Shown: positions 1 through 64,000 of the stretch, in pieces
How positions within the stretch are numbered: the stretch's first letter is position 1
Layout of the letters: the number at the start of each line of letters is the position of its first letter
Assembly (NCBI GenBank): GCA_014860585.1
Contig: JACZJL010000107.1
Span: 62,001-126,000 of the forward strand
Length of the DNA stretch: 64,000 nucleotides
Direction of reading: 5' to 3'
Source of the DNA: Bacteroidales bacterium
GTDB taxonomy: Bacteria; Bacteroidota; Bacteroidia; Bacteroidales; 4484-276
Position numbers and translations under genes: made by a program
The notes under the pieces: generated by a model
Databases searched by the model: none
What the model saw: only the letters and a program-made list of their open reading frames with translations
What the model was told of the DNA's origin: nothing

Positions 1-980
1 TTATCAAATGATAGTTGACGGATTTCCTGAGTGATGACTTTTTCCTTCACCGGTTCGGAAAAACCATAAAGCATTTTGTCACGTTCTTCTTTCGTAAGTG
101 CTTCCCATCGCTCTTTTTCAGTGCCTGAAAGGTCGGGTTTGTCCTCGTCTGGAACTACAGCAACTCCATTTTTCCATGAGAACCCTTTTTCGCTGACGTC
201 AGCAGCCCATGAAATGGTGTGCCCTTTTTCCAGTGAGCTGTTGATGATCTCCATCATTTCGTCAAGTTGAACATTGTAAATCTGTCCAAGCATCCAGTTG
301 TCCGGAATTTCGATGACGAACGGTTGATGAAAAGAGTGATGGGTAAATGAGCCAACTTCGATGTATTGATCAAGATTAAGTCCCAACTCATCTGCAAACG
401 ATTTGGGTGTATATTGTTTCCCTTTGTAGGTAAAATTTTTGGGATATGGCCCCATGTAGGCATCGAGCAATCCTTCGAAACCCTTTATCCAAACGGGAGT
501 AAGTTTTCTGTTGACATTTTTTATGACCCCATCAACATAACTTTTCAGCACTTCATCCATTTCTCCATGAACAAATAGATCCTCGCCAATAACGAGTCCA
601 TTGTAAGCTTCTTCAGGTACAATGCCATACTTTCTTATGATTTCGATCACATCGTGGGCTGCGCCACCCGACCCGAAGTTTTTCTCACCATGCCAGCGAA
701 CATATTGGATAGCCTTTTCGAGGTAAGCCTGCCGGATAATAAAAGCCTCTGACAGATCAAACTCGCCTTTACCCGCTTTTAATAACTCCGACTCAAGAAA
801 TGCTACTCCTGAATAACTCCAGCAGGTGCCTGAACGATATTGATTCTTTACAGGAGTTGAGGTAAGTCTGATTTCATCAGTAAATGTGTAGCCTTTACTT
901 TCATTTTCCTGTGCAACTATAGACTGAAAACTAATAGTTATTGTAAAAAATGCGGTCAACAGCAGGTTACATTTTTTCAT
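1..980 (-). CDS. pepC: Aminopeptidase C / bleomycin hydrolase-like cysteine peptidase (C1B), partial
   Basis: The reading frame is open from the ATG at 980 to the window edge, giving 326 codons without a stop. The C-terminus, with the catalytic His and Asn, lies outside. The N-terminus is a plausible Sec signal peptide (MKKCNLLLTAFFTITISFQS, then a small-residue cleavage region before QENES), so the enzyme is probably exported. The catalytic cysteine motif QYRSGTCWSYSG follows at about residues 49-60, as expected for papain-fold C1B peptidases, which trim peptides from the amino end. The segment FGSGGAAHDVIEIIRKYG and the following YNGL are also typical of the family. A TAGCTTTG promoter-like element lies about 35 bases upstream. 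The family call is firm; the physiological substrate is unknown. Confidence 0.85.
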   Translation of the reverse strand, partial: MKKCNLLLTAFFTITISFQSIVAQENESKGYTFTDEIRLTSTPVKNQYRSGTCWSYSGVAFLESELLKAGKGEFDLSEAFIIRQAYLEKAIQYVRWHGEKNFGSGGAAHDVIEIIRKYGIVPEEAYNGLVIGEDLFVHGEMDEVLKSYVDGVIKNVNRKLTPVWIKGFEGLLDAYMGPYPKNFTYKGKQYTPKSFADELGLNLDQYIEVGSFTHHSFHQPFVIEIPDNWMLGQIYNVQLDEMMEIINSSLEKGHTISWAADVSEKGFSWKNGVAVVPDEDKPDLSGTEKERWEALTKEERDKMLYGFSEPVKEKVITQEIRQLSFD

Positions 981-1014
981 CCGGGTATGATTTTGAAATT
1001 TATAAAAGTTGCTG

Positions 1015-1022
1015 CAAAGCTA
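1015..1022 (-). promoter_or_regulatory. Bacteroidota -7 promoter element for the aminopeptidase gene
   Basis: Read on the minus strand this is TAGCTTTG, an exact match to the Bacteroidota TAnnTTTG -7 consensus, placed about 35 bases before the ATG at 980. No clear TTG -33 box was found at the usual distance, so this is a motif-level call. Confidence 0.4.
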
Positions 1023-1052
1023 ATAAAATGCAAATTTTATCAGCATAAAATA

Positions 1053-1087
1053 AAAAAGGTTGCCAACATAGTCGGCAACCTTTTTTT
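1053..1087. terminator. Rho-independent terminator, bidirectional
   Basis: GGTTGCC and GGCAACC form a 7-bp stem around a 9-base loop. It is flanked by an A-run on the left and a T-run on the right, so it can terminate either strand. It sits upstream of the aminopeptidase promoter and would insulate that gene from minus-strand transcription coming from the signalling genes. Confidence 0.7.
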
Positions 1088-1490
1088 AATATCGGGAAAC
1101 ATCGATTAAACCTCTTCTTCATCAAAATTTCATCATTCCATTTGAAGATTCAACTTAGTATCACATCCGCCGACAGAATTACAAGTGATAAAATTAGCTA
1201 CAAGTCAAGTCAATAAATTCAAAACTCATCATTCGGCAGATGGTTTCCCGATACCTTTTAACCTAAAAACCCTGTTCATTATGAAAACCAATTACTCTCT
1301 CTTCTATTCGGAAAACAAATCTTTCAATTTTAAAAGAACTTGTCAGTAAATTTGTGTTTTGAAACTGTAAAGCTTATCATCAAAATCACGCTGCAAAGAT
1401 AGGCTCGCTCTATACTCTGGATTTCAGCAAAAAAACGTATTTTTAAAAATAGGTAAAAACACCTAATTTCGCTGTAGAATAGCCTACCGC
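1088..1490. other. Intergenic stretch without a recognisable gene
   Basis: About 400 AT-rich bases with only very short ORFs on either strand. A terminator-like structure lies at its right end (1432-1476). I see no tRNA, repeat or conserved peptide. A small RNA cannot be excluded by eye. Confidence 0.5.
1432..1476 (-). terminator. Terminator-like structure after the lone receiver gene
   Basis: On the minus strand TAGGT...ACCTA forms a short stem, followed by the self-complementary TATTTTTAAAAATA and then a run of seven T. It begins about 15 bases after the stop of the receiver gene at 1491. Confidence 0.45.
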
Positions 1491-1886
1491 TCAATTCAAA
1501 ATATCTTTGGAGATGTATTTTTTCCCTTCCAGAACATGCTGGATTGCATTATTTAATTCCAAAGAACTGGTATTTATTAGGAGATATGCTGATGCTCCGG
1601 CCTGGATGAGTTCTTCTGCCAGTGCAATGTCTGTGTAAAAGTGAAGAGCAATAATTGGGGTTAACGGTTTCATCTGACGGATTTTTTGTAAGAAATTCCT
1701 GCTGTTGCTTATTGAAGAGGACAAATCAATCAAAATCAAGTCGGCAGTGAAATCTTCAGCAGGATGACCATTCGAATACAAATTTGCGGGCTTGATAAAT
1801 GAAAAACAGCATGACAGTTCACTGTTCAGCAATTCGCTGAATGCCTGGTTTATTGACTGATTTTCCCCAATTATGATCGTTTTCAT
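1491..1886 (-). CDS. Stand-alone, degenerate receiver-domain protein
   Basis: A 131-residue protein with the length and hydrophobic pattern of a CheY-like receiver and no output domain. I start it at the ATG at 1886 (MKTIIIGENQ) rather than 12 codons upstream, because beta-1 of the fold begins there. The phospho-acceptor position is present as Asp54 in LILIDLSSS. The paired acidic residues after beta-1 are reduced to one Glu (GEN). The Thr/Ser after beta-4 is not evident (IIALHFYTD) and the Lys after beta-5 is replaced (AYLLINTSS). It lies just downstream of a histidine kinase/response regulator pair on the same strand, separated by a probable terminator. It may act as a phosphate sink, a binding partner, or a pseudo-receiver. 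The function is inferred, not shown. Confidence 0.6.
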   Translation of the reverse strand: MKTIIIGENQSINQAFSELLNSELSCCFSFIKPANLYSNGHPAEDFTADLILIDLSSSISNSRNFLQKIRQMKPLTPIIALHFYTDIALAEELIQAGASAYLLINTSSLELNNAIQHVLEGKKYISKDILN

Positions 1887-1979
1887 TGGAACCTGTAGAT
1901 TGATCCAAAAATTCAAGCGCAAAGTAAAATAAGTTATTTCCGAATTAAGTAGTAAAAAATACTGATTTCTTTGATCGGC

Positions 1980-2006
1980 AAAAAAACCTATTTCCTATGA
2001 TAGGAG
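1980..2006 (-). terminator. Terminator after the response-regulator gene
   Basis: On the minus strand CCTAT...ATAGG is followed directly by seven T. The overlapping TCCTATcATAGGA is also self-complementary. It lies 14 bases after the stop of the LuxR-type regulator gene. Confidence 0.5.
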
Positions 2007-2019
2007 CAGGGGGGTAAGA

Positions 2020-2694
2020 CTATCTTTTTTTCTTGAGTAAGTTGTTCTCGATGGCAAATTTTACCAGTCCTGCGGTATTCCTTGAGCCGGTTTTTTCGAG
2101 TAAATTACGTCGGTGGGCATCAACTGTACGCACACTTACGAATAATTTTTCGGCGATCTCCTGGTTGGTAAATTCATCAACAATCAATTGCAAAACGTCC
2201 AGTTCTCTTGGTGTAATAGGGATTGGCTCTCCAAAAATCTTTCCGGTGGAGGTTTTCTTTCTTACCATTTCCATCATAATGACGTTTTTAACCTCCTCGC
2301 TAAAATAGTTTTGACCCTCCATCACAGTATTGATGGCTGTAATTAACTCTTCCCGACCGGAGTTTTTAAGGATGTAGCCTCCAACACCCGCTGAAAGCAT
2401 GTTTTTAATGTGTTCCTGTTCGCTCAGCATGGTAAGGGTGAGGATTTTTACGTGCGGGAATTTTTCAGCCATCTGCCTGGCACATTCCAGTCCATTCATG
2501 ATAGGCATGTTTATGTCGAGTATGACCAGGTCGGGGGATAGTTTTTCAATTTTTTCAAGTGCTTCAATGCCGTTTTCAGCCTGGCCAATGATGAGAAACC
2601 GCGACTCGCCATGAAGGAGCGATATGATCCCATCGCGAACAATTTTGTGGTCGTCCACCAAAAGAATCTTTATTGTATCTGCGGTTGTTGTCAT
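2020..2694 (-). CDS. NarL/FixJ-family response regulator
   Basis: A 224-residue DNA-binding response regulator. The receiver domain has acidic residues Asp14-Asp15 (LLVDDH), phospho-acceptor Asp60 (VILDINMPIMNG), a Thr in ILTLTML near 88, and Lys110 (YILKNSG), so it looks fully functional. A LuxR-type helix-turn-helix occupies about residues 158-215, with the signatures ITPRELDVLQLI and NQEIAEKLFVSVRTVDAHRR. The gene begins only 6 bases after the stop of the upstream histidine kinase, so the two form an operon and almost certainly a cognate pair. Target genes cannot be read from the window. Confidence 0.93.
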   Translation of the reverse strand: MTTTADTIKILLVDDHKIVRDGIISLLHGESRFLIIGQAENGIEALEKIEKLSPDLVILDINMPIMNGLECARQMAEKFPHVKILTLTMLSEQEHIKNMLSAGVGGYILKNSGREELITAINTVMEGQNYFSEEVKNVIMMEMVRKKTSTGKIFGEPIPITPRELDVLQLIVDEFTNQEIAEKLFVSVRTVDAHRRNLLEKTGSRNTAGLVKFAIENNLLKKKR

Positions 2695-2700
2695 TTGTTA

Positions 2701-5154
2701 CTACAGCGGAATTTGAATTGTTAATGCGGTGCCTTTTCCCGGGGTGCTGTCCATCTCAAAAATTCCCGACATTGCCATCGCTCTGTTATTAATATTTTTG
2801 ATCCCCATCCCTTTTGATTCTTTGGCGTTTTTTCGTAAATCAAACCCTTTTCCATCGTCTTCAAAAGTATATATAATTTCCTTCGTGTGCAATAGCAACT
2901 GAATAAAAATATGGGTTGCCCCGGCATGTTTTAGGGTATTATTTAGTGCTTCTTGCGTGATGCGATACAGGTTCAGTTCAACATTACGGGGAAGTCTGAC
3001 ATCATTTCTTAAATTTTCATAAAAGGTAATTTTCAACCCACCAGATTTCTCGATTTGACTAAAAAGTGACTTTAAAGAGGGCACAAGACCAAAATCATCA
3101 ATGGCTTTTGGCATCAGGTTAAGTGCAATGTTTCTACTCTCTTCGATGGCATTGTTCAGGAAAGAATAGCCAATTCTAAATTGGTCGCGTTTTGCTTCAT
3201 CCAGGCGTTCTATAGCGTTCTTAATTGCCCCAAAGTTAAGACTAGCAGCTGTCAGGTTTTGTCCGAGGCCATCATGAATTTCTTTGGCGACCCGCTTGCG
3301 CTCCCTGTCTTCACCTTCGATTAGGGAGCGGATGACCATTTTTTCGGCTTCACGAAGTAAAGTGATATCATTAACGGCTGCAATTACCGCTTTTTTACTT
3401 TCGTACTCAATCATGTCTGTTCTCACCTCTGCCTGAATTTTTCTTTTGCCATTAATTAGCAGTGTGAGTTCCGTGGTTGTTGAAAGTTCGCTTTTTAGCA
3501 ATGCTTGTAACTCGTCCAGTGAATACATCAATAAGTCCGGACGAATATCCTGAATACTTAGTTTAAGTAAATCGGTGCGCGAGCATTCAAAAAGCTTTTC
3601 TGCCGCACTGTTGACATCATAAATGTTACAGCTCCCGAGATCGAAAATGATGAGTGGGACCGGGTTTGTTTCAAAAAGCAGCCTATAGCGTTTTTCAGAG
3701 TTTTCAAGCTTTTTTTGTGCAAGTACCTGCTCGGTTATATTGTACTGACTGCCCCAGATACGGACCAGCCTGCTGTTTTCGTGAATTCCTACCAGGTTGT
3801 TGGAAATGTAAAGTTGATGGCCATTTATGTCCCTGTCAAGGGATAATTCGTTGTTGAGCCTGTAACCTGAATGAATGAATTTTCGTAAAAACTCAATATT
3901 ATGTGGATTGTCATCACCACCCTGTAGTTGTGCAAGGGTAAATCCCTCCATTTCGTAAGCGTGATTATAACCATACATGGCGGCGAATGAATCGTTACAT
4001 GTTTTTATGTAGCCGTGATTGAAAAGTATGTCAATCTGCTCTTCAACAGAAGTGTTTTCATCAATAGGTTTTTCGATTTCATGCAGGAATATTCCTTCAT
4101 TGGCATATTTGATAAAACTGCTATAAACATCCAGCCAATATTTCAGGTCAAGTTCAAGTTGCTTTCTTGCTGTAATATCCTGGCTCGTGCCAATAAATCG
4201 CAGAGGTTTTTTGTTCTCATCCCATTCTGCAACCTTTCCTTTGCTTAATATCCATTTCCAACTGCCATTTTGATGTCTTAGCCGGTGTTCAATAATTAAG
4301 TGACCTGGTTCTCCAGATAAAAAGAGTTTAATGGAATCTTCAAGTGCTGATATGTCATCAGGGTGAAAAAGTTCACCATATTGTTCGGCTGTATAACGAT
4401 CAACATTTTCAGACAATCCGATCATTTCACACCAGGTCTCGTTCACAAAAACATTTTGTGTTATGATGTCATAGTCCCACAATCCGAGATGACCACCCTG
4501 AAGTGCTATTTCGAGGCGCTCTTTATTCTCGAGTAATTCCATCTCATACAATTTATCTTTGGTGATGTTTTTTGAGGCGCCAACAATTTCGAGCAGTTGA
4601 CCCTGGTCATCGAATAAGGCATTTACATTATCCTGCAAATAAACCTTTTCACCTTTTTGGTTGGTGAAGACTGTATAGTATTCGACAGAAGAATTTCCGA
4701 GCTTGATGTTTTCCTGAAAAATTTTTAAATTCTTTTCATACTGTTCTTTATCAATAAATTCAGAGAAGTTTCTTCCGACCATTTCTTCAGGGCGAAATCC
4801 ATAGATAGGATCGCTTGACCTGTTGATAAAAGTGATTAATCCATTGGCATCAACGGTCCATATTACATCATGCGACAACTCAACAATTTGCTTGTACCTG
4901 CGCTCGCTACTTTGGAGTATGTCTTTTAATTTCACAACAACTTTGATTTGCTTTCTCACAATCAGATAGATCAAAACAGCAGTGAGGCAAATGAACATCC
5001 AGCCTTTGTAGGTCTGAAGTTCTTTGAGCAGATTAACATCAGAAACCATGCGGTTGAGAAAGCGGTCGGACAATAAAATCCAAAGAAACCCGAAAATAAA
5101 AAAGTAGATTGCGGTTTTCAACGCCGGGCGGTTGTATTCATTAAATCGGAACAT
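2701..5154 (-). CDS. Membrane-bound multi-PAS sensor histidine kinase (HisKA_3/NarX type)
   Basis: An 817-residue kinase. Two hydrophobic segments at about 13-30 and 50-66 anchor it in the inner membrane with only a short external loop, so the signal is probably sensed by the cytoplasmic PAS domains. About four PAS/PAC units can be traced between residues 85 and 610 (for example SHDVIWTVDANGLITFINRS, and the PAC end FIGTSQDITARKQLE). The dimerisation/phosphoacceptor helix contains RKRVAKEIHDGLGQNL with His627. The ATPase domain shows the N-box TQEALNNTLKHAG and the G-box DDGKGF. This HisKA_3 layout is the one that partners with LuxR-type regulators, which fits the gene 6 bases downstream. The ligand is unknown. 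Confidence 0.93.
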   Translation of the reverse strand: MFRFNEYNRPALKTAIYFFIFGFLWILLSDRFLNRMVSDVNLLKELQTYKGWMFICLTAVLIYLIVRKQIKVVVKLKDILQSSERRYKQIVELSHDVIWTVDANGLITFINRSSDPIYGFRPEEMVGRNFSEFIDKEQYEKNLKIFQENIKLGNSSVEYYTVFTNQKGEKVYLQDNVNALFDDQGQLLEIVGASKNITKDKLYEMELLENKERLEIALQGGHLGLWDYDIITQNVFVNETWCEMIGLSENVDRYTAEQYGELFHPDDISALEDSIKLFLSGEPGHLIIEHRLRHQNGSWKWILSKGKVAEWDENKKPLRFIGTSQDITARKQLELDLKYWLDVYSSFIKYANEGIFLHEIEKPIDENTSVEEQIDILFNHGYIKTCNDSFAAMYGYNHAYEMEGFTLAQLQGGDDNPHNIEFLRKFIHSGYRLNNELSLDRDINGHQLYISNNLVGIHENSRLVRIWGSQYNITEQVLAQKKLENSEKRYRLLFETNPVPLIIFDLGSCNIYDVNSAAEKLFECSRTDLLKLSIQDIRPDLLMYSLDELQALLKSELSTTTELTLLINGKRKIQAEVRTDMIEYESKKAVIAAVNDITLLREAEKMVIRSLIEGEDRERKRVAKEIHDGLGQNLTAASLNFGAIKNAIERLDEAKRDQFRIGYSFLNNAIEESRNIALNLMPKAIDDFGLVPSLKSLFSQIEKSGGLKITFYENLRNDVRLPRNVELNLYRITQEALNNTLKHAGATHIFIQLLLHTKEIIYTFEDDGKGFDLRKNAKESKGMGIKNINNRAMAMSGIFEMDSTPGKGTALTIQIPL

Positions 5155-5229
5155 GGCATTTATATTTTTAGGTTCAAAACGAAGCCGTGTTAAATCGTTA
5201 AATCATATGGCCAGCTGGCAGTAAGAAAG

Positions 5230-7854
5230 TTATTTTCTCTTCAGCATATTTTTAATCTGGTTGAGCTTCATCAACGCTTCTACAGGTGTAAGTGTGTCGA
5301 TGTTGATGTTTATAATTTCATCCTTGATTTGTAATAGCAACGGATCGTCGAGTTGGATGAAGCTTAGCTGGTAGTCGTCTCCGGTTTTTGAGGCGGGTTT
5401 CAGTTTTTTATTCAGTTCGTCCTGGCTATGGCTTTTTTCAAGGAGTTTAAGCATTTCATTGGCGAGTCCAATCACTTCATTGGGCATTCCAGCCATCTTT
5501 GCCACATGAATGCCAAAACTATGCTCTGTACCTCCCGGAACAAGTTTTCTTAAAAAGATCACTTTGTTGTTCATCTCTTTTACCGAAACATGGAAGTTTT
5601 TTATACGCTTCATCGAAGCAGCCATTTCGTTAAGTTCATGATAATGTGTTGCAAAAAGCACTTTGGGCCGAAACAGCGGATGATCGTGCAGGTGTGCAGC
5701 GATGGCCCAGGCAATCGAGATGCCGTCGTAGGTGGAGGTCCCCCGCCCGATTTCATCAAGAACAATCAGACTCCGGTTTGAGATATTGTTGAGGATACTT
5801 GCCGTTTCGTTCATTTCCACCATAAATGTTGACTCCCCTGATGAGATGTTGTCGGATGCGCCAACTCTTGTGAATACTTTGTCAATTAATCCTATTGACG
5901 CTGAACCGGCCGGAACAAAACTACCCATCTGTGCCATCAGCACAATCAGTGCGGTCTGCCTGAGCATGGCAGATTTACCTGACATGTTTGGCCCTGTGAC
6001 GATGACGATTTGCTGTTTTTTGTTATCAAGAAAAAGATCGTTGGGAACGTAAGCCTCCCCCGGTGGGAGTTGTTTCTCTATTACCGGGTGGCGCCCTTTT
6101 TTGATATCGAGTACAAAGGAGTCGTTGATCTCGGGCCTCGTGTAACTGTTTTCGCCGGCTATTACAGCAAAAGAAAGCAAGCAGTCAATACGGGCAACAA
6201 GGAGTGCGTTCAGCTGGATTGGTTCGATGTAATCAGCTACATTCAGCACCAAATCATTGAATAGTCGGTTTTCGATTTCGAGAATTTTCTCCTCAGCGCC
6301 CAGTATCTTTTCTTCATATTCTTTGAGTTCGGAAGTAATATAGCGCTCCGAACCAACCAGGGTTTGGCGGCGTTCCCAGTCGTCAGGCACTTTGTCTTTA
6401 TGGGCGTTGGTGACTTCGAGATAATATCCGAAAACGCTGTTGAAAGCAATTTTTAATGATGTGATCCCGGTACGTTCAATTTCTCTTTTTCTGATTTTGT
6501 CAAGGTAATCCTTCCCTGAATACAACAACAACCGCAGGTCGTCAAGATCGGTTGAAACACCGGAACGGAATACCCTGCCTTTATTCATCAAAGCTGGTGG
6601 GTCAGCTTCGAGTTCCTGTTCAATTTTATTCCGGATCAACTGACAGGGATTTAACTGGTCGGCGATTTTTTTTAATGGTTCAGCACCTGAAATTTCGCAG
6701 CCCTCTTTGATTTTCTCCACAGCAAAAAGTCCCCGCATGATCTGTATCATCTCCCGGGGACTAACCCGCCCGACGGCAACTTTGGAGATCAGCCGCTCTA
6801 TATCTCCGATTTGTTTGATGTTGTCGCGCAGTATTTCTGTAAGTTCCGGAGTGTTCAGGAGATACTCAACGATGTCAAGTCGTTCACCAATATTCTTCTT
6901 AATTTTCAACGGCATGGTGATCCATTTTTTCAGCATGCGTGACCCCATTGGTGAAATGGTTTTATCCATCACCTGGATGAGTGTGGCGGCATTTTCGTTT
7001 GGCGAGTTGAGAAGTTCCAGGTTTCGGATCGTGAACTTGTCCAACCAGACATATTTATCCTCTTCAATGCGGGCGATTTTGCGGATATGACCCAACTGGT
7101 TATGTTGAGTTTCGGCGAGATAGTGAAAAGCAGCGCCGGCGGCAATCACACCATGGGTTAGCTCTTCCACGCCAAATCCTTTGAGTGATGGCGTCCCAAA
7201 ATGTTTCAGAAGTAAATCCCTCGAAAAATCCTCTGTAAATACCCAATCATCGAAAGTGGTGAGGTAAAACTTTTCACCAAACTGCTCAGTAAACTGATGA
7301 CGCTTACTTTTCTGTATAATGATTTCACTCGGTTTAAAGCTCTGGATCAGTTTATCGATGTATTCGTTGGAACCCTGTGTCAGGTAAAATTCACCGGTGG
7401 AAATATCAAGGAAAGAAATTCCCGAGTTTTTCGGCAGCAGATGGATACTTGCAAGAAAATTGTTTTCCCTGTGGTTGAGTACTTTGTCGTTGTATGAAAC
7501 GCCAGGTGTAACCAATTCGGTTACCCCTCGTTTTACAATTTTCCTGGTCAGTTTTGGATCTTCCAACTGGTCACAAATAGCCACCCTCTGTCCTGCCCTG
7601 ACCAGTTTAGGTAAATAGGTGTCAATGGAATGATGCGGGAAACCGGCCAACTCAACGTAGGAGGCGGCGCCATTGGCACGGCGCGTCAGTACAATTCCCA
7701 AAATATTGGAAGCCTTGACTGCATCTTCGCCAAAAGTTTCATAGAAGTCGCCCACCCTGAATAACAGCAATGCATCAGGATATTTAGTCTTGATGGCAGT
7801 GTATTGCTTCATCAAGGGGGTCTCCATTGCTTCTCTTGATTTTTTAGTGGTCAA
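5230..7854 (-). CDS. mutS: DNA mismatch repair protein MutS
   Basis: The 874-residue length is normal for MutS, the ATPase that recognises mispairs and recruits MutL. The mismatch-reading Phe-x-Glu motif is present as GDFYETFG (Phe37, Glu39). The ATPase core has Walker A GPNMSGKS at about residue 620 and Walker B/signature [16 protein letters not shown], followed by the ATHYHEL H-loop. The C-terminal [12 protein letters not shown] tail matches the usual end of Bacteroidota MutS. It is followed downstream by the unrelated signalling operon after a 75-base gap and is divergent from the giant secreted protease gene. Confidence 0.98.
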
Positions 7855-7871
7855 AATGGCAAAAATTTCAA

Positions 7872-7879
7872 CAAAAATA
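7872..7879 (-). promoter_or_regulatory. mutS: Possible -7 element for mutS
   Basis: On the minus strand this reads TATTTTTG, matching TAnnTTTG, about 18 bases before the mutS ATG. No convincing -33 box was found. Confidence 0.3.
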
Positions 7880-8208
7880 ATCTAATCAGGGAATTGAATT
7901 GACATCCTGTGAATAAGCCGGGTACCTGGGAAAACGTTTATGCAGGCAATTGGCAATGCATTGACTATTATTCCTTAACATCAGTGGTTGCAGGAAAATG
8001 TTCAATCAGTGAAAATCAGTGATTAAGAATTCTTCGCGCTCTTATGAGACCACATTTAAGCTTTTAATTCTGACTTAGGGCTTAATATTGAAATATTCGA
8101 TAAACCATTCATTATCAAGAGCATTTCAGTCCCAAATTCCTTAATAATTCTTAATGGGAACATTTTTAACTAAAACTTAACAGCATCCCATAAATTTAAA
8201 GTTGTTAT

Positions 8209-8240
8209 TTGCATATTCAAAATCATTCTAAATAGATTTG
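8209..8240 (+). promoter_or_regulatory. Bacteroidota-type promoter of the giant secreted protein
   Basis: TTG at 8209-8211 (within ATTTGC) and TAGATTTG at 8233-8240 are separated by 21 bases. This matches the TTG-N(17-23)-TAnnTTTG pattern used by the Bacteroidota primary sigma factor. The ATG at 8301 follows about 60 bases later. Confidence 0.55.
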
Positions 8241-8300
8241 CTATTGCAATGATTTTTTGCGTTTTAACAAAATCATCTATTCACTTAAACATTCGAATTT

Positions 8301-11300
8301 ATGAGCACTTATTACAAATTTACCAGCACATTTTACAAGGTACTTTTTCTATTTGCTGCACTCAGCTTAACATTGCCGCTGAGTTCGCAAGTATTGACCA
8401 AACCCGATAATGATCCGGGTAAAAATGACCCGGCTCAGGAGAATAAAACTTCCACCTCCGGGAAAGAATCAGACAAAGTTGCAACTTACGCACCCCTTGA
8501 CATCGTTGATGCACTTGCTCCTCAGGCCGTAACTTACCAGGAAATGGAGTTGCGGGCTAAGTACCACACATATATACCCGGTGAAATAGTAGTTGCGATG
8601 GAGTTGGGAACCTCTAAAGCCAATGCTGCATCGGTTCTGGGGCAGTTTAACTGGCAGGGTCTTTTTGTGCAGCAAGGGGTCAAACTTAGTTCGGTGTTAA
8701 TGAAAGTTGACCGGGGCTCTTTTCGCAGCATTGCGCTGGTGCTTTTATCTTTGCCTGAAGGCCTGGAGGTGTTTGACGCAATGAAAAAGCTGGAAGGCAA
8801 AAGTGGTGTTTTATGGAGTTCACCCAATTTCATCTATGACGGTGACCCCCGCGAATTCATTCCCAACGACCCCAGTTATGCTTCTCAGTATCATCACCCA
8901 TTAATGAATAATCATCTGGCCTGGGATATTACTCTTGGCAGCTCATCCATAATTGTTGGAATAACCGATGATGGCGTGGAACTGACACACAGCGATCTGG
9001 CGCCAAATATTTGGGTTAATGCCGGAGAAATAGCAGGTAATGGTATAGATGACGACGGTAATGGTTACATAGACGATGTAAACGGATGGGATTTTTCCAA
9101 CGGAAATAACAACCCGAATCCTGACCAGCCATCTCATAGCCATGGTACACACGTTGCAGGTATCACTGCCGCACGCACCGACAATGCGATAGGTGTGGCA
9201 GGCGTCGCTGGTCATTCCACGATCATGCCGCTTCAGTTTTATAACAATATAACCTGGACAGCGGCTATGATCAACGAGACATTTACTTATGCTGCCGATA
9301 ACGGAGCTAAAATTGTCAACACAAGTTATAACATTGATGGTTGGGTTGGTGACCCTGTGTTCACTGCCGGCTTACAATACCTCTATGACGCCGGGGTATT
9401 GCATCTTAATTCAGCAGGAAATAACAGCCAGCTTAACCCTCCACGCCAGGCATTTCAGCAAACATTGTTGGTTGCAAGCACCGATAACGCTGATGTAAAG
9501 AGCAGCTTCAGTAACTACGGAAATGGCGTTGATGTATCGGCGCCGGGAAGTTTGATTCTTTCAACAGTTACTGGGAACAGCTATGATTATTATTCCGGAA
9601 CCAGTATGGCTACACCCAATGCTGCGGGAGTGGCAGCGCTGATCTGGTCTGCTAATCCAACCTGGACACGCGACCAGGTGGCCGCTCAATTGCTGGCGAC
9701 AGCCGACAATATAGATGCGTCAAATCCGACACGTATCGGCCTGCTTGGATCAGGACGGGTAAACAGCTATGCTGCACTAACTGCTGCTTTAGAACCACCT
9801 CAGGTCAAATCGTTGGTGGGCTTACCTGCTGAAGGAACCACAGTTTTAACAGGCGATGTAAATACTTTCTCAGTAGTTTTTAACCAGGTGATGAACCCTG
9901 CTTCAGTTAACGACCTCGCAAATTTTGAACTGCGCTCAGCAGGACTGAACGGAATTTTCGGCGATGCTGATGACGAACTGGTCCCATTGACTACCAACCT
10001 GGTTTATATGGTGGGAACAAACCAAATGACTTTCCAGATTTCGAACCTCCCCCTTACTTGCGGTAATTATCGCTTCAGCCTTCTTTCCGGCGGACTGGAA
10101 AATCCATTTGGAACTGACCTGGACGGAGATGGAAATGGTACTGGCGGAGATCATTACGTGCGCAATTTCAGTGTTGTGGATAACTACTATTATTTCGATG
10201 GCGATGGCGACGGATATGGAACCGGTGCGCCGTTGGCAATTTGCTCTCCTGGTTCAGATTATGTTTTACTTGGTGGCGACTGCGATGATGCTGACCCACT
10301 TATCAATCCGGGCGCTTCAGAAATGTGTGATGGGGTGGATAACAATTGTGATGGAATAGTAGATTTTCCGTCTGGTGAATCTTATGTCAGTTCCGATGTT
10401 CCTATGGCCATTTCAACGTCAGGCACACCTACCGTAACATCCACACTTACCATCAGCGGAGCAACAGGTGATATCGTAGATTTGAATGTAAAAAATCTTG
10501 ATGTGCTGCATACCTGGATGGGAGACCTTAAAGTGACCCTAACTTCGCCGGGAGGAACCGTTTTCATTTTATTCGATCGCCCTGGCTACAACGGATCCGG
10601 TTTTGGATGTTCCCAAAATAATATCCTGGTAACTTTTGATGATGAGGCCGCACTTACTGCTGATGATTTTGAAACCACTTGCAATTCATCATCAACCACA
10701 ACTCCTCCTCACACTTATGCCATCTCAGGCAGCTACCAGCCGATTGACCTCTTATCCTCTCTCAATGGGACAAGCCCAAATGGTTTATGGACACTCACTG
10801 TATTTGATAGCTATACCGGTGATGGTGGATCAATCGAAGGATGGGGACTGGAAATCTCAGTGCCGGTTGCCACCACCACTTATTACGCAGATACTGATGG
10901 CGATGGATACGGAGACCTGCTGAGCAGCGTTGAGCTTGGTTGTACTCCAACAGATGGATTTGTGCTTGATAACACCGACTGCGATGATACCAATCCTGAC
11001 ATTAACCCCGCTGCTACAGAAGTTTGCGATGGCGTGGACAACAACTGCGATGGACAAATAGATGAAGGTGGTATTTGCTGCCCTCCCAATAGTACTTATA
11101 CTATCAACGACCTGGGCGATGAGCCGGATGTTATTCCTGGCGACGGGATTTGCGCTACAGCATCAGGCGTTTGTACCCTGAGAGCGGCAGTAATGGAAGT
11201 TAACGCACTTACCGGCTGTTCACCACTTACAATAGACTTCGACATTACAGGTACAATTGACCTTTCTACTTCATTACCTGCAATAAACCATCCCGATCTG

Positions 11301-14300
11301 ATCATAGATGGTCCGGGAGCTGAGCAACTAACTGTTCAACGTAGCTCAGCTGTTGGTACACCAGAATTTAGGATTTTTACTATAAATACGGCTAAAACAG
11401 TATTAATAGATGACCTGACTTTGAGAAATGGTTACGCACAAAATGGAGGCGCCATCCAAAACAATGGTGATCTTACCGTTAACCATTGTATAATAAGTGG
11501 AAATACCGGAACAGGAAATGGCGGGGGTGGTATTGCAAATTATGGCATTCTCGTCATGAATAATTGCCTTGTATCCGGAAATACTTCGACTTTTTCGGGT
11601 GGTGGACTACTTCAAATCAATGGGGGAACTACAACAGCCACCTCGTGCAGGTTCACCGAAAATTCAGCACTTTACAGTTCAGCCATCGGGAATCAGGGTA
11701 TCAGTATTCCGGCACAGATGTATTTTATCAACTGCATTATCGATGGCAACATTTCAAACTCCGAATCTGCATTGGGAACTATTGCCAGTGGAGCTGCTAC
11801 CTCGGTGAACTTGTTGAATTGTTCCGTTATCGGAAATACGGGACCATATGGTGTTATTTGTAACTCAAATGCTGGCGCAAGTACATTGACCTATCAGAAT
11901 TCAATCTTTTATAATCCCGGTTCAACCAATATTGCTGGTAGTGGATTTAGTTCGCTGGGTAACAATATTAGCAGCGATGGATCAGGCAACCTTACGGAAT
12001 CCGGCGATATGCCGAATACTGATCCAAACCTGGCATCATTAACAGATCCGTTTCCGCTGGAATGTTCACCGGCTATCGATAATGGCAATGACGATGCCAA
12101 TTCAACTGCTAACGATTTTGCCGGTAATCCGCGCAAGTTTGATGCTATCCCTGGTGGTAGTGTCATCGATATTGGCGCCTATGAGTATCAAAATCAATCG
12201 CCTGTAACCGGGGATCCTTCCCAGTTTGGCGACAATGTTTGGAATGTGTATGCCTGGAATGCAGGTGGTGCTCAAATACCAAATAACGATGCATGGAATC
12301 TGAACTATTCGGGTTACTATGTGGAAACCAATCTAAGCTTCAATACCGAGGACAGGTGGCCTCAGGCAGGCTCTCCGTCAGATGCTGACGGATATGTTGG
12401 CTGTCCGGTAGGTATCGATTATCACTCTTTCAGTTATAAGCGTAAGGGATTTTCTGACGGTGTTTATACCATAAATGTTGACAACCATGATGATGCTGCA
12501 CAGCTCTTTATAAATGGAACCAATGTTTGGGAGCATAATGGTTGTTGCGATAGCCATCCCGGTGTCTGGGCAGGAACACTAGGCGCAGGTGATGAAGTTG
12601 AATTCCGTGTAACAGAAGCCGGAGGAGGAAGCCTCGGAAAATTATCCTTTATTCCCGGTGACCCGACTCAGTTTGGCAATGGTGCCTGGAATGTATACGT
12701 TTGGAATGCCGGAGGAGCCGGTATCCCAAACAATAGTTCATGGGCTCTGAATTATTCCGGCTATTACGTTGATGATAACCTAAATATCGATACCCAGGAC
12801 AGATGGGATCTGACCGGAGCCCCTTCAGATGCATCAGGCTATCAGGGCAATCCGGTTGGCATCGACTATCATTCATATAGTTACAAGCGTAAAGGTTTTC
12901 CTGCTGGTTCTTATGAACTGGATGTGGATGGCCATGACGATGCCGCCCAACTGTTCATTAACGGAACCAAAGTTTGGGAACACAATGGCTGTTGCGATGT
13001 TCACCACAATGTTTGGTCAGGCACACTGGGGCTAACTGATGAAATAGAGTTCCGCGTAACTGAAGGGGGTGGAGGAAGCCTCGGAGCACTAACCTTTGTT
13101 GAATGCCCGGGTATCAGCAGAATCTTTGTGGACGCTGATGCCACAGGAGCCAATACCGGTGCCTCATGGACTGATGCTTTCACTGATCTGCAAGCCGCCT
13201 TTTCTCATCTGTGTTCTGAAGTTACAGAAGTATGGGTAGCCAGTGGTACTTATTATCCAACCACAGGCACTGACCGCACTGTTTCATTCATTATGAAAAA
13301 TGGAACTGCCATTTATGGTGGTTTTGAAGGTACCGAAGATCCTCTGTCATTTAATTTAGATGACCGTGATTTTACTGCAAATGAAACCATCCTGAGTGGA
13401 GACATTGGCGCAGTTAACGATACCTCCGATAACAGTTACCATGTTGTGTTTAACTACCATACTTACCTGGATAACTCAGCCGTTATTGATGGTTTTACAA
13501 TTACAGGTGGCAATGCAAATAGTGATATTGCTCCCCACAGGTCTGGTGGAGGATTTATGAACAGGCTTTCTGCCCCAGCAATCAGTAATTGCATAATAAA
13601 AGAGAATTTTGCTGTTCTGCACGGAGCCGGAATTTGGCAATATGATCCGTCCAACACGTCTTACATAAGTAACAGTTCTATACTCTATAATTCAGCCGGC
13701 AATTGGGGCGGGGGAATTTTTGCATGGAATGATTTAGATGTAAGTGATTGCATATTTGATGGTAATCATGCAGATAATGCGGGAGGCATATTTATGGGCA
13801 ATGGGGTTTTGGAACTCGCCAACTCAATAGTCAAAAATAATACAACAGTTTATCAGGGAAGCGCTATAAATATTCAGGACAGCCCAGGTTCCACAATTAC
13901 CAATTGCCTCATTACAGGTAATTCCAGCGAGACTTCGCAGGGTGGCATCGCAAATTACAACTCTTATGGCCCAACTTCAGTGTTAACACTGATCAATACT
14001 ACGATTGCTAATAACACATCGCAAGCCCCTTATGCAGGAGTATGGTCAGCAGGAACAAACTCAAAAATAAACTTAATAAATTCACTTGTTGCTAATAACA
14101 GCCCTGTTAACTTTTATGCTGATGCGGGAAGTACAATAAGCGATTTCATTTCGATGGGCAATAACCTCGACAGCGACGGAACAAGTGGCTTTTTAAATGG
14201 AACCAATGGAGATATCGTAGGATTTGATCCACTTTTTATCTCTGATGATGATTTCCACTTACAGCCATGTTCACCTGCTATTGATGCCGGAAATAACACG

Positions 14301-16115
14301 GATGCTCCCGGTGATGACCTCGACGGAAATGCCAGACCTTTCAGTCCCATGGGAAATGACCCTGCAACTGTGGATATAGGCTGCTTTGAATATAGCATAA
14401 CAACAGATATCTGTGCAATCTGCCCTGCGATGGCCGATGCAGGAAATGATGGTGGTATTTTCCCGGGTGATCAATATGAGATTCTGGATGCTACAGCTGA
14501 GAACTATATTTCAGTATTTTGGACTACAAGCGGTGATGGCAGTTTTGATGATGAAACTATATTAAATCCGCTTTATACGCCAGGTATTAACGATATTGCA
14601 GCCGGAGGTGTTGAATTAACTTTGTCGATTGAAGGCTTAAATACCTGTGGAATTGGAGATAACGACCAGATGTTCCTGAGTATTTACCAGCCGCCAACAG
14701 TCGAAATTACTGCTCCACTTGATGGTGATATTTTTTATGATTATGCACTGACAGTTGAAGGAACTGCTGCCGATATCAACAACGATTTAGTAGTAATTTT
14801 TGTTAACCTGAATGGCGGTGGATGGGAACCGGCCACAGGAACCAATAACTGGTCGAAAGACCTGATGCTGGCCACTGGCGAAAACCTGATCCAGGCCAAA
14901 GCCATGGATGCACAAGGACTTGAATCAGCCATTTCAGAGATAACAGTAATCCTGAGCATTCAGATTATTTCCATCCCTGAAGGCTGGTCAATCATCTCTT
15001 CTTACCTCAACCCCAATGATCCTGCCCTTGAAGTTGTAATGGAAGACGTCACCATTCCCGGCAACCTTACCATAATGCTTGGTAAAAACGGAATCTTCTG
15101 GCCGGATTATAGTATCAACACCATTGGTAACTGGAACGTTTTTGAAGGTTACAAGGTAAAATATCAGCAGGCTGTAGAACTCACTATTCATGGTAATAAA
15201 CTAAACGACAACAGCGTAACCTTTAGCGAAGGTTTCCACATCATTCCGGTATTGTCCAATGTTCCTTCACTTATTTCAGAGATTTTTGCAGACCCGGCCA
15301 ATGATCTAAAATACATGTTCGATCTTACATCCGGGCAAATTTACTGGCCGCTGGGTGGCATCCAAACACTTACAACGCTGTTGCCGGGCAAAGGATACCT
15401 TGCCAATTTCAATAAGCAGGTAAACCTGAATTTCCCCGAATACCAGGCATTGAAATCGTCAGCCGTTGTACCTGATTTTGTTTCTGAGCAAAGGGGTCCG
15501 TGGGAATATTCCAGATCCGGTGAAGTACATTTCATTTCACTCTTTGCCCAGGCCGTTGATGAACTTGGTCAATACTCACACATCGGGGCATTCAACAGCA
15601 ATGGTGATTGTATCGGCTTTGCCGAATTAGCAGGAAAAAATCAGAACATACTTCTGACTGTTTACGGCAATGATGCCACCAACGAGAATAAAACTGGCGC
15701 CGATGTTGGTGAAATGATTACTTTCAGGGGTTATGATCCTGCAACCGGCAGGGAAATGACACTGGAAGCAATCTATGATCATACATTTACCAATCACGAC
15801 GGGTTATTTGCCCTGAACGGACTTTCAGCGATTGTGGATTTCAAGGAAAGTACAACAGGTTTCGGAGTACAAGCACTGAGTTCACAGATCAGTGTGTATC
15901 CCAATCCGGCTGATGATCTTGTCACCATTTACATAAGCAGCAACGATCGTGAAGTTACTTATGCTATTTCAGATGTTGATGGAAAACTTGTTTATCAATC
16001 CAACTTTTCAGGAAGCGAAACGTCACTCAATGTGAGCGATTTCAAACCAGGTATTTATATGATCAGGTTGGAGATCGGCGGGGAAATCTTTACCAGGAGA
16101 CTGGTGGTGATGTAA
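8301..16115 (+). CDS. Giant secreted subtilisin-like (S8) multidomain protein with T9SS sorting domain
   Basis: A 2604-residue secreted protein. In order: signal peptide (about 1-32); propeptide-like region; S8 peptidase domain with catalytic Asp in GITDDGVELTHSD (about 221), His in SHGTHVAGI (about 280), oxyanion Asn in LNSAGNNS and Ser in SGTSMATPNAAG (about 434); two Asp-rich, Cys-containing MopE-like segments (DCDD...CDGVDNNCDG) around 630-690 and 860-925; a proprotein-convertase P-like beta-sandwich between them; a CSLREA-like motif (VCTLRAAVMEVNAL) leading into a right-handed beta-helix-like region; a 149-residue tandem duplication (1304-1601); a second beta-helix-like region to about 2030; an Ig-like domain; the GW/YWP double module (about 2224-2382); a second shared module; and a T9SS type-A tail (ISVYPNPADD ... 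GIYMIRLEIG). The protein is predicted to be cell-surface attached or released. The substrate is unknown. The peptidase and T9SS calls are firm; the other domain names are by resemblance. Confidence 0.9.
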   Translation: MSTYYKFTSTFYKVLFLFAALSLTLPLSSQVLTKPDNDPGKNDPAQENKTSTSGKESDKVATYAPLDIVDALAPQAVTYQEMELRAKYHTYIPGEIVVAMELGTSKANAASVLGQFNWQGLFVQQGVKLSSVLMKVDRGSFRSIALVLLSLPEGLEVFDAMKKLEGKSGVLWSSPNFIYDGDPREFIPNDPSYASQYHHPLMNNHLAWDITLGSSSIIVGITDDGVELTHSDLAPNIWVNAGEIAGNGIDDDGNGYIDDVNGWDFSNGNNNPNPDQPSHSHGTHVAGITAARTDNAIGVAGVAGHSTIMPLQFYNNITWTAAMINETFTYAADNGAKIVNTSYNIDGWVGDPVFTAGLQYLYDAGVLHLNSAGNNSQLNPPRQAFQQTLLVASTDNADVKSSFSNYGNGVDVSAPGSLILSTVTGNSYDYYSGTSMATPNAAGVAALIWSANPTWTRDQVAAQLLATADNIDASNPTRIGLLGSGRVNSYAALTAALEPPQVKSLVGLPAEGTTVLTGDVNTFSVVFNQVMNPASVNDLANFELRSAGLNGIFGDADDELVPLTTNLVYMVGTNQMTFQISNLPLTCGNYRFSLLSGGLENPFGTDLDGDGNGTGGDHYVRNFSVVDNYYYFDGDGDGYGTGAPLAICSPGSDYVLLGGDCDDADPLINPGASEMCDGVDNNCDGIVDFPSGESYVSSDVPMAISTSGTPTVTSTLTISGATGDIVDLNVKNLDVLHTWMGDLKVTLTSPGGTVFILFDRPGYNGSGFGCSQNNILVTFDDEAALTADDFETTCNSSSTTTPPHTYAISGSYQPIDLLSSLNGTSPNGLWTLTVFDSYTGDGGSIEGWGLEISVPVATTTYYADTDGDGYGDLLSSVELGCTPTDGFVLDNTDCDDTNPDINPAATEVCDGVDNNCDGQIDEGGICCPPNSTYTINDLGDEPDVIPGDGICATASGVCTLRAAVMEVNALTGCSPLTIDFDITGTIDLSTSLPAINHPDLIIDGPGAEQLTVQRSSAVGTPEFRIFTINTAKTVLIDDLTLRNGYAQNGGAIQNNGDLTVNHCIISGNTGTGNGGGGIANYGILVMNNCLVSGNTSTFSGGGLLQINGGTTTATSCRFTENSALYSSAIGNQGISIPAQMYFINCIIDGNISNSESALGTIASGAATSVNLLNCSVIGNTGPYGVICNSNAGASTLTYQNSIFYNPGSTNIAGSGFSSLGNNISSDGSGNLTESGDMPNTDPNLASLTDPFPLECSPAIDNGNDDANSTANDFAGNPRKFDAIPGGSVIDIGAYEYQNQSPVTGDPSQFGDNVWNVYAWNAGGAQIPNNDAWNLNYSGYYVETNLSFNTEDRWPQAGSPSDADGYVGCPVGIDYHSFSYKRKGFSDGVYTINVDNHDDAAQLFINGTNVWEHNGCCDSHPGVWAGTLGAGDEVEFRVTEAGGGSLGKLSFIPGDPTQFGNGAWNVYVWNAGGAGIPNNSSWALNYSGYYVDDNLNIDTQDRWDLTGAPSDASGYQGNPVGIDYHSYSYKRKGFPAGSYELDVDGHDDAAQLFINGTKVWEHNGCCDVHHNVWSGTLGLTDEIEFRVTEGGGGSLGALTFVECPGISRIFVDADATGANTGASWTDAFTDLQAAFSHLCSEVTEVWVASGTYYPTTGTDRTVSFIMKNGTAIYGGFEGTEDPLSFNLDDRDFTANETILSGDIGAVNDTSDNSYHVVFNYHTYLDNSAVIDGFTITGGNANSDIAPHRSGGGFMNRLSAPAISNCIIKENFAVLHGAGIWQYDPSNTSYISNSSILYNSAGNWGGGIFAWNDLDVSDCIFDGNHADNAGGIFMGNGVLELANSIVKNNTTVYQGSAINIQDSPGSTITNCLITGNSSETSQGGIANYNSYGPTSVLTLINTTIANNTSQAPYAGVWSAGTNSKINLINSLVANNSPVNFYADAGSTISDFISMGNNLDSDGTSGFLNGTNGDIVGFDPLFISDDDFHLQPCSPAIDAGNNTDAPGDDLDGNARPFSPMGNDPATVDIGCFEYSITTDICAICPAMADAGNDGGIFPGDQYEILDATAENYISVFWTTSGDGSFDDETILNPLYTPGINDIAAGGVELTLSIEGLNTCGIGDNDQMFLSIYQPPTVEITAPLDGDIFYDYALTVEGTAADINNDLVVIFVNLNGGGWEPATGTNNWSKDLMLATGENLIQAKAMDAQGLESAISEITVILSIQIISIPEGWSIISSYLNPNDPALEVVMEDVTIPGNLTIMLGKNGIFWPDYSINTIGNWNVFEGYKVKYQQAVELTIHGNKLNDNSVTFSEGFHIIPVLSNVPSLISEIFADPANDLKYMFDLTSGQIYWPLGGIQTLTTLLPGKGYLANFNKQVNLNFPEYQALKSSAVVPDFVSEQRGPWEYSRSGEVHFISLFAQAVDELGQYSHIGAFNSNGDCIGFAELAGKNQNILLTVYGNDATNENKTGADVGEMITFRGYDPATGREMTLEAIYDHTFTNHDGLFALNGLSAIVDFKESTTGFGVQALSSQISVYPNPADDLVTIYISSNDREVTYAISDVDGKLVYQSNFSGSETSLNVSDFKPGIYMIRLEIGGEIFTRRLVVM
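12210..13103 (+). repeat. Two tandem 447-bp (149-residue) in-frame repeats
   Basis: Copy 1 (12210-12656) and copy 2 (12657-13103) encode the same domain. Both carry QFG..WNVY.WNAGGA.IPNN, NYSGYYV, VGIDYHS.SYKRKGF, HDDAAQLFINGT.VWEHNGCCD and a final VEFRVTE-type strand. Copies differ at many codons, so the duplication is not recent. The phrase HDDAAQLFINGT resembles a carbohydrate- or ligand-binding beta-sandwich, but I cannot name a family with certainty. Confidence 0.85.
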
Positions 16116-16186
16116 CCTGTCATGATTATTTAATCCATCCTATTTACCAATAGCATCCTGCATTTGCGGGATACGATCGGAGAGTA

Positions 16187-16220
16187 AAACAGCCGGGGTT
16201 TCGACTCCGGCTGTTTGTTT
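16187..16220. terminator. Convergent bidirectional terminator
   Basis: AAACAGCCGG and CCGGCTGTTT form a 10-bp stem with a 10-base loop, followed by a T-rich run. It lies between the ends of the convergent giant protease gene and rnr and can serve both. Confidence 0.75.
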
Positions 16221-16243
16221 GTAAATTAGGCTGCAAGTTACTC

Positions 16244-18421
16244 TCAGGCTAATTCGTAATCAAGTCGTTTTTTCCGGATATCGATGTTTTTGACGCGTAT
16301 GCGGATCGGGTCTCCGAGTTTGTATTCGCGCTGGTGGCGGTGGCCTACTACCTTGTAGTTTTCTTCGTCGAGGTAGTAAAAATCGTCATCCATATCCTGC
16401 AATCTGATCATCCCCTCGCATTTGTTTTCTTTGATCTCAGCAAAAATTCCATATTTGGACACACCGGAAATCAGGCTGTCGAACTCCTGACCAATTTTGT
16501 CCGACATGTATTCGGCCTGTTTGTATTTCACTGACGACCGTTCGGCATCCTGTGCTTTGCGTTCCATTTCGGAGGAATGCTTGCATTTCTCTTCGTATTC
16601 AGTAATTTCTACCGATGGTTTTTTGTCGAGGTAACGCTGCAATAACCGGTGAACCATCAGATCGGGATAACGGCGGATAGGAGAGGTGAAATGGGTGTAA
16701 AAAGGAAACGCCAGCCCATAATGCCCTATATTTTGTGTTGAGTACTCGGCTTTGGCCATTGTACGAACGGCAAGGGTTTCCACAAGGTTTTCCTCACCCT
16801 TGCCATGTACTTTTTCGAACAAATCGTTGAAGGATTTGGCAAGGCTTCGCTCGGAACTGATTTTAATCTTGTAGCCCAGTTTCCCTACAAACTGGATAAA
16901 CTGGTTGAGTTTTTCGGGTGAAGGCTGATCGTGAATACGATACACAAAAGTCTTTGGTTCGATGGTACCGCGCTTTCGCCCGATTCGCTCTGCCACGCGA
17001 CGGTTGGCCAGCAGCATGAAATCCTCGATCAGGAAATTGGATTCTTTTTGCTCTTTAATAAAAACATCAATGGGCTTTCCCTTTTCATCCAACTTAAATT
17101 TCACTTCCTGTGTGTGAAAACTGATGGCGCCTTTGCTGAAGCGGGCATCTTTGAGTTTGGATGCCAGCCCCCAGAGCACTTTTATTTCTTCGGCCAGGTC
17201 ACCCGTACCACTTTCGATAATCTGCTGTGCTTCCTCATAATTGAATCGCCTGTCACTGTTGATGATGGTTCGGCCAAACCATTCATTGATAATCTTTGCG
17301 TTGTCGTCTAGTTCAAAAACCGCCGAAAAGCAGAGCTTGTCTTCATTTGGCCGGAGCGAACATACATTATTGGATAGTTTTTCCGGTAACATTGGGATTA
17401 CCCGGTCAACCAGGTAAATGGAGGTGGCGCGCTCAAACGCCTCCTTGTCGGTTAATGTACCGGGCTTAACGTAATAAGAAACATCGGCAATGTGAACACC
17501 CACTTCATGGTTGCCGTTGGCAAGTTTTCGATACGATAGGGCATCATCAAAATCCTTGGCATCAAAAGGATCGATGGTGAACGTAGTGATCTTCCTGAAA
17601 TCTTTCCGGCTTTTGATTTCCTGTTCAGGTATTTCGATCGGTATTCTTGCTACTTCTTTTTCCACCTCCTTTGAAAACGAGAGCGGGAAGTCGTTTTCGA
17701 CCAGGATAGCCTGCATTTCCACTTCGTTATCGCCGGGCTTACCCAGTACCTGCACCACTTCGCCAAACGGGTTGTTGGCATGTTCGGGCCATTCGGTCAT
17801 TCTCACCACCACTTTTTCGCCGTGTCTGGCGTTGTTCAGATTCGACAGTGGAATAAAAATATCAACCGGCATTGACGGACTTTCAGAAATCATGAAAGCA
17901 AATTTGGCCGATTTTTCTATTGTTCCTACAAAATTGGTTTTGGCTCTTTTGATGATTTCGATAACTTCGCCTTCCGGTTTGTGTCCTTTCCTGCGGGGGA
18001 AAAGACGCACTTTCACCTCATCGCCATGAAGTGCATGGCCGGTGTGGTTAGAACCGATGAAGACATCCTCGCCCAGGTCGGGTGATGTCACATAGGCCTT
18101 TCCTGTTTGCTTCATATCAACCTTACCGGTAATAGTGGCTTTAAACCCTTTTTCTGTACTCAGCTTTTCCGGATTGGCTTTGAATTTGCCACGCCGCAAC
18201 TGCTCCAGTTCGCCAAGCGAAGTAAGTTCAAGCATCACTTCACTCAACAGGTTTTTGGAGGCTTTATCGTGTGCCCCCATTACATGTGCAATCTGCTTGT
18301 AGTTGAAAGAGCCAAAAGGATTTTCGGCGAAATGATTGCGTACCCCTGCAATAATTGCTTTCCTGCCAAGGCGTACTTTCCCGGCGGAATCTTTTTTTGG
18401 AGGTTTTGGTTTTTTTGCCAT
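16244..18421 (-). CDS. rnr: Ribonuclease R (RNB-family 3'-5' exoribonuclease)
   Basis: 725 residues, normal for RNase R, which degrades structured RNA processively from the 3' end. Order of parts: a basic N-terminus (MAKKPKPPKKDSAGKVRLGR) with a winged-helix region, cold-shock-like RNA-binding domains with VFIGSNHTGHALHGDEV, the RNB catalytic domain with the metal-binding Asp cluster TFTIDPFDAKDFDDALSY around residue 284, the family signature AFPFYTHFTSPIRRYPDLMVHRLL, and a C-terminal S1 domain ending in VKNIDIRKKRLDYELA. It is transcribed alone, convergent with the giant protease gene and divergent from the pyrophosphatase gene. Confidence 0.97.
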   Translation of the reverse strand: MAKKPKPPKKDSAGKVRLGRKAIIAGVRNHFAENPFGSFNYKQIAHVMGAHDKASKNLLSEVMLELTSLGELEQLRRGKFKANPEKLSTEKGFKATITGKVDMKQTGKAYVTSPDLGEDVFIGSNHTGHALHGDEVKVRLFPRRKGHKPEGEVIEIIKRAKTNFVGTIEKSAKFAFMISESPSMPVDIFIPLSNLNNARHGEKVVVRMTEWPEHANNPFGEVVQVLGKPGDNEVEMQAILVENDFPLSFSKEVEKEVARIPIEIPEQEIKSRKDFRKITTFTIDPFDAKDFDDALSYRKLANGNHEVGVHIADVSYYVKPGTLTDKEAFERATSIYLVDRVIPMLPEKLSNNVCSLRPNEDKLCFSAVFELDDNAKIINEWFGRTIINSDRRFNYEEAQQIIESGTGDLAEEIKVLWGLASKLKDARFSKGAISFHTQEVKFKLDEKGKPIDVFIKEQKESNFLIEDFMLLANRRVAERIGRKRGTIEPKTFVYRIHDQPSPEKLNQFIQFVGKLGYKIKISSERSLAKSFNDLFEKVHGKGEENLVETLAVRTMAKAEYSTQNIGHYGLAFPFYTHFTSPIRRYPDLMVHRLLQRYLDKKPSVEITEYEEKCKHSSEMERKAQDAERSSVKYKQAEYMSDKIGQEFDSLISGVSKYGIFAEIKENKCEGMIRLQDMDDDFYYLDEENYKVVGHRHQREYKLGDPIRIRVKNIDIRKKRLDYELA

Positions 18422-18565
18422 AATGATTTGTATTGGAGGTTGCGAAGGTAGGTAAAGTTTAGCAAATACCCACTCTCCAAAATCAATGCATTAAAATCAC
18501 CAATTCAATCCAAACAGAATTTAATGTTTAATTTCGCGGCCTCAAAATCACTAATGTCATCTGAT

Positions 18566-19237
18566 ATGAGTAATAAACTGATGGATCCGATCGGCAAACT
18601 TATGGGGTTGCGTTACAAGTCGCATCCCTGGCATGGTGTTGAAATAGGGCATGAGGCTCCCGAAACGATCACGTGTTTCATCGAAATGGTGCCAACCGAC
18701 ACTGTGAAATATGAAATTGACAAGGAGACCGGCTATTTGAAGATTGATCGCCCGCAGAAGTATTCCAACGTCATTCCCGCCCTCTATGGTTTTATACCTC
18801 AAACATTTTGTGCTGATAAAGTAGCTTCTTACTGCATGGAGAAAACGGGCAGAACCGACATTGTTGGCGACCTTGATCCACTTGATATCTGCATCCTGTC
18901 AGAAAAGGCAATTGCCCATGGAGACATCCTGGTTAAAGCCCGTCCTATCGGCGGATTCAGGATGATTGACGGAAACCAGGCCGATGACAAGATCGTGGCC
19001 GTGCTGCACAACGATGCTGTTTACGGCGATTACAAAGACCTGGCGGATTGCTCACTGATCGTAATTGACCGGCTGAAACATTATTTTCTTACCTATAAAG
19101 ATCTCCCCGGACGTCCACGTGATGCCGAAATCACCCATACTTACGGGATCGAAGAAGCCCATGAAGTGATCAGAAGATCGATGCAGGATTATCAGCAGAA
19201 ATTCGAAAACCTTCGGATGATGCTTTCCAATGTATGA
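18566..19237 (+). CDS. ppa: Inorganic pyrophosphatase (family I)
   Basis: Hydrolyses pyrophosphate to phosphate and so drives biosynthetic reactions forward. The metal-binding signature GDLDPLDICILSE matches the family I DxDPxD motif. The region KYEIDKETGYLKIDRP.KYSNVIPALYGFIPQTF matches the substrate-binding half. At about 223 residues it is slightly longer than the E. coli enzyme, as usual for Bacteroidota versions. Three in-frame ATGs exist (18524, 18554, 18566). I chose 18566 because MSNKLMDPIGKLMGLRYKS begins the conserved region and a -7-like TAATTTCG at 18529-18536 lies downstream of the first ATG. topA follows 69 bases later but has its own promoter-like element. Confidence 0.92.
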   Translation: MSNKLMDPIGKLMGLRYKSHPWHGVEIGHEAPETITCFIEMVPTDTVKYEIDKETGYLKIDRPQKYSNVIPALYGFIPQTFCADKVASYCMEKTGRTDIVGDLDPLDICILSEKAIAHGDILVKARPIGGFRMIDGNQADDKIVAVLHNDAVYGDYKDLADCSLIVIDRLKHYFLTYKDLPGRPRDAEITHTYGIEEAHEVIRRSMQDYQQKFENLRMMLSNV

Positions 19238-19276
19238 TCCCCGGCACACTGAACACATTGGTAAAAATCATTGTTT

Positions 19277-19284
19277 TACTTTTG
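19277..19284 (+). promoter_or_regulatory. topA: Promoter -7 element upstream of topA
   Basis: TACTTTTG matches TAnnTTTG exactly and lies 22 bases before the topA ATG. The nearest TTG upstream (19258-19260) is 16 bases away, slightly close for a -33 box. Confidence 0.45.
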
Positions 19285-19306
19285 CACCCAAATTTAACAA
19301 CAAATT

Positions 19307-21712
19307 ATGTCTAAAAACCTTGTAATTGTCGAGTCGCCGGCTAAAGCGAAAACGATTGAGCGATTTCTTGGAAAAGATTATACCGTGAAGTCCAGTTTTG
19401 GACACGTGCGCGACCTTTCCAAAAAACAACTCGGAGTGGATGTAGCCAATGGCTTTAAGCCAAACTACGAAATTGCAGATGATAAGAAGAAGGTCATTGC
19501 CGAATTAAAAAAATTGGCCTCACAAGCAGAAATGATCTGGCTGGCTACTGACGAGGACCGCGAAGGAGAAGCCATCTCGTGGCATTTGTTCGACACACTG
19601 AAACTTGAAGAAATCAATACAAAAAGGATTGTTTTTCATGAGATCACCAAATCGGCCATTGATCATGCCATTAAAAACCCCCGCACCATCGACCTCAACC
19701 TTGTCGATGCCCAGCAGGCACGCCGTGTGTTGGACCGTTTGGTAGGCTTTGAGCTTTCGCCATTACTTTGGCGAAAAGTTAAACCGGCACTTTCTGCCGG
19801 CAGGGTGCAATCAGTGGCAGTCAGGCTCATCGTTGAGCGGGAAGAAGAAATTAAAAGCTTTAAAATTGCACCTTACTATCGTGTGACTGCCGAGTTTGAA
19901 GTGACAGAAGGAAAAAAAACCAGCATCCTCAAGGCTGAACTGCCGCAGCGCTTCGATACAAAAGAGAAGGCTGTAGGTTTTCTCAATCGCTGCATGAATG
20001 CCGAGTTTACGGTAAGCGATATCGAAACCAGGCCATTTCAGAAATCACCCGCACCGCCATTTACTACTTCAACCCTACAGCAGGAAGCCAGCAGGAAACT
20101 GGGCTTTAGCGTTGCCAAAACCATGCAGGTTGCCCAGCAACTTTATGAATCGGGGAAGATCACCTACATGAGAACTGACTCTGTAAACCTCTCCGACCTT
20201 GCACTCAATATGGCAAAAAACGAAGTCCTTGCCCAGTTTGGAGAAAAATACCACCAATTCAGAAAATATTCTACAAAGACCAAAGGTGCACAGGAGGCAC
20301 ACGAAGCCATCCGCCCCTCGTATTTCGACCAGAACACCATTGAGGGAACCGCCGATCAGAAGAAATTGTACAGCCTGATCTGGAAACGAACCATCGCCTC
20401 CCAGATGAGCAATGCCAACCTGGAGCGTACCACTGTGAATATAGCCATTTCAACCCAGCCTGATTTTTTCCAGGCAAAAGGAGAGGTCATCCTGTTTGAT
20501 GGGTTTTTGAAGGTATACCTCGAATCAACCGATGACGACGATGCAGAAGAAAAAAGAGGAATGCTCCCAGCCTTAATTGCCGGACAAAAGCTACCGCTCA
20601 TCCAGATGGATGCCACTGAGCGTTTTACTCAACCGCCCACAAGGTACAACGAAGCCACCCTGGTTAAAAAACTCGAAGAACTTGGCATCGGCCGGCCATC
20701 AACTTATGCTCCGATTATCTCTACCGTGCAAAAGCGGGAATACGTCTTTAAGGGAGATGACGACGGCCTATCAAGGGATTACAAGATATTTACCCTAAAG
20801 GCGGGCAAAATCAAAGAGTCGTCGAAATCTGAAAAAACGGGCCAGACAAAAGGGAAACTCGTCCCTACCGATATCGGAATTGTTGTGACCAAGTTCCTGA
20901 TGCAATATTTTGACAATATCATGGACTACCAGTTTACAGCTACCGTGGAAAAGCAATTTGATGAAATTGCCCTTGGACAAAAGGTCTGGAACAAAATGAT
21001 TGATGAGTTTTATAAACCTTTCCACAAACACGTGGAAAGCACGATTGAGAAAAGTGAAAAATTCAGTGGTGAGCGTTTAATCGGAACAGACCCTCAAACC
21101 GGTAAGAATATTTTTGCCAAAATCGGCCGCTTTGGTCCCATCGTTCAGATTGGTGATACTGAAAGCGAGGAGAAACCCCGTTTTTCAGCATTGAAAAAGG
21201 GGCAGACCCTCGATAATATTACCCTTGACGAAGCCCTTGATCTTTTCAAACTTCCGCGCACTATCGGAATCTATGAAGAAGAAGAAATGGTAGCCTCAAC
21301 AGGCCGGTTTGGACCTTATATTCGTCACAGGTCCAAGTTTTATTCGCTCAGCAAAGGATTTGATCCCCTGACTTTGGATGCGGTTACTGCTATTGATATC
21401 ATCGAAAAGAAAAGAAAACAGGACAGCGAAAAAACCATCCTCTCATTTGGGGATGAAGACGCGGTGCAGGTGCTCAACGGTCGATGGGGCCCTTATATCA
21501 GCTACCAAAAGAACAACTATAAAATTCCAAAGGGCACCGACCCCAAAACACTGACACTTGAGGACTGTCAGGAGATCATCAGGGCAACCGGAAGTGATTC
21601 AAAACCTGCAGCCAGGAAAAATTCTCCGGCAACAAAAAAAACAACTCCTGCAGCCGGGAAGAAATCTCCTGCAACCAGTAAAACAAAAAGAACAGCCAAA
21701 GCTAAAAAATAA
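19307..21712 (+). CDS. topA: DNA topoisomerase I (type IA)
   Basis: 801 residues. Relaxes negative supercoils through a transient tyrosine-DNA link. The N-terminal Toprim domain starts with LVIVESPAKAKTIERFLG and includes the acidic ATDEDREGEAISWHL motif. The active-site tyrosine is Tyr287 in GKITYMRTDSVNLS. The C-terminal half lacks obvious Cys4 zinc ribbons and instead has repeated GRFGPYI/GRWGPYI-type blocks of the kind seen in Bacteroidota TopA. It ends in a Lys/Ala/Thr/Pro-rich basic tail (from about residue 764) likely to bind DNA non-specifically. It probably heads an operon with the arginase-fold gene 18 bases downstream and mnmA. Confidence 0.97.
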   Translation: MSKNLVIVESPAKAKTIERFLGKDYTVKSSFGHVRDLSKKQLGVDVANGFKPNYEIADDKKKVIAELKKLASQAEMIWLATDEDREGEAISWHLFDTLKLEEINTKRIVFHEITKSAIDHAIKNPRTIDLNLVDAQQARRVLDRLVGFELSPLLWRKVKPALSAGRVQSVAVRLIVEREEEIKSFKIAPYYRVTAEFEVTEGKKTSILKAELPQRFDTKEKAVGFLNRCMNAEFTVSDIETRPFQKSPAPPFTTSTLQQEASRKLGFSVAKTMQVAQQLYESGKITYMRTDSVNLSDLALNMAKNEVLAQFGEKYHQFRKYSTKTKGAQEAHEAIRPSYFDQNTIEGTADQKKLYSLIWKRTIASQMSNANLERTTVNIAISTQPDFFQAKGEVILFDGFLKVYLESTDDDDAEEKRGMLPALIAGQKLPLIQMDATERFTQPPTRYNEATLVKKLEELGIGRPSTYAPIISTVQKREYVFKGDDDGLSRDYKIFTLKAGKIKESSKSEKTGQTKGKLVPTDIGIVVTKFLMQYFDNIMDYQFTATVEKQFDEIALGQKVWNKMIDEFYKPFHKHVESTIEKSEKFSGERLIGTDPQTGKNIFAKIGRFGPIVQIGDTESEEKPRFSALKKGQTLDNITLDEALDLFKLPRTIGIYEEEEMVASTGRFGPYIRHRSKFYSLSKGFDPLTLDAVTAIDIIEKKRKQDSEKTILSFGDEDAVQVLNGRWGPYISYQKNNYKIPKGTDPKTLTLEDCQEIIRATGSDSKPAARKNSPATKKTTPAAGKKSPATSKTKRTAKAKK

Positions 21713-21730
21713 ACCTGGAAAAAAGAACTT

Positions 21731-22909
21731 ATGGAAACCTCCATTTTTTTTGAGAAAATTGACACCGAAAAATTAGGTTTCGCTCAAAACAAGGAGAAAA
21801 TCCGCCTGGGTGATTACATTACTCACCTTGAGCCCGACGAAATGGAGGAGAAACTCCGCTATGCCGATATTGCTCTGATTGGCGTAAACGAAGACCGACC
21901 TTCAACACTAAATCACGGCTGCTCCATGGCGCCGGATGAGATCAGGAAGTATTTTTACTCACTTTATCCTGTGCACAAAAAGCTCAACATCGTTGACCTC
22001 GGGAATATCCGGCAGGGGGAAAAGATAAGTGATACCTATTTTGCGCTTAAATCGGTCGTGGTCGAGTTGCTGAAGGCTGATGTTGTTCCGGTTGTTCTTG
22101 GCGGAAGTAAAGATCTCACTTATCCGATTTACCTTGCGTTTGAATCGGTGGGCAGAGTTATTAATTTAGTCAGCATCGACCCACGAATCGATAACAGAAT
22201 TTCTGAGGCTGAAGAGGGGGATGAACAATCCTACCTTTCAAAAATCATCATGCGTAAGCCCAATTTCCTGTTCAACTTTACCAACATAGGGTACCAGTCC
22301 TATTTCGTTGACCAGGATGATGTCAAGTTGCTGAATAATCTGTTCTTCGATACATGCAGGCTGGGCGAAATCCGCAGCGATCTGACCGAAGCCGAGCCGA
22401 TGATCCGCAATGCCGATCTGCTGACCTTCGATATTTCTGCAGTGCGTCAATCGGATGCCCCAGCCAACGTCAAGGCCTCCCCCAACGGATTCTATGGAGA
22501 GGAAGCCTGCCAGCTCATGCGATACACCGGACTGGCTGAAAGACTTTCGTGCATCGGTTTTTTTGAAATGAACCCCCTTTACGATCGTCACGGGCAAACA
22601 GCACAACTCATTGCCCAGATGATCTGGTATTTCCTTGAGGGGTATTCGATGCGTAAAAATGATTACCCCGCCGAAGGCGCCAGCAGCTTTGTAAAATACA
22701 TTGTCACCATGCCCGGCCATGAAAACGACCTGGTGTTTTTCAAGAGCAAAGTGAGCGACCGATGGTGGATGCAACTCCCAGTAAGTAAGGATAAAGAAAC
22801 CTCGCTGAGCCGTCATGTTATGGCGCCATGCAGCTATAAGGACTACCTTCAGGCCGGAAAATACGAAATTCCCGACCGATGGTGGAAGACCTATCAAAAA
22901 TTGATGTAA
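21731..22909 (+). CDS. Arginase/formimidoylglutamase-fold protein with degenerate metal site
   Basis: 392 residues with the order of strands and motifs of the ureohydrolase (arginase) fold: ALIGVNEDRPSTLNHGCSMAPDEIRKYFYSL at the front, VVPVVLGGSKDLTYPIYLAF where arginases have GGDHS, LVSIDPRID where they have DAHxD, and LLTFDISAVRQSDAPAN where they have SxDxDxxDP. Several Mn ligands are therefore replaced (His of GGDH by Lys, His of DAH by Arg, the second Asp of DxD by Ser). The C-terminal third, including SSFVKYIVTMPGHENDLVFF, is an extension not usual in arginases. Automated annotation often calls such Bacteroidota proteins formimidoylglutamase; from the residues seen, ordinary arginase chemistry is doubtful. 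It lies between topA and mnmA with short gaps, suggesting co-transcription. Confidence 0.7.
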   Translation: METSIFFEKIDTEKLGFAQNKEKIRLGDYITHLEPDEMEEKLRYADIALIGVNEDRPSTLNHGCSMAPDEIRKYFYSLYPVHKKLNIVDLGNIRQGEKISDTYFALKSVVVELLKADVVPVVLGGSKDLTYPIYLAFESVGRVINLVSIDPRIDNRISEAEEGDEQSYLSKIIMRKPNFLFNFTNIGYQSYFVDQDDVKLLNNLFFDTCRLGEIRSDLTEAEPMIRNADLLTFDISAVRQSDAPANVKASPNGFYGEEACQLMRYTGLAERLSCIGFFEMNPLYDRHGQTAQLIAQMIWYFLEGYSMRKNDYPAEGASSFVKYIVTMPGHENDLVFFKSKVSDRWWMQLPVSKDKETSLSRHVMAPCSYKDYLQAGKYEIPDRWWKTYQKLM

Positions 22910-22955
22910 TGGATCACTGGGTTTAGCGTTTTAACTTTTCACTGATGAACAGAAA

Positions 22956-24020
22956 ATGAATGTTGCCGCACTTGTTTCCGGAGGAGTTGACAGTTCTGTC
23001 ACCATTCCGCTTCTTAAAGAAATGGGGTACGACCCTCATATTTTTTACATACAGATAGGCCTTAAAGACGACCCGCACTGGGTAGATTGCCCCGCTGAGG
23101 AAGACGTTGAAATTGTCACTTTTCTCGCCAAAAAATACAACTGCAAACTCGATCTCGTTTCGCTTCAGGATGAATACTGGGACAGGGTGATCTCCTACAC
23201 CATCAATTCGGTGAAAAACGGATTAACACCCAACCCTGACATGATGTGCAACAAAATGATCAAGTTTGGTGCATTTGAAGAGAAATTCGGCCATAATTTC
23301 GACCTTATCTCCACAGGCCATTATGCAACAACCTTGATGGTTGATGGTGAAAAATACCTCGGAACAGCAAGAGACGCATTCAAAGACCAGACCTATTTTT
23401 TAGGACAGATCTCACAGCAGCAGGTCAGCAAACTGATCTTCCCTATCGGTAATCTTCTAAAGCGTGATGTCCGTCAAAAAGCTGTCAGCGAAAAATTGCC
23501 TTCAGCCTACCGGAAGGACAGCCAGGGCATTTGTTTTTTGGGAAAGATCAATTACAGCGATTTTGTAAAACGATATGTAGGTGAAAATCCCGGCCAAATC
23601 ATAGAACTTGAATCGGGTAAAGTCATCGGAACGCACAAAGGCCTCTGGTTTCATACCATCGGTCAGCGCAAAGGCCTGGGGCTGTCACAAGGACCATGGT
23701 TTGTGGTGGATAAAGACATTGAAAAGAATATTGTTTGGGTCTCCAACGGCTATGATCCCATTGCCCAATACAAAGACACCATCACACTTGCAGATTTTCA
23801 TTTTATCAACCAAAAAGCTGACCGCGACTACACCCAATCAAAACCGGTAAAGTTTAAGATCAGGCATCAACCGGAATTTAACGAAGGACATCTTGTTACC
23901 GAAGGAAATAAATTTATCATCAAAGCAGATACGCCTGTTTCAGGTGTCGCTCCTGGTCAATTCGGGGTGATTTACAACCCTGAAGCGTCCATCTGCCTTG
24001 GGAGCGGGGTGATTTGCTAA
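22956..24020 (+). CDS. mnmA: tRNA-specific 2-thiouridylase MnmA
   Basis: 354 residues. Forms 2-thiouridine at the wobble position of Lys, Glu and Gln tRNAs, using ATP to activate the base and a persulfide sulfur. The PP-loop is SGGVDSS at residues 8-14. The two catalytic cysteines are Cys98 (PDMMCNKMIKFG) and Cys193 (SQGICFLG). The motif STGHYAT and the HTIGQRKGLGL element follow in the usual places. The gene starts 46 bases after the arginase-fold gene and has no promoter-like element of its own, so it is probably the last gene of the topA operon. Confidence 0.96.
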   Translation: MNVAALVSGGVDSSVTIPLLKEMGYDPHIFYIQIGLKDDPHWVDCPAEEDVEIVTFLAKKYNCKLDLVSLQDEYWDRVISYTINSVKNGLTPNPDMMCNKMIKFGAFEEKFGHNFDLISTGHYATTLMVDGEKYLGTARDAFKDQTYFLGQISQQQVSKLIFPIGNLLKRDVRQKAVSEKLPSAYRKDSQGICFLGKINYSDFVKRYVGENPGQIIELESGKVIGTHKGLWFHTIGQRKGLGLSQGPWFVVDKDIEKNIVWVSNGYDPIAQYKDTITLADFHFINQKADRDYTQSKPVKFKIRHQPEFNEGHLVTEGNKFIIKADTPVSGVAPGQFGVIYNPEASICLGSGVIC

Positions 24021-24057
24021 AGCCAAAATCAGTAACTAATCTTTTTTAATTGAGATT

Positions 24058-24091
24058 TTTGCCGTGCTGGTAGGAAATATTTCTATATTTG
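24058..24091 (+). promoter_or_regulatory. Bacteroidota-type promoter of the receiver/lipoprotein pair
   Basis: TTTG at 24058-24061 and TATATTTG at 24084-24091 are 22 bases apart, matching the Bacteroidota promoter pattern. The receiver gene ATG is at 24154. Confidence 0.55.
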
Positions 24092-24153
24092 CCGGAGCTT
24101 AAGCGTTAGAGGAGTTAGCATGTAAAATTCGAATCGCCCAAAAAGAATTGATC

Positions 24154-24555
24154 ATGATAAAAGTCGCAATTGTTGATGATGAAGCTGTGTTTTTTGATGT
24201 TTTGAAGGATATGCTAAATCGGATTGACGATCGGTTCAAAGTGGTTGGCACTGCTAGATCAAAACAGGAAGCCTTTGTTCTAATGAAAGATACCAACCCT
24301 GATGTTGTTTTTCTCGACATTAACATGCCCCGGGGCAGTGGACTTGAATTACTCGACTTATTTCCAATCCGAAGTTTTGAAACTATCTTCATTACAGGCT
24401 ATGCAACACTGGAACCATTTACCAGAAAGTATTCGCATTTTGGGTTTTTAACTAAACCCATTGATAATGACGACCTGAAAAAAATTGTTGCCGACCTGCT
24501 GATCAAATTTTGGAAGGATGGAAAAAAGTTTATACAGAATGAAAACATGCTTTGA
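24154..24555 (+). CDS. Single-domain response regulator (receiver only)
   Basis: 133 residues forming one complete receiver: Asp8-Asp9 (VAIVDDE), phospho-acceptor Asp55 (VVFLDINMPRGSGLELL), Thr81 (FITGYA) and Lys101 (FLTKPID). The MPRGSGLELL and FITGYATLEPF wording resembles receivers of LytTR-type regulators, but no output domain follows. The ATG at 24154 is preferred over the TTG two codons upstream. The gene end overlaps the start of the following lipoprotein gene by 17 bases, so the two are translated from one message. The cognate kinase is not in the immediate neighbourhood. Confidence 0.85.
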   Translation: MIKVAIVDDEAVFFDVLKDMLNRIDDRFKVVGTARSKQEAFVLMKDTNPDVVFLDINMPRGSGLELLDLFPIRSFETIFITGYATLEPFTRKYSHFGFLTKPIDNDDLKKIVADLLIKFWKDGKKFIQNENML

Positions 24556-25498
24556 ACTCACGCTTAGAACCGTTTACTTTTCGGTATTTCTCTTTCTAAT
24601 TCCCTTCTTCATTTGTTCCTGCCAACCTGAGGAACCCGTATCGATACCGCAGGAAATACCGTATGGCGGTATGTGGATTGGTAATACTTCACAAATGACT
24701 TACATTGAAGTTGAAATCAGAGAAATTGAAAAACGTCAGGTGGTGTATTCCCTGAAATTCAATTATAGAGTGGATTCTTTACTGAAACAGCGGTCAATGT
24801 TCGGAGAAAAGGGACTATTTTGGCTTGAAGAAGATCTATTCTCAATTGAACTTCCCGACAAAGGTTATATTTCAGGCCGGTTTTACAACCTCAATCATCT
24901 TTCAGGAACCATACGGGTTGCCGCAGAGAACGATACTTACAGTGAAATCACTTTTTCAGCCACTCATACCGATAGTATCATCACCATGCATTCGATTTCG
25001 AGGACAAGTTTCACATTACCCGACACCGCCTATACTTATACTCAACTGGTGAATGACTTTTTCCCTCATACAATCAACCAAATTACCGATACCAGTTTTT
25101 CAATCGGCGCATCTGTGAATATCGAGAAAGGGATGTACACCGGGCAATCGGTCTTTGCCATCAATTTCGGGAAATTCAGGGATCCGGATGAAATTCCCGG
25201 TTATTTTACCACCGGAAATAAATCTTATGCAGATTTGCTTGATGGTGGAGTAGAGATCCTTTTTTACAACCCAAAAATTTATTACGACCGCATGGCCTCC
25301 ACAAACTGGAATGCTGAACAAAACGGGAGTTATTTTAGGATCACCGAAACCCAGTCTGTACCTTCGGATATTCCGGGTACAAGCAGGCTAAAAATTATGG
25401 CTGAGTTTGGTTGCTATGTTTACAGTTTGTGGGGAGATACACTTCAGATCAGCAATGGCTTTTTCCTTGGATTTGTTGATATCCCTGAAGAGAAATGA
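24539..25498 (+). CDS. Predicted lipoprotein of unknown function
   Basis: 319 residues starting MKTCFELTLRTVYFSVFLFL. The N-terminus is a hydrophobic signal ending in FFICSC, a plausible though imperfect lipobox, followed by QPEEPVS. The rest is rich in Tyr, Thr and alternating hydrophobic residues, consistent with beta-sheet, and has no motif I recognise. The start overlaps the preceding receiver gene in another frame. A longer in-frame start at 24518 exists but would add seven residues before the signal. It is probably attached to a membrane facing the periplasm or surface. Co-translation with a lone receiver is the only functional clue. Confidence 0.65.
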   Translation: MKTCFELTLRTVYFSVFLFLIPFFICSCQPEEPVSIPQEIPYGGMWIGNTSQMTYIEVEIREIEKRQVVYSLKFNYRVDSLLKQRSMFGEKGLFWLEEDLFSIELPDKGYISGRFYNLNHLSGTIRVAAENDTYSEITFSATHTDSIITMHSISRTSFTLPDTAYTYTQLVNDFFPHTINQITDTSFSIGASVNIEKGMYTGQSVFAINFGKFRDPDEIPGYFTTGNKSYADLLDGGVEILFYNPKIYYDRMASTNWNAEQNGSYFRITETQSVPSDIPGTSRLKIMAEFGCYVYSLWGDTLQISNGFFLGFVDIPEEK

Positions 25499-25528
25499 AA
25501 AAACCGGATTTTTCAACCCGGTTTTTTT
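25499..25528. terminator. Convergent terminator
   Basis: AAAACCGG and CCGGTTTT form the stem around a short loop, with A-runs to the left and seven T to the right. It sits directly after the lipoprotein stop codon and 14 bases from the end of the convergent EF-G-like gene, so it can serve both. Confidence 0.75.
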
Positions 25529-25542
25529 CATGAACTATTATC

Positions 25543-27678
25543 CTAATCTTCTTCGGCCTGCTCGGCTTCGTAAGCTTTAAGCAATTCGGTCTGAACTTCA
25601 CCGGGCACCTGTGCATATTCGGCAAATTTGAGCGAATACATGGCGCGACCGCTTGTGATTGAGCTTAAAGCCGTTGAGTAGCGGTTCATCTCGGCCAGCG
25701 GTACTCTTGCCAAAATTTTCTGGTAGTTTCCTTCGGCGTCCATTCCCATGATCACAGCACGACGTCCCTGCAGGTCGGTCATTACATCACCCATCTTTTC
25801 TTCAGGAACAATCACTTCAACATCATAAATCGGCTCAAGGATTTTCGGGCCGGCATTTTTGAAGGCTTCCCTGAAAGCATTCCTTGATGCCAGTTTGAAA
25901 GAAATTTCGTTTGAATCTACCGGGTGCATTTTCCCGTCATAGATATAAACAACGATATCGCGGGCGTAAGAGCCGGTTAACGGACCGTTTTCCATTTTTT
26001 CCATCAATCCCTTCATGATGGCAGGCATAAAACGTGCATCAATGGAACCACCAACGATGCAGGTGTTCATAATTAATTTACCACCCCAGTCAAGTTTTAC
26101 TTCATCAGTACCACGAACCGGAAACTCGGTAGTCCAGGACATGCCTTCGGTGTAAGGTTCGATCATCATATGTACTTCGCCAAACTGGCCGGCGCCACCT
26201 GATTGTTTCTTGTGACGGTAAACAGCCTTGGCGCTCTTTGTGATGGTTTCACGGTAGGGAATCTTTGTGGAAAAATATTCCATCGGTATCTTGTGGATGT
26301 TCTCAACCATCCATTTGATGAGGTTCAAATGAAGCTCACCCATTGCACCAACGATCAACTGACGCAGTTCTTTTGAATAGTTGATGTGGAAAGTTTTGTC
26401 CACCTTGTGCATGTCATTGAGGATGGCATTAAGCTTTTCATCATCCGACTGGTTTTGCGCCTTTACTGCCATCTGGATTTTTGGTGATGGGAATACGATT
26501 GGTTCGATCGCATCATCAGCAAACTTGGGCAGGCTCAATGTTTCGTTGGTAGCTGTATTTTTCAGTTTTATGGTTGACCCGAAATCCCCCGCATTCACCT
26601 GAGCGATCTTTTCCCGATTCTTCCCTGCGAAGATAAACAATTGGGATAATCTTTCTTTAGATCCGTTGGTGCAGTTTACAAGGTCGGTAGCTTCGTTGAT
26701 AACACCATTGCAGACCTTAAAAAAGGAAACTTCACCAAGATGTGATTCGATGGATGTTTTAAAAACAAATAACGAAACGGGCTCCTTAGTATCGCATTTC
26801 AACTCTTTGCCATTTGTGGTTTTCACCGGGGGCATCTCGTTGGGGGCGGGAACTGAGTCTTTGATGAAATTCATCAGCCGACGAACGCCCATGTTGTGTT
26901 TTGCATTGATGCAGAACACAGGGAACATGCTTCTGCCAACCAATCCGGTTTTGATACCCCTGAGCATCTCTTCCTCGGTTAATGTTCCATTTTCGAAGAA
27001 CAGTTCCATCAATGCATCTTCGCCGGCAGCAGCCGCTTCGATAAGTTCGGCATGTAATTCTTCAGCTTTGTCTTTTTCTGATGCCGGAATATCCAGTACC
27101 TGAGGTTCACCACCGCCATCTGGATATTTGTACATCTTCATCTTAATCAGGTCAATAACCGAATTGAAGCCAAGCCCTGGATTAACAGGATATTGGCAGA
27201 TGGTCACCTGGTTGCCAAACTGTGTTTTCAGTTGTCGGATGGTCTCTTCAAAGTTCGATTTCTCATGCTCCAGATGGTTTACAACAAAAAGCACCGGCGT
27301 ATGGTTACGTGAAGTATATCTCCAACTGATCTCAGCACCCACTTCAACACCATTTTGTGCGTTGATCACCATCACAGCTGTGTCAACCACCTTGAGTGCA
27401 GAAATGACTTCGCCCACAAAATCATCAAACCCTGGTGTGTCGATGATATTGATCTTTTTCCCTTCAAATTCAGCATACATGACCGTTGAGGAAACGGAGT
27501 TCTGCCGCTCATGCTCAATGTCTCTGTAGTCAGATACCGTGTTTTTATCGTCAACCGAGCCTCTTCTGTTAATTAAACCACCTTCGAAGATCATACATTC
27601 GGACAGTGTGGTTTTGCCGGATTTTGCTCCTCCAACAAGGGCAATGTTCCTGATTTCATCAGTTTGATATACTTTCAT
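25543..27678 (-). CDS. Elongation factor G-like GTPase, atypical paralogue
   Basis: 711 residues with the full EF-G domain order. The GTPase domain has P-loop GGAKSGKTT at about 16-24 and G3 DTPGFDDF. The canonical switch I RGIT is replaced by RQNSVSS, and the G4 motif NKxD is replaced by NHLEHEKSNF. Domains II-V follow, with RETITKSAKAVYRHKKQSGGAGQFGEV and the final LQGRRAVIMGMD recognisable. True EF-G carries AHIDAGKTT and NKMD, so this is a divergent paralogue of the EF-G-like type found in many Bacteroidota. It may act on ribosomes under particular conditions, or in another translational step. The gene stands alone between two convergent/divergent neighbours. Confidence 0.85.
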   Translation of the reverse strand: MKVYQTDEIRNIALVGGAKSGKTTLSECMIFEGGLINRRGSVDDKNTVSDYRDIEHERQNSVSSTVMYAEFEGKKINIIDTPGFDDFVGEVISALKVVDTAVMVINAQNGVEVGAEISWRYTSRNHTPVLFVVNHLEHEKSNFEETIRQLKTQFGNQVTICQYPVNPGLGFNSVIDLIKMKMYKYPDGGGEPQVLDIPASEKDKAEELHAELIEAAAAGEDALMELFFENGTLTEEEMLRGIKTGLVGRSMFPVFCINAKHNMGVRRLMNFIKDSVPAPNEMPPVKTTNGKELKCDTKEPVSLFVFKTSIESHLGEVSFFKVCNGVINEATDLVNCTNGSKERLSQLFIFAGKNREKIAQVNAGDFGSTIKLKNTATNETLSLPKFADDAIEPIVFPSPKIQMAVKAQNQSDDEKLNAILNDMHKVDKTFHINYSKELRQLIVGAMGELHLNLIKWMVENIHKIPMEYFSTKIPYRETITKSAKAVYRHKKQSGGAGQFGEVHMMIEPYTEGMSWTTEFPVRGTDEVKLDWGGKLIMNTCIVGGSIDARFMPAIMKGLMEKMENGPLTGSYARDIVVYIYDGKMHPVDSNEISFKLASRNAFREAFKNAGPKILEPIYDVEVIVPEEKMGDVMTDLQGRRAVIMGMDAEGNYQKILARVPLAEMNRYSTALSSITSGRAMYSLKFAEYAQVPGEVQTELLKAYEAEQAEED

Positions 27679-27743
27679 GTTCCAGTAAACTAAGTTTTAG
27701 TGATTTATTTTAATTGTAAATTTCAGTCATTTACAAAGGGTGG

Positions 27744-27751
27744 CAAAATTA
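27744..27751 (-). promoter_or_regulatory. Possible -7 element of the EF-G-like gene
   Basis: On the minus strand this reads TAATTTTG, an exact TAnnTTTG match about 66 bases before the ATG. No clear -33 box was found. Confidence 0.35.
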
Positions 27752-28094
27752 TTAAAAATCTGACTAATAATAAGAAAAGTTTGGAAAATATTTGGAAGCA
27801 GGGGTTCAGTACAGTTTCCCAAATTGAGATTTCTTGTTCGTCATTTCAACTTAATACCCAAAATTTTCCCGGTTCATTATTCGATGATTATTTCTACTTT
27901 CCACTGTAATAAAGTTGGAAATTTACCCGTAAAACCTCTACGCATTCAACAATACGCAAATTTAATCAGTAGGTTAGCGGAATTTTTTACAAAAAACAAT
28001 TACTGAGGTTCTTTATCTGCAAACAATGGTTCGCCCAGACCGGATTATTTTGGTTAACAAGTGTTTTGTTCAATGATCATTTCCAAACTTCAGC

Positions 28095-28102
28095 TACTTT
28101 TG
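28095..28102 (+). promoter_or_regulatory. -7 element of the O-acetylation operon
   Basis: TACTTTTG matches TAnnTTTG. It lies downstream of the first in-frame ATG (28066) and 27 bases before the ATG at 28129, which decides the start in favour of 28129. The nearest upstream TTG is 26 bases away, a little far. Confidence 0.45.
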
Positions 28103-28128
28103 CAACCCAATTCAACTGTCAATTTTCA

Positions 28129-29553
28129 ATGGTTTTCAGCAGCAGCCTGTTTTTACTTTACTTTTTTCCGGCTTTTCTCATTGCCTATTATATTATTCCA
28201 CGCAAGCTAAGGAACCTATACACGCTGCTGGCCAGTATCTTTTTTTACGCCTGGGGTGCTCCGGATTTTATTTTCATCGTGCTTGCCTCCATCGTCATTG
28301 ACTATTACATAGTGGATTTAATTTACAAATCTACGCTGCTGAAGGCCAAAAGGATACTGCTCGGGGTGTCTGTAGTCATAAATGTAGGTATGCTGGCTTA
28401 TTTCAAGTATGCCAACTTCCTGGTGGATAATTTCAACGAAATGCTCGGCTGGTTTAACGTTGAGCCTGTAGGATGGGCTGCGGTTGCTTTGCCGATTGGA
28501 ATTTCGTTTTTCACTTTTCAGAAACTTACCTATTCGATTGATGTGTATCGTAAGGTGCATACCCCGCTCCGGCAGTTGACCGACTATGCCATGTACATCC
28601 TGATGTTCCCGCAGCTGATTGCTGGACCGATCGTGCGTTTCAACGAAATTGCCGATCAGATAGAAAACCGGAGAGCATTTGAAACGGTGGATGCAAAGCT
28701 GCTTGGATTTTTCCGATTTGTTGTAGGCTTAGCAAAAAAGGTGCTGATCGCAAATGTTTTAGGTGAACAGGTGGACAAGATTTTTGCCATGCAGCCTTAC
28801 GACATTTCCACTCCCATAGCCTGGATTGGAATTGTGGCTTATTCGTTCCAGATTTACTACGACTTTTCCGGATATTCTGATATGGCCATTGGCCTTGGAC
28901 GTATGATCGGATTTAAATTTCCTGAAAACTTCAACAACCCTTACATTTCTCAAAACATCACCGAGTTCTGGCGTCGGTGGCATATCACCCTGGGACGCTG
29001 GATGCGCGACTATCTCTATATCCCGCTTGGTGGTAGCCGCGTTTCAGTACAAAAACTTTACCTCAATCTGTGGGTGGTTTTTCTCATCTCGGGGCTCTGG
29101 CACGGCGCTGCTTGGAATTTCGTGGTATGGGGCGCTTTCCATGGCCTCTTCCTGATTGCCGACCGCATGTTCCTGATTAAGGTTACAAAGCCGCTGGGAA
29201 AACACTTCAACATCCTGATTACTTATTTCATCACACTGATTGGCTGGGTGCTGTTCAGGGCCGAAACGCTCGAATTTGCTTTTCAGTTTATCGGAAGGAT
29301 GTTTGCTTTTGATGGCGCCAAGACCACCATGTGGTTTGATGCCGAGTTCAGGACCATGATGGTGGCCGGGGCACTTTTTGGTTTTATTGCAGCCTTTGGA
29401 AAAATTGAAACATGGTGGATACAGGTACTTGAAACACCAAAGAAAACCCTGACCGTAGCATTAATGACCGTTACAGCAATTTTGTTTACCATCCTCTGCA
29501 TTGGCTCCATCACTTCCTCATCTTTTAACCCGTTCATTTATTTCAGGTTTTGA
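28129..29553 (+). CDS. MBOAT-family membrane O-acyltransferase (AlgI-like)
   Basis: 474 residues, polytopic, beginning MVFSSSLFLLYFFPAFLIAY, as AlgI-type proteins do. The family signatures are clear: YYDFSGYSDMAIGLGRM, FNNPYISQNITEFWRRWHITL with a following YIPLGGSR, and LISGLWHGAAWNFVVWGAFHG containing the invariant active-site His325. These proteins pass acetyl groups across the inner membrane for O-acetylation of an exopolysaccharide, peptidoglycan or another glycan. The start at 28129 fits the fold and the promoter. The next gene begins 2 bases after the stop and encodes the expected periplasmic partner. The acceptor glycan is unknown because no polysaccharide synthase lies in the window. 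Confidence 0.93.
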   Translation: MVFSSSLFLLYFFPAFLIAYYIIPRKLRNLYTLLASIFFYAWGAPDFIFIVLASIVIDYYIVDLIYKSTLLKAKRILLGVSVVINVGMLAYFKYANFLVDNFNEMLGWFNVEPVGWAAVALPIGISFFTFQKLTYSIDVYRKVHTPLRQLTDYAMYILMFPQLIAGPIVRFNEIADQIENRRAFETVDAKLLGFFRFVVGLAKKVLIANVLGEQVDKIFAMQPYDISTPIAWIGIVAYSFQIYYDFSGYSDMAIGLGRMIGFKFPENFNNPYISQNITEFWRRWHITLGRWMRDYLYIPLGGSRVSVQKLYLNLWVVFLISGLWHGAAWNFVVWGAFHGLFLIADRMFLIKVTKPLGKHFNILITYFITLIGWVLFRAETLEFAFQFIGRMFAFDGAKTTMWFDAEFRTMMVAGALFGFIAAFGKIETWWIQVLETPKKTLTVALMTVTAILFTILCIGSITSSSFNPFIYFRF

Positions 29554-29555
29554 TC

Positions 29556-31334
29556 ATGAAAGTCACCGCTAAACATATCATTTTCCTCCTGCTTGTTGTA
29601 CTGCTTTCTCTGCCTACCTTTCAACATGCTGTCAAATGGTTTAATATACCCCCCCTTGATGGTGATTTCGTCCTTGCTGATCGCCCGAAATATACCTGGC
29701 AAACCTGGATGGATGGATCGTTCCAGAACGGGTTCGATCGCTACATTGAAGATCATATAGGGTTCAGGCCGTTTTTTGTAAGACTGAACAATCAAATTGA
29801 TTTCGACCTGTTTGGCAAAGCGAATGCCGAAGGTGTAGTGGTGGGGAAAAATAACATGCTCTATGAGTACGATTACATCAGGGCATTTACGGGGGGTGAT
29901 TTTATCGGTGAAGCGACGATTGATAAAAAGTTGCTCCGCCTGCAGTTCATTCATCAGTACCTTAAAGAGAATTTTGATATTGATTTCCTCCTTGTTCTCG
30001 AACCCGGTAAAGCCAGGACGTATCCCGAAAATATCCCTGACTGGTACCTGAAGCACGGAAAATCGATATCCAACTACGAGTACATCCTTTCCAAAGCTCA
30101 GGATCTCGGAATTCCTCTCCTCGACCTGAACCATATTTTTGTGGAAGCTAAAGACACTGTTTCCTATCCGCTTTACCCGAGATATGGCATACACTGGAGC
30201 GAGCACACCATGCCTTTTGTGGCTGACACACTCATCCGTTTCCTTGAAAATCTGCGCCAGATTGATATGCCTGAATTTTTTATCGAAGAAGTAAAAATCA
30301 CTGACTCGCTGGCCGACAGCGACTACGATGTTGGAAATACCATCAACCTGCTGTACCGCCTGCCTCATCAACCAATGCCCTATCCAAAGTTTGCCTTTGG
30401 CAGTGAAATGGGCAAGGTCAGGCCGATGGTGCTGGCCATTTCCGACAGCTATTACTGGAATTTTTTCAATACCCGAATCCCAAAGCATCTCTTTGCCAAC
30501 GAAGCCTTCTGGTATTTCAATGCTAAGGTTTATCCCGATTTCTATTTTTGCGAAAAATGGACCCGCGATCTTGATTTGAAAACTGAAATCGAAAAACAGG
30601 ACATCATTATCCTCAGTGTCACCGAGCGTTTCCTTTACAAATTCGACTGGGGATTCATCGACCAGTTGTATGAACTTTATACCCCCAACTACACAGGCGA
30701 CATTGTTTATAAACTCGAAAACCAAATCCGTCTCGATGCCGGCTGGTTTGATGAGATCGTCCAAAAATCAGCAAAACAGGAACTTACACTGGAAGAAGCT
30801 ATCCACAAAGAGGCCTATTACCAGGCCTGGGTTCTTGAGCCTGAAACCTTCCTTACCTGGTACGGACGCGAACATTTCAGGTCGGTAATCACAGGTGATC
30901 CGAAATGGGCTGCAGCAGTGAAAACAAAAGCAGAAGCCGCAAGAATCCGTTTTGAGGAACAATTGGAAAAAGATGCTGATTACATTTTTAACAATGAACA
31001 CCCGGAAATATTCAGACTCAATCTTTTAATATCGCAACACTCATCTGCTATTCGCTCTGACTCCGCCTGGCTAAACGAAGTTAAGGCCAAAGCGGCCTAT
31101 TTCAGGATGGCGTTTGAGGATATGATAAAAGTAGACGCTGAATTTCTTGCAAGGCAAAATGCATCAGAAGATCCTTTGCGGAAAGAAAGGATCAGCTACT
31201 ACGAACAGCAAATCCTGGGTGACCCTGCATGGCTCGAAAGCGTGACCAAAAAAGCACAGGAACAAGGTAAAACAACCGAACAGATGATCCGTGAAGATGC
31301 AATTTACATGGTTGACCAGGAGCCAAAACGGTAA
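29556..31334 (+). CDS. AlgJ/AlgX-like (SGNH-type) O-acetyltransferase partner with four C-terminal 54-residue repeats
   Basis: 592 residues. An N-terminal signal anchor (MKVTAKHIIFLLLVVLLSLP) places it in the periplasm. The next part resembles AlgJ/AlgX/DHHW proteins: DHIGFRPFFVRLNNQIDFDLFG, GKNNMLYEYDYI, a HWSEHT motif near residue 213 and a Ser in LAISDSYYWNF near 295, compatible with an SGNH-hydrolase-like Ser/His site. From about residue 390 to the end there are four repeats with an exact 54-residue period. Each opens with a D..W tryptophan and includes V..KA, E.[ML/I] and DA.Y positions. The ATG at 29556 is 2 bases after the MBOAT stop, so the genes are translationally coupled. The repeat tail is outside the catalytic region and may bind partner proteins or glycan. 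Confidence 0.85.
   Translation: MKVTAKHIIFLLLVVLLSLPTFQHAVKWFNIPPLDGDFVLADRPKYTWQTWMDGSFQNGFDRYIEDHIGFRPFFVRLNNQIDFDLFGKANAEGVVVGKNNMLYEYDYIRAFTGGDFIGEATIDKKLLRLQFIHQYLKENFDIDFLLVLEPGKARTYPENIPDWYLKHGKSISNYEYILSKAQDLGIPLLDLNHIFVEAKDTVSYPLYPRYGIHWSEHTMPFVADTLIRFLENLRQIDMPEFFIEEVKITDSLADSDYDVGNTINLLYRLPHQPMPYPKFAFGSEMGKVRPMVLAISDSYYWNFFNTRIPKHLFANEAFWYFNAKVYPDFYFCEKWTRDLDLKTEIEKQDIIILSVTERFLYKFDWGFIDQLYELYTPNYTGDIVYKLENQIRLDAGWFDEIVQKSAKQELTLEEAIHKEAYYQAWVLEPETFLTWYGREHFRSVITGDPKWAAAVKTKAEAARIRFEEQLEKDADYIFNNEHPEIFRLNLLISQHSSAIRSDSAWLNEVKAKAAYFRMAFEDMIKVDAEFLARQNASEDPLRKERISYYEQQILGDPAWLESVTKKAQEQGKTTEQMIREDAIYMVDQEPKR
30735..31331 (+). repeat. Four in-frame 162-bp repeats (54 residues each)
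   Basis: The conserved Trp codons are at 30744, 30906, 31068 and 31230, giving three identical intervals of 162 bases. Shared positions are D..W...V..KA, then E and a hydrophobic residue, then a DA.Y-like stretch (EAYY, DADY, DAEF, DAIY). The last copy is shortened by the stop codon. Confidence 0.85.
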
Positions 31335-31430
31335 TTGAGATTTTTTAAAATTCTATAAAAGATCAAAAGCCCTATTATTAGTATACAGCAATTCTCCCAC
31401 CTTAAAAATGTCCATCAAATCACTCCAAAC

Positions 31431-31976
31431 ATGACAACATACATTTCACTATTGAGGGGAATCAATGTGAGCGGCCAGAAATTGATAAAAATGGACGCAT
31501 TGAAAGTGCTTTGTGAAAACCTGGGATTTACTGATGTGCGAACCTACCTGCAAAGTGGCAATGTGATATTTCAAACCCATGATAGTCAAATAGCCGTGCT
31601 CGAAAAGCTGATTTCGGATCAGGTTAAAAAGCAATTTGGTTTTGATGTTCCTGTTATCGTCCTGACAGTTGATGACTTAATGGAAATTGTTGAAAAAAAT
31701 CCGTTCAAAGACGACCCCTCAAAAGACCCGGCTTCCCAATACGTGACATTTTTATCTGCTCAACCCGTGAAATACGATATTCAATCCATCGGGTATAAAA
31801 AGACAAAAGAAGAGGAAATTACAGTGACTGAAAGAGCGGTGTATTTGTATTGCCCAAACGGGTATGGGAGAACGAAACTGACCAACAATTTTTTAGAGTC
31901 AAAACTGAATGTCACAGCAACCACAAGAAACTGGAAATCAACAACTGAACTTTTGACAATAGGTCAAAAAAGATGA
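31431..31976 (+). CDS. DUF1697 family protein
   Basis: 181 residues. It starts with MTTYISLLRGINVSGQKLIK and continues with GFTDVRTYLQSGNVIFQ, the hallmark wording of the DUF1697 family, and ends with the TTRNWKS element seen in that family. These are small cytoplasmic proteins of unknown function, often in single-gene units. The gene has no clear promoter motif. It lies 96 bases after the acetyltransferase operon, and no functional link with it is evident. Confidence 0.88.
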   Translation: MTTYISLLRGINVSGQKLIKMDALKVLCENLGFTDVRTYLQSGNVIFQTHDSQIAVLEKLISDQVKKQFGFDVPVIVLTVDDLMEIVEKNPFKDDPSKDPASQYVTFLSAQPVKYDIQSIGYKKTKEEEITVTERAVYLYCPNGYGRTKLTNNFLESKLNVTATTRNWKSTTELLTIGQKR

Positions 31977-32083
31977 GATAATGACCATAATAACCTATTT
32001 AGAACTCATTTGTGATGGCTACGTTAGTGTGCTGTTTCGTATGGACAGAATGAAGCATTCATATATGTTCTATGGTAAAATTT

Positions 32084-32091
32084 TAGCTTTG
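32084..32091 (+). promoter_or_regulatory. -7 element of the deformylase gene
   Basis: TAGCTTTG matches TAnnTTTG and lies 18 bases before the ATG. An AGGAGA Shine-Dalgarno-like sequence (32103-32108) sits immediately before the start codon. No -33 TTG was seen. Confidence 0.4.
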
Positions 32092-32108
32092 CCAAAAAAT
32101 TCAGGAGA

Positions 32109-32762
32109 ATGTTGAGGATTAAAAACGTTTTATTTGCGCTTGCGCTTCTGTTTTTAATAGCAGGTTGTTCAGGTTCGAGACATTTTGTTCGTCTGAGCGA
32201 AAACCCGAAGTCATTTTCAGCAGCACAGGAGGCCTGCATCATGCAGGGCGATATCCTGACACCCATGCGGGTTTTTAAAACCACCAGTTATTCGGATTCA
32301 CTGCTGCTGAGAGCTAAAAGCAGTGATGTAATTGTTGAAACAGATGATCCGGTACTTCATCATTTTATCAGCAGGCTTTACAGCACCGTTCGCGACAGTC
32401 TGTCGCTGGGTGTGGGCATTGCTGCACCCCAGGTGGGGATTCTTAAAAACGTCATCTGGGTTCAACGTTTCGATAAGGAGGGTCAACCTTTTGAGGTTTA
32501 CCTGAACCCTAAAATCATTCAATATTCCTCCCTGAAACAGGAATGCCGCGAGGGGTGTCTATCCATTCCCAACCGATCCGACACACTGCAAACAAGGGCT
32601 TATGCAATACTTATTGAATACGAAAGGCTGGACAAAACCCGCCATGTTGAAATGATCGAGGATTTCACCGCCGTTATCTTCCAACACGAAATTGACCATC
32701 TGAATGGAATTTTGTATCTTGATAGGATTGATGCAGATTTAGCGGGTGCAAAAAAGGAATGA
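32109..32762 (+). CDS. def: Peptide deformylase-like lipoprotein
   Basis: 217 residues. All three peptide deformylase motifs are intact: GVGIAAPQVG (101-110), EGCLSIPN with metal ligand Cys150, and QHEIDHLNG with His193, Glu194 and His197. Canonical deformylase removes formyl from nascent chains in the cytoplasm. This one begins MLRIKNVLFALALLFLIAGC, a textbook lipoprotein signal with lipobox IAGC and Cys20, followed by about 30 extra residues before the enzyme core. The signal is in the same frame, and the ATG is directly preceded by a Shine-Dalgarno-like AGGAGA, so it is not a start-site artefact. It is probably an exported, lipid-anchored metal hydrolase. Its substrate, perhaps formylated peptides outside the cytoplasm, is inference. 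Confidence 0.85.
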   Translation: MLRIKNVLFALALLFLIAGCSGSRHFVRLSENPKSFSAAQEACIMQGDILTPMRVFKTTSYSDSLLLRAKSSDVIVETDDPVLHHFISRLYSTVRDSLSLGVGIAAPQVGILKNVIWVQRFDKEGQPFEVYLNPKIIQYSSLKQECREGCLSIPNRSDTLQTRAYAILIEYERLDKTRHVEMIEDFTAVIFQHEIDHLNGILYLDRIDADLAGAKKE

Positions 32763-32987
32763 ATTTCTTAAAATAAAAAATTCATTCAGCTGTATCAAAT
32801 TTTTTGGGTTAATCTACTCCCATTTTCCAGGAAAGAAACAGAATCGCTTAATGGATGCGAAATGCACTGTTCAAAAACAATTATTCCTACTTTAGCCGCC
32901 CGAAAAGCGCTATTGCCATAATCACAATTTTTCTTATGAGCATTACCGATGGATAAATCGAAATTTATAGTAACCAATGACATTTTG

Positions 32988-33488
32988 ATGCCCCCCACCA
33001 TCCGCTTTGCCTCCGCTTCCGATCTGCCAAGAATTGTGGAAATTTATAACCAGGGTGTAGCAGCGGGCAATGCCAACGCTGACATTGATTTGGTTACGAT
33101 TGCTGACCGGATAGATTGGTTCAATGATCACGACCAGGTAAACTTTCCCATTTACATGGTTGAGATGAAGAATAAAACTGTCGGCTGGGGATCGCTGAGT
33201 CCATACCGCAAAGGAAGGGGCGGGTTGCGCCGGACTGCAGAAATTAGTTACTACATCGATTACGCTTACCACCACCGGGGGTTTGGAAAAATGATCATCG
33301 CTCACATGCTGGAGGATTGCCACCGGTTGGGGATCGAAAATGTGTTTGCCATCATGCTCGACATCAACCCGCCAAGTGCCGGACTGCTTGAGTATTTCGG
33401 ATTTGAAAAATGGGGACATTTACCCGGGATTGTCAACCTGAAAGGGAGAGTTTGCGGGCAGTTGATCTATGGGAAAAATCTGGTCTGA
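32988..33488 (+). CDS. GNAT-family N-acetyltransferase (phosphinothricin acetyltransferase-like)
   Basis: About 166 residues from MPPTIRFASASDLPRIVEIY; an in-frame ATG 13 codons upstream (32949) is possible. The layout IRFAS..DLP.I..IYNQGV, GWGSLSPYR, ISYYIDYAYHHRGFGKMI (the acetyl-CoA loop) and a final LEYFGFEKWGHLPGI matches the Pat/bar-like branch of GNAT enzymes. These acetylate amino groups of small molecules such as amino acid analogues. The gene is isolated and followed by a palindromic intergenic element. The natural substrate is unknown. Confidence 0.88.
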   Translation: MPPTIRFASASDLPRIVEIYNQGVAAGNANADIDLVTIADRIDWFNDHDQVNFPIYMVEMKNKTVGWGSLSPYRKGRGGLRRTAEISYYIDYAYHHRGFGKMIIAHMLEDCHRLGIENVFAIMLDINPPSAGLLEYFGFEKWGHLPGIVNLKGRVCGQLIYGKNLV

Positions 33489-33495
33489 TGTAGTT

Positions 33496-33685
33496 TAGTG
33501 CCAGCAAGAAAACTCGTAATGTTGAAAATCAATGAATACCCCAACCCTCCCGACTGCGTCGGGATAAATTCCGGGAGCATTGATTTTCAACGATTTACTC
33601 CCTTTTCCCCGAGGGATCCCCTAGGGAAGGGTGGGGTAAATAAATCGTTGAAAATCAAATTTAATGGGTTTTCTTACTGGCACTA
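33496..33685. repeat. Nested palindromic intergenic element (copy 1)
   Basis: The outer inverted repeat is TAGTGCCAGCAAGAAAAC (33496-33513) against 33668-33685, with one mismatch in 18. Inside, the unit GTTGAAAATCA occurs three times in alternating orientation. 33521-33534 pairs perfectly with 33578-33591 (14 bp), and 33580-33597 pairs perfectly with 33641-33658 (18 bp). The middle copy can therefore form only one of two hairpins at a time. A small CCCGAC/GTCGGG hairpin lies between the first two. A second element of the same design is at 62975-63134. Confidence 0.8.
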
Positions 33686-33702
33686 ATTAACTCCAACCAA
33701 AA

Positions 33703-34431
33703 TTACTCCTGAACAGAGGAATTCTGCCTGTAAAGCTGCTTAAATTCACTGATGGTCAGGGCGTCTTCAACACGAAACTCGCCAATGGCTGTCCGGTGCA
33801 ACGAAGAGAGGTAAGCACCGCTTCCAAGCGCAATTCCGAAATCATTGGCCAGCGAACGGATATAGGTTCCTTTGCTGCAGCGTACCCTGAAAAAAACCAA
33901 CGGCATTTCAATCCTTGTGATTTCAAAATCAAAGACCTCAACCTGTCGCTGCTGCATGGTTACCTCCTGGTTGCTGCGGGCAAATTTATAAGCACGTTTT
34001 CCATCCACTTTCAGCGCAGAAAAGATGGGCGGCGTTTGCAAAATTGTTCCTGTAAACTGTTTGGTGGCTTGCCTGATCATTTCTCCGGAAATATGTTCTG
34101 TGGAAAATTGCTGATCGGGTTCTGTTTCACCGTCCCACGAAGGTGTGGTGTGGCCAAGCCTGAAACTCCCCGTATATTCTTTTTCGCGCGCCTGGTAGGT
34201 GTCAATGGATTTGGTTTGCTTACCTGTACAAACAATCACGAGTCCGGTGGCCCGGGGATCAAGCGTACCTGCATGGCCAATCTTAATTTTTTTAATTCCA
34301 AACTCATATTTGAGATAAATCTTCAGGCTGTTCACCACATCAAATGAAGTCCAATCGAGGTCTTTGTTGATCAAAAGCACTTCGCCTTCCTTGAAATCGG
34401 GGTGCTGGATAAATGACTTTTTATTGATCAT
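33703..34431 (-). CDS. truB: tRNA pseudouridine(55) synthase TruB
   Basis: 242 residues from MINKKSFIQHPDFKEGEVLL. Converts U55 in the T-loop of tRNAs to pseudouridine. The catalytic Asp lies in KIGHAGTLDPRATGLVIVC. The motifs VNSLKIYLK and RVRCSKGTYIRSLANDFG are also as expected. I start it at 34431 because this ATG overlaps the uppP stop as ATGA, a usual coupled junction. The 31 codons further upstream lie inside uppP and have no family resemblance. It is the last gene of the ftsX operon. Confidence 0.96.
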   Translation of the reverse strand: MINKKSFIQHPDFKEGEVLLINKDLDWTSFDVVNSLKIYLKYEFGIKKIKIGHAGTLDPRATGLVIVCTGKQTKSIDTYQAREKEYTGSFRLGHTTPSWDGETEPDQQFSTEHISGEMIRQATKQFTGTILQTPPIFSALKVDGKRAYKFARSNQEVTMQQRQVEVFDFEITRIEMPLVFFRVRCSKGTYIRSLANDFGIALGSGAYLSSLHRTAIGEFRVEDALTISEFKQLYRQNSSVQE

Positions 34432-35216
34432 AAGATGCCGAACAGAATTGATGTCAACCCTACAACATAGCAATAGATGGCAAACCAGAGCAGTTTTCCT
34501 TTTTTCACGATACCAATCATCCATTTACAGGCGAGAAGGCCAGAGATAAAAGCCGCCAAAAATCCAACCATCAAGGGTAAAGCGCCAACGCTTCCTTCTC
34601 CAGAAATTTCCCCCCCAAGCAAATCCTTAAAATTGGCGCCGATAATTGGGATCAATACCATCAGAAATGAAAACTGAGCGATATCGGCTTTTTTATTCCC
34701 AAGAATTAAACCTGCTGAGATGGTGCTTCCCGATCTTGAAATTCCCGGAATCACGGCAATTGCTTGTGCTATGCCAATAATAAAAGAATCAAGAAAACTG
34801 ATGTTGCGGGTATTGGATTTTTTGAAATGGGCAAACAGCAGCATGGTTGCTGTGATGAGCAACATTGATCCGACGAAAATGAGGTTACCGTTAAAAAGGC
34901 TTTCGACCTGATCCTTAAAAAAGAGACCAATAAAGGCCACCGGTATCATTGAGAAGAAAATTCTTGCGATATAACGGGTTTCGTCATTCCATTTAAAGGC
35001 AAACAGTCCCTTGATTAACCGAAAAATATCTTTATAAAAAACAACTAACGTACTCAGTACTGTGGCGCCATGCACCATCACTGTAAAGACAAGGCTGCGT
35101 TCGGCATTTACGCCCAGCATTACTTTGCCCATCTCAAGATGACCGCTGCTGCTAACCGGTAAAAATTCAGTCAACCCCTGGATAAGCCCTAATAAAAGCG
35201 CCTCTAACCAGTTCAT
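34428..35216 (-). CDS. uppP: Undecaprenyl-diphosphatase UppP (BacA type)
   Basis: 262 residues, polytopic inner-membrane enzyme. It dephosphorylates undecaprenyl diphosphate so the carrier lipid can be reused in peptidoglycan and polysaccharide export, and commonly gives some bacitracin resistance. Both family motifs are intact: LIQGLTEFLPVSSSGHLE at the N-terminus and AVIPGISRSGSTISAGL in the middle. It overlaps DUF3098 upstream and truB downstream by ATGA junctions. Confidence 0.97.
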   Translation of the reverse strand: MNWLEALLLGLIQGLTEFLPVSSSGHLEMGKVMLGVNAERSLVFTVMVHGATVLSTLVVFYKDIFRLIKGLFAFKWNDETRYIARIFFSMIPVAFIGLFFKDQVESLFNGNLIFVGSMLLITATMLLFAHFKKSNTRNISFLDSFIIGIAQAIAVIPGISRSGSTISAGLILGNKKADIAQFSFLMVLIPIIGANFKDLLGGEISGEGSVGALPLMVGFLAAFISGLLACKWMIGIVKKGKLLWFAIYCYVVGLTSILFGIL

Positions 35217-35548
35217 TGGACGGGTTTATCCTGTTCAACCGAATTTGTTTTTTTGGGGCGCTTCATAATGGCAAAGATGCCGATTACGTACCCGGTAATC
35301 AAAAGAATAGGTGAGAGTGTAAGCCGCTGGAAGTTGAACATTTCGTAATTAAAAAAATCAGGACTGTCGCTCCGCCCACCGATCATCAGTATGAAGCCAA
35401 CCACAATAAAGCCGATGGCGATGAGTAATAAACGATAGTTCTCTTTATCAAAAACGAATCCTGCCCCGGCTATCTCTTTTGCTGGAGCAGCTGTGTTAAC
35501 TTTTTTCTTGATCAAAGTTGGTTTTTTGTATCCGGCAGTTTCTTTCAT
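35213..35548 (-). CDS. DUF3098 family small membrane protein
   Basis: 111 residues. A basic, soluble N-terminus is followed by two transmembrane segments (about 38-57, LLLIAIGFIVVGFILMIGG, and 77-94), with FNFQRLTLSPILLITGYVIG between and within them and a cytoplasmic KRPKK end. This matches the Bacteroidota DUF3098 family, usually found between ftsX and uppP as here. It may assist cell-division or envelope functions. The only evidence for that is gene order. Confidence 0.85.
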   Translation of the reverse strand: MKETAGYKKPTLIKKKVNTAAPAKEIAGAGFVFDKENYRLLLIAIGFIVVGFILMIGGRSDSPDFFNYEMFNFQRLTLSPILLITGYVIGIFAIMKRPKKTNSVEQDKPVQ

Positions 35549-35590
35549 AATCCAATTACATTTGCGTATAAAAATCGGGGGTAAAATTAC

Positions 35591-36466
35591 TCAATATAAT
35601 TCTTCTGAATTGATATTAAGATATTTTTTAATGGCAAAGTGGTTGGATAGCCAGGTTACGAGTAGACCAAACAATACCATTCCCAATGATAACAACCTGA
35701 TAAAAAATGAATTTTCCAGAATTTGTAACTCGGGAACTTTTATCCTGATAAACAGAACCACACTCCATAACAACACCACGGCTACCAGGCCACTAACCAA
35801 ACCCTGGATAAGTCCGTTAATCACAAAAGGCCGCCTTACAAAACGCTGTGTGGCGCCCACCAACAGCATACTTTTAATGGTCATCCGTTTAGCATAAACA
35901 GCGAGGCGTATGGTGTTGAAGACCAGTAAAACTGAAACAAAGAACATCAATCCAACAAAAAAAACGACACCTACACCAATTCGGTTTATGTTTCTGTTAA
36001 CCAATACAAGCAATGACTCCTGGTAATTGACCAATTTAACTGCCGGATAACTGAGCAGTTGCTGCTTTATCAAACCCACTGAATCAGGATGGGTGTATTC
36101 ACTTTTTAAAAACAATTCGATAGAATTGGGCAAAGGATTATAGCCTATAAAATCAATGAAGTCCTCACCAAGTTTTTCCGCTAATTTGCGGGCTGCTTCA
36201 TCCTTCGAAATGTAATTTGCCCGGAGGGTATAATCAAAACCATTAAGTTCGGACTTAAATTTAAGAATCTGTGATTCGTCATAATCGTCATGCATCTCAA
36301 TCTGCATTCCAATATTTTCCTTCAGATAATCCGAAAGTTCCCGTGCCTGAAAAACCAGAAGTGTCAGAATCCCTAACATGAATAATACCAGCGTAATGCT
36401 GACCAGTGTTGTTCCGTAAGCCGTTCTGTAACTTCTCAGGCGAAATTTATCATCCGAATGCTTCAC
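35591..36466 (-). CDS. ftsX: Cell division protein FtsX
   Basis: 291 residues with one N-terminal transmembrane segment, a periplasmic domain (about 60-165) and three C-terminal transmembrane segments, the FtsX topology. The FtsEX complex couples ATP hydrolysis to activation of cell-wall hydrolases at division. The Bacteroidota-type start KFRLRSYRTAYGTTLVSITLVLFMLG and the block NTIRLAVYAKRMTIKSMLLVGATQRFVRRPF are clear. ftsE is not adjacent, which is usual in this phylum. It heads the operon with DUF3098, uppP and truB. Confidence 0.93.
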   Translation of the reverse strand: MKHSDDKFRLRSYRTAYGTTLVSITLVLFMLGILTLLVFQARELSDYLKENIGMQIEMHDDYDESQILKFKSELNGFDYTLRANYISKDEAARKLAEKLGEDFIDFIGYNPLPNSIELFLKSEYTHPDSVGLIKQQLLSYPAVKLVNYQESLLVLVNRNINRIGVGVVFFVGLMFFVSVLLVFNTIRLAVYAKRMTIKSMLLVGATQRFVRRPFVINGLIQGLVSGLVAVVLLWSVVLFIRIKVPELQILENSFFIRLLSLGMVLFGLLVTWLSNHFAIKKYLNINSEELY

Positions 36467-36538
36467 TTGATCAAGATTTACGGCTAAAGTAGCTTTTTCT
36501 TTTTACCTGATTTTTAAAAGCACAAGTAAAAGATTTCC

Positions 36539-36546
36539 TAATTTTG
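36539..36546 (+). promoter_or_regulatory. -7 promoter element of tRNA-Lys
   Basis: TAATTTTG matches TAnnTTTG and ends 8 bases before the mature tRNA 5' end, so transcription would start at or very near the tRNA. Confidence 0.5.
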
Positions 36547-36554
36547 CGGCGATT

Positions 36555-36627
36555 CTCTCCGTAGCTCAGGTGGTAGAGCAAATGACTCTTAATCATTGGG
36601 CCGAAGGTTCGAATCCTTCCGGGGAGA
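36555..36627 (+). tRNA. tRNA-Lys(CTT)
   Basis: A full cloverleaf of 73 bases. The acceptor CTCTCCG pairs with CGGGGAG (one G-U), with discriminator A. D-stem GCTC/GAGC. Anticodon stem AATGA/TCATT with loop CTCTTAA, anticodon CTT (Lys, codon AAG). T-arm GAAGG-TTCGAAT-CCTTC. The 3' CCA is not encoded. A terminator follows directly. Confidence 0.96.
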
Positions 36628-36630
36628 CAT

Positions 36631-36663
36631 AAAAAAAGCAGGTTATCAGGCCTGCTTTTTCTT
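36631..36663. terminator. Terminator after tRNA-Lys, shared with the convergent gene
   Basis: AAAAAGCAGG and CCTGCTTTTT form a 10-bp stem around an 8-base loop, with A- and T-runs on the two sides. It ends the tRNA transcript. On the minus strand it lies 15 bases after the stop of the secreted-protein gene at 36678. Confidence 0.8.
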
Positions 36664-36677
36664 TTCTTTGTGAAGAA

Positions 36678-39600
36678 TTAATTCTTTATCACCTTCTCTA
36701 TGAATGTCTGATGTTCGTTGATCAACCGGATAAAATAAACTCCATCGGGTTGATTACTAAAATCAAAACTGGTTTTATTATCAATCACACCTGAAAAGAC
36801 CACTTGTCCCTGAACATTGGTAATCAATAAATTAAACAAACCATCAGTATTAATATTGATTTGTTCGGAAGTTGGGTTTGGAGAGACAGTGATATTGTCA
36901 TCAATCTCACTGATACCTGTTGCCCCGACTTTCAGACCGTTAATAATGGACAGTCCGTTTTCGGCATAAAGTCCATCGGCATTTGCAGCCTGTTTGCTGT
37001 ATCCTGCAATGGCATCCAGAATTTGCCCGTTGCGGAAAATCCTGACAGTCATCATTTCGCCCTCTACCATTCCCTCTATTGTTTCAGTTGTGATGTCGTT
37101 CCCATAAACAACTATTGGAAGCACTGACTCATTTCCGCTAAATTGATTCATGCCGACACACCGTTCGTTTGAATTAAATATGCCAACAAAATCGCCAGGG
37201 ACAAGGTTTTGCAGGGCAGCGCCGGTAACCGACAGGATATGTTGTGAACCCGTTGCGGTAACATCATTCCAGGATGTTGAATTGACAAATTGTGGCACGT
37301 TGTTCAATGTCATGGCTTTAGGCAAAATTAAACCGAAGTCAATCATTACCTGGGCATTTACTTTTGCTATGTAGGCCACGCCCGGATAAAGCGTATTTAA
37401 GGACAGACCTGATGTGCCTGGTAAAATTCCTCCTCCCGGCCAATAAATCAGCCCCCCTGCTATGTCGAACATAAATTCGATGGCATTGCCAAGCGGCACA
37501 ATGAATTCGTTCACATCAACCGGGTTTTGGCTAAGCACCGGGATCAGGTGTGTGCCCGGTTCAAGGGTGATGGTTTTGTCTTCAGGCTCGTAACCCGGGA
37601 AAACAAAAAATGCAGACCCGTCAAGTTTGGCTTTATAGCCAGTGTAGGTACTCCATTCGCCAATTGAGTTGATGTTTTGACCAGGCCAGTATATACCCTC
37701 ATTGCTTAAAATGATGATCAGGTTATTTAAAGCGGGAGCAAACAAATCCTCCATGCTTATTCTGCCGGGAATCAGGTTGCTTGATACTCCGCTCCAGCCT
37801 GAAGGAATGATCAGTGGTAATGTTGGATTCTCGTTACATCCGGACCCCGGTGTACAATAAATTCCCTGTCCAGCTGCATTCACGGCTGCAAGTTGTGTTG
37901 AAAACGTCCAGTTGGCCGGATCGTTGTTATCAAGAGAGGGGTCACAAAATTCAAGTGACGGACCCCGGCCTGCTGGTTCGGTTGGCCATAGATTTGCATC
38001 ATCGTAAAGAACGTATGCACGCACATTGTTGCTGTTATCACTCAATTCGACAGCCTCACCTCCATTTCCCAAACCACCGCTTGTCCATTGCAACGCATCA
38101 ATCCCAAAAGTGTTTTGGAAGGCTGATGCATTAACGCAAACCACCAGGAATTCACCGGGATGGAAATCAACATCAGGGAAGGTATACACCACACCCTTTG
38201 ATATTTTCCAGTTAAGGAGATTCACAATACCAAGTCCATTGTTGTAGAATTCGATAAACTCAAGTGTATCAGCCCCTGATTCTGGAGGGTTGTACATGAT
38301 CTCACTGATGATGATATCAATTGGAGGAACAATAGTAAAAGTCTCATTACTGGCATCCCAGGGATCATCCTGACCGACGGCCTGAATGATGATGATGTAT
38401 TCTCCGAATTCCTGTGTTACATTCCATGTGAAACTGCCATCCTCAACCGGCACAATACCTAACAAAACACCTTCTTTTATGAATGGAGTATGCAGAATAA
38501 CTTCCACATCGCCATCGAAATTGGAGTAAAACCATTCGATCTCATATTCTGTCCCCCATTCTATCTGTTCTCCCCCATTTGGAGAAATCACAGTGATTGT
38601 TGGTGGAATCTCAATGTCATCAAGACTTCTGCTTGTAAAATAAAACCCATCAACCCTGCCATTTGGAATACCAACAAGATTACACAGTGAGGTGGGAATC
38701 GGTGTACCAATATAATCCACATCATAAAAAGTAGTTCTGAAATTACCGGAAGATTTACTCTCATCAGTGATTTCATACACCTGACCATTGGCAAACAAAC
38801 TACCTCCATCTGAAAAAGTAACACCCTCAATTTTAATCAGTTCTGATTCATACTCTTCGAAATTACCAAACAACTGGCCAATGGTGACCACCTCAGGATC
38901 AATCACATTACCTGAGGAGGTTGGTGCGCCCGGATCGCCTACCGGGTTGAACTGCAGCATATTTCCAAAATAGGTAAATGTTCCAACAATACCTGTGATA
39001 CCGTCACCAATAAGATAATCGGTTGTAATAACACCCGGCACATCATCAATAAGGATTGCTGCTGTTGCATCCTGGATAAATTTTTGATTTCTGAAGGTTT
39101 GTTTGAAAGTTAAGACTACCTCACCTGTAACTTTAAAATAGTCTGTCTTGGTTAAATATGCAGCTCTTAATTCGGCGAGGTTTGCCACTTCGGTTACCGG
39201 TGGAAAAGTATAGGTAGCTTCTGCGATGGAGCTTGGGTCAAGATCGGGAGCGTAAGCAATAGCTTTGACGGTTGTAGTTGCATCAATGGGGATGGGAACC
39301 GTATATTCGGTGGATGAATTATCGGGATCAGATCCGTCCAATGTGTAATAAATGGTAGCGCCTTCGGTTGTACAAGTAATCTCAAGATTAAAAGGATAGA
39401 AATATTCTCCTGAAAACTGGGAAAATACCGGTGTCGCCGCTGCAGTAACCTCTCCAAAGGCAGTCCATGAAATGTTGTCAATTACTACCTGGCGGTTTGT
39501 GGTGGCTGTTCCAGTCAATTTAATTCTGATATCGAAATTACCTTGAACATTGATGTCGTTCACTTCAAAAGTATGAATAGTTGCATCGGCGCCTGTAAAA

Positions 39601-39959
39601 CCTCCAAATTCAATTGACGTTCCCTTTAACTCACCGTTGATATAAACTTCGAGCTGCCTGACAGAACTGCCCGTAAATGCCTTCCTCATGTTCATGGAAA
39701 AACTTCCTATCCCGCCTGGTATAGCTGAAGCTTCCAATTTACTGTCGCTTGCCCTTCTAAGCATTAATCCTTCACCATCAACGGGATAACCACCATCATC
39801 ACGGGAATGAAAATAATTCCAGACAATTCCTCCATTTCCAGAGAAGGAACCGTCAGCATAACTGGTTGTTGCAGTTGAATTATCAAAGGTTTCTAAACCT
39901 TGACCATAAGTAAAAGCAAAGATTACTGTGAAACTTAATACTGTAATTAACCTTTTCAT
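36678..39959 (-). CDS. Secreted multidomain protein with lamin-tail, OB-like and GW/YWP modules and T9SS tail
   Basis: 1093 residues from MKRLITVLSFTVIFAFTYGQ, a signal peptide. A longer frame to 40079 would read through a strong terminator hairpin and lacks a signal at its front. Order: N-terminal beta-sandwich; chitobiase-C-like domain (ATIYYTLDGSDPDNSSTEY, about 173-255); OB-fold-like module (FRNQKFIQDATAAILIDD, about 256-450); Kre9-like domain (SPNGGEQIEWGTEYEIEWF); lamin-tail domain (IISEIMYNPPESGADTLEFI, about 550-697); GW/YWP double module (about 716-876); a second shared module with GIFNSNERCVGMNQFSG and VVYGNDITTE; and a T9SS type-A tail (ITVSPNPTSEQ...GVYFIRLI). No catalytic domain is recognisable, so it is probably a surface adhesin, binding or scaffold protein. 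Confidence 0.85.
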   Translation of the reverse strand: MKRLITVLSFTVIFAFTYGQGLETFDNSTATTSYADGSFSGNGGIVWNYFHSRDDGGYPVDGEGLMLRRASDSKLEASAIPGGIGSFSMNMRKAFTGSSVRQLEVYINGELKGTSIEFGGFTGADATIHTFEVNDINVQGNFDIRIKLTGTATTNRQVVIDNISWTAFGEVTAAATPVFSQFSGEYFYPFNLEITCTTEGATIYYTLDGSDPDNSSTEYTVPIPIDATTTVKAIAYAPDLDPSSIAEATYTFPPVTEVANLAELRAAYLTKTDYFKVTGEVVLTFKQTFRNQKFIQDATAAILIDDVPGVITTDYLIGDGITGIVGTFTYFGNMLQFNPVGDPGAPTSSGNVIDPEVVTIGQLFGNFEEYESELIKIEGVTFSDGGSLFANGQVYEITDESKSSGNFRTTFYDVDYIGTPIPTSLCNLVGIPNGRVDGFYFTSRSLDDIEIPPTITVISPNGGEQIEWGTEYEIEWFYSNFDGDVEVILHTPFIKEGVLLGIVPVEDGSFTWNVTQEFGEYIIIIQAVGQDDPWDASNETFTIVPPIDIIISEIMYNPPESGADTLEFIEFYNNGLGIVNLLNWKISKGVVYTFPDVDFHPGEFLVVCVNASAFQNTFGIDALQWTSGGLGNGGEAVELSDNSNNVRAYVLYDDANLWPTEPAGRGPSLEFCDPSLDNNDPANWTFSTQLAAVNAAGQGIYCTPGSGCNENPTLPLIIPSGWSGVSSNLIPGRISMEDLFAPALNNLIIILSNEGIYWPGQNINSIGEWSTYTGYKAKLDGSAFFVFPGYEPEDKTITLEPGTHLIPVLSQNPVDVNEFIVPLGNAIEFMFDIAGGLIYWPGGGILPGTSGLSLNTLYPGVAYIAKVNAQVMIDFGLILPKAMTLNNVPQFVNSTSWNDVTATGSQHILSVTGAALQNLVPGDFVGIFNSNERCVGMNQFSGNESVLPIVVYGNDITTETIEGMVEGEMMTVRIFRNGQILDAIAGYSKQAANADGLYAENGLSIINGLKVGATGISEIDDNITVSPNPTSEQININTDGLFNLLITNVQGQVVFSGVIDNKTSFDFSNQPDGVYFIRLINEHQTFIEKVIKN

Positions 39960-39993
39960 AAATATTGATTTTATGTGTAAAATTTGATTTTTG

Positions 39994-40033
39994 AAAAAAG
40001 CTGTCCCCTGAGTTCTTGGTCTCAGGGGACAGC
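39994..40033 (-). terminator. Strong terminator between two secreted-protein genes
   Basis: GCTGTCCCCTGAG (40000-40012) and its exact complement (40021-40033) form a 13-bp stem with an 8-base loop, followed on the minus strand by six T. It ends the transcript of the gene at 40042 nine bases after that gene's stop. Confidence 0.85.
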
Positions 40034-40041
40034 ATGATTTG

Positions 40042-43000
40042 TTACTTACTACATTCCGGGAAAACGATCGGGATTGCACCGCTTACCTTGATAAAATAAG
40101 CTTTACCCGGGACAAAATTAACCAGTGTGTACAATCCGCCATCAGGCCAGTAAACCAGGTTGGTTCCCAGTTCCTGTACATAGATAATTTCGGGAATTCC
40201 ACCTAACAAGGCAGCAACCCCAACCTCACATTCACTCAAAACCGGCAACATGTTCCAGCCAGTGTTAAGGTTTACGGTTTTGTTTGTCACAAGTGTACCA
40301 TGAATGACATGGTAGCGCAGTGCTTCGGTTCTCAGCTGGTAACCCACGTTATTGTTCCAGTTACCAATGGTATTGATATTATAGAACGGAAAATAGATCT
40401 GGTTGAAGTTTTGCATAATGGTCAAATCATCAACAATCCGTTCCATCACATCAGCTACATTTGGCTGATCAGGAACAATATACGTTGAAATTCCCCCCCA
40501 ACCTGCCGGGATTAAGAAACTCTGTGCAGGGGTAGGGAAATTGGGTGCTCCGGGAGTTCCATAAACAGGAATTCCATCTGCATTTATAAGGGCAAATGCG
40601 GTTTCCGGCGCCCAGTTTTCTGCAAGTTCATTATCTGAAGCAAGATCGATAAGTGAGAGCGACGGGCCAAACCCATCAGGGGCTATTGGCCAGGGTGATG
40701 CATCATCAAAAAGCACAAAATCAATCACCACGTTGGCTGCGTTTTTCAATTCTATGGCTTCACCACCGTTTGACAAACCTCCGCTTGTCCATTGCAAAGC
40801 GGCCACGCTAAAAGCATTGAATACTGCATTTGCATTGTAAGCAACTACCAGATAAGCCCCGGGAAGGAGTTCATAGTCAGGGAGGATCATATCGATTCCC
40901 GCCGAAAAATACCATCCTGCCAAGTTGTGTGCAATATTATCGGCATTGTATAATTCGAGGTATTCCAATGTATCAGTCCCCCCTTCCGGTGAGTTGTACA
41001 TGATTTCGCTGATTACCACATTTGGTGTTGGAGGAGGCAAAATGATCGAAAATACGGCATCGCTTTCGTCGGCAGGTATCCCGGTCAATTCATCTGAGAT
41101 TTTGATCAAATAGTTATCGCCTGCATCTTGTGTGACCTCCCACGCAAATGTACCAAAGGTGCTGGTAACCGTACCCAACGTAATGGCTGACCCCGCTTTT
41201 TCAGCAGTCATCAGTTCGATCAGGATTGTGCCTTCATAATTTGCACTGCTCCAGGTAATGTTGTAGGTTGTTCCCTGTTGAATGTTTTCACCGCCATTTG
41301 GGGTAAGTAAAGTAAGCTCCGGAACAATTACCGAAACGATGGAGAAAACGCCATCGCTTTCATCCACCGGCTGGCCATCTTCCATATCCGAAACACGGAT
41401 TTTGTAGTTGGTACCAACCGTCTGGTCAGCAGCGATTTCCCACGGCCATGTTCCATTGATTGCAGGAATGTTTTCAGCTAAAACAACATCTTCGCGGGTT
41501 GCGGTGATGAGTTCAATTTTTAGTAATCCGTTGAAGTTTACCCTTGTCCAGGTAACATCAGTGGTTTCTCCCTGGATGAATGTTTCACCGCCATTAGGCG
41601 CTGTAACGGTTAACCCCTGAAATCCGAAAGCAGAATTTTGAATTCCAGGGGTTCCAAAATTCTGTGGACTGGCAATCCAGTTTTCGGGCAGATTGTTGTC
41701 GAGATCAGGATCTATAAGTTCTAATGAAGATCCCAGCCCGTTTGCTCCAAGGGGCCATGGTGAAGAAGATGAATAGGCAACAACATCCATCAATGTACCG
41801 TCTGAAGCCTTAAGCTCTATGGTTTCACCCGTATTGTTTAAAGCCCCGCTATTCCATTTAACAACATTGCTAATTCCATAAAAAGTGCCTACAGAATCAG
41901 CATTTACCGCCAAAACAAGGTATTGCCCCTGAAGTAGGATTGTCCCTTCAGCAAAAGTGTGAACAATGGCCGTACTAATTGTCCATCCCGTTAAATCAAC
42001 ATCGAAATTACCGTTGTTAAACAGTTCAAGATATTCATAGTATGAATCACTTAAAAATGGATTGCTATTGGAAGGGTTGTACATGATCTCATTGATTACA
42101 ATCTTGGGAACCGGCAATTCAGCTACTATATTGAAGAAGTTGTCGCTTTCATCCATTGGATCACCACCATTAACCCCCTGAATCCTGATTTTGTAATTGT
42201 TACCTACTTGTTGTGCAGCCGGCACCTGCCATTCGAAGAACCCTGAGTTTGGAATACTTGTAGCCAAAACAAGGGTATAAAGTGGCGGGCGTACAAGGGT
42301 GATTTTTACATTACCGCTAAAATCCTGAGAAGTCCATGTTATGTTCTGTGTACTCCCTTGTTCCCAATATTCATATCCATTTGGCGAAACTACGGTGATG
42401 GTGGGAAATAGGACTGATGGCTGAATGTCGCTGGCATAGCGGCTCGTAACATAGTTGGCATTGCTTACCGTATTGGGAATGACAACAAGATCGGTTGGCA
42501 CAGATGGAATCGTGTTCCCAAGGTAGTTGGCATCCAGGAATTCCGTTCTGAACGTTGCTGCCGCATCCGTGTTGTCCGAAATCGGGTAATTCGTTCCATA
42601 GGCAAAGGTTGCACCACCATTGGCAAAAGTGACATCTTCAATTTTGATCAGTTCTGACTGATAGTTCATAAAGTTGGCATTTAACTGGGCAATCGTGATC
42701 ACTTCAGGCACGATGACATTGTTAACAGAGGTTGGCGCCCCGGGATCAGCATTCACTGCAAGGCGCAACATGCCATTGTGATTGACAAGGATCCCTGACA
42801 ATCCGGTGATTCCGTCACCAGGTGAATAGGCTGTGGTAATGATTCCTGTGAAATCATCAATCAAAATGGCAGCGGTGGCATCCTGTACAAATTTCTGGTT
42901 GCGCCATGCTTGCTGGTAAGTGAGCACTGCTTCCCCCGACAAAATGTATTCCTGCCCGAGTTGTCCGGCTCTAAGCTGAGCAATCGTATTGACCGTGATC

Positions 43001-44550
43001 GGGCCGGTGGGAATAAACTCAAGGTCATCAAGAGAGCGGCTGGTGATGAAGTATCCTTCTGATCTTGCATTTGGAATGCCAACGATATTTCCGTTACCCC
43101 CTGGGATTTGTGTTCCAATATAATTTACATCGTAAAATGTCGTCCGGAAATCTCCGGTAGCTTCACTGGCATCACTTATCTCATAGACTATTCCATTGGC
43201 AAAAGTTGCGCCGGCATCCGCAAAAGAGGCATTGACAATCTTAATCACCCTGGATTCATAGGCAGCAAAGTTGCTGAACAATCCACCTATTGTAACCACC
43301 TGCGGAACAATTGCGTTACCTGTTGAAGTTGCTGGTCCGGGATCCTGTGAAGGAGTGAACTGGAACATATTCCCGAAAACATTCAGCGTACCATAAATGC
43401 CTGTAATCCCATCACCAACATTATAACTGGTTGTAATCACACCTGATAGGTCGTCAATCAAAATACCGGCAGTAGCATCCTGAATGTATTTCTGGTTGCG
43501 GAAAGTTTGAGAAAAAGTCAAAACAGCTTCTCCAGTTAAATGATATAACCCTGAAAGAGCTGAATTTTTCAGTGTTGCGATATTTGCTACTTCAATCGGG
43601 AATGTATAGAATGCCACAGCAATTGAGCTTGGATCAAGTCCTTCAGCGTAAGCTCTTGCTTTTAAGACAGTGGTTATATTGATGGGAACGGGTATCGTGT
43701 AAAGATTGCTGTTTTCATCCGGATCAGTACCATCTGTGGTGTAGTAAATCGTGGCATCCGGCGTTGTAGTTGAAATAGAAATATTTTGAGAAGAATAATA
43801 GATGCCGCCTGGTGGAGAAAATGTAGGGGCTGCAACCGAAGGTGGGCCGCCGGAAGCAGTTACGGCATCATCCCAATTATTGGCAATTCTGATCCCATCA
43901 ACAATTACACGTTCTGAGGCGTTGTATTGTCTAAGAGCAACACTGCCAACAGAATATGAAGAGTTCTCAGTAAAAGTAAAGTCAGCAGTTAAAGGTTCGC
44001 TCTCTGGAAATGAATTAAAAACAAATAAACTGGAAACCTTCGAAGCAATATCAAATTTTGTTACAACCAGTGTTGGGACTCCTGCTGTCATGGGCACATA
44101 AGAAGCGGGTGCAGATGAACCACTAAGCCCTAAACCGTCACCGGTGGCATTAACCCAAACCCTTGTAAAAAATGTTGTTCCAATTGTTGATTGTCCAAGA
44201 TGTAAAAAATATCCAGGACTATTTGAGCTTTCGGTTTGAATAATGAAAGCAGTATAAACAACTCCTGCGACCTGGGAAGGAAATGTTCTGTGCACATCCT
44301 CACCATTATTATCTAATAATGCTGCTCCGCCAATGTTAGAGCCTGCATAGCCATCAAAAAACAAACCGTCAGATACAGTAGGAGGCTGATTTCCTGCGCC
44401 ACTATGAGCAGTCCAGCCATTCGCAGTTAACAGAGAACCAATGGGATAGTCAAAATTTTCTTCAAATATCTGCCCCCAAACAGTTGACATTTGAAAAATA
44501 AGAACAAACAGAACTGCAAAGATTTTTAATAGTGTAAATAGCTTTTTCAT
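40042..44550 (-). CDS. Large secreted modular protein ending in the GW/YWP module, no T9SS type-A tail
   Basis: 1502 residues from MKKLFTLLKIFAVLFVLIFQ, a signal peptide; an ATG two codons upstream is also possible. Order: N-terminal jelly-roll-like region (NFDYPIGSLLTANGWTAHSG, to about 240); chitobiase-C-like domain; two OB-like modules (about 317-510 and 513-710); Kre9-like domain; lamin-tail domain (INEIMYNPSNSNPF); two further Kre9-like domains (APNGGETFIQGETTDVTW, TPNGGENIQQGTTYNITW); a second lamin-tail domain (ISEIMYNSPEGGTDTLEYLE); and the GW/YWP double module as the extreme C-terminus (about 1348-1502), ending IVFPECSK. The usual YPNP...GxYxxxL tail is absent, so either the last module itself directs sorting or another route is used. 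Lamin-tail plus OB modules often accompany secreted nucleases, but no nuclease domain is visible. Confidence 0.85.
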   Translation of the reverse strand: MKKLFTLLKIFAVLFVLIFQMSTVWGQIFEENFDYPIGSLLTANGWTAHSGAGNQPPTVSDGLFFDGYAGSNIGGAALLDNNGEDVHRTFPSQVAGVVYTAFIIQTESSNSPGYFLHLGQSTIGTTFFTRVWVNATGDGLGLSGSSAPASYVPMTAGVPTLVVTKFDIASKVSSLFVFNSFPESEPLTADFTFTENSSYSVGSVALRQYNASERVIVDGIRIANNWDDAVTASGGPPSVAAPTFSPPGGIYYSSQNISISTTTPDATIYYTTDGTDPDENSNLYTIPVPINITTVLKARAYAEGLDPSSIAVAFYTFPIEVANIATLKNSALSGLYHLTGEAVLTFSQTFRNQKYIQDATAGILIDDLSGVITTSYNVGDGITGIYGTLNVFGNMFQFTPSQDPGPATSTGNAIVPQVVTIGGLFSNFAAYESRVIKIVNASFADAGATFANGIVYEISDASEATGDFRTTFYDVNYIGTQIPGGNGNIVGIPNARSEGYFITSRSLDDLEFIPTGPITVNTIAQLRAGQLGQEYILSGEAVLTYQQAWRNQKFVQDATAAILIDDFTGIITTAYSPGDGITGLSGILVNHNGMLRLAVNADPGAPTSVNNVIVPEVITIAQLNANFMNYQSELIKIEDVTFANGGATFAYGTNYPISDNTDAAATFRTEFLDANYLGNTIPSVPTDLVVIPNTVSNANYVTSRYASDIQPSVLFPTITVVSPNGYEYWEQGSTQNITWTSQDFSGNVKITLVRPPLYTLVLATSIPNSGFFEWQVPAAQQVGNNYKIRIQGVNGGDPMDESDNFFNIVAELPVPKIVINEIMYNPSNSNPFLSDSYYEYLELFNNGNFDVDLTGWTISTAIVHTFAEGTILLQGQYLVLAVNADSVGTFYGISNVVKWNSGALNNTGETIELKASDGTLMDVVAYSSSSPWPLGANGLGSSLELIDPDLDNNLPENWIASPQNFGTPGIQNSAFGFQGLTVTAPNGGETFIQGETTDVTWTRVNFNGLLKIELITATREDVVLAENIPAINGTWPWEIAADQTVGTNYKIRVSDMEDGQPVDESDGVFSIVSVIVPELTLLTPNGGENIQQGTTYNITWSSANYEGTILIELMTAEKAGSAITLGTVTSTFGTFAWEVTQDAGDNYLIKISDELTGIPADESDAVFSIILPPPTPNVVISEIMYNSPEGGTDTLEYLELYNADNIAHNLAGWYFSAGIDMILPDYELLPGAYLVVAYNANAVFNAFSVAALQWTSGGLSNGGEAIELKNAANVVIDFVLFDDASPWPIAPDGFGPSLSLIDLASDNELAENWAPETAFALINADGIPVYGTPGAPNFPTPAQSFLIPAGWGGISTYIVPDQPNVADVMERIVDDLTIMQNFNQIYFPFYNINTIGNWNNNVGYQLRTEALRYHVIHGTLVTNKTVNLNTGWNMLPVLSECEVGVAALLGGIPEIIYVQELGTNLVYWPDGGLYTLVNFVPGKAYFIKVSGAIPIVFPECSK

Positions 44551-44593
44551 AAACATTAGTTTTTTAATAGATGAATAATTTACTTTAATAAAG

Positions 44594-44631
44594 AAGCAGA
44601 GATCTCATTTTAAGAAATGGGACCTCTGCTT
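44594..44631 (-). terminator. Hairpin between two secreted-protein genes
   Basis: AAGCAGAG-A-TCTCATTT pairs with AAATGGGA-C-CTCTGCTT, 16 pairs with one internal mismatch and one G-U. On the minus strand it begins 9 bases after the stop of the gene at 44641. What follows is AT-rich rather than a pure T-run, so it may terminate weakly or protect the message end. Confidence 0.55.
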
Positions 44632-44640
44632 ACCAATGAT

Positions 44641-47526
44641 TTAATTGATGATGATGCGGTTGGTTGAAAACATACCCGAACTCAGGTCGGTGATTTTGAC
44701 CAGGTAAACCCCCTTTTTCAGATGAGTCAGGTCAATCGGGGTCTGATCACCCGAGAGTGGCTGTTTGTAAACCAATTGCCCGGTGAGTGAGAACACTTCG
44801 AGATGATCAGCCTGCCGGCTGAGTTGAATGTTGAATCTTCCGGTACCGGGATTGGGATAAATGGTGGTTTGAAAATCCTGACCCGGTGAAGAGATGCTGT
44901 TGCTTCCTTCACCATTGACAAGCACATTGTCAATCTCCCAGGTGGCTGAGTTTTGGGATGTCGAGTAATAAACAAAGGCAACATATGCCGTAGCGCTGCC
45001 GTAACTGCTGATATCAATTGCGCCAGAGCTTGTCCACTGCCAGAAAGGATCTCCGGAAGGCCATGCAGCCTGTTCGGTAAGGTCAGTCCAGGTGGCATCG
45101 CCCGGGTTTCCGGAGCCGGCGTAATCAGTCGAAATTTTCACATTTAATGCAGGCCCGGTATAACCAAGAGCAGAGAAGAAAGTGAGTTTTTCGTTGGTTG
45201 TATTGCTAAGATTCAATGCGGGTGATATCAGCCAGTCTTCATTTTCGTTTGACTGTGAATTGGCAAAACCGCTCATTTTTGCACAGGCTGTATTGTCAAC
45301 ACCAAACGTGTTGTTCCTGTCCCACAGTTCAGCACCTTTAACGCTGATTGTAGTCCATCCTTCCCAGTCGGTATTGAAAGTCGAGTTGATTACTGTTACC
45401 AATTCAACTGTAGCTGTGGTTGCTTCTGCAAATGGAGGTTCGCCATCCGTTTTGTAATCAATATACTGACCGTCGTTGGTGTAGGGGAAAATTTTAAAAT
45501 AATAGGTGGTTTGTTGTTCGAGGCCATTAAAAGAATATTCCTGGATACCCTGCTGAATGTTCATTGCTCCCACGCCGTCAGCCATATTCGGATCATCAGC
45601 AACGGGAGTACCATCAGCCGGAGATTGGAAGTTGTTCTGACTGCTCCCAAGAATCAGATAACCTGCGGGCAAAACTTCTCCGGTGGCATCTGTCCAGGTA
45701 AGTTTAATGTTTGATCCGGTGGCTGCTGCTGCAAATGCAGTCGGGTAGTTGGTAGGCTCCGGAATTATGGTCAGAATAATGGTGGCTTCGGCTGAAGGGG
45801 GATTCCCGTCATTCTTGTAATCAATGGCCGAACCGGCGCCTGTGTAGGAGAATATTTTGAAATAATAGGTCACATTCACCGGCAAATCGGCAAAAACGTA
45901 TTCTTCAGCACCAAAAGCAATGTTCATGGCGCCCAAACCATCACTCAATACCGGGTCGTTAGACACAGGAACTCCGTCAACGGGTGCAATGATGTTATCT
46001 TCATCGCTGGCCAGAATAACGTAGCCCGTTGGTAACACCTCGCCCGTGGCATCTTCCCAGGTGAGTTTAATCGTTGTTAAGGTCGTTGTCGCTTCAAATG
46101 CAGTTGGGTAATTGGTTGGTTCTCCGTAAAACCATTCAAGATCACCAAGCGATCTGCTCGTAATATAATTACCCTCAGTTCTTGAGTTTAGGATACCTAC
46201 AATATTTCCTGCACCTGATGGAATCAATGTTCCGATATAATCCACATCGTAAAAAGTAGTTCTGAATTCTGCGCTGGCTTTGCTATTGTCGCTGATCGGA
46301 TAAAGAAGCCCGTTTTCAAATGCCGCACCTGCATCAGCAAATGTGGCGTCGGCAATTTTAACCAGTTGGGATTCGTAATCCTCAAAGTTAGCTGTCATTT
46401 CTGTGATAGTGATCTCAACCGGATCAATCTGATTTCCCGTTGAGGTTGCCTCACCCGGATCAAACGCCGGGACAAACTGCAGCATATTGCCAAATTCGGT
46501 CACCGTGCCAATCATTCCTGTGATACCGTCGCCAAGGTTATAAGCAGTTGTAATTTTCCCTGAAAGATCATCAATTAATATGGCTCCGTTGGCATCCTGA
46601 ATGTATTTCTGATTTCTGAACGTCTGCTGGAAAGTCAGTACCACCTCACCGTTGATTTTGAAATAGTCTGTTGATGGGAAAGCAGCCCTGAGTTCTCCAA
46701 GATTGGCTACCTGGATCGGTGTAATAATGGTATATGTGCCCTGGGCAATGATACTTGGGTCAAGGCCGGTGGCATAAGCACGGGCCTTTAAAGTTGTAGT
46801 AGCGGAAATATTGATTGGGTCGGTATAAGGTGTTGAAGATTGTGAAGGTTCACTGCCATCGGTAGTATAAAAAATAGAAGCATCGGGTGTAGTACAGCTG
46901 ATGGTCACATCAATATCGCCGAAAAACTGACCTGCAGGAGGTGAAAATACCGGTGTGGCAACATTTTGAACTCCGGTATTATCGGTAATCACGATGTCGT
47001 CGATATTCAACCTGCGATTTACCGTACCGTCTTCAGTTGCCCTTTTGATCCTGACGCGAACGTTGCCGTCAACATTAACATTTTCCGAAAAAGTCTGGAC
47101 ATCATCCGACGCGGGTGCAGTAAAAGCATTTCCTATCTGTGTCCATGTTGAACCATTGTTGGTGCTGTATTCTATCTTCCAGTCTACCTGTGTATCAGTT
47201 CCGTACCGTCGATAGAGAAATGTGATGTTACCAATACCGTTGGATTTGTTTTGTAGCATGGTCATAGAGGATGTACCGTAACCTCTCATTCTTGCGGCAC
47301 GCTCACCGTTGATGAATTCAGGAAGACCGGCAGCAGTTGTAGTGATTAAAGCGTCTGTCATGTCCCAGTCCAATCCGCTGAGATTTACAGTCGCCGAGGC
47401 ATAAGAAGGTTTCAATTCCCCTTCGCCTTCAAAATTTACAACATACTGCGCATTGACTATAAGGGCATAAAAAATAAACCCTACAATCAATGTGCTTTTT
47501 CTTAACACGCTGAAAATGTTTTTCAT
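44641..47526 (-). CDS. Secreted multidomain protein with OB-like, two FN3-like and MAM-like modules, T9SS tail
   Basis: 961 residues from MKNIFSVLRKSTLIVGFIFY, a signal peptide ending near VNAQ. Order: N-terminal beta-sandwich (VVNFEGEGELKPSYASATVN ... NRRLNIDDIVITD); chitobiase-C-like domain (ASIFYTTDGSEPSQSSTPY); OB-like module (FRNQKYIQDANGAILIDD, about 270-470); two fibronectin-III-like domains that are near copies (PTNYPTAF... LTW.DATGEVLP.GY); a MAM/choice-of-anchor-J-like beta-sandwich (DWEGWTTISVKGAELWDRNN ... ATWEIDNVLV); and a T9SS type-A tail (TIYPNPGTGRFNIQLSRQAD...GVYLVKI). It starts 12 bases after the stop of the closely similar upstream gene, so the two are co-transcribed. The function is probably surface binding; no enzymatic motif is seen. 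Confidence 0.87.
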   Translation of the reverse strand: MKNIFSVLRKSTLIVGFIFYALIVNAQYVVNFEGEGELKPSYASATVNLSGLDWDMTDALITTTAAGLPEFINGERAARMRGYGTSSMTMLQNKSNGIGNITFLYRRYGTDTQVDWKIEYSTNNGSTWTQIGNAFTAPASDDVQTFSENVNVDGNVRVRIKRATEDGTVNRRLNIDDIVITDNTGVQNVATPVFSPPAGQFFGDIDVTISCTTPDASIFYTTDGSEPSQSSTPYTDPINISATTTLKARAYATGLDPSIIAQGTYTIITPIQVANLGELRAAFPSTDYFKINGEVVLTFQQTFRNQKYIQDANGAILIDDLSGKITTAYNLGDGITGMIGTVTEFGNMLQFVPAFDPGEATSTGNQIDPVEITITEMTANFEDYESQLVKIADATFADAGAAFENGLLYPISDNSKASAEFRTTFYDVDYIGTLIPSGAGNIVGILNSRTEGNYITSRSLGDLEWFYGEPTNYPTAFEATTTLTTIKLTWEDATGEVLPTGYVILASDEDNIIAPVDGVPVSNDPVLSDGLGAMNIAFGAEEYVFADLPVNVTYYFKIFSYTGAGSAIDYKNDGNPPSAEATIILTIIPEPTNYPTAFAAAATGSNIKLTWTDATGEVLPAGYLILGSSQNNFQSPADGTPVADDPNMADGVGAMNIQQGIQEYSFNGLEQQTTYYFKIFPYTNDGQYIDYKTDGEPPFAEATTATVELVTVINSTFNTDWEGWTTISVKGAELWDRNNTFGVDNTACAKMSGFANSQSNENEDWLISPALNLSNTTNEKLTFFSALGYTGPALNVKISTDYAGSGNPGDATWTDLTEQAAWPSGDPFWQWTSSGAIDISSYGSATAYVAFVYYSTSQNSATWEIDNVLVNGEGSNSISSPGQDFQTTIYPNPGTGRFNIQLSRQADHLEVFSLTGQLVYKQPLSGDQTPIDLTHLKKGVYLVKITDLSSGMFSTNRIIIN

Positions 47527-47538
47527 AGATTAAAATAT

Positions 47539-50040
47539 TTAGTTGATTATTATTTTTCTCATTAAAGTTAAACCTGAAGTCGAATCAGAAAGCCTGATCA
47601 TGTAAAATCCTTTGTTGAGATGCGTGAGATCCAAAAGTTGTATGCTGTCGCTTAAAACCTGTTCATGTACCAATTGACCGGTAATTGAGTGTACCTCGAG
47701 CTGATCAAAGTCATGCTGCAAATGAATATAGAATAACCCATTCCCAGGATTAGGATAGATGCTAATGCTATTTTCTTTGGTCGAACCGGATATTCCAACA
47801 GTCAGTTCACCGCTTATCATGATGTTATCCACCTCCCACGTAGCCGATTCCTCATCGGTGGAATAATACACAAATGCGACATAAAAATCATCGCTGTTGA
47901 GAAAAACATCAATGTACCCGGAGTGTGTCCATTCAAAAAACGGATTCCCTGTTGGCCAGGTAACCTGGTCAGAAAAGTCGGTCCAGGTGAAATTATTCGG
48001 ATTCCCTGATCCATCATAATCAATTGAAACCTTTACCTGAAGGGCAGGTCCTGAATACCCCACTGCAGCATAAAATGAGAGCAGTTTTGTTTCTATTTCC
48101 TGTGATTCGATTAAAGGAGAAATAAGCCAGTTCTCATTTACATAGGATGTACCGCTTACAAATCCGCTGATTTTGGCACAGGGTGTATTGTTGATGCCGA
48201 AAGTATTGTCCCTGTCCCAGTCCTGTTCGCCGGTAACATTATACTGTGTCCAGCCTTCCCAGTCCTCATTAAAAGTTGTAAACAGCACCATAACCATCTG
48301 ATAAGTAGTCGCATTAGCTGCAGGAGGATTGCCATCTGTCTTGTAATCAATAACTGCTCCTGTACCGGTGTAGGGGAATATTTTGAAATAATAAGTCTCC
48401 TCAACAGGCAGATCAGTAAACATGTATTGTTGGGCGCCAAATGAAATATTCATCGCTGCAGATCCGTCCGTGAGATCAGGATCGTTGGCAACCGGAACGC
48501 CGTCTGCCGGGAGGGTAATGGCAGGGCTGTCGCTGGCAAGAAGCAGGTAGGAGGTGGGTAAAATATTTCCTGTTGCATCAGTCCAGGTAAGGGCAATATT
48601 CTGACCATACGCAGTCGCGCCGAAATCAGCCGGGTAATTGCTTGGCTCACCCAATGCCCATTCAAAATCTTCGAGAAACCGCGAAGTAATATAATCACCA
48701 TCGGCTCTTGAATTCAAAATTCCAATGATGTTTCCGGCGCCTGAAGGAATAGTTGTTCCGATGTAATTCACATCATAAAAGGTTGTTCTGAAATTTCCTG
48801 ATGCTTTACTGTTGTCGCTGATTTCGTAAACCGTACCGTTTGCAAATGCACTGCCTGCATCAGCGAAAGTAGCGCCGATAATTTTCACCAATTCAGATTC
48901 ATAATTTTCAAAATTGGTCAACATTTGGTTTATGGTAATCACCTGAGGCACAACCTGGTTTCCTGTGGATGTGGCAGCACCCGGATCCAAAGCAGGGGTG
49001 AACTGAAGCATGTTCCCAAACTCAGCTATGGTTCCGGTTATCCCTGTGATTCCGTCACCTATGTTATAGTTTGTATTGATTTTACCAGAAACATCATCAA
49101 TGAGAATGGCTGCTGATGCATCCTGAATGTACTTCTGGTTTCTGAAGGTTTGCTTGAAAGTAAGCACGACCTCGCCGGTAAGCTGAAAATAGTTCGTCGA
49201 GGGAAATGCTGCCCTGAGCTGAGCAAGATTTGCAACTTGTGCAGGGACAACAATGGTATATGTTCCCTGGGCAATGTTACTTGGATCAAGACCTGCAGCA
49301 TAAGCACGGGCTTTCAGTAAGGTTGTAGATGTGATGTTAATTGGAATGGTATAAGGTGTTGACGACTGGGTTGGCTCGCTGCCGTCGGTTGTGTAAAATA
49401 TTGAAGCATCAGGTGTGGCGCAACTGATGGCCACCGTTACAGGACCGAAAAACTGACCGGCCGGAGGTGAAAATGAAGGAGTAGCTGTTGTGTTTCCACC
49501 GCCAAAATTTGTAATAAGGATGTCGTCAATATTCAGTCTGCGATTTGATGTTCCTTCTTCGGTGGCGCGTTTGATGCGGATACGGATATTTCCATTAACG
49601 TTTACATCTTCCGAAAAAAATTGAACATCGTCGGATGCCGGTGCTGTAAAAGCATTGCCGATTTGGGCCCATACCGTACCGTCAAGGCTATACTCAACTT
49701 TCCAGTCTACCTGAGCATCTGTTCCGTATCGACGGTAATAGAAGCTGACATTACCAATGCCGTTTTCTTTGTCTTCAAGCATGGTCATCACTGAGGTGCC
49801 GTAACCGCGCAACCTTGCCGAGCGAATTCCGTTTTTCCAATCAGCATCCAAAGTTCCGATCAGTGCTTCGGTCATATTCCAGGTCAAACCGCTAAGTATC
49901 ACGTCACCAGAGGCGTAGGCAGTTTTCACCTCTCCCTCGCCTTCAAAATTTACTAAGTATTGTGCATCTGCTGTTGAAGCGAAAAACAACAGTCCGATAA
50001 CCAGCACAACTGGTTTTAAAGCAATAAAAATCTTTTTCAT
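47539..50040 (-). CDS. Secreted multidomain protein, paralogue of its neighbour, with T9SS tail
   Basis: 833 residues from MKKIFIALKPVVLVIGLLFF, a signal peptide ending near ADAQ; an ATG five codons upstream is less likely. It has the same plan as the gene downstream, minus one FN3-like unit: N-terminal sandwich (LVNFEGEGEVKTAYASGDVI), chitobiase-C-like, OB-like (FRNQKYIQDASAAILIDD), one FN3-like, MAM/choice-of-anchor-J-like (DWEGWTQYNVTGEQDWDRDN) and T9SS tail (SIYPNPGNGLFYIHL...GFYMIRL). The near identity of many blocks shows a tandem duplication followed by gain or loss of an FN3 unit. It is first in a two-gene transcription unit. Confidence 0.87.
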   Translation of the reverse strand: MKKIFIALKPVVLVIGLLFFASTADAQYLVNFEGEGEVKTAYASGDVILSGLTWNMTEALIGTLDADWKNGIRSARLRGYGTSVMTMLEDKENGIGNVSFYYRRYGTDAQVDWKVEYSLDGTVWAQIGNAFTAPASDDVQFFSEDVNVNGNIRIRIKRATEEGTSNRRLNIDDILITNFGGGNTTATPSFSPPAGQFFGPVTVAISCATPDASIFYTTDGSEPTQSSTPYTIPINITSTTLLKARAYAAGLDPSNIAQGTYTIVVPAQVANLAQLRAAFPSTNYFQLTGEVVLTFKQTFRNQKYIQDASAAILIDDVSGKINTNYNIGDGITGITGTIAEFGNMLQFTPALDPGAATSTGNQVVPQVITINQMLTNFENYESELVKIIGATFADAGSAFANGTVYEISDNSKASGNFRTTFYDVNYIGTTIPSGAGNIIGILNSRADGDYITSRFLEDFEWALGEPSNYPADFGATAYGQNIALTWTDATGNILPTSYLLLASDSPAITLPADGVPVANDPDLTDGSAAMNISFGAQQYMFTDLPVEETYYFKIFPYTGTGAVIDYKTDGNPPAANATTYQMVMVLFTTFNEDWEGWTQYNVTGEQDWDRDNTFGINNTPCAKISGFVSGTSYVNENWLISPLIESQEIETKLLSFYAAVGYSGPALQVKVSIDYDGSGNPNNFTWTDFSDQVTWPTGNPFFEWTHSGYIDVFLNSDDFYVAFVYYSTDEESATWEVDNIMISGELTVGISGSTKENSISIYPNPGNGLFYIHLQHDFDQLEVHSITGQLVHEQVLSDSIQLLDLTHLNKGFYMIRLSDSTSGLTLMRKIIIN

Positions 50041-50344
50041 GTAATTAATTGTCAAATTGTTAATATTATAAAATTGTAAATATCATGAGATTCCTGATTC
50101 AATTTCCGTCTGCAAAAGTCCTGAAAATAATCCAGACTATTTTTCAATTACAATTAAATTTAGGTTAAAAATTAAGAGGCTAAAAGTAAGGAAAAATGTT
50201 CAAACAGCAAGTAGCTTGTTGGTAAGTTTTGGGGGTCGAATGAGTTGGGATAACCACTAGTAAATTGTATATGAAGAGATTAAATAAAAAAATCCCGATT
50301 GAATCAATCATCGGGATTTTTTTTTCGAATATTTACGGGATTAC
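50041..50344. other. Intergenic region between dnaK and the secreted-protein cluster
   Basis: About 300 AT-rich bases. They hold the dnaK terminator (50286-50325) and must hold the promoter of the minus-strand gene starting at 50040. No exact TAnnTTTG was found for it. No gene is seen. Confidence 0.45.
50286..50325 (-). terminator. dnaK terminator
   Basis: AAAAAATCCCGAT and ATCGGGATTTTTT form a long stem with a 10-base loop. On the minus strand it ends in a run of seven T, 20 bases after the dnaK stop. Confidence 0.8.
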
Positions 50345-52258
50345 CTACTTTACTTCTTCAAAATCAACATCAGTAACATCGCCGTCGTTTCCACCAGGTT
50401 GCTTGCCATCGTTTGGCGCACCACCCTGGTTACCTTGTTGCTGGCCGGTTTGCTGCTGCGTTGCATTGTACATATCCTGACTTGCTGCCTGGAACACGTC
50501 ATTGAGTTTCTTTGTGGCCGATTCAATCCCGTCGAGATCTTCACGCTTATGGGCATCTTTTAATTTTGCCAGTGCATCTTCGATGGGTTTACGTTTTTCA
50601 GCCGGAATTTTATCGCCATATTCTTTCAACTGCTTCTCGGTCTGGAAAATCATCGAGTCGGCCTGGTTAAGTTTATCCACACGCTCTTTGGCGATCCTGT
50701 CGGTTTCAGCATTGGCTTCGGCTTCGGCTTTCATTTTCTTGATTTCATCATCCGTTAAACCAGATGATGCCTCAATGCGAATGCTCTGAGATTTTCCAGT
50801 TCCCTGGTCTTTTGCCGATACGTTCAGGATTCCGTTGGCGTCAATATCGAAGGTAACTTCAATTTTAGGAATTCCACGCATTGCCGGTGGAATACCATCA
50901 AGATGGAACCGACCAATGGTTTTGTTGTCTCTTGCCATTGCTCTTTCGCCCTGCAACACGTGAATTTCGACCGAAGGCTGATTATCGGAAGCCGTGGAGA
51001 AAGTTTCCGATTTCCTGGTTGGAATGGTTGTGTTTGAAGGGATCAGTTTAGTCATTACTCCACCAAGGGTTTCAATGCCTAAGGTAAGCGGAGTTACATC
51101 GAGCAGCAACACATCTTTTACTTCGCCCGAAAGCACGCCCCCCTGGATAGCAGCACCTATGGCCACAACTTCATCCGGGTTCACCCCTTTGGATGGCTCT
51201 CTGCCAAAGAAATCTTTTACCAGTTGCTGTATGGCCGGAATCCTTGTTGATCCACCGACAAGAATTACTTCATTAATGTCTGATGGTTTCAGTCCTGCGT
51301 CGCTTAGCGCTTTACGGCATGGCTCCAGGGTGGCTTTTATCAGCTTGTCCGAAAGTTGTTCAAATTTGGCGCGTGTAAGTTTTCTTACAAGGTGTTGAGG
51401 AATACCATCCACCGGCATGATGTAAGGGAGATTTACCTCAGTTTCACTTGAACTCGACAATTCAATCTTTGCTTTTTCGGCAGCTTCTTTAAGTCGCTGC
51501 ATTGCCATAGGATCTTTAGTCAAATCAATGTTGAAATCAGCTTTAAATTCTGAAGCCAGCCAATCAATGATCACGTGGTCAAAATCATCACCACCCAGGT
51601 GAGTATCTCCATTGGTTGATTTTACCTCAAAAACGCCATCACCCAGTTCGAGGATGGAAATATCGAACGTTCCCCCACCAAGATCGAATACGGCCACTTT
51701 AAGGTCTTCTTTTTTCTTATCCAACCCATACGCCAGCGCAGCAGCAGTTGGCTCGTTGATGATCCTTTTTACAATAAGTCCTGCAATTTCGCCGGCTTCT
51801 TTTGTTGCCTGGCGTTGTGAATCGCTAAAGTATGCCGGAACTGTGATCACAGCTTCTGTGACAGAAGTTCCCAGGTAATCTTCGGCGGTCTTTTTCATTT
51901 TCTGAAGCACCATCGCCGAAATTTCCTGTGGGGTATAGTTACGATCTTTAATTTTGACGCGTGGAGTGTTGTTTTCTCCTTTTACTACATCATAAGTTAC
52001 ACGGTTGATCTCTTTCTGCACCCTGTCGTGGGTTTCGCCCATGAATCGTTTAATTGAGTAAACAGTAAATTTTGGGTTGGTAATCGCCTGCCTTTTTGCA
52101 GGATCGCCAACCTTACGCTCTCCATTTTCGGTGAAGGCCACAATTGAAGGAGTAGTTCTGCGCCCCTCTGAATTGGGGATAACCACAGGTTCGTTACCTT
52201 CCATTACTGCAACACACGAATTGGTTGTTCCTAAGTCTATTCCGATTATTTTTCCCAT
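50345..52258 (-). CDS. dnaK: Molecular chaperone DnaK (Hsp70)
   Basis: 637 residues, full length. The N-terminal ATPase starts [20 protein letters not shown] and includes [20 protein letters not shown] and [17 protein letters not shown]. The substrate-binding domain has [21 protein letters not shown] Gln/Gly/Asn-rich flexible tail ends in the DVDFEEVK motif (the EEVD-like bacterial end). It folds nascent and stress-damaged proteins with DnaJ and GrpE, neither of which is adjacent here. It is transcribed alone. Confidence 0.98.
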
Positions 52259-52649
52259 TGTTAGTTTCTTTATATTAAAGTTTGATTAATTCAAAAATGA
52301 TGTGCAGGGTGCATTGTCAATCTCTATGCCAGAGCAACACTTTATTAAGGATCACTGGTCCGAAAACTTAGACGTGTTCTTTCTAATAAAAAACTAGTGT
52401 TTTTAACGGTTTGATATTTAATTTGTTAATGAGTCAAAGTTGCCTGTTTTTGCTGTTAATAATTGCTGACAATTTCACCTGTCAAAAAGACAGAAATAAT
52501 ATTCCCCTGAAAAATTACAATATCAAACACCTGATGATTTTGAATGTGACTTAGTTATTCTAATGTTATTTTTGCGACCATTTTAAGGGGGGCAGGATCA
52601 GCCTCCTTCAATAATTCTACTTTTGTGAAAAACTGAAACCCTAAATTTT
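52259..52649. other. Divergent intergenic region dnaK / efflux adaptor
   Basis: 391 bases with no gene. It contains the small palindrome CTGTC-AAAAA-GACAG (52479-52493) and promoter elements for the efflux genes. A heat-shock control element for dnaK may lie here but I cannot identify it. Confidence 0.4.
52540..52574 (+). promoter_or_regulatory. Candidate promoter of the RND efflux genes
   Basis: TTG at 52540-52542 and TTATTTTTG ending at 52574 (TATTTTTG, 52567-52574) are 24 bases apart, near the TTG-N(17-23)-TAnnTTTG pattern. A second exact -7 (TACTTTTG, 52618-52625) lies closer to the gene but without a -33 partner. Confidence 0.4.
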
Positions 52650-53849
52650 ATGCCCTCAAAAATTAAAAAGTTATTTAACCGTACACCCTATCTTTTGTTT
52701 ATCGGTATATCCATATTGCTGCTTTGGTCATGTGGAGCAGAGCAACAACCAGGTGACGCTGAATCTTTAAGAAATCAAATTTCCGAACATAAAAAGCAGG
52801 TCGGCGAACTCACCCGGAAAATTGTGGAATTGGAAGAACAACTCCGTCAAATGGGTGATAGTAGTGCTTTACGAAATCAAATTCCTGTGGAAGTTCATGC
52901 AATCACAAGCCTTCCCTTCAGTCATTTTATCAAGGTAAATGCTAATGTTGAAGCGGTTAAAGAAGCAACCATCAGTTCTGAAACGAACGGACAAATCAAG
53001 CATATCAATGTTCGAAAAGGGCAACGTGTCGGAGCCGGACAGGTTGTTGCCAGTCTCAACACATCTGTAATTGAAAGTGGGATCAAAGAAGTGGAAACTT
53101 CGGTTGAGTTGGCCAAAACGCTTTATGAGCGCCAGAAAAACCTGTGGGATCAAAAAATCGGAAGCGAAGTACAGTACCTGCAGGCAAAGAATAATTACGA
53201 AAGCCTTCAGACAAGACTCAAAACCTTACAGTCCCAACTCGAATTGTCGGTGATCCGGGCGCCATTTGACGGTGTTGTTGACGAGATTTTTACCAAAGAG
53301 GGTGAATTGGCCCTGCCAGGGCTGCCCTTGATGCAGATTCTAAATTTGTCAACCCTTTATGTGAATGCTGATATTTCGGAGTCATACCTCCCGGTGATCA
53401 GGCCGAATGACGAAGTTGTTCTACGGTTTCCGGCATATCCTGATTTTGAAAAAAAAGTAAAAATTCACCGAATTGGTAATGTTATCAATCCTGAAAACCG
53501 GACTTTCCGTTTGCAGGTCCTTGTTCCCAACATTGACGACCGTTTCAAACCCAATATGGTAGCTACTATCAGTTTCAAGGCTTTTGCCACCGATAGTGCA
53601 ATGGTAGTGCCTTCAATATTAATCAAACAGGACATACAGGGGCATTTTGTGTTTGTGGCAAGAAAAAATGGCAACGGAGAATTTTATGCCCGAAAAGTTT
53701 ATCTTGAACGCGGTTTAGACAGCGAAGGAAAAACTATGATAATCGACGGCCTGGAAATAGGCGACCTGGTTATTACCCAGGGGCAAAATCAGGTTACCGA
53801 AGGAATTCCGGTTTTAATACAAAATGAACCTTTGACTCAAATTCCGTAA
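52650..53849 (+). CDS. RND efflux periplasmic adaptor (membrane fusion protein), lipoprotein
   Basis: 399 residues. A signal sequence ends in the lipobox LLWSC, so it is probably a lipid-anchored periplasmic protein. A short heptad-rich segment (about 40-70) follows the anchor. Then come half a biotinyl-lipoyl-like domain (SSETNGQIKHINVRKGQRVG), a coiled-coil hairpin (about 145-205), the second lipoyl half (SVIRAPFDGVVDEIFTKEGE), a beta-barrel and a membrane-proximal domain (LEIGDLVITQGQNQVTEGIP). It links an inner-membrane RND pump to an outer-membrane channel. The pump gene follows 52 bases downstream. No TolC-like channel gene is in the window, so the channel must be encoded elsewhere. Confidence 0.93.
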   Translation: MPSKIKKLFNRTPYLLFIGISILLLWSCGAEQQPGDAESLRNQISEHKKQVGELTRKIVELEEQLRQMGDSSALRNQIPVEVHAITSLPFSHFIKVNANVEAVKEATISSETNGQIKHINVRKGQRVGAGQVVASLNTSVIESGIKEVETSVELAKTLYERQKNLWDQKIGSEVQYLQAKNNYESLQTRLKTLQSQLELSVIRAPFDGVVDEIFTKEGELALPGLPLMQILNLSTLYVNADISESYLPVIRPNDEVVLRFPAYPDFEKKVKIHRIGNVINPENRTFRLQVLVPNIDDRFKPNMVATISFKAFATDSAMVVPSILIKQDIQGHFVFVARKNGNGEFYARKVYLERGLDSEGKTMIIDGLEIGDLVITQGQNQVTEGIPVLIQNEPLTQIP

Positions 53850-53901
53850 CTGCAATTGAATTGTAATTTTTAAACAGGTCTTTCTAAAAAAAGCAAATGT
53901 T

Positions 53902-56900
53902 ATGAGTAACAATAAGTTGGAAAGCATTATTCGGGAGTTTAAGCTTACAACCATTGCCCTGAAAAACAGAAATACAGTATTTCTGCTCACCTTTCTTATT
54001 ACCCTCTTTGGTATTATTTCCTACCGCTCGTTGCCTAAAGAACTTTTCCCGGATATTGTTATCCCTACGATTATGGTTAAAACGATCTATCCCGGAAATG
54101 CACCCATTGACATCGAAAACCTGATTACCCGGCCATTGGAAAATGAGATCAACACCATAAACGGGATCAAGAAACTCTCCTCCTCATCCACACAGGACAA
54201 TTCAGATATTTTCGTCGAATTTCAAACCGATGTTGACATTAAAGCCGCACTGCAGGATGTTAAGGATGCCGTTGACCGGGTGAAAGGGGACTTACCGGGC
54301 GATCTGCCTGTTGACCCGATCATTCTTGATATAGATTTTTCAGAATTCCCAATCATCAATATCAACCTGTCCGGTAATTTTTCGCTTAACGAACTGAAAC
54401 GTTTTGCAGATTTCCTGGAAGAAGAAATTGAAGCCGTTCCCGAAATTTCCAAAGTTGAGATTACCGGCATTGACGAGCGTGAAATTCAAATCAATGTTAA
54501 TCCCATGCTCCTCGATGCTTTTGAGTTAAGTTTTCAGGATGTCGAAACGGCCATCATGCAGGAAAATGTTTCAATTGCCGGAGGCTCGGTGATGTTTGCT
54601 GACAGTTCGCGATGGGCTATCCGTACAATGGGTGAATTTACTGATGTGCGGGAAATTGAAGATGTGATATTGAAGCAGGAGGGTGGAAACATTGTTTATC
54701 TGCGCGATTTGGCCACCGTAGAAGACACCTATGCTTACCCGATGAGCTTTGCCCGTCTTGATAACCAGCCGGTTGTTTCGTTACAGGTAGTGAAAAAAGC
54801 CGGTGAAAACCTGCTTTCGGCTACCGACAAAATTTTTATTGTCCTTGACGAAGCCAGAAAATCAGGCGCTCTGCCCGACGACCTGAATATTTCCATCACC
54901 AATGACCAATCAGAAGAAATACGCAACCAACTCACCAACCTCGAAAACAGCGTGATCATGGCTGTGATCCTGGTGATCCTTATCCTCTATTTTTTCCTTG
55001 GATTGAAAAATGCACTGTTCGTGGGGATTGCTATTCCGGTCAGCTTGCTCATGTCGTTCATGATTTTTGCCATTGCTGACATACAGATCAATATGATCGT
55101 TTTATTCTCCCTCATACTCGCCCTCGGCTTACTCGTAGATAATGCCATTGTGGCCGTGGATAACATTTACCGGTATGTCGAAAGAGGGTACCCTGCTTTC
55201 GAGGCTGCCAGGAGGGCCATCGGCGAGATTGCCTGGCCAATCATCACCTCAACGGCTACAACGCTTGCAGCATTTTTACCCCTTGTTTTCTGGACTGGAA
55301 TTACGGGTGAGTTTATGAAGTTCCTGCCGATTACCCTCATCATTGTCCTGACCTCATCCTTGTTTGTCGCGTTGGTAATTGTTCCGGTATTTTCCGGAAC
55401 CTTTTTCAAAGATAAATCCCTTACAACCAGCATTGAGCTTCATCCCGACAAACGGCGTAAGAAAACCATCAACAGGTTGGTTATTATTGGATTACTTGCC
55501 CTGGCGGGAGGATTATTCCATCTTTCCAAAGCAACACTCATTGGTAATATTTTTTTATTGGTCGCCTTTTTAATCGCAATTGGATATTTCATTTTCCGTA
55601 ACCTTGAGATTCTTTTCCAGGAAAAAATACTTCCGTTCAATGAACGAATCTATGCAAGCACGCTGCGTTATGCACTAAAGGGGAAAAGGCCTTATTGGTT
55701 TATCCTTGGAACAGTGGCGTTTCTGATCATCTCATTAAGCTTTTATGTGGTCAGAAGCCCCAATGTGTTATTTTTTCCTGAAAGTGATCCTAATTTTATC
55801 AATATTCTGGTGGAACTTCCAATTGGAACCGACATCAAAAAAACCGATGAAAAATTGAAGGAAATTGAACGGCATGTTGAGGAAATCATCAAACCCTTCC
55901 GGCATATTGTTAAATCTGTGTTGACCACGGTTGGCCGTGGTGCTGTTGGCGAGATGGAGATGGCCGCCGGTGATACGCCACACAGAGGACGAATTACAGT
56001 CACTTTTGTGAAATTTGAAGACCGAAATGGATTCAATACGAACGAAATCTTGGCCGAATTGAGTAATCATTTGATTGGGAAATATCCTGGAATTGACTTT
56101 AACATTGTGCAAAACATGACAGGCCCTCCTACAGGCCCTCCTGTAAATATCGAAATCAGCGGAAGAAATTTCGAACGGCTTGTTGCGATTTCCAACGATA
56201 TTATTAATAAAATTGAAGTCTCGGGAATTGAAGGACTTGAAGGGTTGAAAATGGACCTTGATGTGGATAAACCGGAAATCATTGTTCACATCGACAGGGA
56301 TATGGCCAGAAGGTTTGGTGTGTCAACTTATTCAGTAGCCAATACCATCCGCACTGCGTTGTTCGGAAAAGAAGTATCCGATTTCAAAATCGGAGAGGAA
56401 GAATTTCCCATTCAACTTCGCCTGCAGGAAGATTACCGCAATAATCTTGCAAGCCTGATGAACCAGCGAATCACATTCAGGAGCCAGAGTACGGGTAAGA
56501 TTATGCAGGTGCCGATTTCGGCTGTGGCAAATGTGGAATACAGCAAAACCTACGGCGCCGTTAATCGAATCGGGTTAAAAAGGGTTGTGACATTGACATC
56601 CAATGTACTGCCAGGTTACAATGCCACAGCGTTAAACCTTGAGCTCAGCGAACTGCTTAAAAACTACCAGATGCCCGAAGGTTACGCATATGCTTTCACC
56701 GGTGAACAGCAGGAACAACAGGAATCCATGGATTTTTTGATAATTGCTATGTTTATTGCCGTTTCACTCATCGGCCTGATCCTCGTTTCACAGTTCAATT
56801 CTGTCATTAAACCCCTTATCATTATCGGGAGCGTGGTATTTTCAACTGCCGGTGTGTTTTTCGGGCTGGCACTATTCAACATGGAGTTTATTGTGATTAT

Positions 56901-57366
56901 GACAGGTATAGGAATCGTCAGCCTTGCAGGGGTTGTAGTAAATAATGCGATTGTGCTGATTGACTACACTGATTATCTTCAAAAACAAAAAAAAGCCGAA
57001 CAAGACCTGGCTGAAGAAGATTTTCTTCAGCCCGACGATTCGATTTCCAGTATTCAACAAGCCGGTGAAACACGTTTCCGCCCGGTTATACTCACGGCGA
57101 TCACTACAGTGCTCGGGCTGATCCCACTCGCTGTCGGGCTCAACATTGACTTCATTTCACTGATGACAACACTTAATCCGCGTATCTATTTTGGAGGCGA
57201 CAATGCCGCGTTCTGGAGTCCCATGTCGTGGACGATCATCTTTGGACTGCTGGTAGCAACCTTCCTCACACTGGTCGTCGTTCCGTGCATGTACCAGGTT
57301 ATCCAGTCCACACAACGAAAAATTAGTTTTTGGAGAAAACCCGAAGCAAATGTTGTTCTCAAATAG
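53902..57366 (+). CDS. RND-family efflux pump, inner-membrane transporter (AcrB/HAE-like)
   Basis: 1154 residues, 12 predicted transmembrane segments in two repeats with large periplasmic loops, as in RND pumps. The start ALKNRNTVFLLTFLITLFGI and PGNAPIDIENLITRPLENEI are typical. The TM4 acidic pair of AcrB is here Asp-Asn (GLLVDNAIVAVDNIYRYVE), and the TM10 Lys is Asn (GVVVNNAIVLIDYTDYL). The proton relay therefore differs from AcrB but is like other broad RND permeases with a single Asp. There is an extra hydrophobic stretch at about 520-575 before the second half. It works with the adaptor immediately upstream. Substrates are unknown. Confidence 0.93.
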   Translation: MSNNKLESIIREFKLTTIALKNRNTVFLLTFLITLFGIISYRSLPKELFPDIVIPTIMVKTIYPGNAPIDIENLITRPLENEINTINGIKKLSSSSTQDNSDIFVEFQTDVDIKAALQDVKDAVDRVKGDLPGDLPVDPIILDIDFSEFPIININLSGNFSLNELKRFADFLEEEIEAVPEISKVEITGIDEREIQINVNPMLLDAFELSFQDVETAIMQENVSIAGGSVMFADSSRWAIRTMGEFTDVREIEDVILKQEGGNIVYLRDLATVEDTYAYPMSFARLDNQPVVSLQVVKKAGENLLSATDKIFIVLDEARKSGALPDDLNISITNDQSEEIRNQLTNLENSVIMAVILVILILYFFLGLKNALFVGIAIPVSLLMSFMIFAIADIQINMIVLFSLILALGLLVDNAIVAVDNIYRYVERGYPAFEAARRAIGEIAWPIITSTATTLAAFLPLVFWTGITGEFMKFLPITLIIVLTSSLFVALVIVPVFSGTFFKDKSLTTSIELHPDKRRKKTINRLVIIGLLALAGGLFHLSKATLIGNIFLLVAFLIAIGYFIFRNLEILFQEKILPFNERIYASTLRYALKGKRPYWFILGTVAFLIISLSFYVVRSPNVLFFPESDPNFINILVELPIGTDIKKTDEKLKEIERHVEEIIKPFRHIVKSVLTTVGRGAVGEMEMAAGDTPHRGRITVTFVKFEDRNGFNTNEILAELSNHLIGKYPGIDFNIVQNMTGPPTGPPVNIEISGRNFERLVAISNDIINKIEVSGIEGLEGLKMDLDVDKPEIIVHIDRDMARRFGVSTYSVANTIRTALFGKEVSDFKIGEEEFPIQLRLQEDYRNNLASLMNQRITFRSQSTGKIMQVPISAVANVEYSKTYGAVNRIGLKRVVTLTSNVLPGYNATALNLELSELLKNYQMPEGYAYAFTGEQQEQQESMDFLIIAMFIAVSLIGLILVSQFNSVIKPLIIIGSVVFSTAGVFFGLALFNMEFIVIMTGIGIVSLAGVVVNNAIVLIDYTDYLQKQKKAEQDLAEEDFLQPDDSISSIQQAGETRFRPVILTAITTVLGLIPLAVGLNIDFISLMTTLNPRIYFGGDNAAFWSPMSWTIIFGLLVATFLTLVVVPCMYQVIQSTQRKISFWRKPEANVVLK

Positions 57367-57402
57367 GTAGGTTTACAAATCATAGTTCCAGATCTAATTC
57401 CG

Positions 57403-57457
57403 GTTTTCGGCGTAAATATTGGAATTATAGTCCTGTTTTCGGCGTAAATATTGGAAT
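57403..57457 (+). repeat. Two perfect 23-bp direct repeats upstream of the DUF4143 ATPase
   Basis: GTTTTCGGCGTAAATATTGG followed by AAT occurs at 57403-57425 and again at 57435-57457, starts 32 bases apart. The second copy covers the putative -33 box of the next gene, so this could be an operator. Confidence 0.7.
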
Positions 57458-57484
57458 AGTATTCGCGTTTTTTATGTATCTTTG
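57451..57484 (+). promoter_or_regulatory. Promoter of the DUF4143 ATPase gene
   Basis: TTG at 57451-57453 and TATCTTTG at 57477-57484 are 23 bases apart, fitting the Bacteroidota promoter pattern. The ATG at 57529 is 45 bases downstream. Confidence 0.55.
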
Positions 57485-57528
57485 CCGGTATCTTGATAAA
57501 ATATCCAGATTGAAATTTGAATAAAACA

Positions 57529-58776
57529 ATGAAAAACAGAAAGATATCGGATTTGATCATTCAAAAAAGCAATTTGAAGAATGGCCGAATCATCGTTCTT
57601 ACAGGTGCAAGGCAAACAGGAAAGACCACTTTAGTTCGAAGATTATTTCCGGATTACGAATATATTTCCATCGAAGACCCTGTGATGCGGGGTCAATATA
57701 CCCAGTTGACAGCTCAACAGTGGAAAACACTTTATCCAAAAGCCATTCTTGACGAAGTTCAAAAAGAGCCGACATTGATCGAAAGTATCAAATCCGTTTA
57801 CGACCAATGGGAAGAACCGAGGTATTTACTGCTGGGTTCAAGCCAGCTTTTATTATTGGAAAAAGTCAAAGAAAGTCTTGCCGGCAGAACAAGCATCATC
57901 GAATTTTATCCCTTGACCCTACCAGAATTGCGCACCAATTCGTGGGATGACCCTGTTGAAGATTCTCTTTTTCAGATAGAACTCAAAGGGCAGGGGACCG
58001 AAACATATCTTCCTTCGTTTTTGATGGATGCGAATATGGCAGCAAAACAAAATGCTCTCGGGCATTATACCCGTTTTGGAGCTTACCCGGCTGTTTCGGA
58101 TGATGAACTGAATGATGAAGAAAAATATGGTTGGCTACGAGATTTCGTAAAAACCTACCTTGAACGCGACATTCGCGACCTGGCAAATTTCCGCGACCTT
58201 GAGCCCTTTGTGAAACTCCAGCGCTTTCTTGCACTCAATACAGCTTCGCTGCTTAATGCCTCGGATATTGCAAACAGACTGGGAATCACCTCAAAAACAG
58301 TTTTGCGCTACATTCAATATTTTGAAATCAGTTACCAGGCTTTAATCCTTCAGGCATGGGCGCTCAATCCAAATAAACGGTTGTCCAAAATGCCCAAAAT
58401 TCACTATCTCGATCAGGGCATAGTGCAGGCCGTAATCCAAAAACAAGGCGGATTGACAGGTAATGAATTTGAAAGCTTGATCGTCGCCGAAATTTACAAG
58501 CAGATAAAAACGATAAATGTTCAGGTACAGTTGAGCCATTTACGTACACACGACGGCAAAGAAGTTGACCTACTGATCGAATTCCCTGATTTCTTCTACG
58601 CCATTGAAATCAAAATGACTCAAAAGGTGAATAAATCAGATGCAAAACATCTCTCCGGCCTTGAGGATATTCTAAATAAACCCGTTAAGAAAGCCTTCCT
58701 GCTTTCCAACGATCCACAAACCCAAACCTTTGATGACAAAACAATTGCTTTGCATGTAGGAATGTTTTTAGGTTGA
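57529..58776 (+). CDS. AAA-family ATPase with DUF4143 C-terminal domain
   Basis: 415 residues from MKNRKISDLIIQKSNLKNGR. The ATPase domain (AAA_14 type) has Walker A LTGARQTGKTTLVRRLFP and Walker B KAILDEVQKEP, followed by a sensor-like YLLLGSSQLLLLEKVKESLA. A winged-helix-like segment (NASDIANRLGITSKTVLRYI) leads into the DUF4143 part, which has a PD-(D/E)xK-like core GKEVDLLIEFPDFFYAIEIK. These proteins are common, frequently transferred, and of unclear role. The ORF can be extended upstream by a TTG start, but the ATG fits the promoter. It is a single-gene unit between unrelated neighbours, with a duplicated motif in its promoter. Confidence 0.9.
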   Translation: MKNRKISDLIIQKSNLKNGRIIVLTGARQTGKTTLVRRLFPDYEYISIEDPVMRGQYTQLTAQQWKTLYPKAILDEVQKEPTLIESIKSVYDQWEEPRYLLLGSSQLLLLEKVKESLAGRTSIIEFYPLTLPELRTNSWDDPVEDSLFQIELKGQGTETYLPSFLMDANMAAKQNALGHYTRFGAYPAVSDDELNDEEKYGWLRDFVKTYLERDIRDLANFRDLEPFVKLQRFLALNTASLLNASDIANRLGITSKTVLRYIQYFEISYQALILQAWALNPNKRLSKMPKIHYLDQGIVQAVIQKQGGLTGNEFESLIVAEIYKQIKTINVQVQLSHLRTHDGKEVDLLIEFPDFFYAIEIKMTQKVNKSDAKHLSGLEDILNKPVKKAFLLSNDPQTQTFDDKTIALHVGMFLG

Positions 58777-58850
58777 ATTATTACTTTTGCCCCACATTAA
58801 AAATTGAATTTCCCATTTTATACTTTGGCATTTAATTTAAAGATAAAGAT

Positions 58851-60746
58851 ATGGTTGACATGAAACAAAATGAAGAGCAGCGCAGGCTGTTTGAGGAGTT
58901 CCCGCCGGTTTCCACGCAGGAGTGGGAAGCGTTGATTAATGAAGACCTCAAAGGGGCAGATTATGAGCGAAAGCTGGTGTGGAAAACCATGGAAGGATTC
59001 GACGTGAGGCCTTACTATAGGAAAGAGGATCTGGAAAAAATCAGCTATTTAAAGGTTTTCCCGGGCGATTTCCCGTTTGTCAGAAGCGGGCGCAAAAAGG
59101 AAAACAACTGGTTCGTCAGACAGGACATCAGGGTTGGAGATATCAACCAGGCGAATAAAAAAGCGCTCGACATCCTGATGAAGGGCATCGACTCGCTGGG
59201 CTGGGTGCTTGATGAACAAAAAGACCCGACCATAGACGAAATTGAGCAGTTGATGGAAAACATCTACGCGCAAATCGTGCAGGTGAATTTCGTCTGTGGA
59301 AAGCAAGCTCCAAAGATCCTCGATATCTACCTGGCTTTGGTAAAAAAATACAACCGCGATCTGGATAAAATACATGGCTCTGTGGATTTTGATCCAATAG
59401 GCCGGTTGCTTAGTACGGGGGGCTTTTATGAATCAGAAGTTGCTGATTTTGATGCTTGTGCAAAAATTATTGAGGCGTCAAGTCATGTACCCCATTTCCG
59501 CACTCTGGCTGTCAGCGCCTTCGTTTTTAAAAATGCCGGGTCGTCCATTGTCGAAGAACTGGCTTTTGGAATGGCTTATGGCAATGAATATCTGCAACGA
59601 ATCACCGAAAAAGGGATTTCGATCGATGATGTAGCCCCTAACCTGAAATTTCATTTTGGGGTAAGCTCCAATTATTTTATGGAAATCGCCAAGATCAGGG
59701 CAGCGCGGTTGCTTTGGGCAAAAATTGTAAATGCGTATGGACCATCAGATGCCGAATTTACCAGAACCCATATTCATTCCATCACCAGCGACTGGAACAA
59801 GACATTGTATGATCCATATGTAAACATGCTCCGCACAACCACCGAAGCCATGTCGGCAATTATCGGGGGGACCAATTCACTCACCGTTCGTCCATTTGAT
59901 GCAATTTTTGGAGAACCGTCCGGTTTTTCCGAGCGGATTGCACGCAACCAGCAGCTTTTGCTTAAAGAGGAATCATATCTGGATAAAATAGTTGACCCGG
60001 CCGCCGGCTCCTATTATATCGAAACCCTGACCGATTCCATCGCAGAACAAGCCTGGAAAATATTCCTCGAAGTGATGGATATGGGCGGATTTGTTGCTGC
60101 TTTTAAAAAAGGGTTTGTTCAGGAAAAAATCAATAAAACTGCTAAAAGCAGGGATATAGCCATTGCCAGCCGAAGAGAAATACTTGTTGGAACAAATCAA
60201 TATCCCAATTACAGTGAGTACCTCAACAAACCGGTTGACCAGACAGTTCTTGAACCGACTGATCATTCGATCGAAAACCCTGTGGCTAAGCCGTTGAAAC
60301 CTTATCGTGGTGCACAGCAGCTGGAGAAACTTCGCGCAGCAACAGACAACTACTCGCTTTCGGCAAAACGTCCGGCAGCATTTATGCTCACTTTCGGCAG
60401 CCTCGCCATGCGCAGGGCGCGTTCACAATTTTCCGGGAATTTCTTTGGCTGCGCCGGAATCAGTATTATTGACAACGATGGGTTTAAAACCGTTGATGCT
60501 GGTGTTGATGCTGCATTGAAAAGCGAAGCCGAAATTGTTGTGATTTGTGCTGCTGATGAGGATTACCCGGTGATTGCTCCTGAAATCAGGGAGAAAATAG
60601 GCGATAAAGCCATCGTTGTGGTGGCCGGTTATCCCAAAGAGGTTGAAGAATTGAAGGCAAAAGGGCTGAGGTATTTCATTCATGTCAAATCCAACTTACT
60701 GGAAACACTCAGAGAATTTCAGCAATTGTTGGGGATTATGGCTTAA
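58851..60746 (+). CDS. mutA: Methylmalonyl-CoA mutase small (beta) subunit
   Basis: 631 residues. Partner of the catalytic subunit in the adenosylcobalamin-dependent interconversion of methylmalonyl-CoA and succinyl-CoA (propionate metabolism). The start EEQRRLFEEFPPVSTQEWEALINEDLKG is typical of Bacteroidota MutA. The barrel region has RTHIHSITSDWNKTLYDPYVNMLRTTTEAMSAIIGG. The C-terminal cobalamin-like domain lacks the DxHxxG motif (FFGCAGISIIDNDGF in its place), as expected for the non-catalytic subunit. A second ATG two codons downstream cannot be excluded. mutB follows after 51 bases. Confidence 0.95.
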   Translation: MVDMKQNEEQRRLFEEFPPVSTQEWEALINEDLKGADYERKLVWKTMEGFDVRPYYRKEDLEKISYLKVFPGDFPFVRSGRKKENNWFVRQDIRVGDINQANKKALDILMKGIDSLGWVLDEQKDPTIDEIEQLMENIYAQIVQVNFVCGKQAPKILDIYLALVKKYNRDLDKIHGSVDFDPIGRLLSTGGFYESEVADFDACAKIIEASSHVPHFRTLAVSAFVFKNAGSSIVEELAFGMAYGNEYLQRITEKGISIDDVAPNLKFHFGVSSNYFMEIAKIRAARLLWAKIVNAYGPSDAEFTRTHIHSITSDWNKTLYDPYVNMLRTTTEAMSAIIGGTNSLTVRPFDAIFGEPSGFSERIARNQQLLLKEESYLDKIVDPAAGSYYIETLTDSIAEQAWKIFLEVMDMGGFVAAFKKGFVQEKINKTAKSRDIAIASRREILVGTNQYPNYSEYLNKPVDQTVLEPTDHSIENPVAKPLKPYRGAQQLEKLRAATDNYSLSAKRPAAFMLTFGSLAMRRARSQFSGNFFGCAGISIIDNDGFKTVDAGVDAALKSEAEIVVICAADEDYPVIAPEIREKIGDKAIVVVAGYPKEVEELKAKGLRYFIHVKSNLLETLREFQQLLGIMA

Positions 60747-60797
60747 GCAAATCACCTCAGATTTATCAAATACAAAATCATTCAAAAGGAAGATAGC

Positions 60798-62951
60798 ATG
60801 AAACCAAATTTCAAAAACATCAATATAAAATATTCGGTAAAAGCTGGAATGACGGGTGCTGAATGGGACAAGCAGAACAACATCGTAAAAACCTGGCTGC
60901 CCCCTGAGCAAATCTCCCTGAAATCGGTTTATACCGAGGATGACCTTGCAGGCATGGAGCACCTAAGCTATGCAGCAGGCATTCCGCCGTTTTTAAGAGG
61001 CCCCTACTCAACCATGTACGTTCAGCGCCCCTGGACAGTGCGTCAGTATGCAGGATTTTCCACTGCCGAGGAATCCAACGCTTTTTACCGTCGCAACCTG
61101 GCTGCCGGGCAAAAAGGGCTTTCGATAGCCTTTGACCTGGCTACACACCGCGGGTACGACTCCGATCATGAGCGCGTTGTTGGGGATGTCGGAAAAGCAG
61201 GGGTAGCCGTGGATTCAATTCTCGATATGAAAATCCTTTTCGACCAGATTCCGCTGGACAAAATGTCGGTTTCGATGACGATGAACGGCGCGGTGCTGCC
61301 TGTGATGGCCTTTTATATTGTAGCCGGCTTGGAGCAGGGCGTAAGTCTTGAGCAATTGTCGGGAACAATCCAGAACGACATCCTGAAAGAATTCATGGTG
61401 CGCAACACTTACATTTACCCGCCATTGCCTTCAATGCGCATTATTGCCGACATATTTAAATATACGTCGAAGCACATGCCTAAGTTCAACTCGATCAGTA
61501 TTAGCGGCTACCACATGCAGGAGGCCGGCGCCACTGCTGATATTGAGCTGGCCTACACCCTTGCTGACGGACTTGAATATTTACGTACCGGAGTTCAGAC
61601 CGGGTTGGATATAGATGCATTCGCTCCACGACTTTCATTCTTTTGGGCAGTGGGAATGAATCACTTTATGGAAATTGCCAAAATGCGTGCCGCCAGGATG
61701 CTTTGGGCAAAAATGGTAAAACAGTTCAACCCGAAAAATCCTAAATCCATGGCCCTTCGCACGCACTGCCAAACATCCGGTTGGAGTCTGACAGAACAAG
61801 ACCCATATAACAATGTCGCCCGCACCTGCGTCGAGGCTATGGCCGCAGCGCTGGGACACACACAATCGTTGCACACCAACGCTCTGGATGAAGCCATTGC
61901 CCTGCCCACCGACTTTTCTGCCCGTATCGCCCGCAACACACAGATTTATCTCCAGGAGGAAACTGACATTTGCCGTGTAGTTGATCCCTGGGCCGGCTCT
62001 TATTATGTCGAAACGCTGACGCACGAGATAGCACACAGGGCGTGGAAACTCATCGAGGAAGTGGAAGAACTGGGCGGTATGGCAAAAGCCATCGAAACCG
62101 GAGTTCCAAAAATGCGCATCGAGGAAGCTGCAGCGCGTAAACAAGCACGGATTGACTCTCATAAAGATGTCATCGTTGGGGTAAACAAATATCGTCTCGA
62201 AAAGGAAGACCCTATCGAAACACTTGAAGTTGACAATACCGCAGTAAGGACAGCCCAACTCAAACGCCTCGAAAAACTCCGGTCTGAACGCAATCAGGAT
62301 GAGGTTAATGAGGCGCTTCAGGCCATCACCAAAGCTTGCGAAACCGGTGAGGGCAATCTCCTGGAACTGGCTGTTGAAGCAGCTAAACGACGGGCATCGC
62401 TTGGCGAAATTTCATTTGCCTGCGAAAAAGTATTTGGTAGATATAAAGCAGTGATCCGGTCAATTTCCGGGGTTTATTCATCCGAATCCAAGGGTGATGA
62501 TAAATTTAAGAAAGCCTGCCAGATGGCCGATGAATTTGCCGTGATGGAGGGCCGCCGCCCAAGGATCATGATCGCCAAAATGGGTCAGGATGGGCATGAC
62601 CGTGGAGCAAAAGTAGTTTCGACGGGTTATGCCGACATGGGCTTTGATGTGGACATCGGACCGTTGTTCCAAACCCCCGCCGAAGCGGCCAGGCAAGCTG
62701 TCGAAAATGATGTTCATATCCTCGGTGTGTCGAGCCTTGCAGCCGGACACAAAACACTGGTTCCACAAGTGATTGAGGAATTGAAAAATGCTGGTCGTGA
62801 AGACATCATGGTGATTGTGGGCGGAGTAATTCCATCGCAGGATTATCAATTCCTCTATGATGCCGGCGTAGTGGCTGTCTTTGGACCCGGTACGGTTATT
62901 TCCGAAGCCGGTATCAAAATCCTGGAAATTTTGATCGAATCGAGAAAATAG
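60798..62951 (+). CDS. mutB: Methylmalonyl-CoA mutase large (alpha) subunit
   Basis: 717 residues, catalytic subunit. The N-terminal TIM barrel has [23 protein letters not shown] and [20 protein letters not shown]. The C-terminal cobalamin-binding domain shows the DxHxxG base-off motif as [12 protein letters not shown] near residue 596, then [12 protein letters not shown] and FGPGTVI. AAGGAAGA lies just before the ATG as a good ribosome-binding site. It forms an operon with mutA. The usual chaperone MeaB and the epimerase are not in the window. A palindromic repeat element follows 24 bases after the stop and may end the transcript. Confidence 0.98.
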
Positions 62952-62974
62952 AAAGATCATCCCTGATATTCATC

Positions 62975-63134
62975 AAAAGAGGCTGTCTCAAAAGTCTTTC
63001 ATTTGGATTTTCAACGTTTTTTGACCCTTGATCCCTAAAGGGAAAACATTGAAAATCAGGCTCCCTTTAGGGACGGGGTAAACCTGATTTTCAACTGTTC
63101 GGGTTAAATCCAGACTTTTGAGACAGCCTCTTTT
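62975..63134. repeat. Nested palindromic intergenic element (copy 2)
   Basis: The outer inverted repeat is perfect over 23 bp (62975-62997 against 63112-63134), ending in a T-run that could act as a terminator. Inside there are three alternating copies of GATTTTCAA/TTGAAAATC. 63006-63020 pairs with 63043-63057 (one mismatch), and 63049-63060 pairs with 63083-63094, so the middle copy is again shared by two alternative hairpins. Read on the opposite strand, the arrangement, including TACCCC and CCCTTTAGGG-like blocks, follows that of copy 1 at 33496-33685. Confidence 0.8.
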
Positions 63135-63216
63135 TTGTTGAATGAAAAGGGTTTATATTAAAAATGGGGGGTTCGCGCCTGAATGATCTATCCCACTTCT
63201 TTACACAGCAATCTTG

Positions 63217-64000
63217 CTATTCATCACATTCGGGAAGCGGCACCTCAAGCAAATCCATGCCTGATTTATAAACATAATATGATTTGCCCGGTTCCAGGTA
63301 TTCGAGTGAATTGATCTGCATGGCAGGCCAGAAAAGTTTGATACCGGAAATCTCTTTAATCATGACGATTTCTGAATACCCTCCAAATACATCTTCAACA
63401 TGTAACGGACAGGATATTTTTACCGGCAGCAACGACCAGCCGGGATTCAGGATTACGGGGTCAACCGGATATTTTAGAAAACCGGTAATGGTTAATAATT
63501 CATCACTGTTCATCTTAACCATATATCCGGTTGATGCGTCCCAGGAACAAAGCGTATTGACATTAGCTCCAGGCCAGTAGGTCCCCTCAAAAGTCATTAC
63601 AATCACCAGTTGATCAATAACCGGTTGAAAAATGGTTGTAATGCTTGGTTCTGAAGGGATTACAAATGAAGAAAAACCGCACCAGCCAGCAGGTAACGAA
63701 AAAACCTGCGTTTTTGGTTCGAGCACCGTAAGAACGCCTGAGGAACTTGTTATTTTCCCGCAGTCATTTTCAAATTCGCAATAATAGGTACCTGCATTTT
63801 CTTTACTAATCTGGTTTAACATCAATGTCGAAGAATTGCTGTTTGGAATGAGCATACCGTTATGAAACCATGTGTAGATCCCCTGTGAGTAGCTTTGGGT
63901 AAAAAATCCCATTTCGAGGTTCTCTCCGGAATAAACAGTCTGGTCAACGATTGTTTCAGAGATTATTTTTGGTTTGTCTGTGAAAAATATCAATTGGTCT
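63217..64000 (-). CDS. C-terminal part of a secreted protein: Ig-like domain plus terminal GW/YWP module
   Basis: The frame is open from the stop at 63217 to the right edge, so only the last 261 residues are visible and the start lies beyond the window. The visible part has an Ig-like domain (YTWFHNGMLIPNSNSSTLML ... AGTYYCEFENDCG) and then the GW/YWP double module: GWCGFSSFVIPSEPSITTIF with TYWPGANVNTL, and GWSLLPVKISCP with LFWPAMQINSLEYLEPGKSY. It ends VPLPECDE. There is no T9SS type-A tail. This layout and ending match the protein at 40042-44550. It is probably secreted; the signal peptide cannot be seen. Confidence 0.75.
   Translation of the reverse strand, partial: DQLIFFTDKPKIISETIVDQTVYSGENLEMGFFTQSYSQGIYTWFHNGMLIPNSNSSTLMLNQISKENAGTYYCEFENDCGKITSSSGVLTVLEPKTQVFSLPAGWCGFSSFVIPSEPSITTIFQPVIDQLVIVMTFEGTYWPGANVNTLCSWDASTGYMVKMNSDELLTITGFLKYPVDPVILNPGWSLLPVKISCPLHVEDVFGGYSEIVMIKEISGIKLFWPAMQINSLEYLEPGKSYYVYKSGMDLLEVPLPECDE

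Follow-up and report, generated by a model that had tools for sequence, protein, structure and literature searches.

A doubled domain of probable T9SS cargo without a family name, found at the extreme C-terminus or ahead of a type A sorting domain in Bacteroidales

The window, i.e. the whole stretch of 64,000 nucleotides that was analysed, encodes four copies of a module of about 160 residues. We consider it an even bet, judging from sequence, that this module is a hitherto undescribed domain, doubled in architecture, which belongs to T9SS cargo and in its terminal form replaces the sorting domain, probably as an export or attachment signal. The module is found mainly in two fixed ARRANGEMENTS: at the extreme C-terminus of the protein (form T), or followed by a second unnamed domain, X, and a type A T9SS C-terminal domain (CTD) (form I). 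Among C25 peptidases, and among paralogous proteins of the window, the terminal module is exchanged for the type A domain and vice versa. In a sample of 395 genomes of the phylum, the module is confined to T9SS genomes and its distribution follows the T9SS core.

A doubled module and its predicted structure

The four copies in the window are homologous: in all pairwise BLASTP comparisons they align over 147–163 residues with 28–40% identity and E values from 2e-21 to 2e-37. Their alignment keeps the blocks GW, YWP, NINTIG.W, GY and PGK.Y, and the invariant positions include GW, S, P, the P of YWP, N, W, GY, G, PV, WP and PG..Y. The first-pass annotation had placed the module at 14972–15444, 37330–37812, 40045–40509 and 63220–63700, and these locations hold, with the refined limits given in Table 1. 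It had also described two similar half-repeats per copy, which was confirmed by treating each half as its own profile (58 copies): the alignment of the half-1 profile with the half-2 profile spans 76 columns and has an hhalign probability of 99.2, an E value of 5.7e-20 and a score of 96.6, against at most 15.6 in 50 column-shuffled controls. By this profile alignment, the two halves, of about 80 residues each, are homologous.

Half 2 often carries a pair of cysteines, in columns 102 and 162. Both are present in 36 copies, one alone in a single copy and neither in 41 (p 1.7e-21, related copies being treated as independent); in two other genera the corresponding numbers are 29, 2 and 21. The pair corresponds in copy M3 to the Cys of LSEC and the Cys of the terminal FPEC. 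The two residues likely form a disulfide that ties down the C-terminal strand, often closing half 2.

An AlphaFold2 model of a terminal copy of the window, built from an alignment of 28 sequences, has a pLDDT of 97.3 and a pTM of 0.90, and displays much the same series of elements (strands, short helix, strands) in either half. The module is predicted to be a mostly beta domain with a doubled architecture, its putative pseudo-twofold resting on the profile homology of the halves together with the repeated order of elements in the model.

The first-pass annotation knew of no named domain with this signature, and the database searches agree. The 58 copies have no significant match in Pfam and NCBIfam, only isolated matches at chance level, and hence no strong match to a described domain; scans of whole proteins and of the four window copies against both collections likewise left the module without a significant match. 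A 58-row profile found nothing among PDB sequences; IsdA and other weak matches obtained with a four-row profile (E 0.24 or worse) vanished with the larger one and were discarded as chance. Foldseek comparison of the model with the PDB returned no match at E<=0.001 (best E 0.22, with TM below 0.25 in the listed rows). The low-scoring VIA-align candidates, HPr, RCK domains, botulinum HA70 and thiamin pyrophosphokinase, were also set aside, as they reach a Z of at most 4.0, below the meaningful level of the tool, and mostly cover single halves. Note that the lack of a confident PDB match to a predicted model does not prove a new fold. The best structural neighbour found comes from an uncultured marine phage and is annotated as a putative hemin binding protein (A0A8D9C8P8, BFVD), with a TM of 0.52 normalised by the module, a Foldseek probability of 1.00 and an E value of 2.8e-3; it differs from the module in sharing only 12% identity and in being itself a predicted model, on the phage side.

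Domain X, the companion of the module, comprises about 135 residues with a GDxIGAF-like signature (GDxIGAF...DGF..GE). It has 80 matches in the genome from which the window is taken, where it mostly adjoins the module directly, after or before it. Like the module, it matches neither Pfam nor PDB sequences; hhalign finds no similarity between X and the module or its halves.

Table 1. Module copies, accompanying domains and host genes in the window
Feature	Position	Strand	Description
Form-I gene	8301–16115	+	Peptidase_S8, P_proprotein, MopE Cu-binding motifs, module, X, type A CTD
Module copy M1	14961–15440	+	Inside 2604-residue subtilase-family protein, form I
Domain X after M1	15480–15866	+	C107:77480-77866
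Type A T9SS C-terminal domain of M1 protein	15894–16109	+	
Form-I gene	36678–39959	-	CHB_HEX, DUF5689, LTD, module, X, type A CTD; the ATG at 39959 is the likely start
Type A T9SS C-terminal domain after X of M2	36681–36887	-	AlphaFold2 model match
Domain X after M2	36906–37298	-	C107:98906-99298
Module copy M2	37320–37820	-	Form I
Form-T gene	40042–44556	-	Signal peptide, CHB_HEX, 2x DUF5689, KNH/LTD repeats, module, stop
Module copy M3	40045–40524	-	C-terminal ~160 residues of protein 40042–44556, form T, nothing after
M3 half 1	40288–40533	-	GW..IST, YFP, NINTIGNW, GY; from half-profile alignment and model elements
M3 half 2	40045–40287	-	GW..LPV, YWP, PGKAY, FPEC; from half-profile alignment
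Paralogue	44641–47526	-	Plain type A CTD, without module
Paralogue	47539–50055	-	Plain type A CTD, without module
Module copy M4	63220–63708	-	C-terminus of ORF entering window at 63999 (759-residue open frame in genome), form T

Two arrangements at the C-terminus

The first-pass annotation had the module forming the C-termini of two secreted proteins. This is exact for the protein encoded at 40042–44556 and for the one cut at 63999, which both have the module as their last part; the other two window proteins continue past the module for about 220 residues, made up of X and a type A T9SS domain. The same dichotomy extends to the whole genome (4.7 Mb, 194 contigs), where a four-row profile of the module gives 87 matches. 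Among the 81 full-length copies, 26 belong to form T, with a tail of 0–17 residues before the stop, and 52 to form I, with 215–241 residues after the module (213–241 in the family); as for the remaining three, two are at contig ends and one is an extra internal copy. The 17-residue tail belongs to G000:C26:4381-5127 (L036), a form-I gene in which a single in-frame TAG separates the module from X; this is either a pseudogene or a sequencing error. Once this gene is removed, form T comprises 25 copies with tails of 0–7 residues.

Two other genera of the family contribute 21 form-T and 31 form-I copies, with no third arrangement among these 52 complete copies. The same two arrangements recur at 30 loci in 21 distant genomes of the phylum, with two exceptions (L127 and L136), in which much other sequence follows the module. 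Divergent copies occur in very large proteins at L073 and L074 (G000:C90), one of which carries a second, internal module near the N-terminus.

Terminal and internal copies are interspersed in the module tree, which requires at least 15 switches between the two forms by parsimony, three of them forced by strongly supported branches. Relative to half 1, half 2 is more conserved in terminal than in internal copies: none of 2000 permutations was as high, and a second data set gave p 0.023, in tests that treat related copies as independent. A form-T gene often adjoins a form-I gene on the same strand, as in the six neighbourhoods L078, L077, L080, L033, L046 and window positions 36678–44556.

Host proteins, exchange with the type A domain and distribution

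Four paralogous secreted proteins built on a CHB_HEX_C_1/DUF5689 core, with 44–70% identity over the shared parts, are encoded in a tandem array at positions 36678–50055 (- strand) of the window. Their C-terminal ends are type A, type A, bare module and module plus X plus type A. For the last of these, the AlphaFold2 model of the C-terminus (protein of copy M2) matches the CTDs of RgpB (7pq4) and NucA (8glk_D). Of the housekeeping surroundings, a tRNA-Lys (ctt) was located by ARAGORN at 36555–36628 (+); elsewhere in the window, a MutS-like protein (5230–7854, -) and an RND efflux pump (53902–57366, +) were recognised by eye.

Substitution of one end for the other is also seen in the C25 (gingipain-family) proteins. 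Five genomes encode 54 such proteins with complete C-termini: 39 have a type A domain at the end, 9 have the module without a type A domain, 1 is of form I and 5 have neither end. Four of these five come from an adjacent C25 gene pair with degenerate CTD-like ends, which stands beside porV in the genome of the window, and the fifth is a fragment. At this locus (L176, G000:C28:10923-18389), a porV-like gene lies beside two adjacent high-scoring C25 genes; the pair recurs in most genomes of the family and is probably porU with a paralogue.

Form-T proteins begin with signal peptides, as judged by inspection, and are devoid of a type A domain. Their hosts comprise C25 peptidases with propeptide, a Porphyromonas-type peptidylarginine deiminase, M14 carboxypeptidases, GH16, nucleases, a hydrolase and multihaem cytochromes; several of these families are textbook T9SS cargo. 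Cohesin is also among the kinds of cargo that bear the module. Hosts are mostly large multidomain proteins, with median lengths of 769 and 1254 residues, and short ones of 365–413 residues exist too. No recurrent non-cargo neighbour, that is, no partner gene, was found beside form-T genes (BLAST of 100 neighbouring ORFs). Three PorV-family proteins score above the cut-off in the genome of the window and are possible candidates for receptors of the module.

All 12 genomes of the family carry the module, with 28 to 115 matches each. At least one module is present in 48 of 295 sampled genomes of the order and in 56 of 395 of the phylum, the copy numbers from these wider searches being lower bounds. 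A Lentimicrobium sp. MAG and further MAGs of Bacteroidales are among the named relatives that bear the module (search with a six-row alignment), and the source of the window is probably a Lentimicrobium-like member of this order. The gene for the T9SS translocon, sprA, is present in 56 of the 56 module-bearing genomes, compared with 303 of the 395 sampled overall (p 9e-8, ignoring phylogeny); since related genomes and paralogues were counted as independent, the p-values for the module overstate significance. The suggestion made from the window alone, an undescribed extracellular domain of T9SS-using bacteria, is supported by the lack of a family match and by the presence of SprA in all module genomes, yet "extracellular domain" proved incomplete as a description: the module is fixed to the C-terminal end of cargo, where it is apparently interchangeable with the type A sorting domain.

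Possible roles of the module

Three classes of T9SS C-terminal signal, types A, B and C, are known (PMC10202324), and our literature search for a named domain or further signal classes returned these three only. The PorV shuttle handles type A and the PorP/SprF shuttles type B (PMC12618676), and signals of both types have been proven by fusion assays (e.g. PMC12618676). Like the type A CTD (TIGR04183 / PF18962), the terminal module is found at the extreme C-terminus of Sec-exported, often proteolytic T9SS cargo: this holds for the 25 form-T copies and is replicated in other genera and in distant families. The two also swap among C25 paralogues. Unlike the type A CTD, the module is about twice as long and has two homologous halves. 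Neither TIGR04183 nor PF18962 matches any copy of the module in scans of whole proteins and of 58 copies, the matches of form-I proteins being due to the separate domain after X, and hhalign comparison of the module with the type A profile gives a probability of 2%, i.e. no detectable homology. The order of elements in the module model, with its short helices, differs from the seven-stranded Ig-like type A fold. There is no CTD structure among the Foldseek and VIA-align matches listed for the module, a listing that does not exclude one.

The type B CTD (TIGR04131 / PF13585, e.g. SprB) is a second, sequence-unrelated signal class, so that more than one class exists (PMC10202324, PMC12618676), and the type C CTD (NF033708, ChiA) sets a precedent for further, rarer classes (PMC10202324). 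Among the 58 copies there is no match to TIGR04131 or PF13585, and none to NF033708. A PorP/SprF-like gene as neighbour is a further mark of type B; the BLAST comparison of the 100 ORFs around form-T genes gave no recurrent non-cargo neighbour. On this sequence record, the terminal module may be a fourth class of T9SS C-terminal signal, standing beside A, B and C with a doubled architecture of its own and without detectable relation to them, although we put this a little below an even chance. The same tentative standing applies to its corollaries, namely that, in one family of Bacteroidales, each genome would use this class for dozens of proteins, that the class would occur thinly across the phylum, and that form-I proteins would be exported by the type A domain behind the module. 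In form T, the module would then take over the role played by the type A domain in sister proteins: the T9SS, or its shuttle or anchor protein, would recognise it at the extreme C-terminus, and this recognition would deliver the cargo to the cell surface, hold it there, or both. In form I, the type A domain would keep this role. Domains of this class are removed following export, which would leave the module and X as the new end of the mature surface protein, where they would probably contact the envelope or surface layer.

The reading of the terminal module as a signal is favoured by the two-position rule, the substitution in C25 peptidases and in the array, the signal peptides and cargo families, the co-occurrence with SprA, the switches between the two forms and the conservation of half 2. 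Three points count against it: as the module has no detectable homology to type A, PorV would have to recognise it through a different interface; form I retains the module despite having a type A signal, although a second, pure export signal would be superfluous there; and no recurrent partner gene stands beside form-T genes. The retention of the module in form I would be better explained by the main rival, a surface-binding domain (for polysaccharide, S-layer or a cell-surface scaffold) by which mature proteins stay at the cell or close to it. Its C-terminal place would then only reflect the need to lie near the membrane end, form T being exported by an unrecognised signal or another route. 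After removal of the type A domain, both forms would end in the module, or the module plus X; the cargo kinds are many (peptidases, GH16, cohesin, nucleases, cytochromes); and secreted beta domains often bind glycans. However, this explanation accounts less well for form T, and we regard it as rather unlikely: nothing obliges a binding domain to lie at most 7 residues from the stop in all form-T proteins, or to avoid a place just before another, unrelated C-terminal domain; carbohydrate-binding Pfam families (CBM) have no significant sequence match on any copy; and the absence of the type A domain exactly where the module is terminal is left without explanation.

A structural function without recognition, in which the module would be a folding or stalk element, a disulfide-closed cap shielding the C-terminus of long surface proteins from proteolysis, agrees with the compact, high-confidence model (pLDDT 97), the co-occurring cysteines and the mostly large multidomain hosts. 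We hold it to be improbable, because short proteins (365–413 residues) bear the module as well, the strong conservation of GW, YWP and NINTIG.W in distant families may point to a recognised surface, and the mutual exclusion with the type A domain would go unexplained. Finally, form T might be an artefact of stops, frameshifts or assembly breaks that cut form-I genes after the module. The TAG-interrupted gene described above is such a case, and the genome is a MAG in 194 contigs. When the 1 kb downstream of form-T genes was inspected in all frames, only 1–2 of the 26 copies looked like truncated form I; G000:C127:164-1270 (L033) has a frame-shifted type A remnant just past the stop, possibly a relic of an I-to-T conversion. 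The other form-T genes show neither X nor an adjacent type A remnant in any frame over this distance, one of them having a separate type A match about 600 bp away. As form T also recurs in other genera and in distant families, including single-contig genomes, an artefactual origin is largely refuted and very improbable.

Even if it proves to be a surface-attachment domain only, the module is among the frequent domains of these genomes and is nameless in Pfam and NCBIfam. The terminal module may, beyond this, be a new kind of T9SS address label. Present-day prediction of T9SS cargo relies on three signal families. Should the terminal module be a signal, about 25 surface proteins encoded by the genome of the window would be cargo missed by current annotation, with similar missed shares in its relatives and gingipain-type peptidases among the missed cargo. 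The paralogues described here would then be a natural set with exchanged signals, in which recognition of unrelated C-terminal domains by the T9SS would be directly testable.
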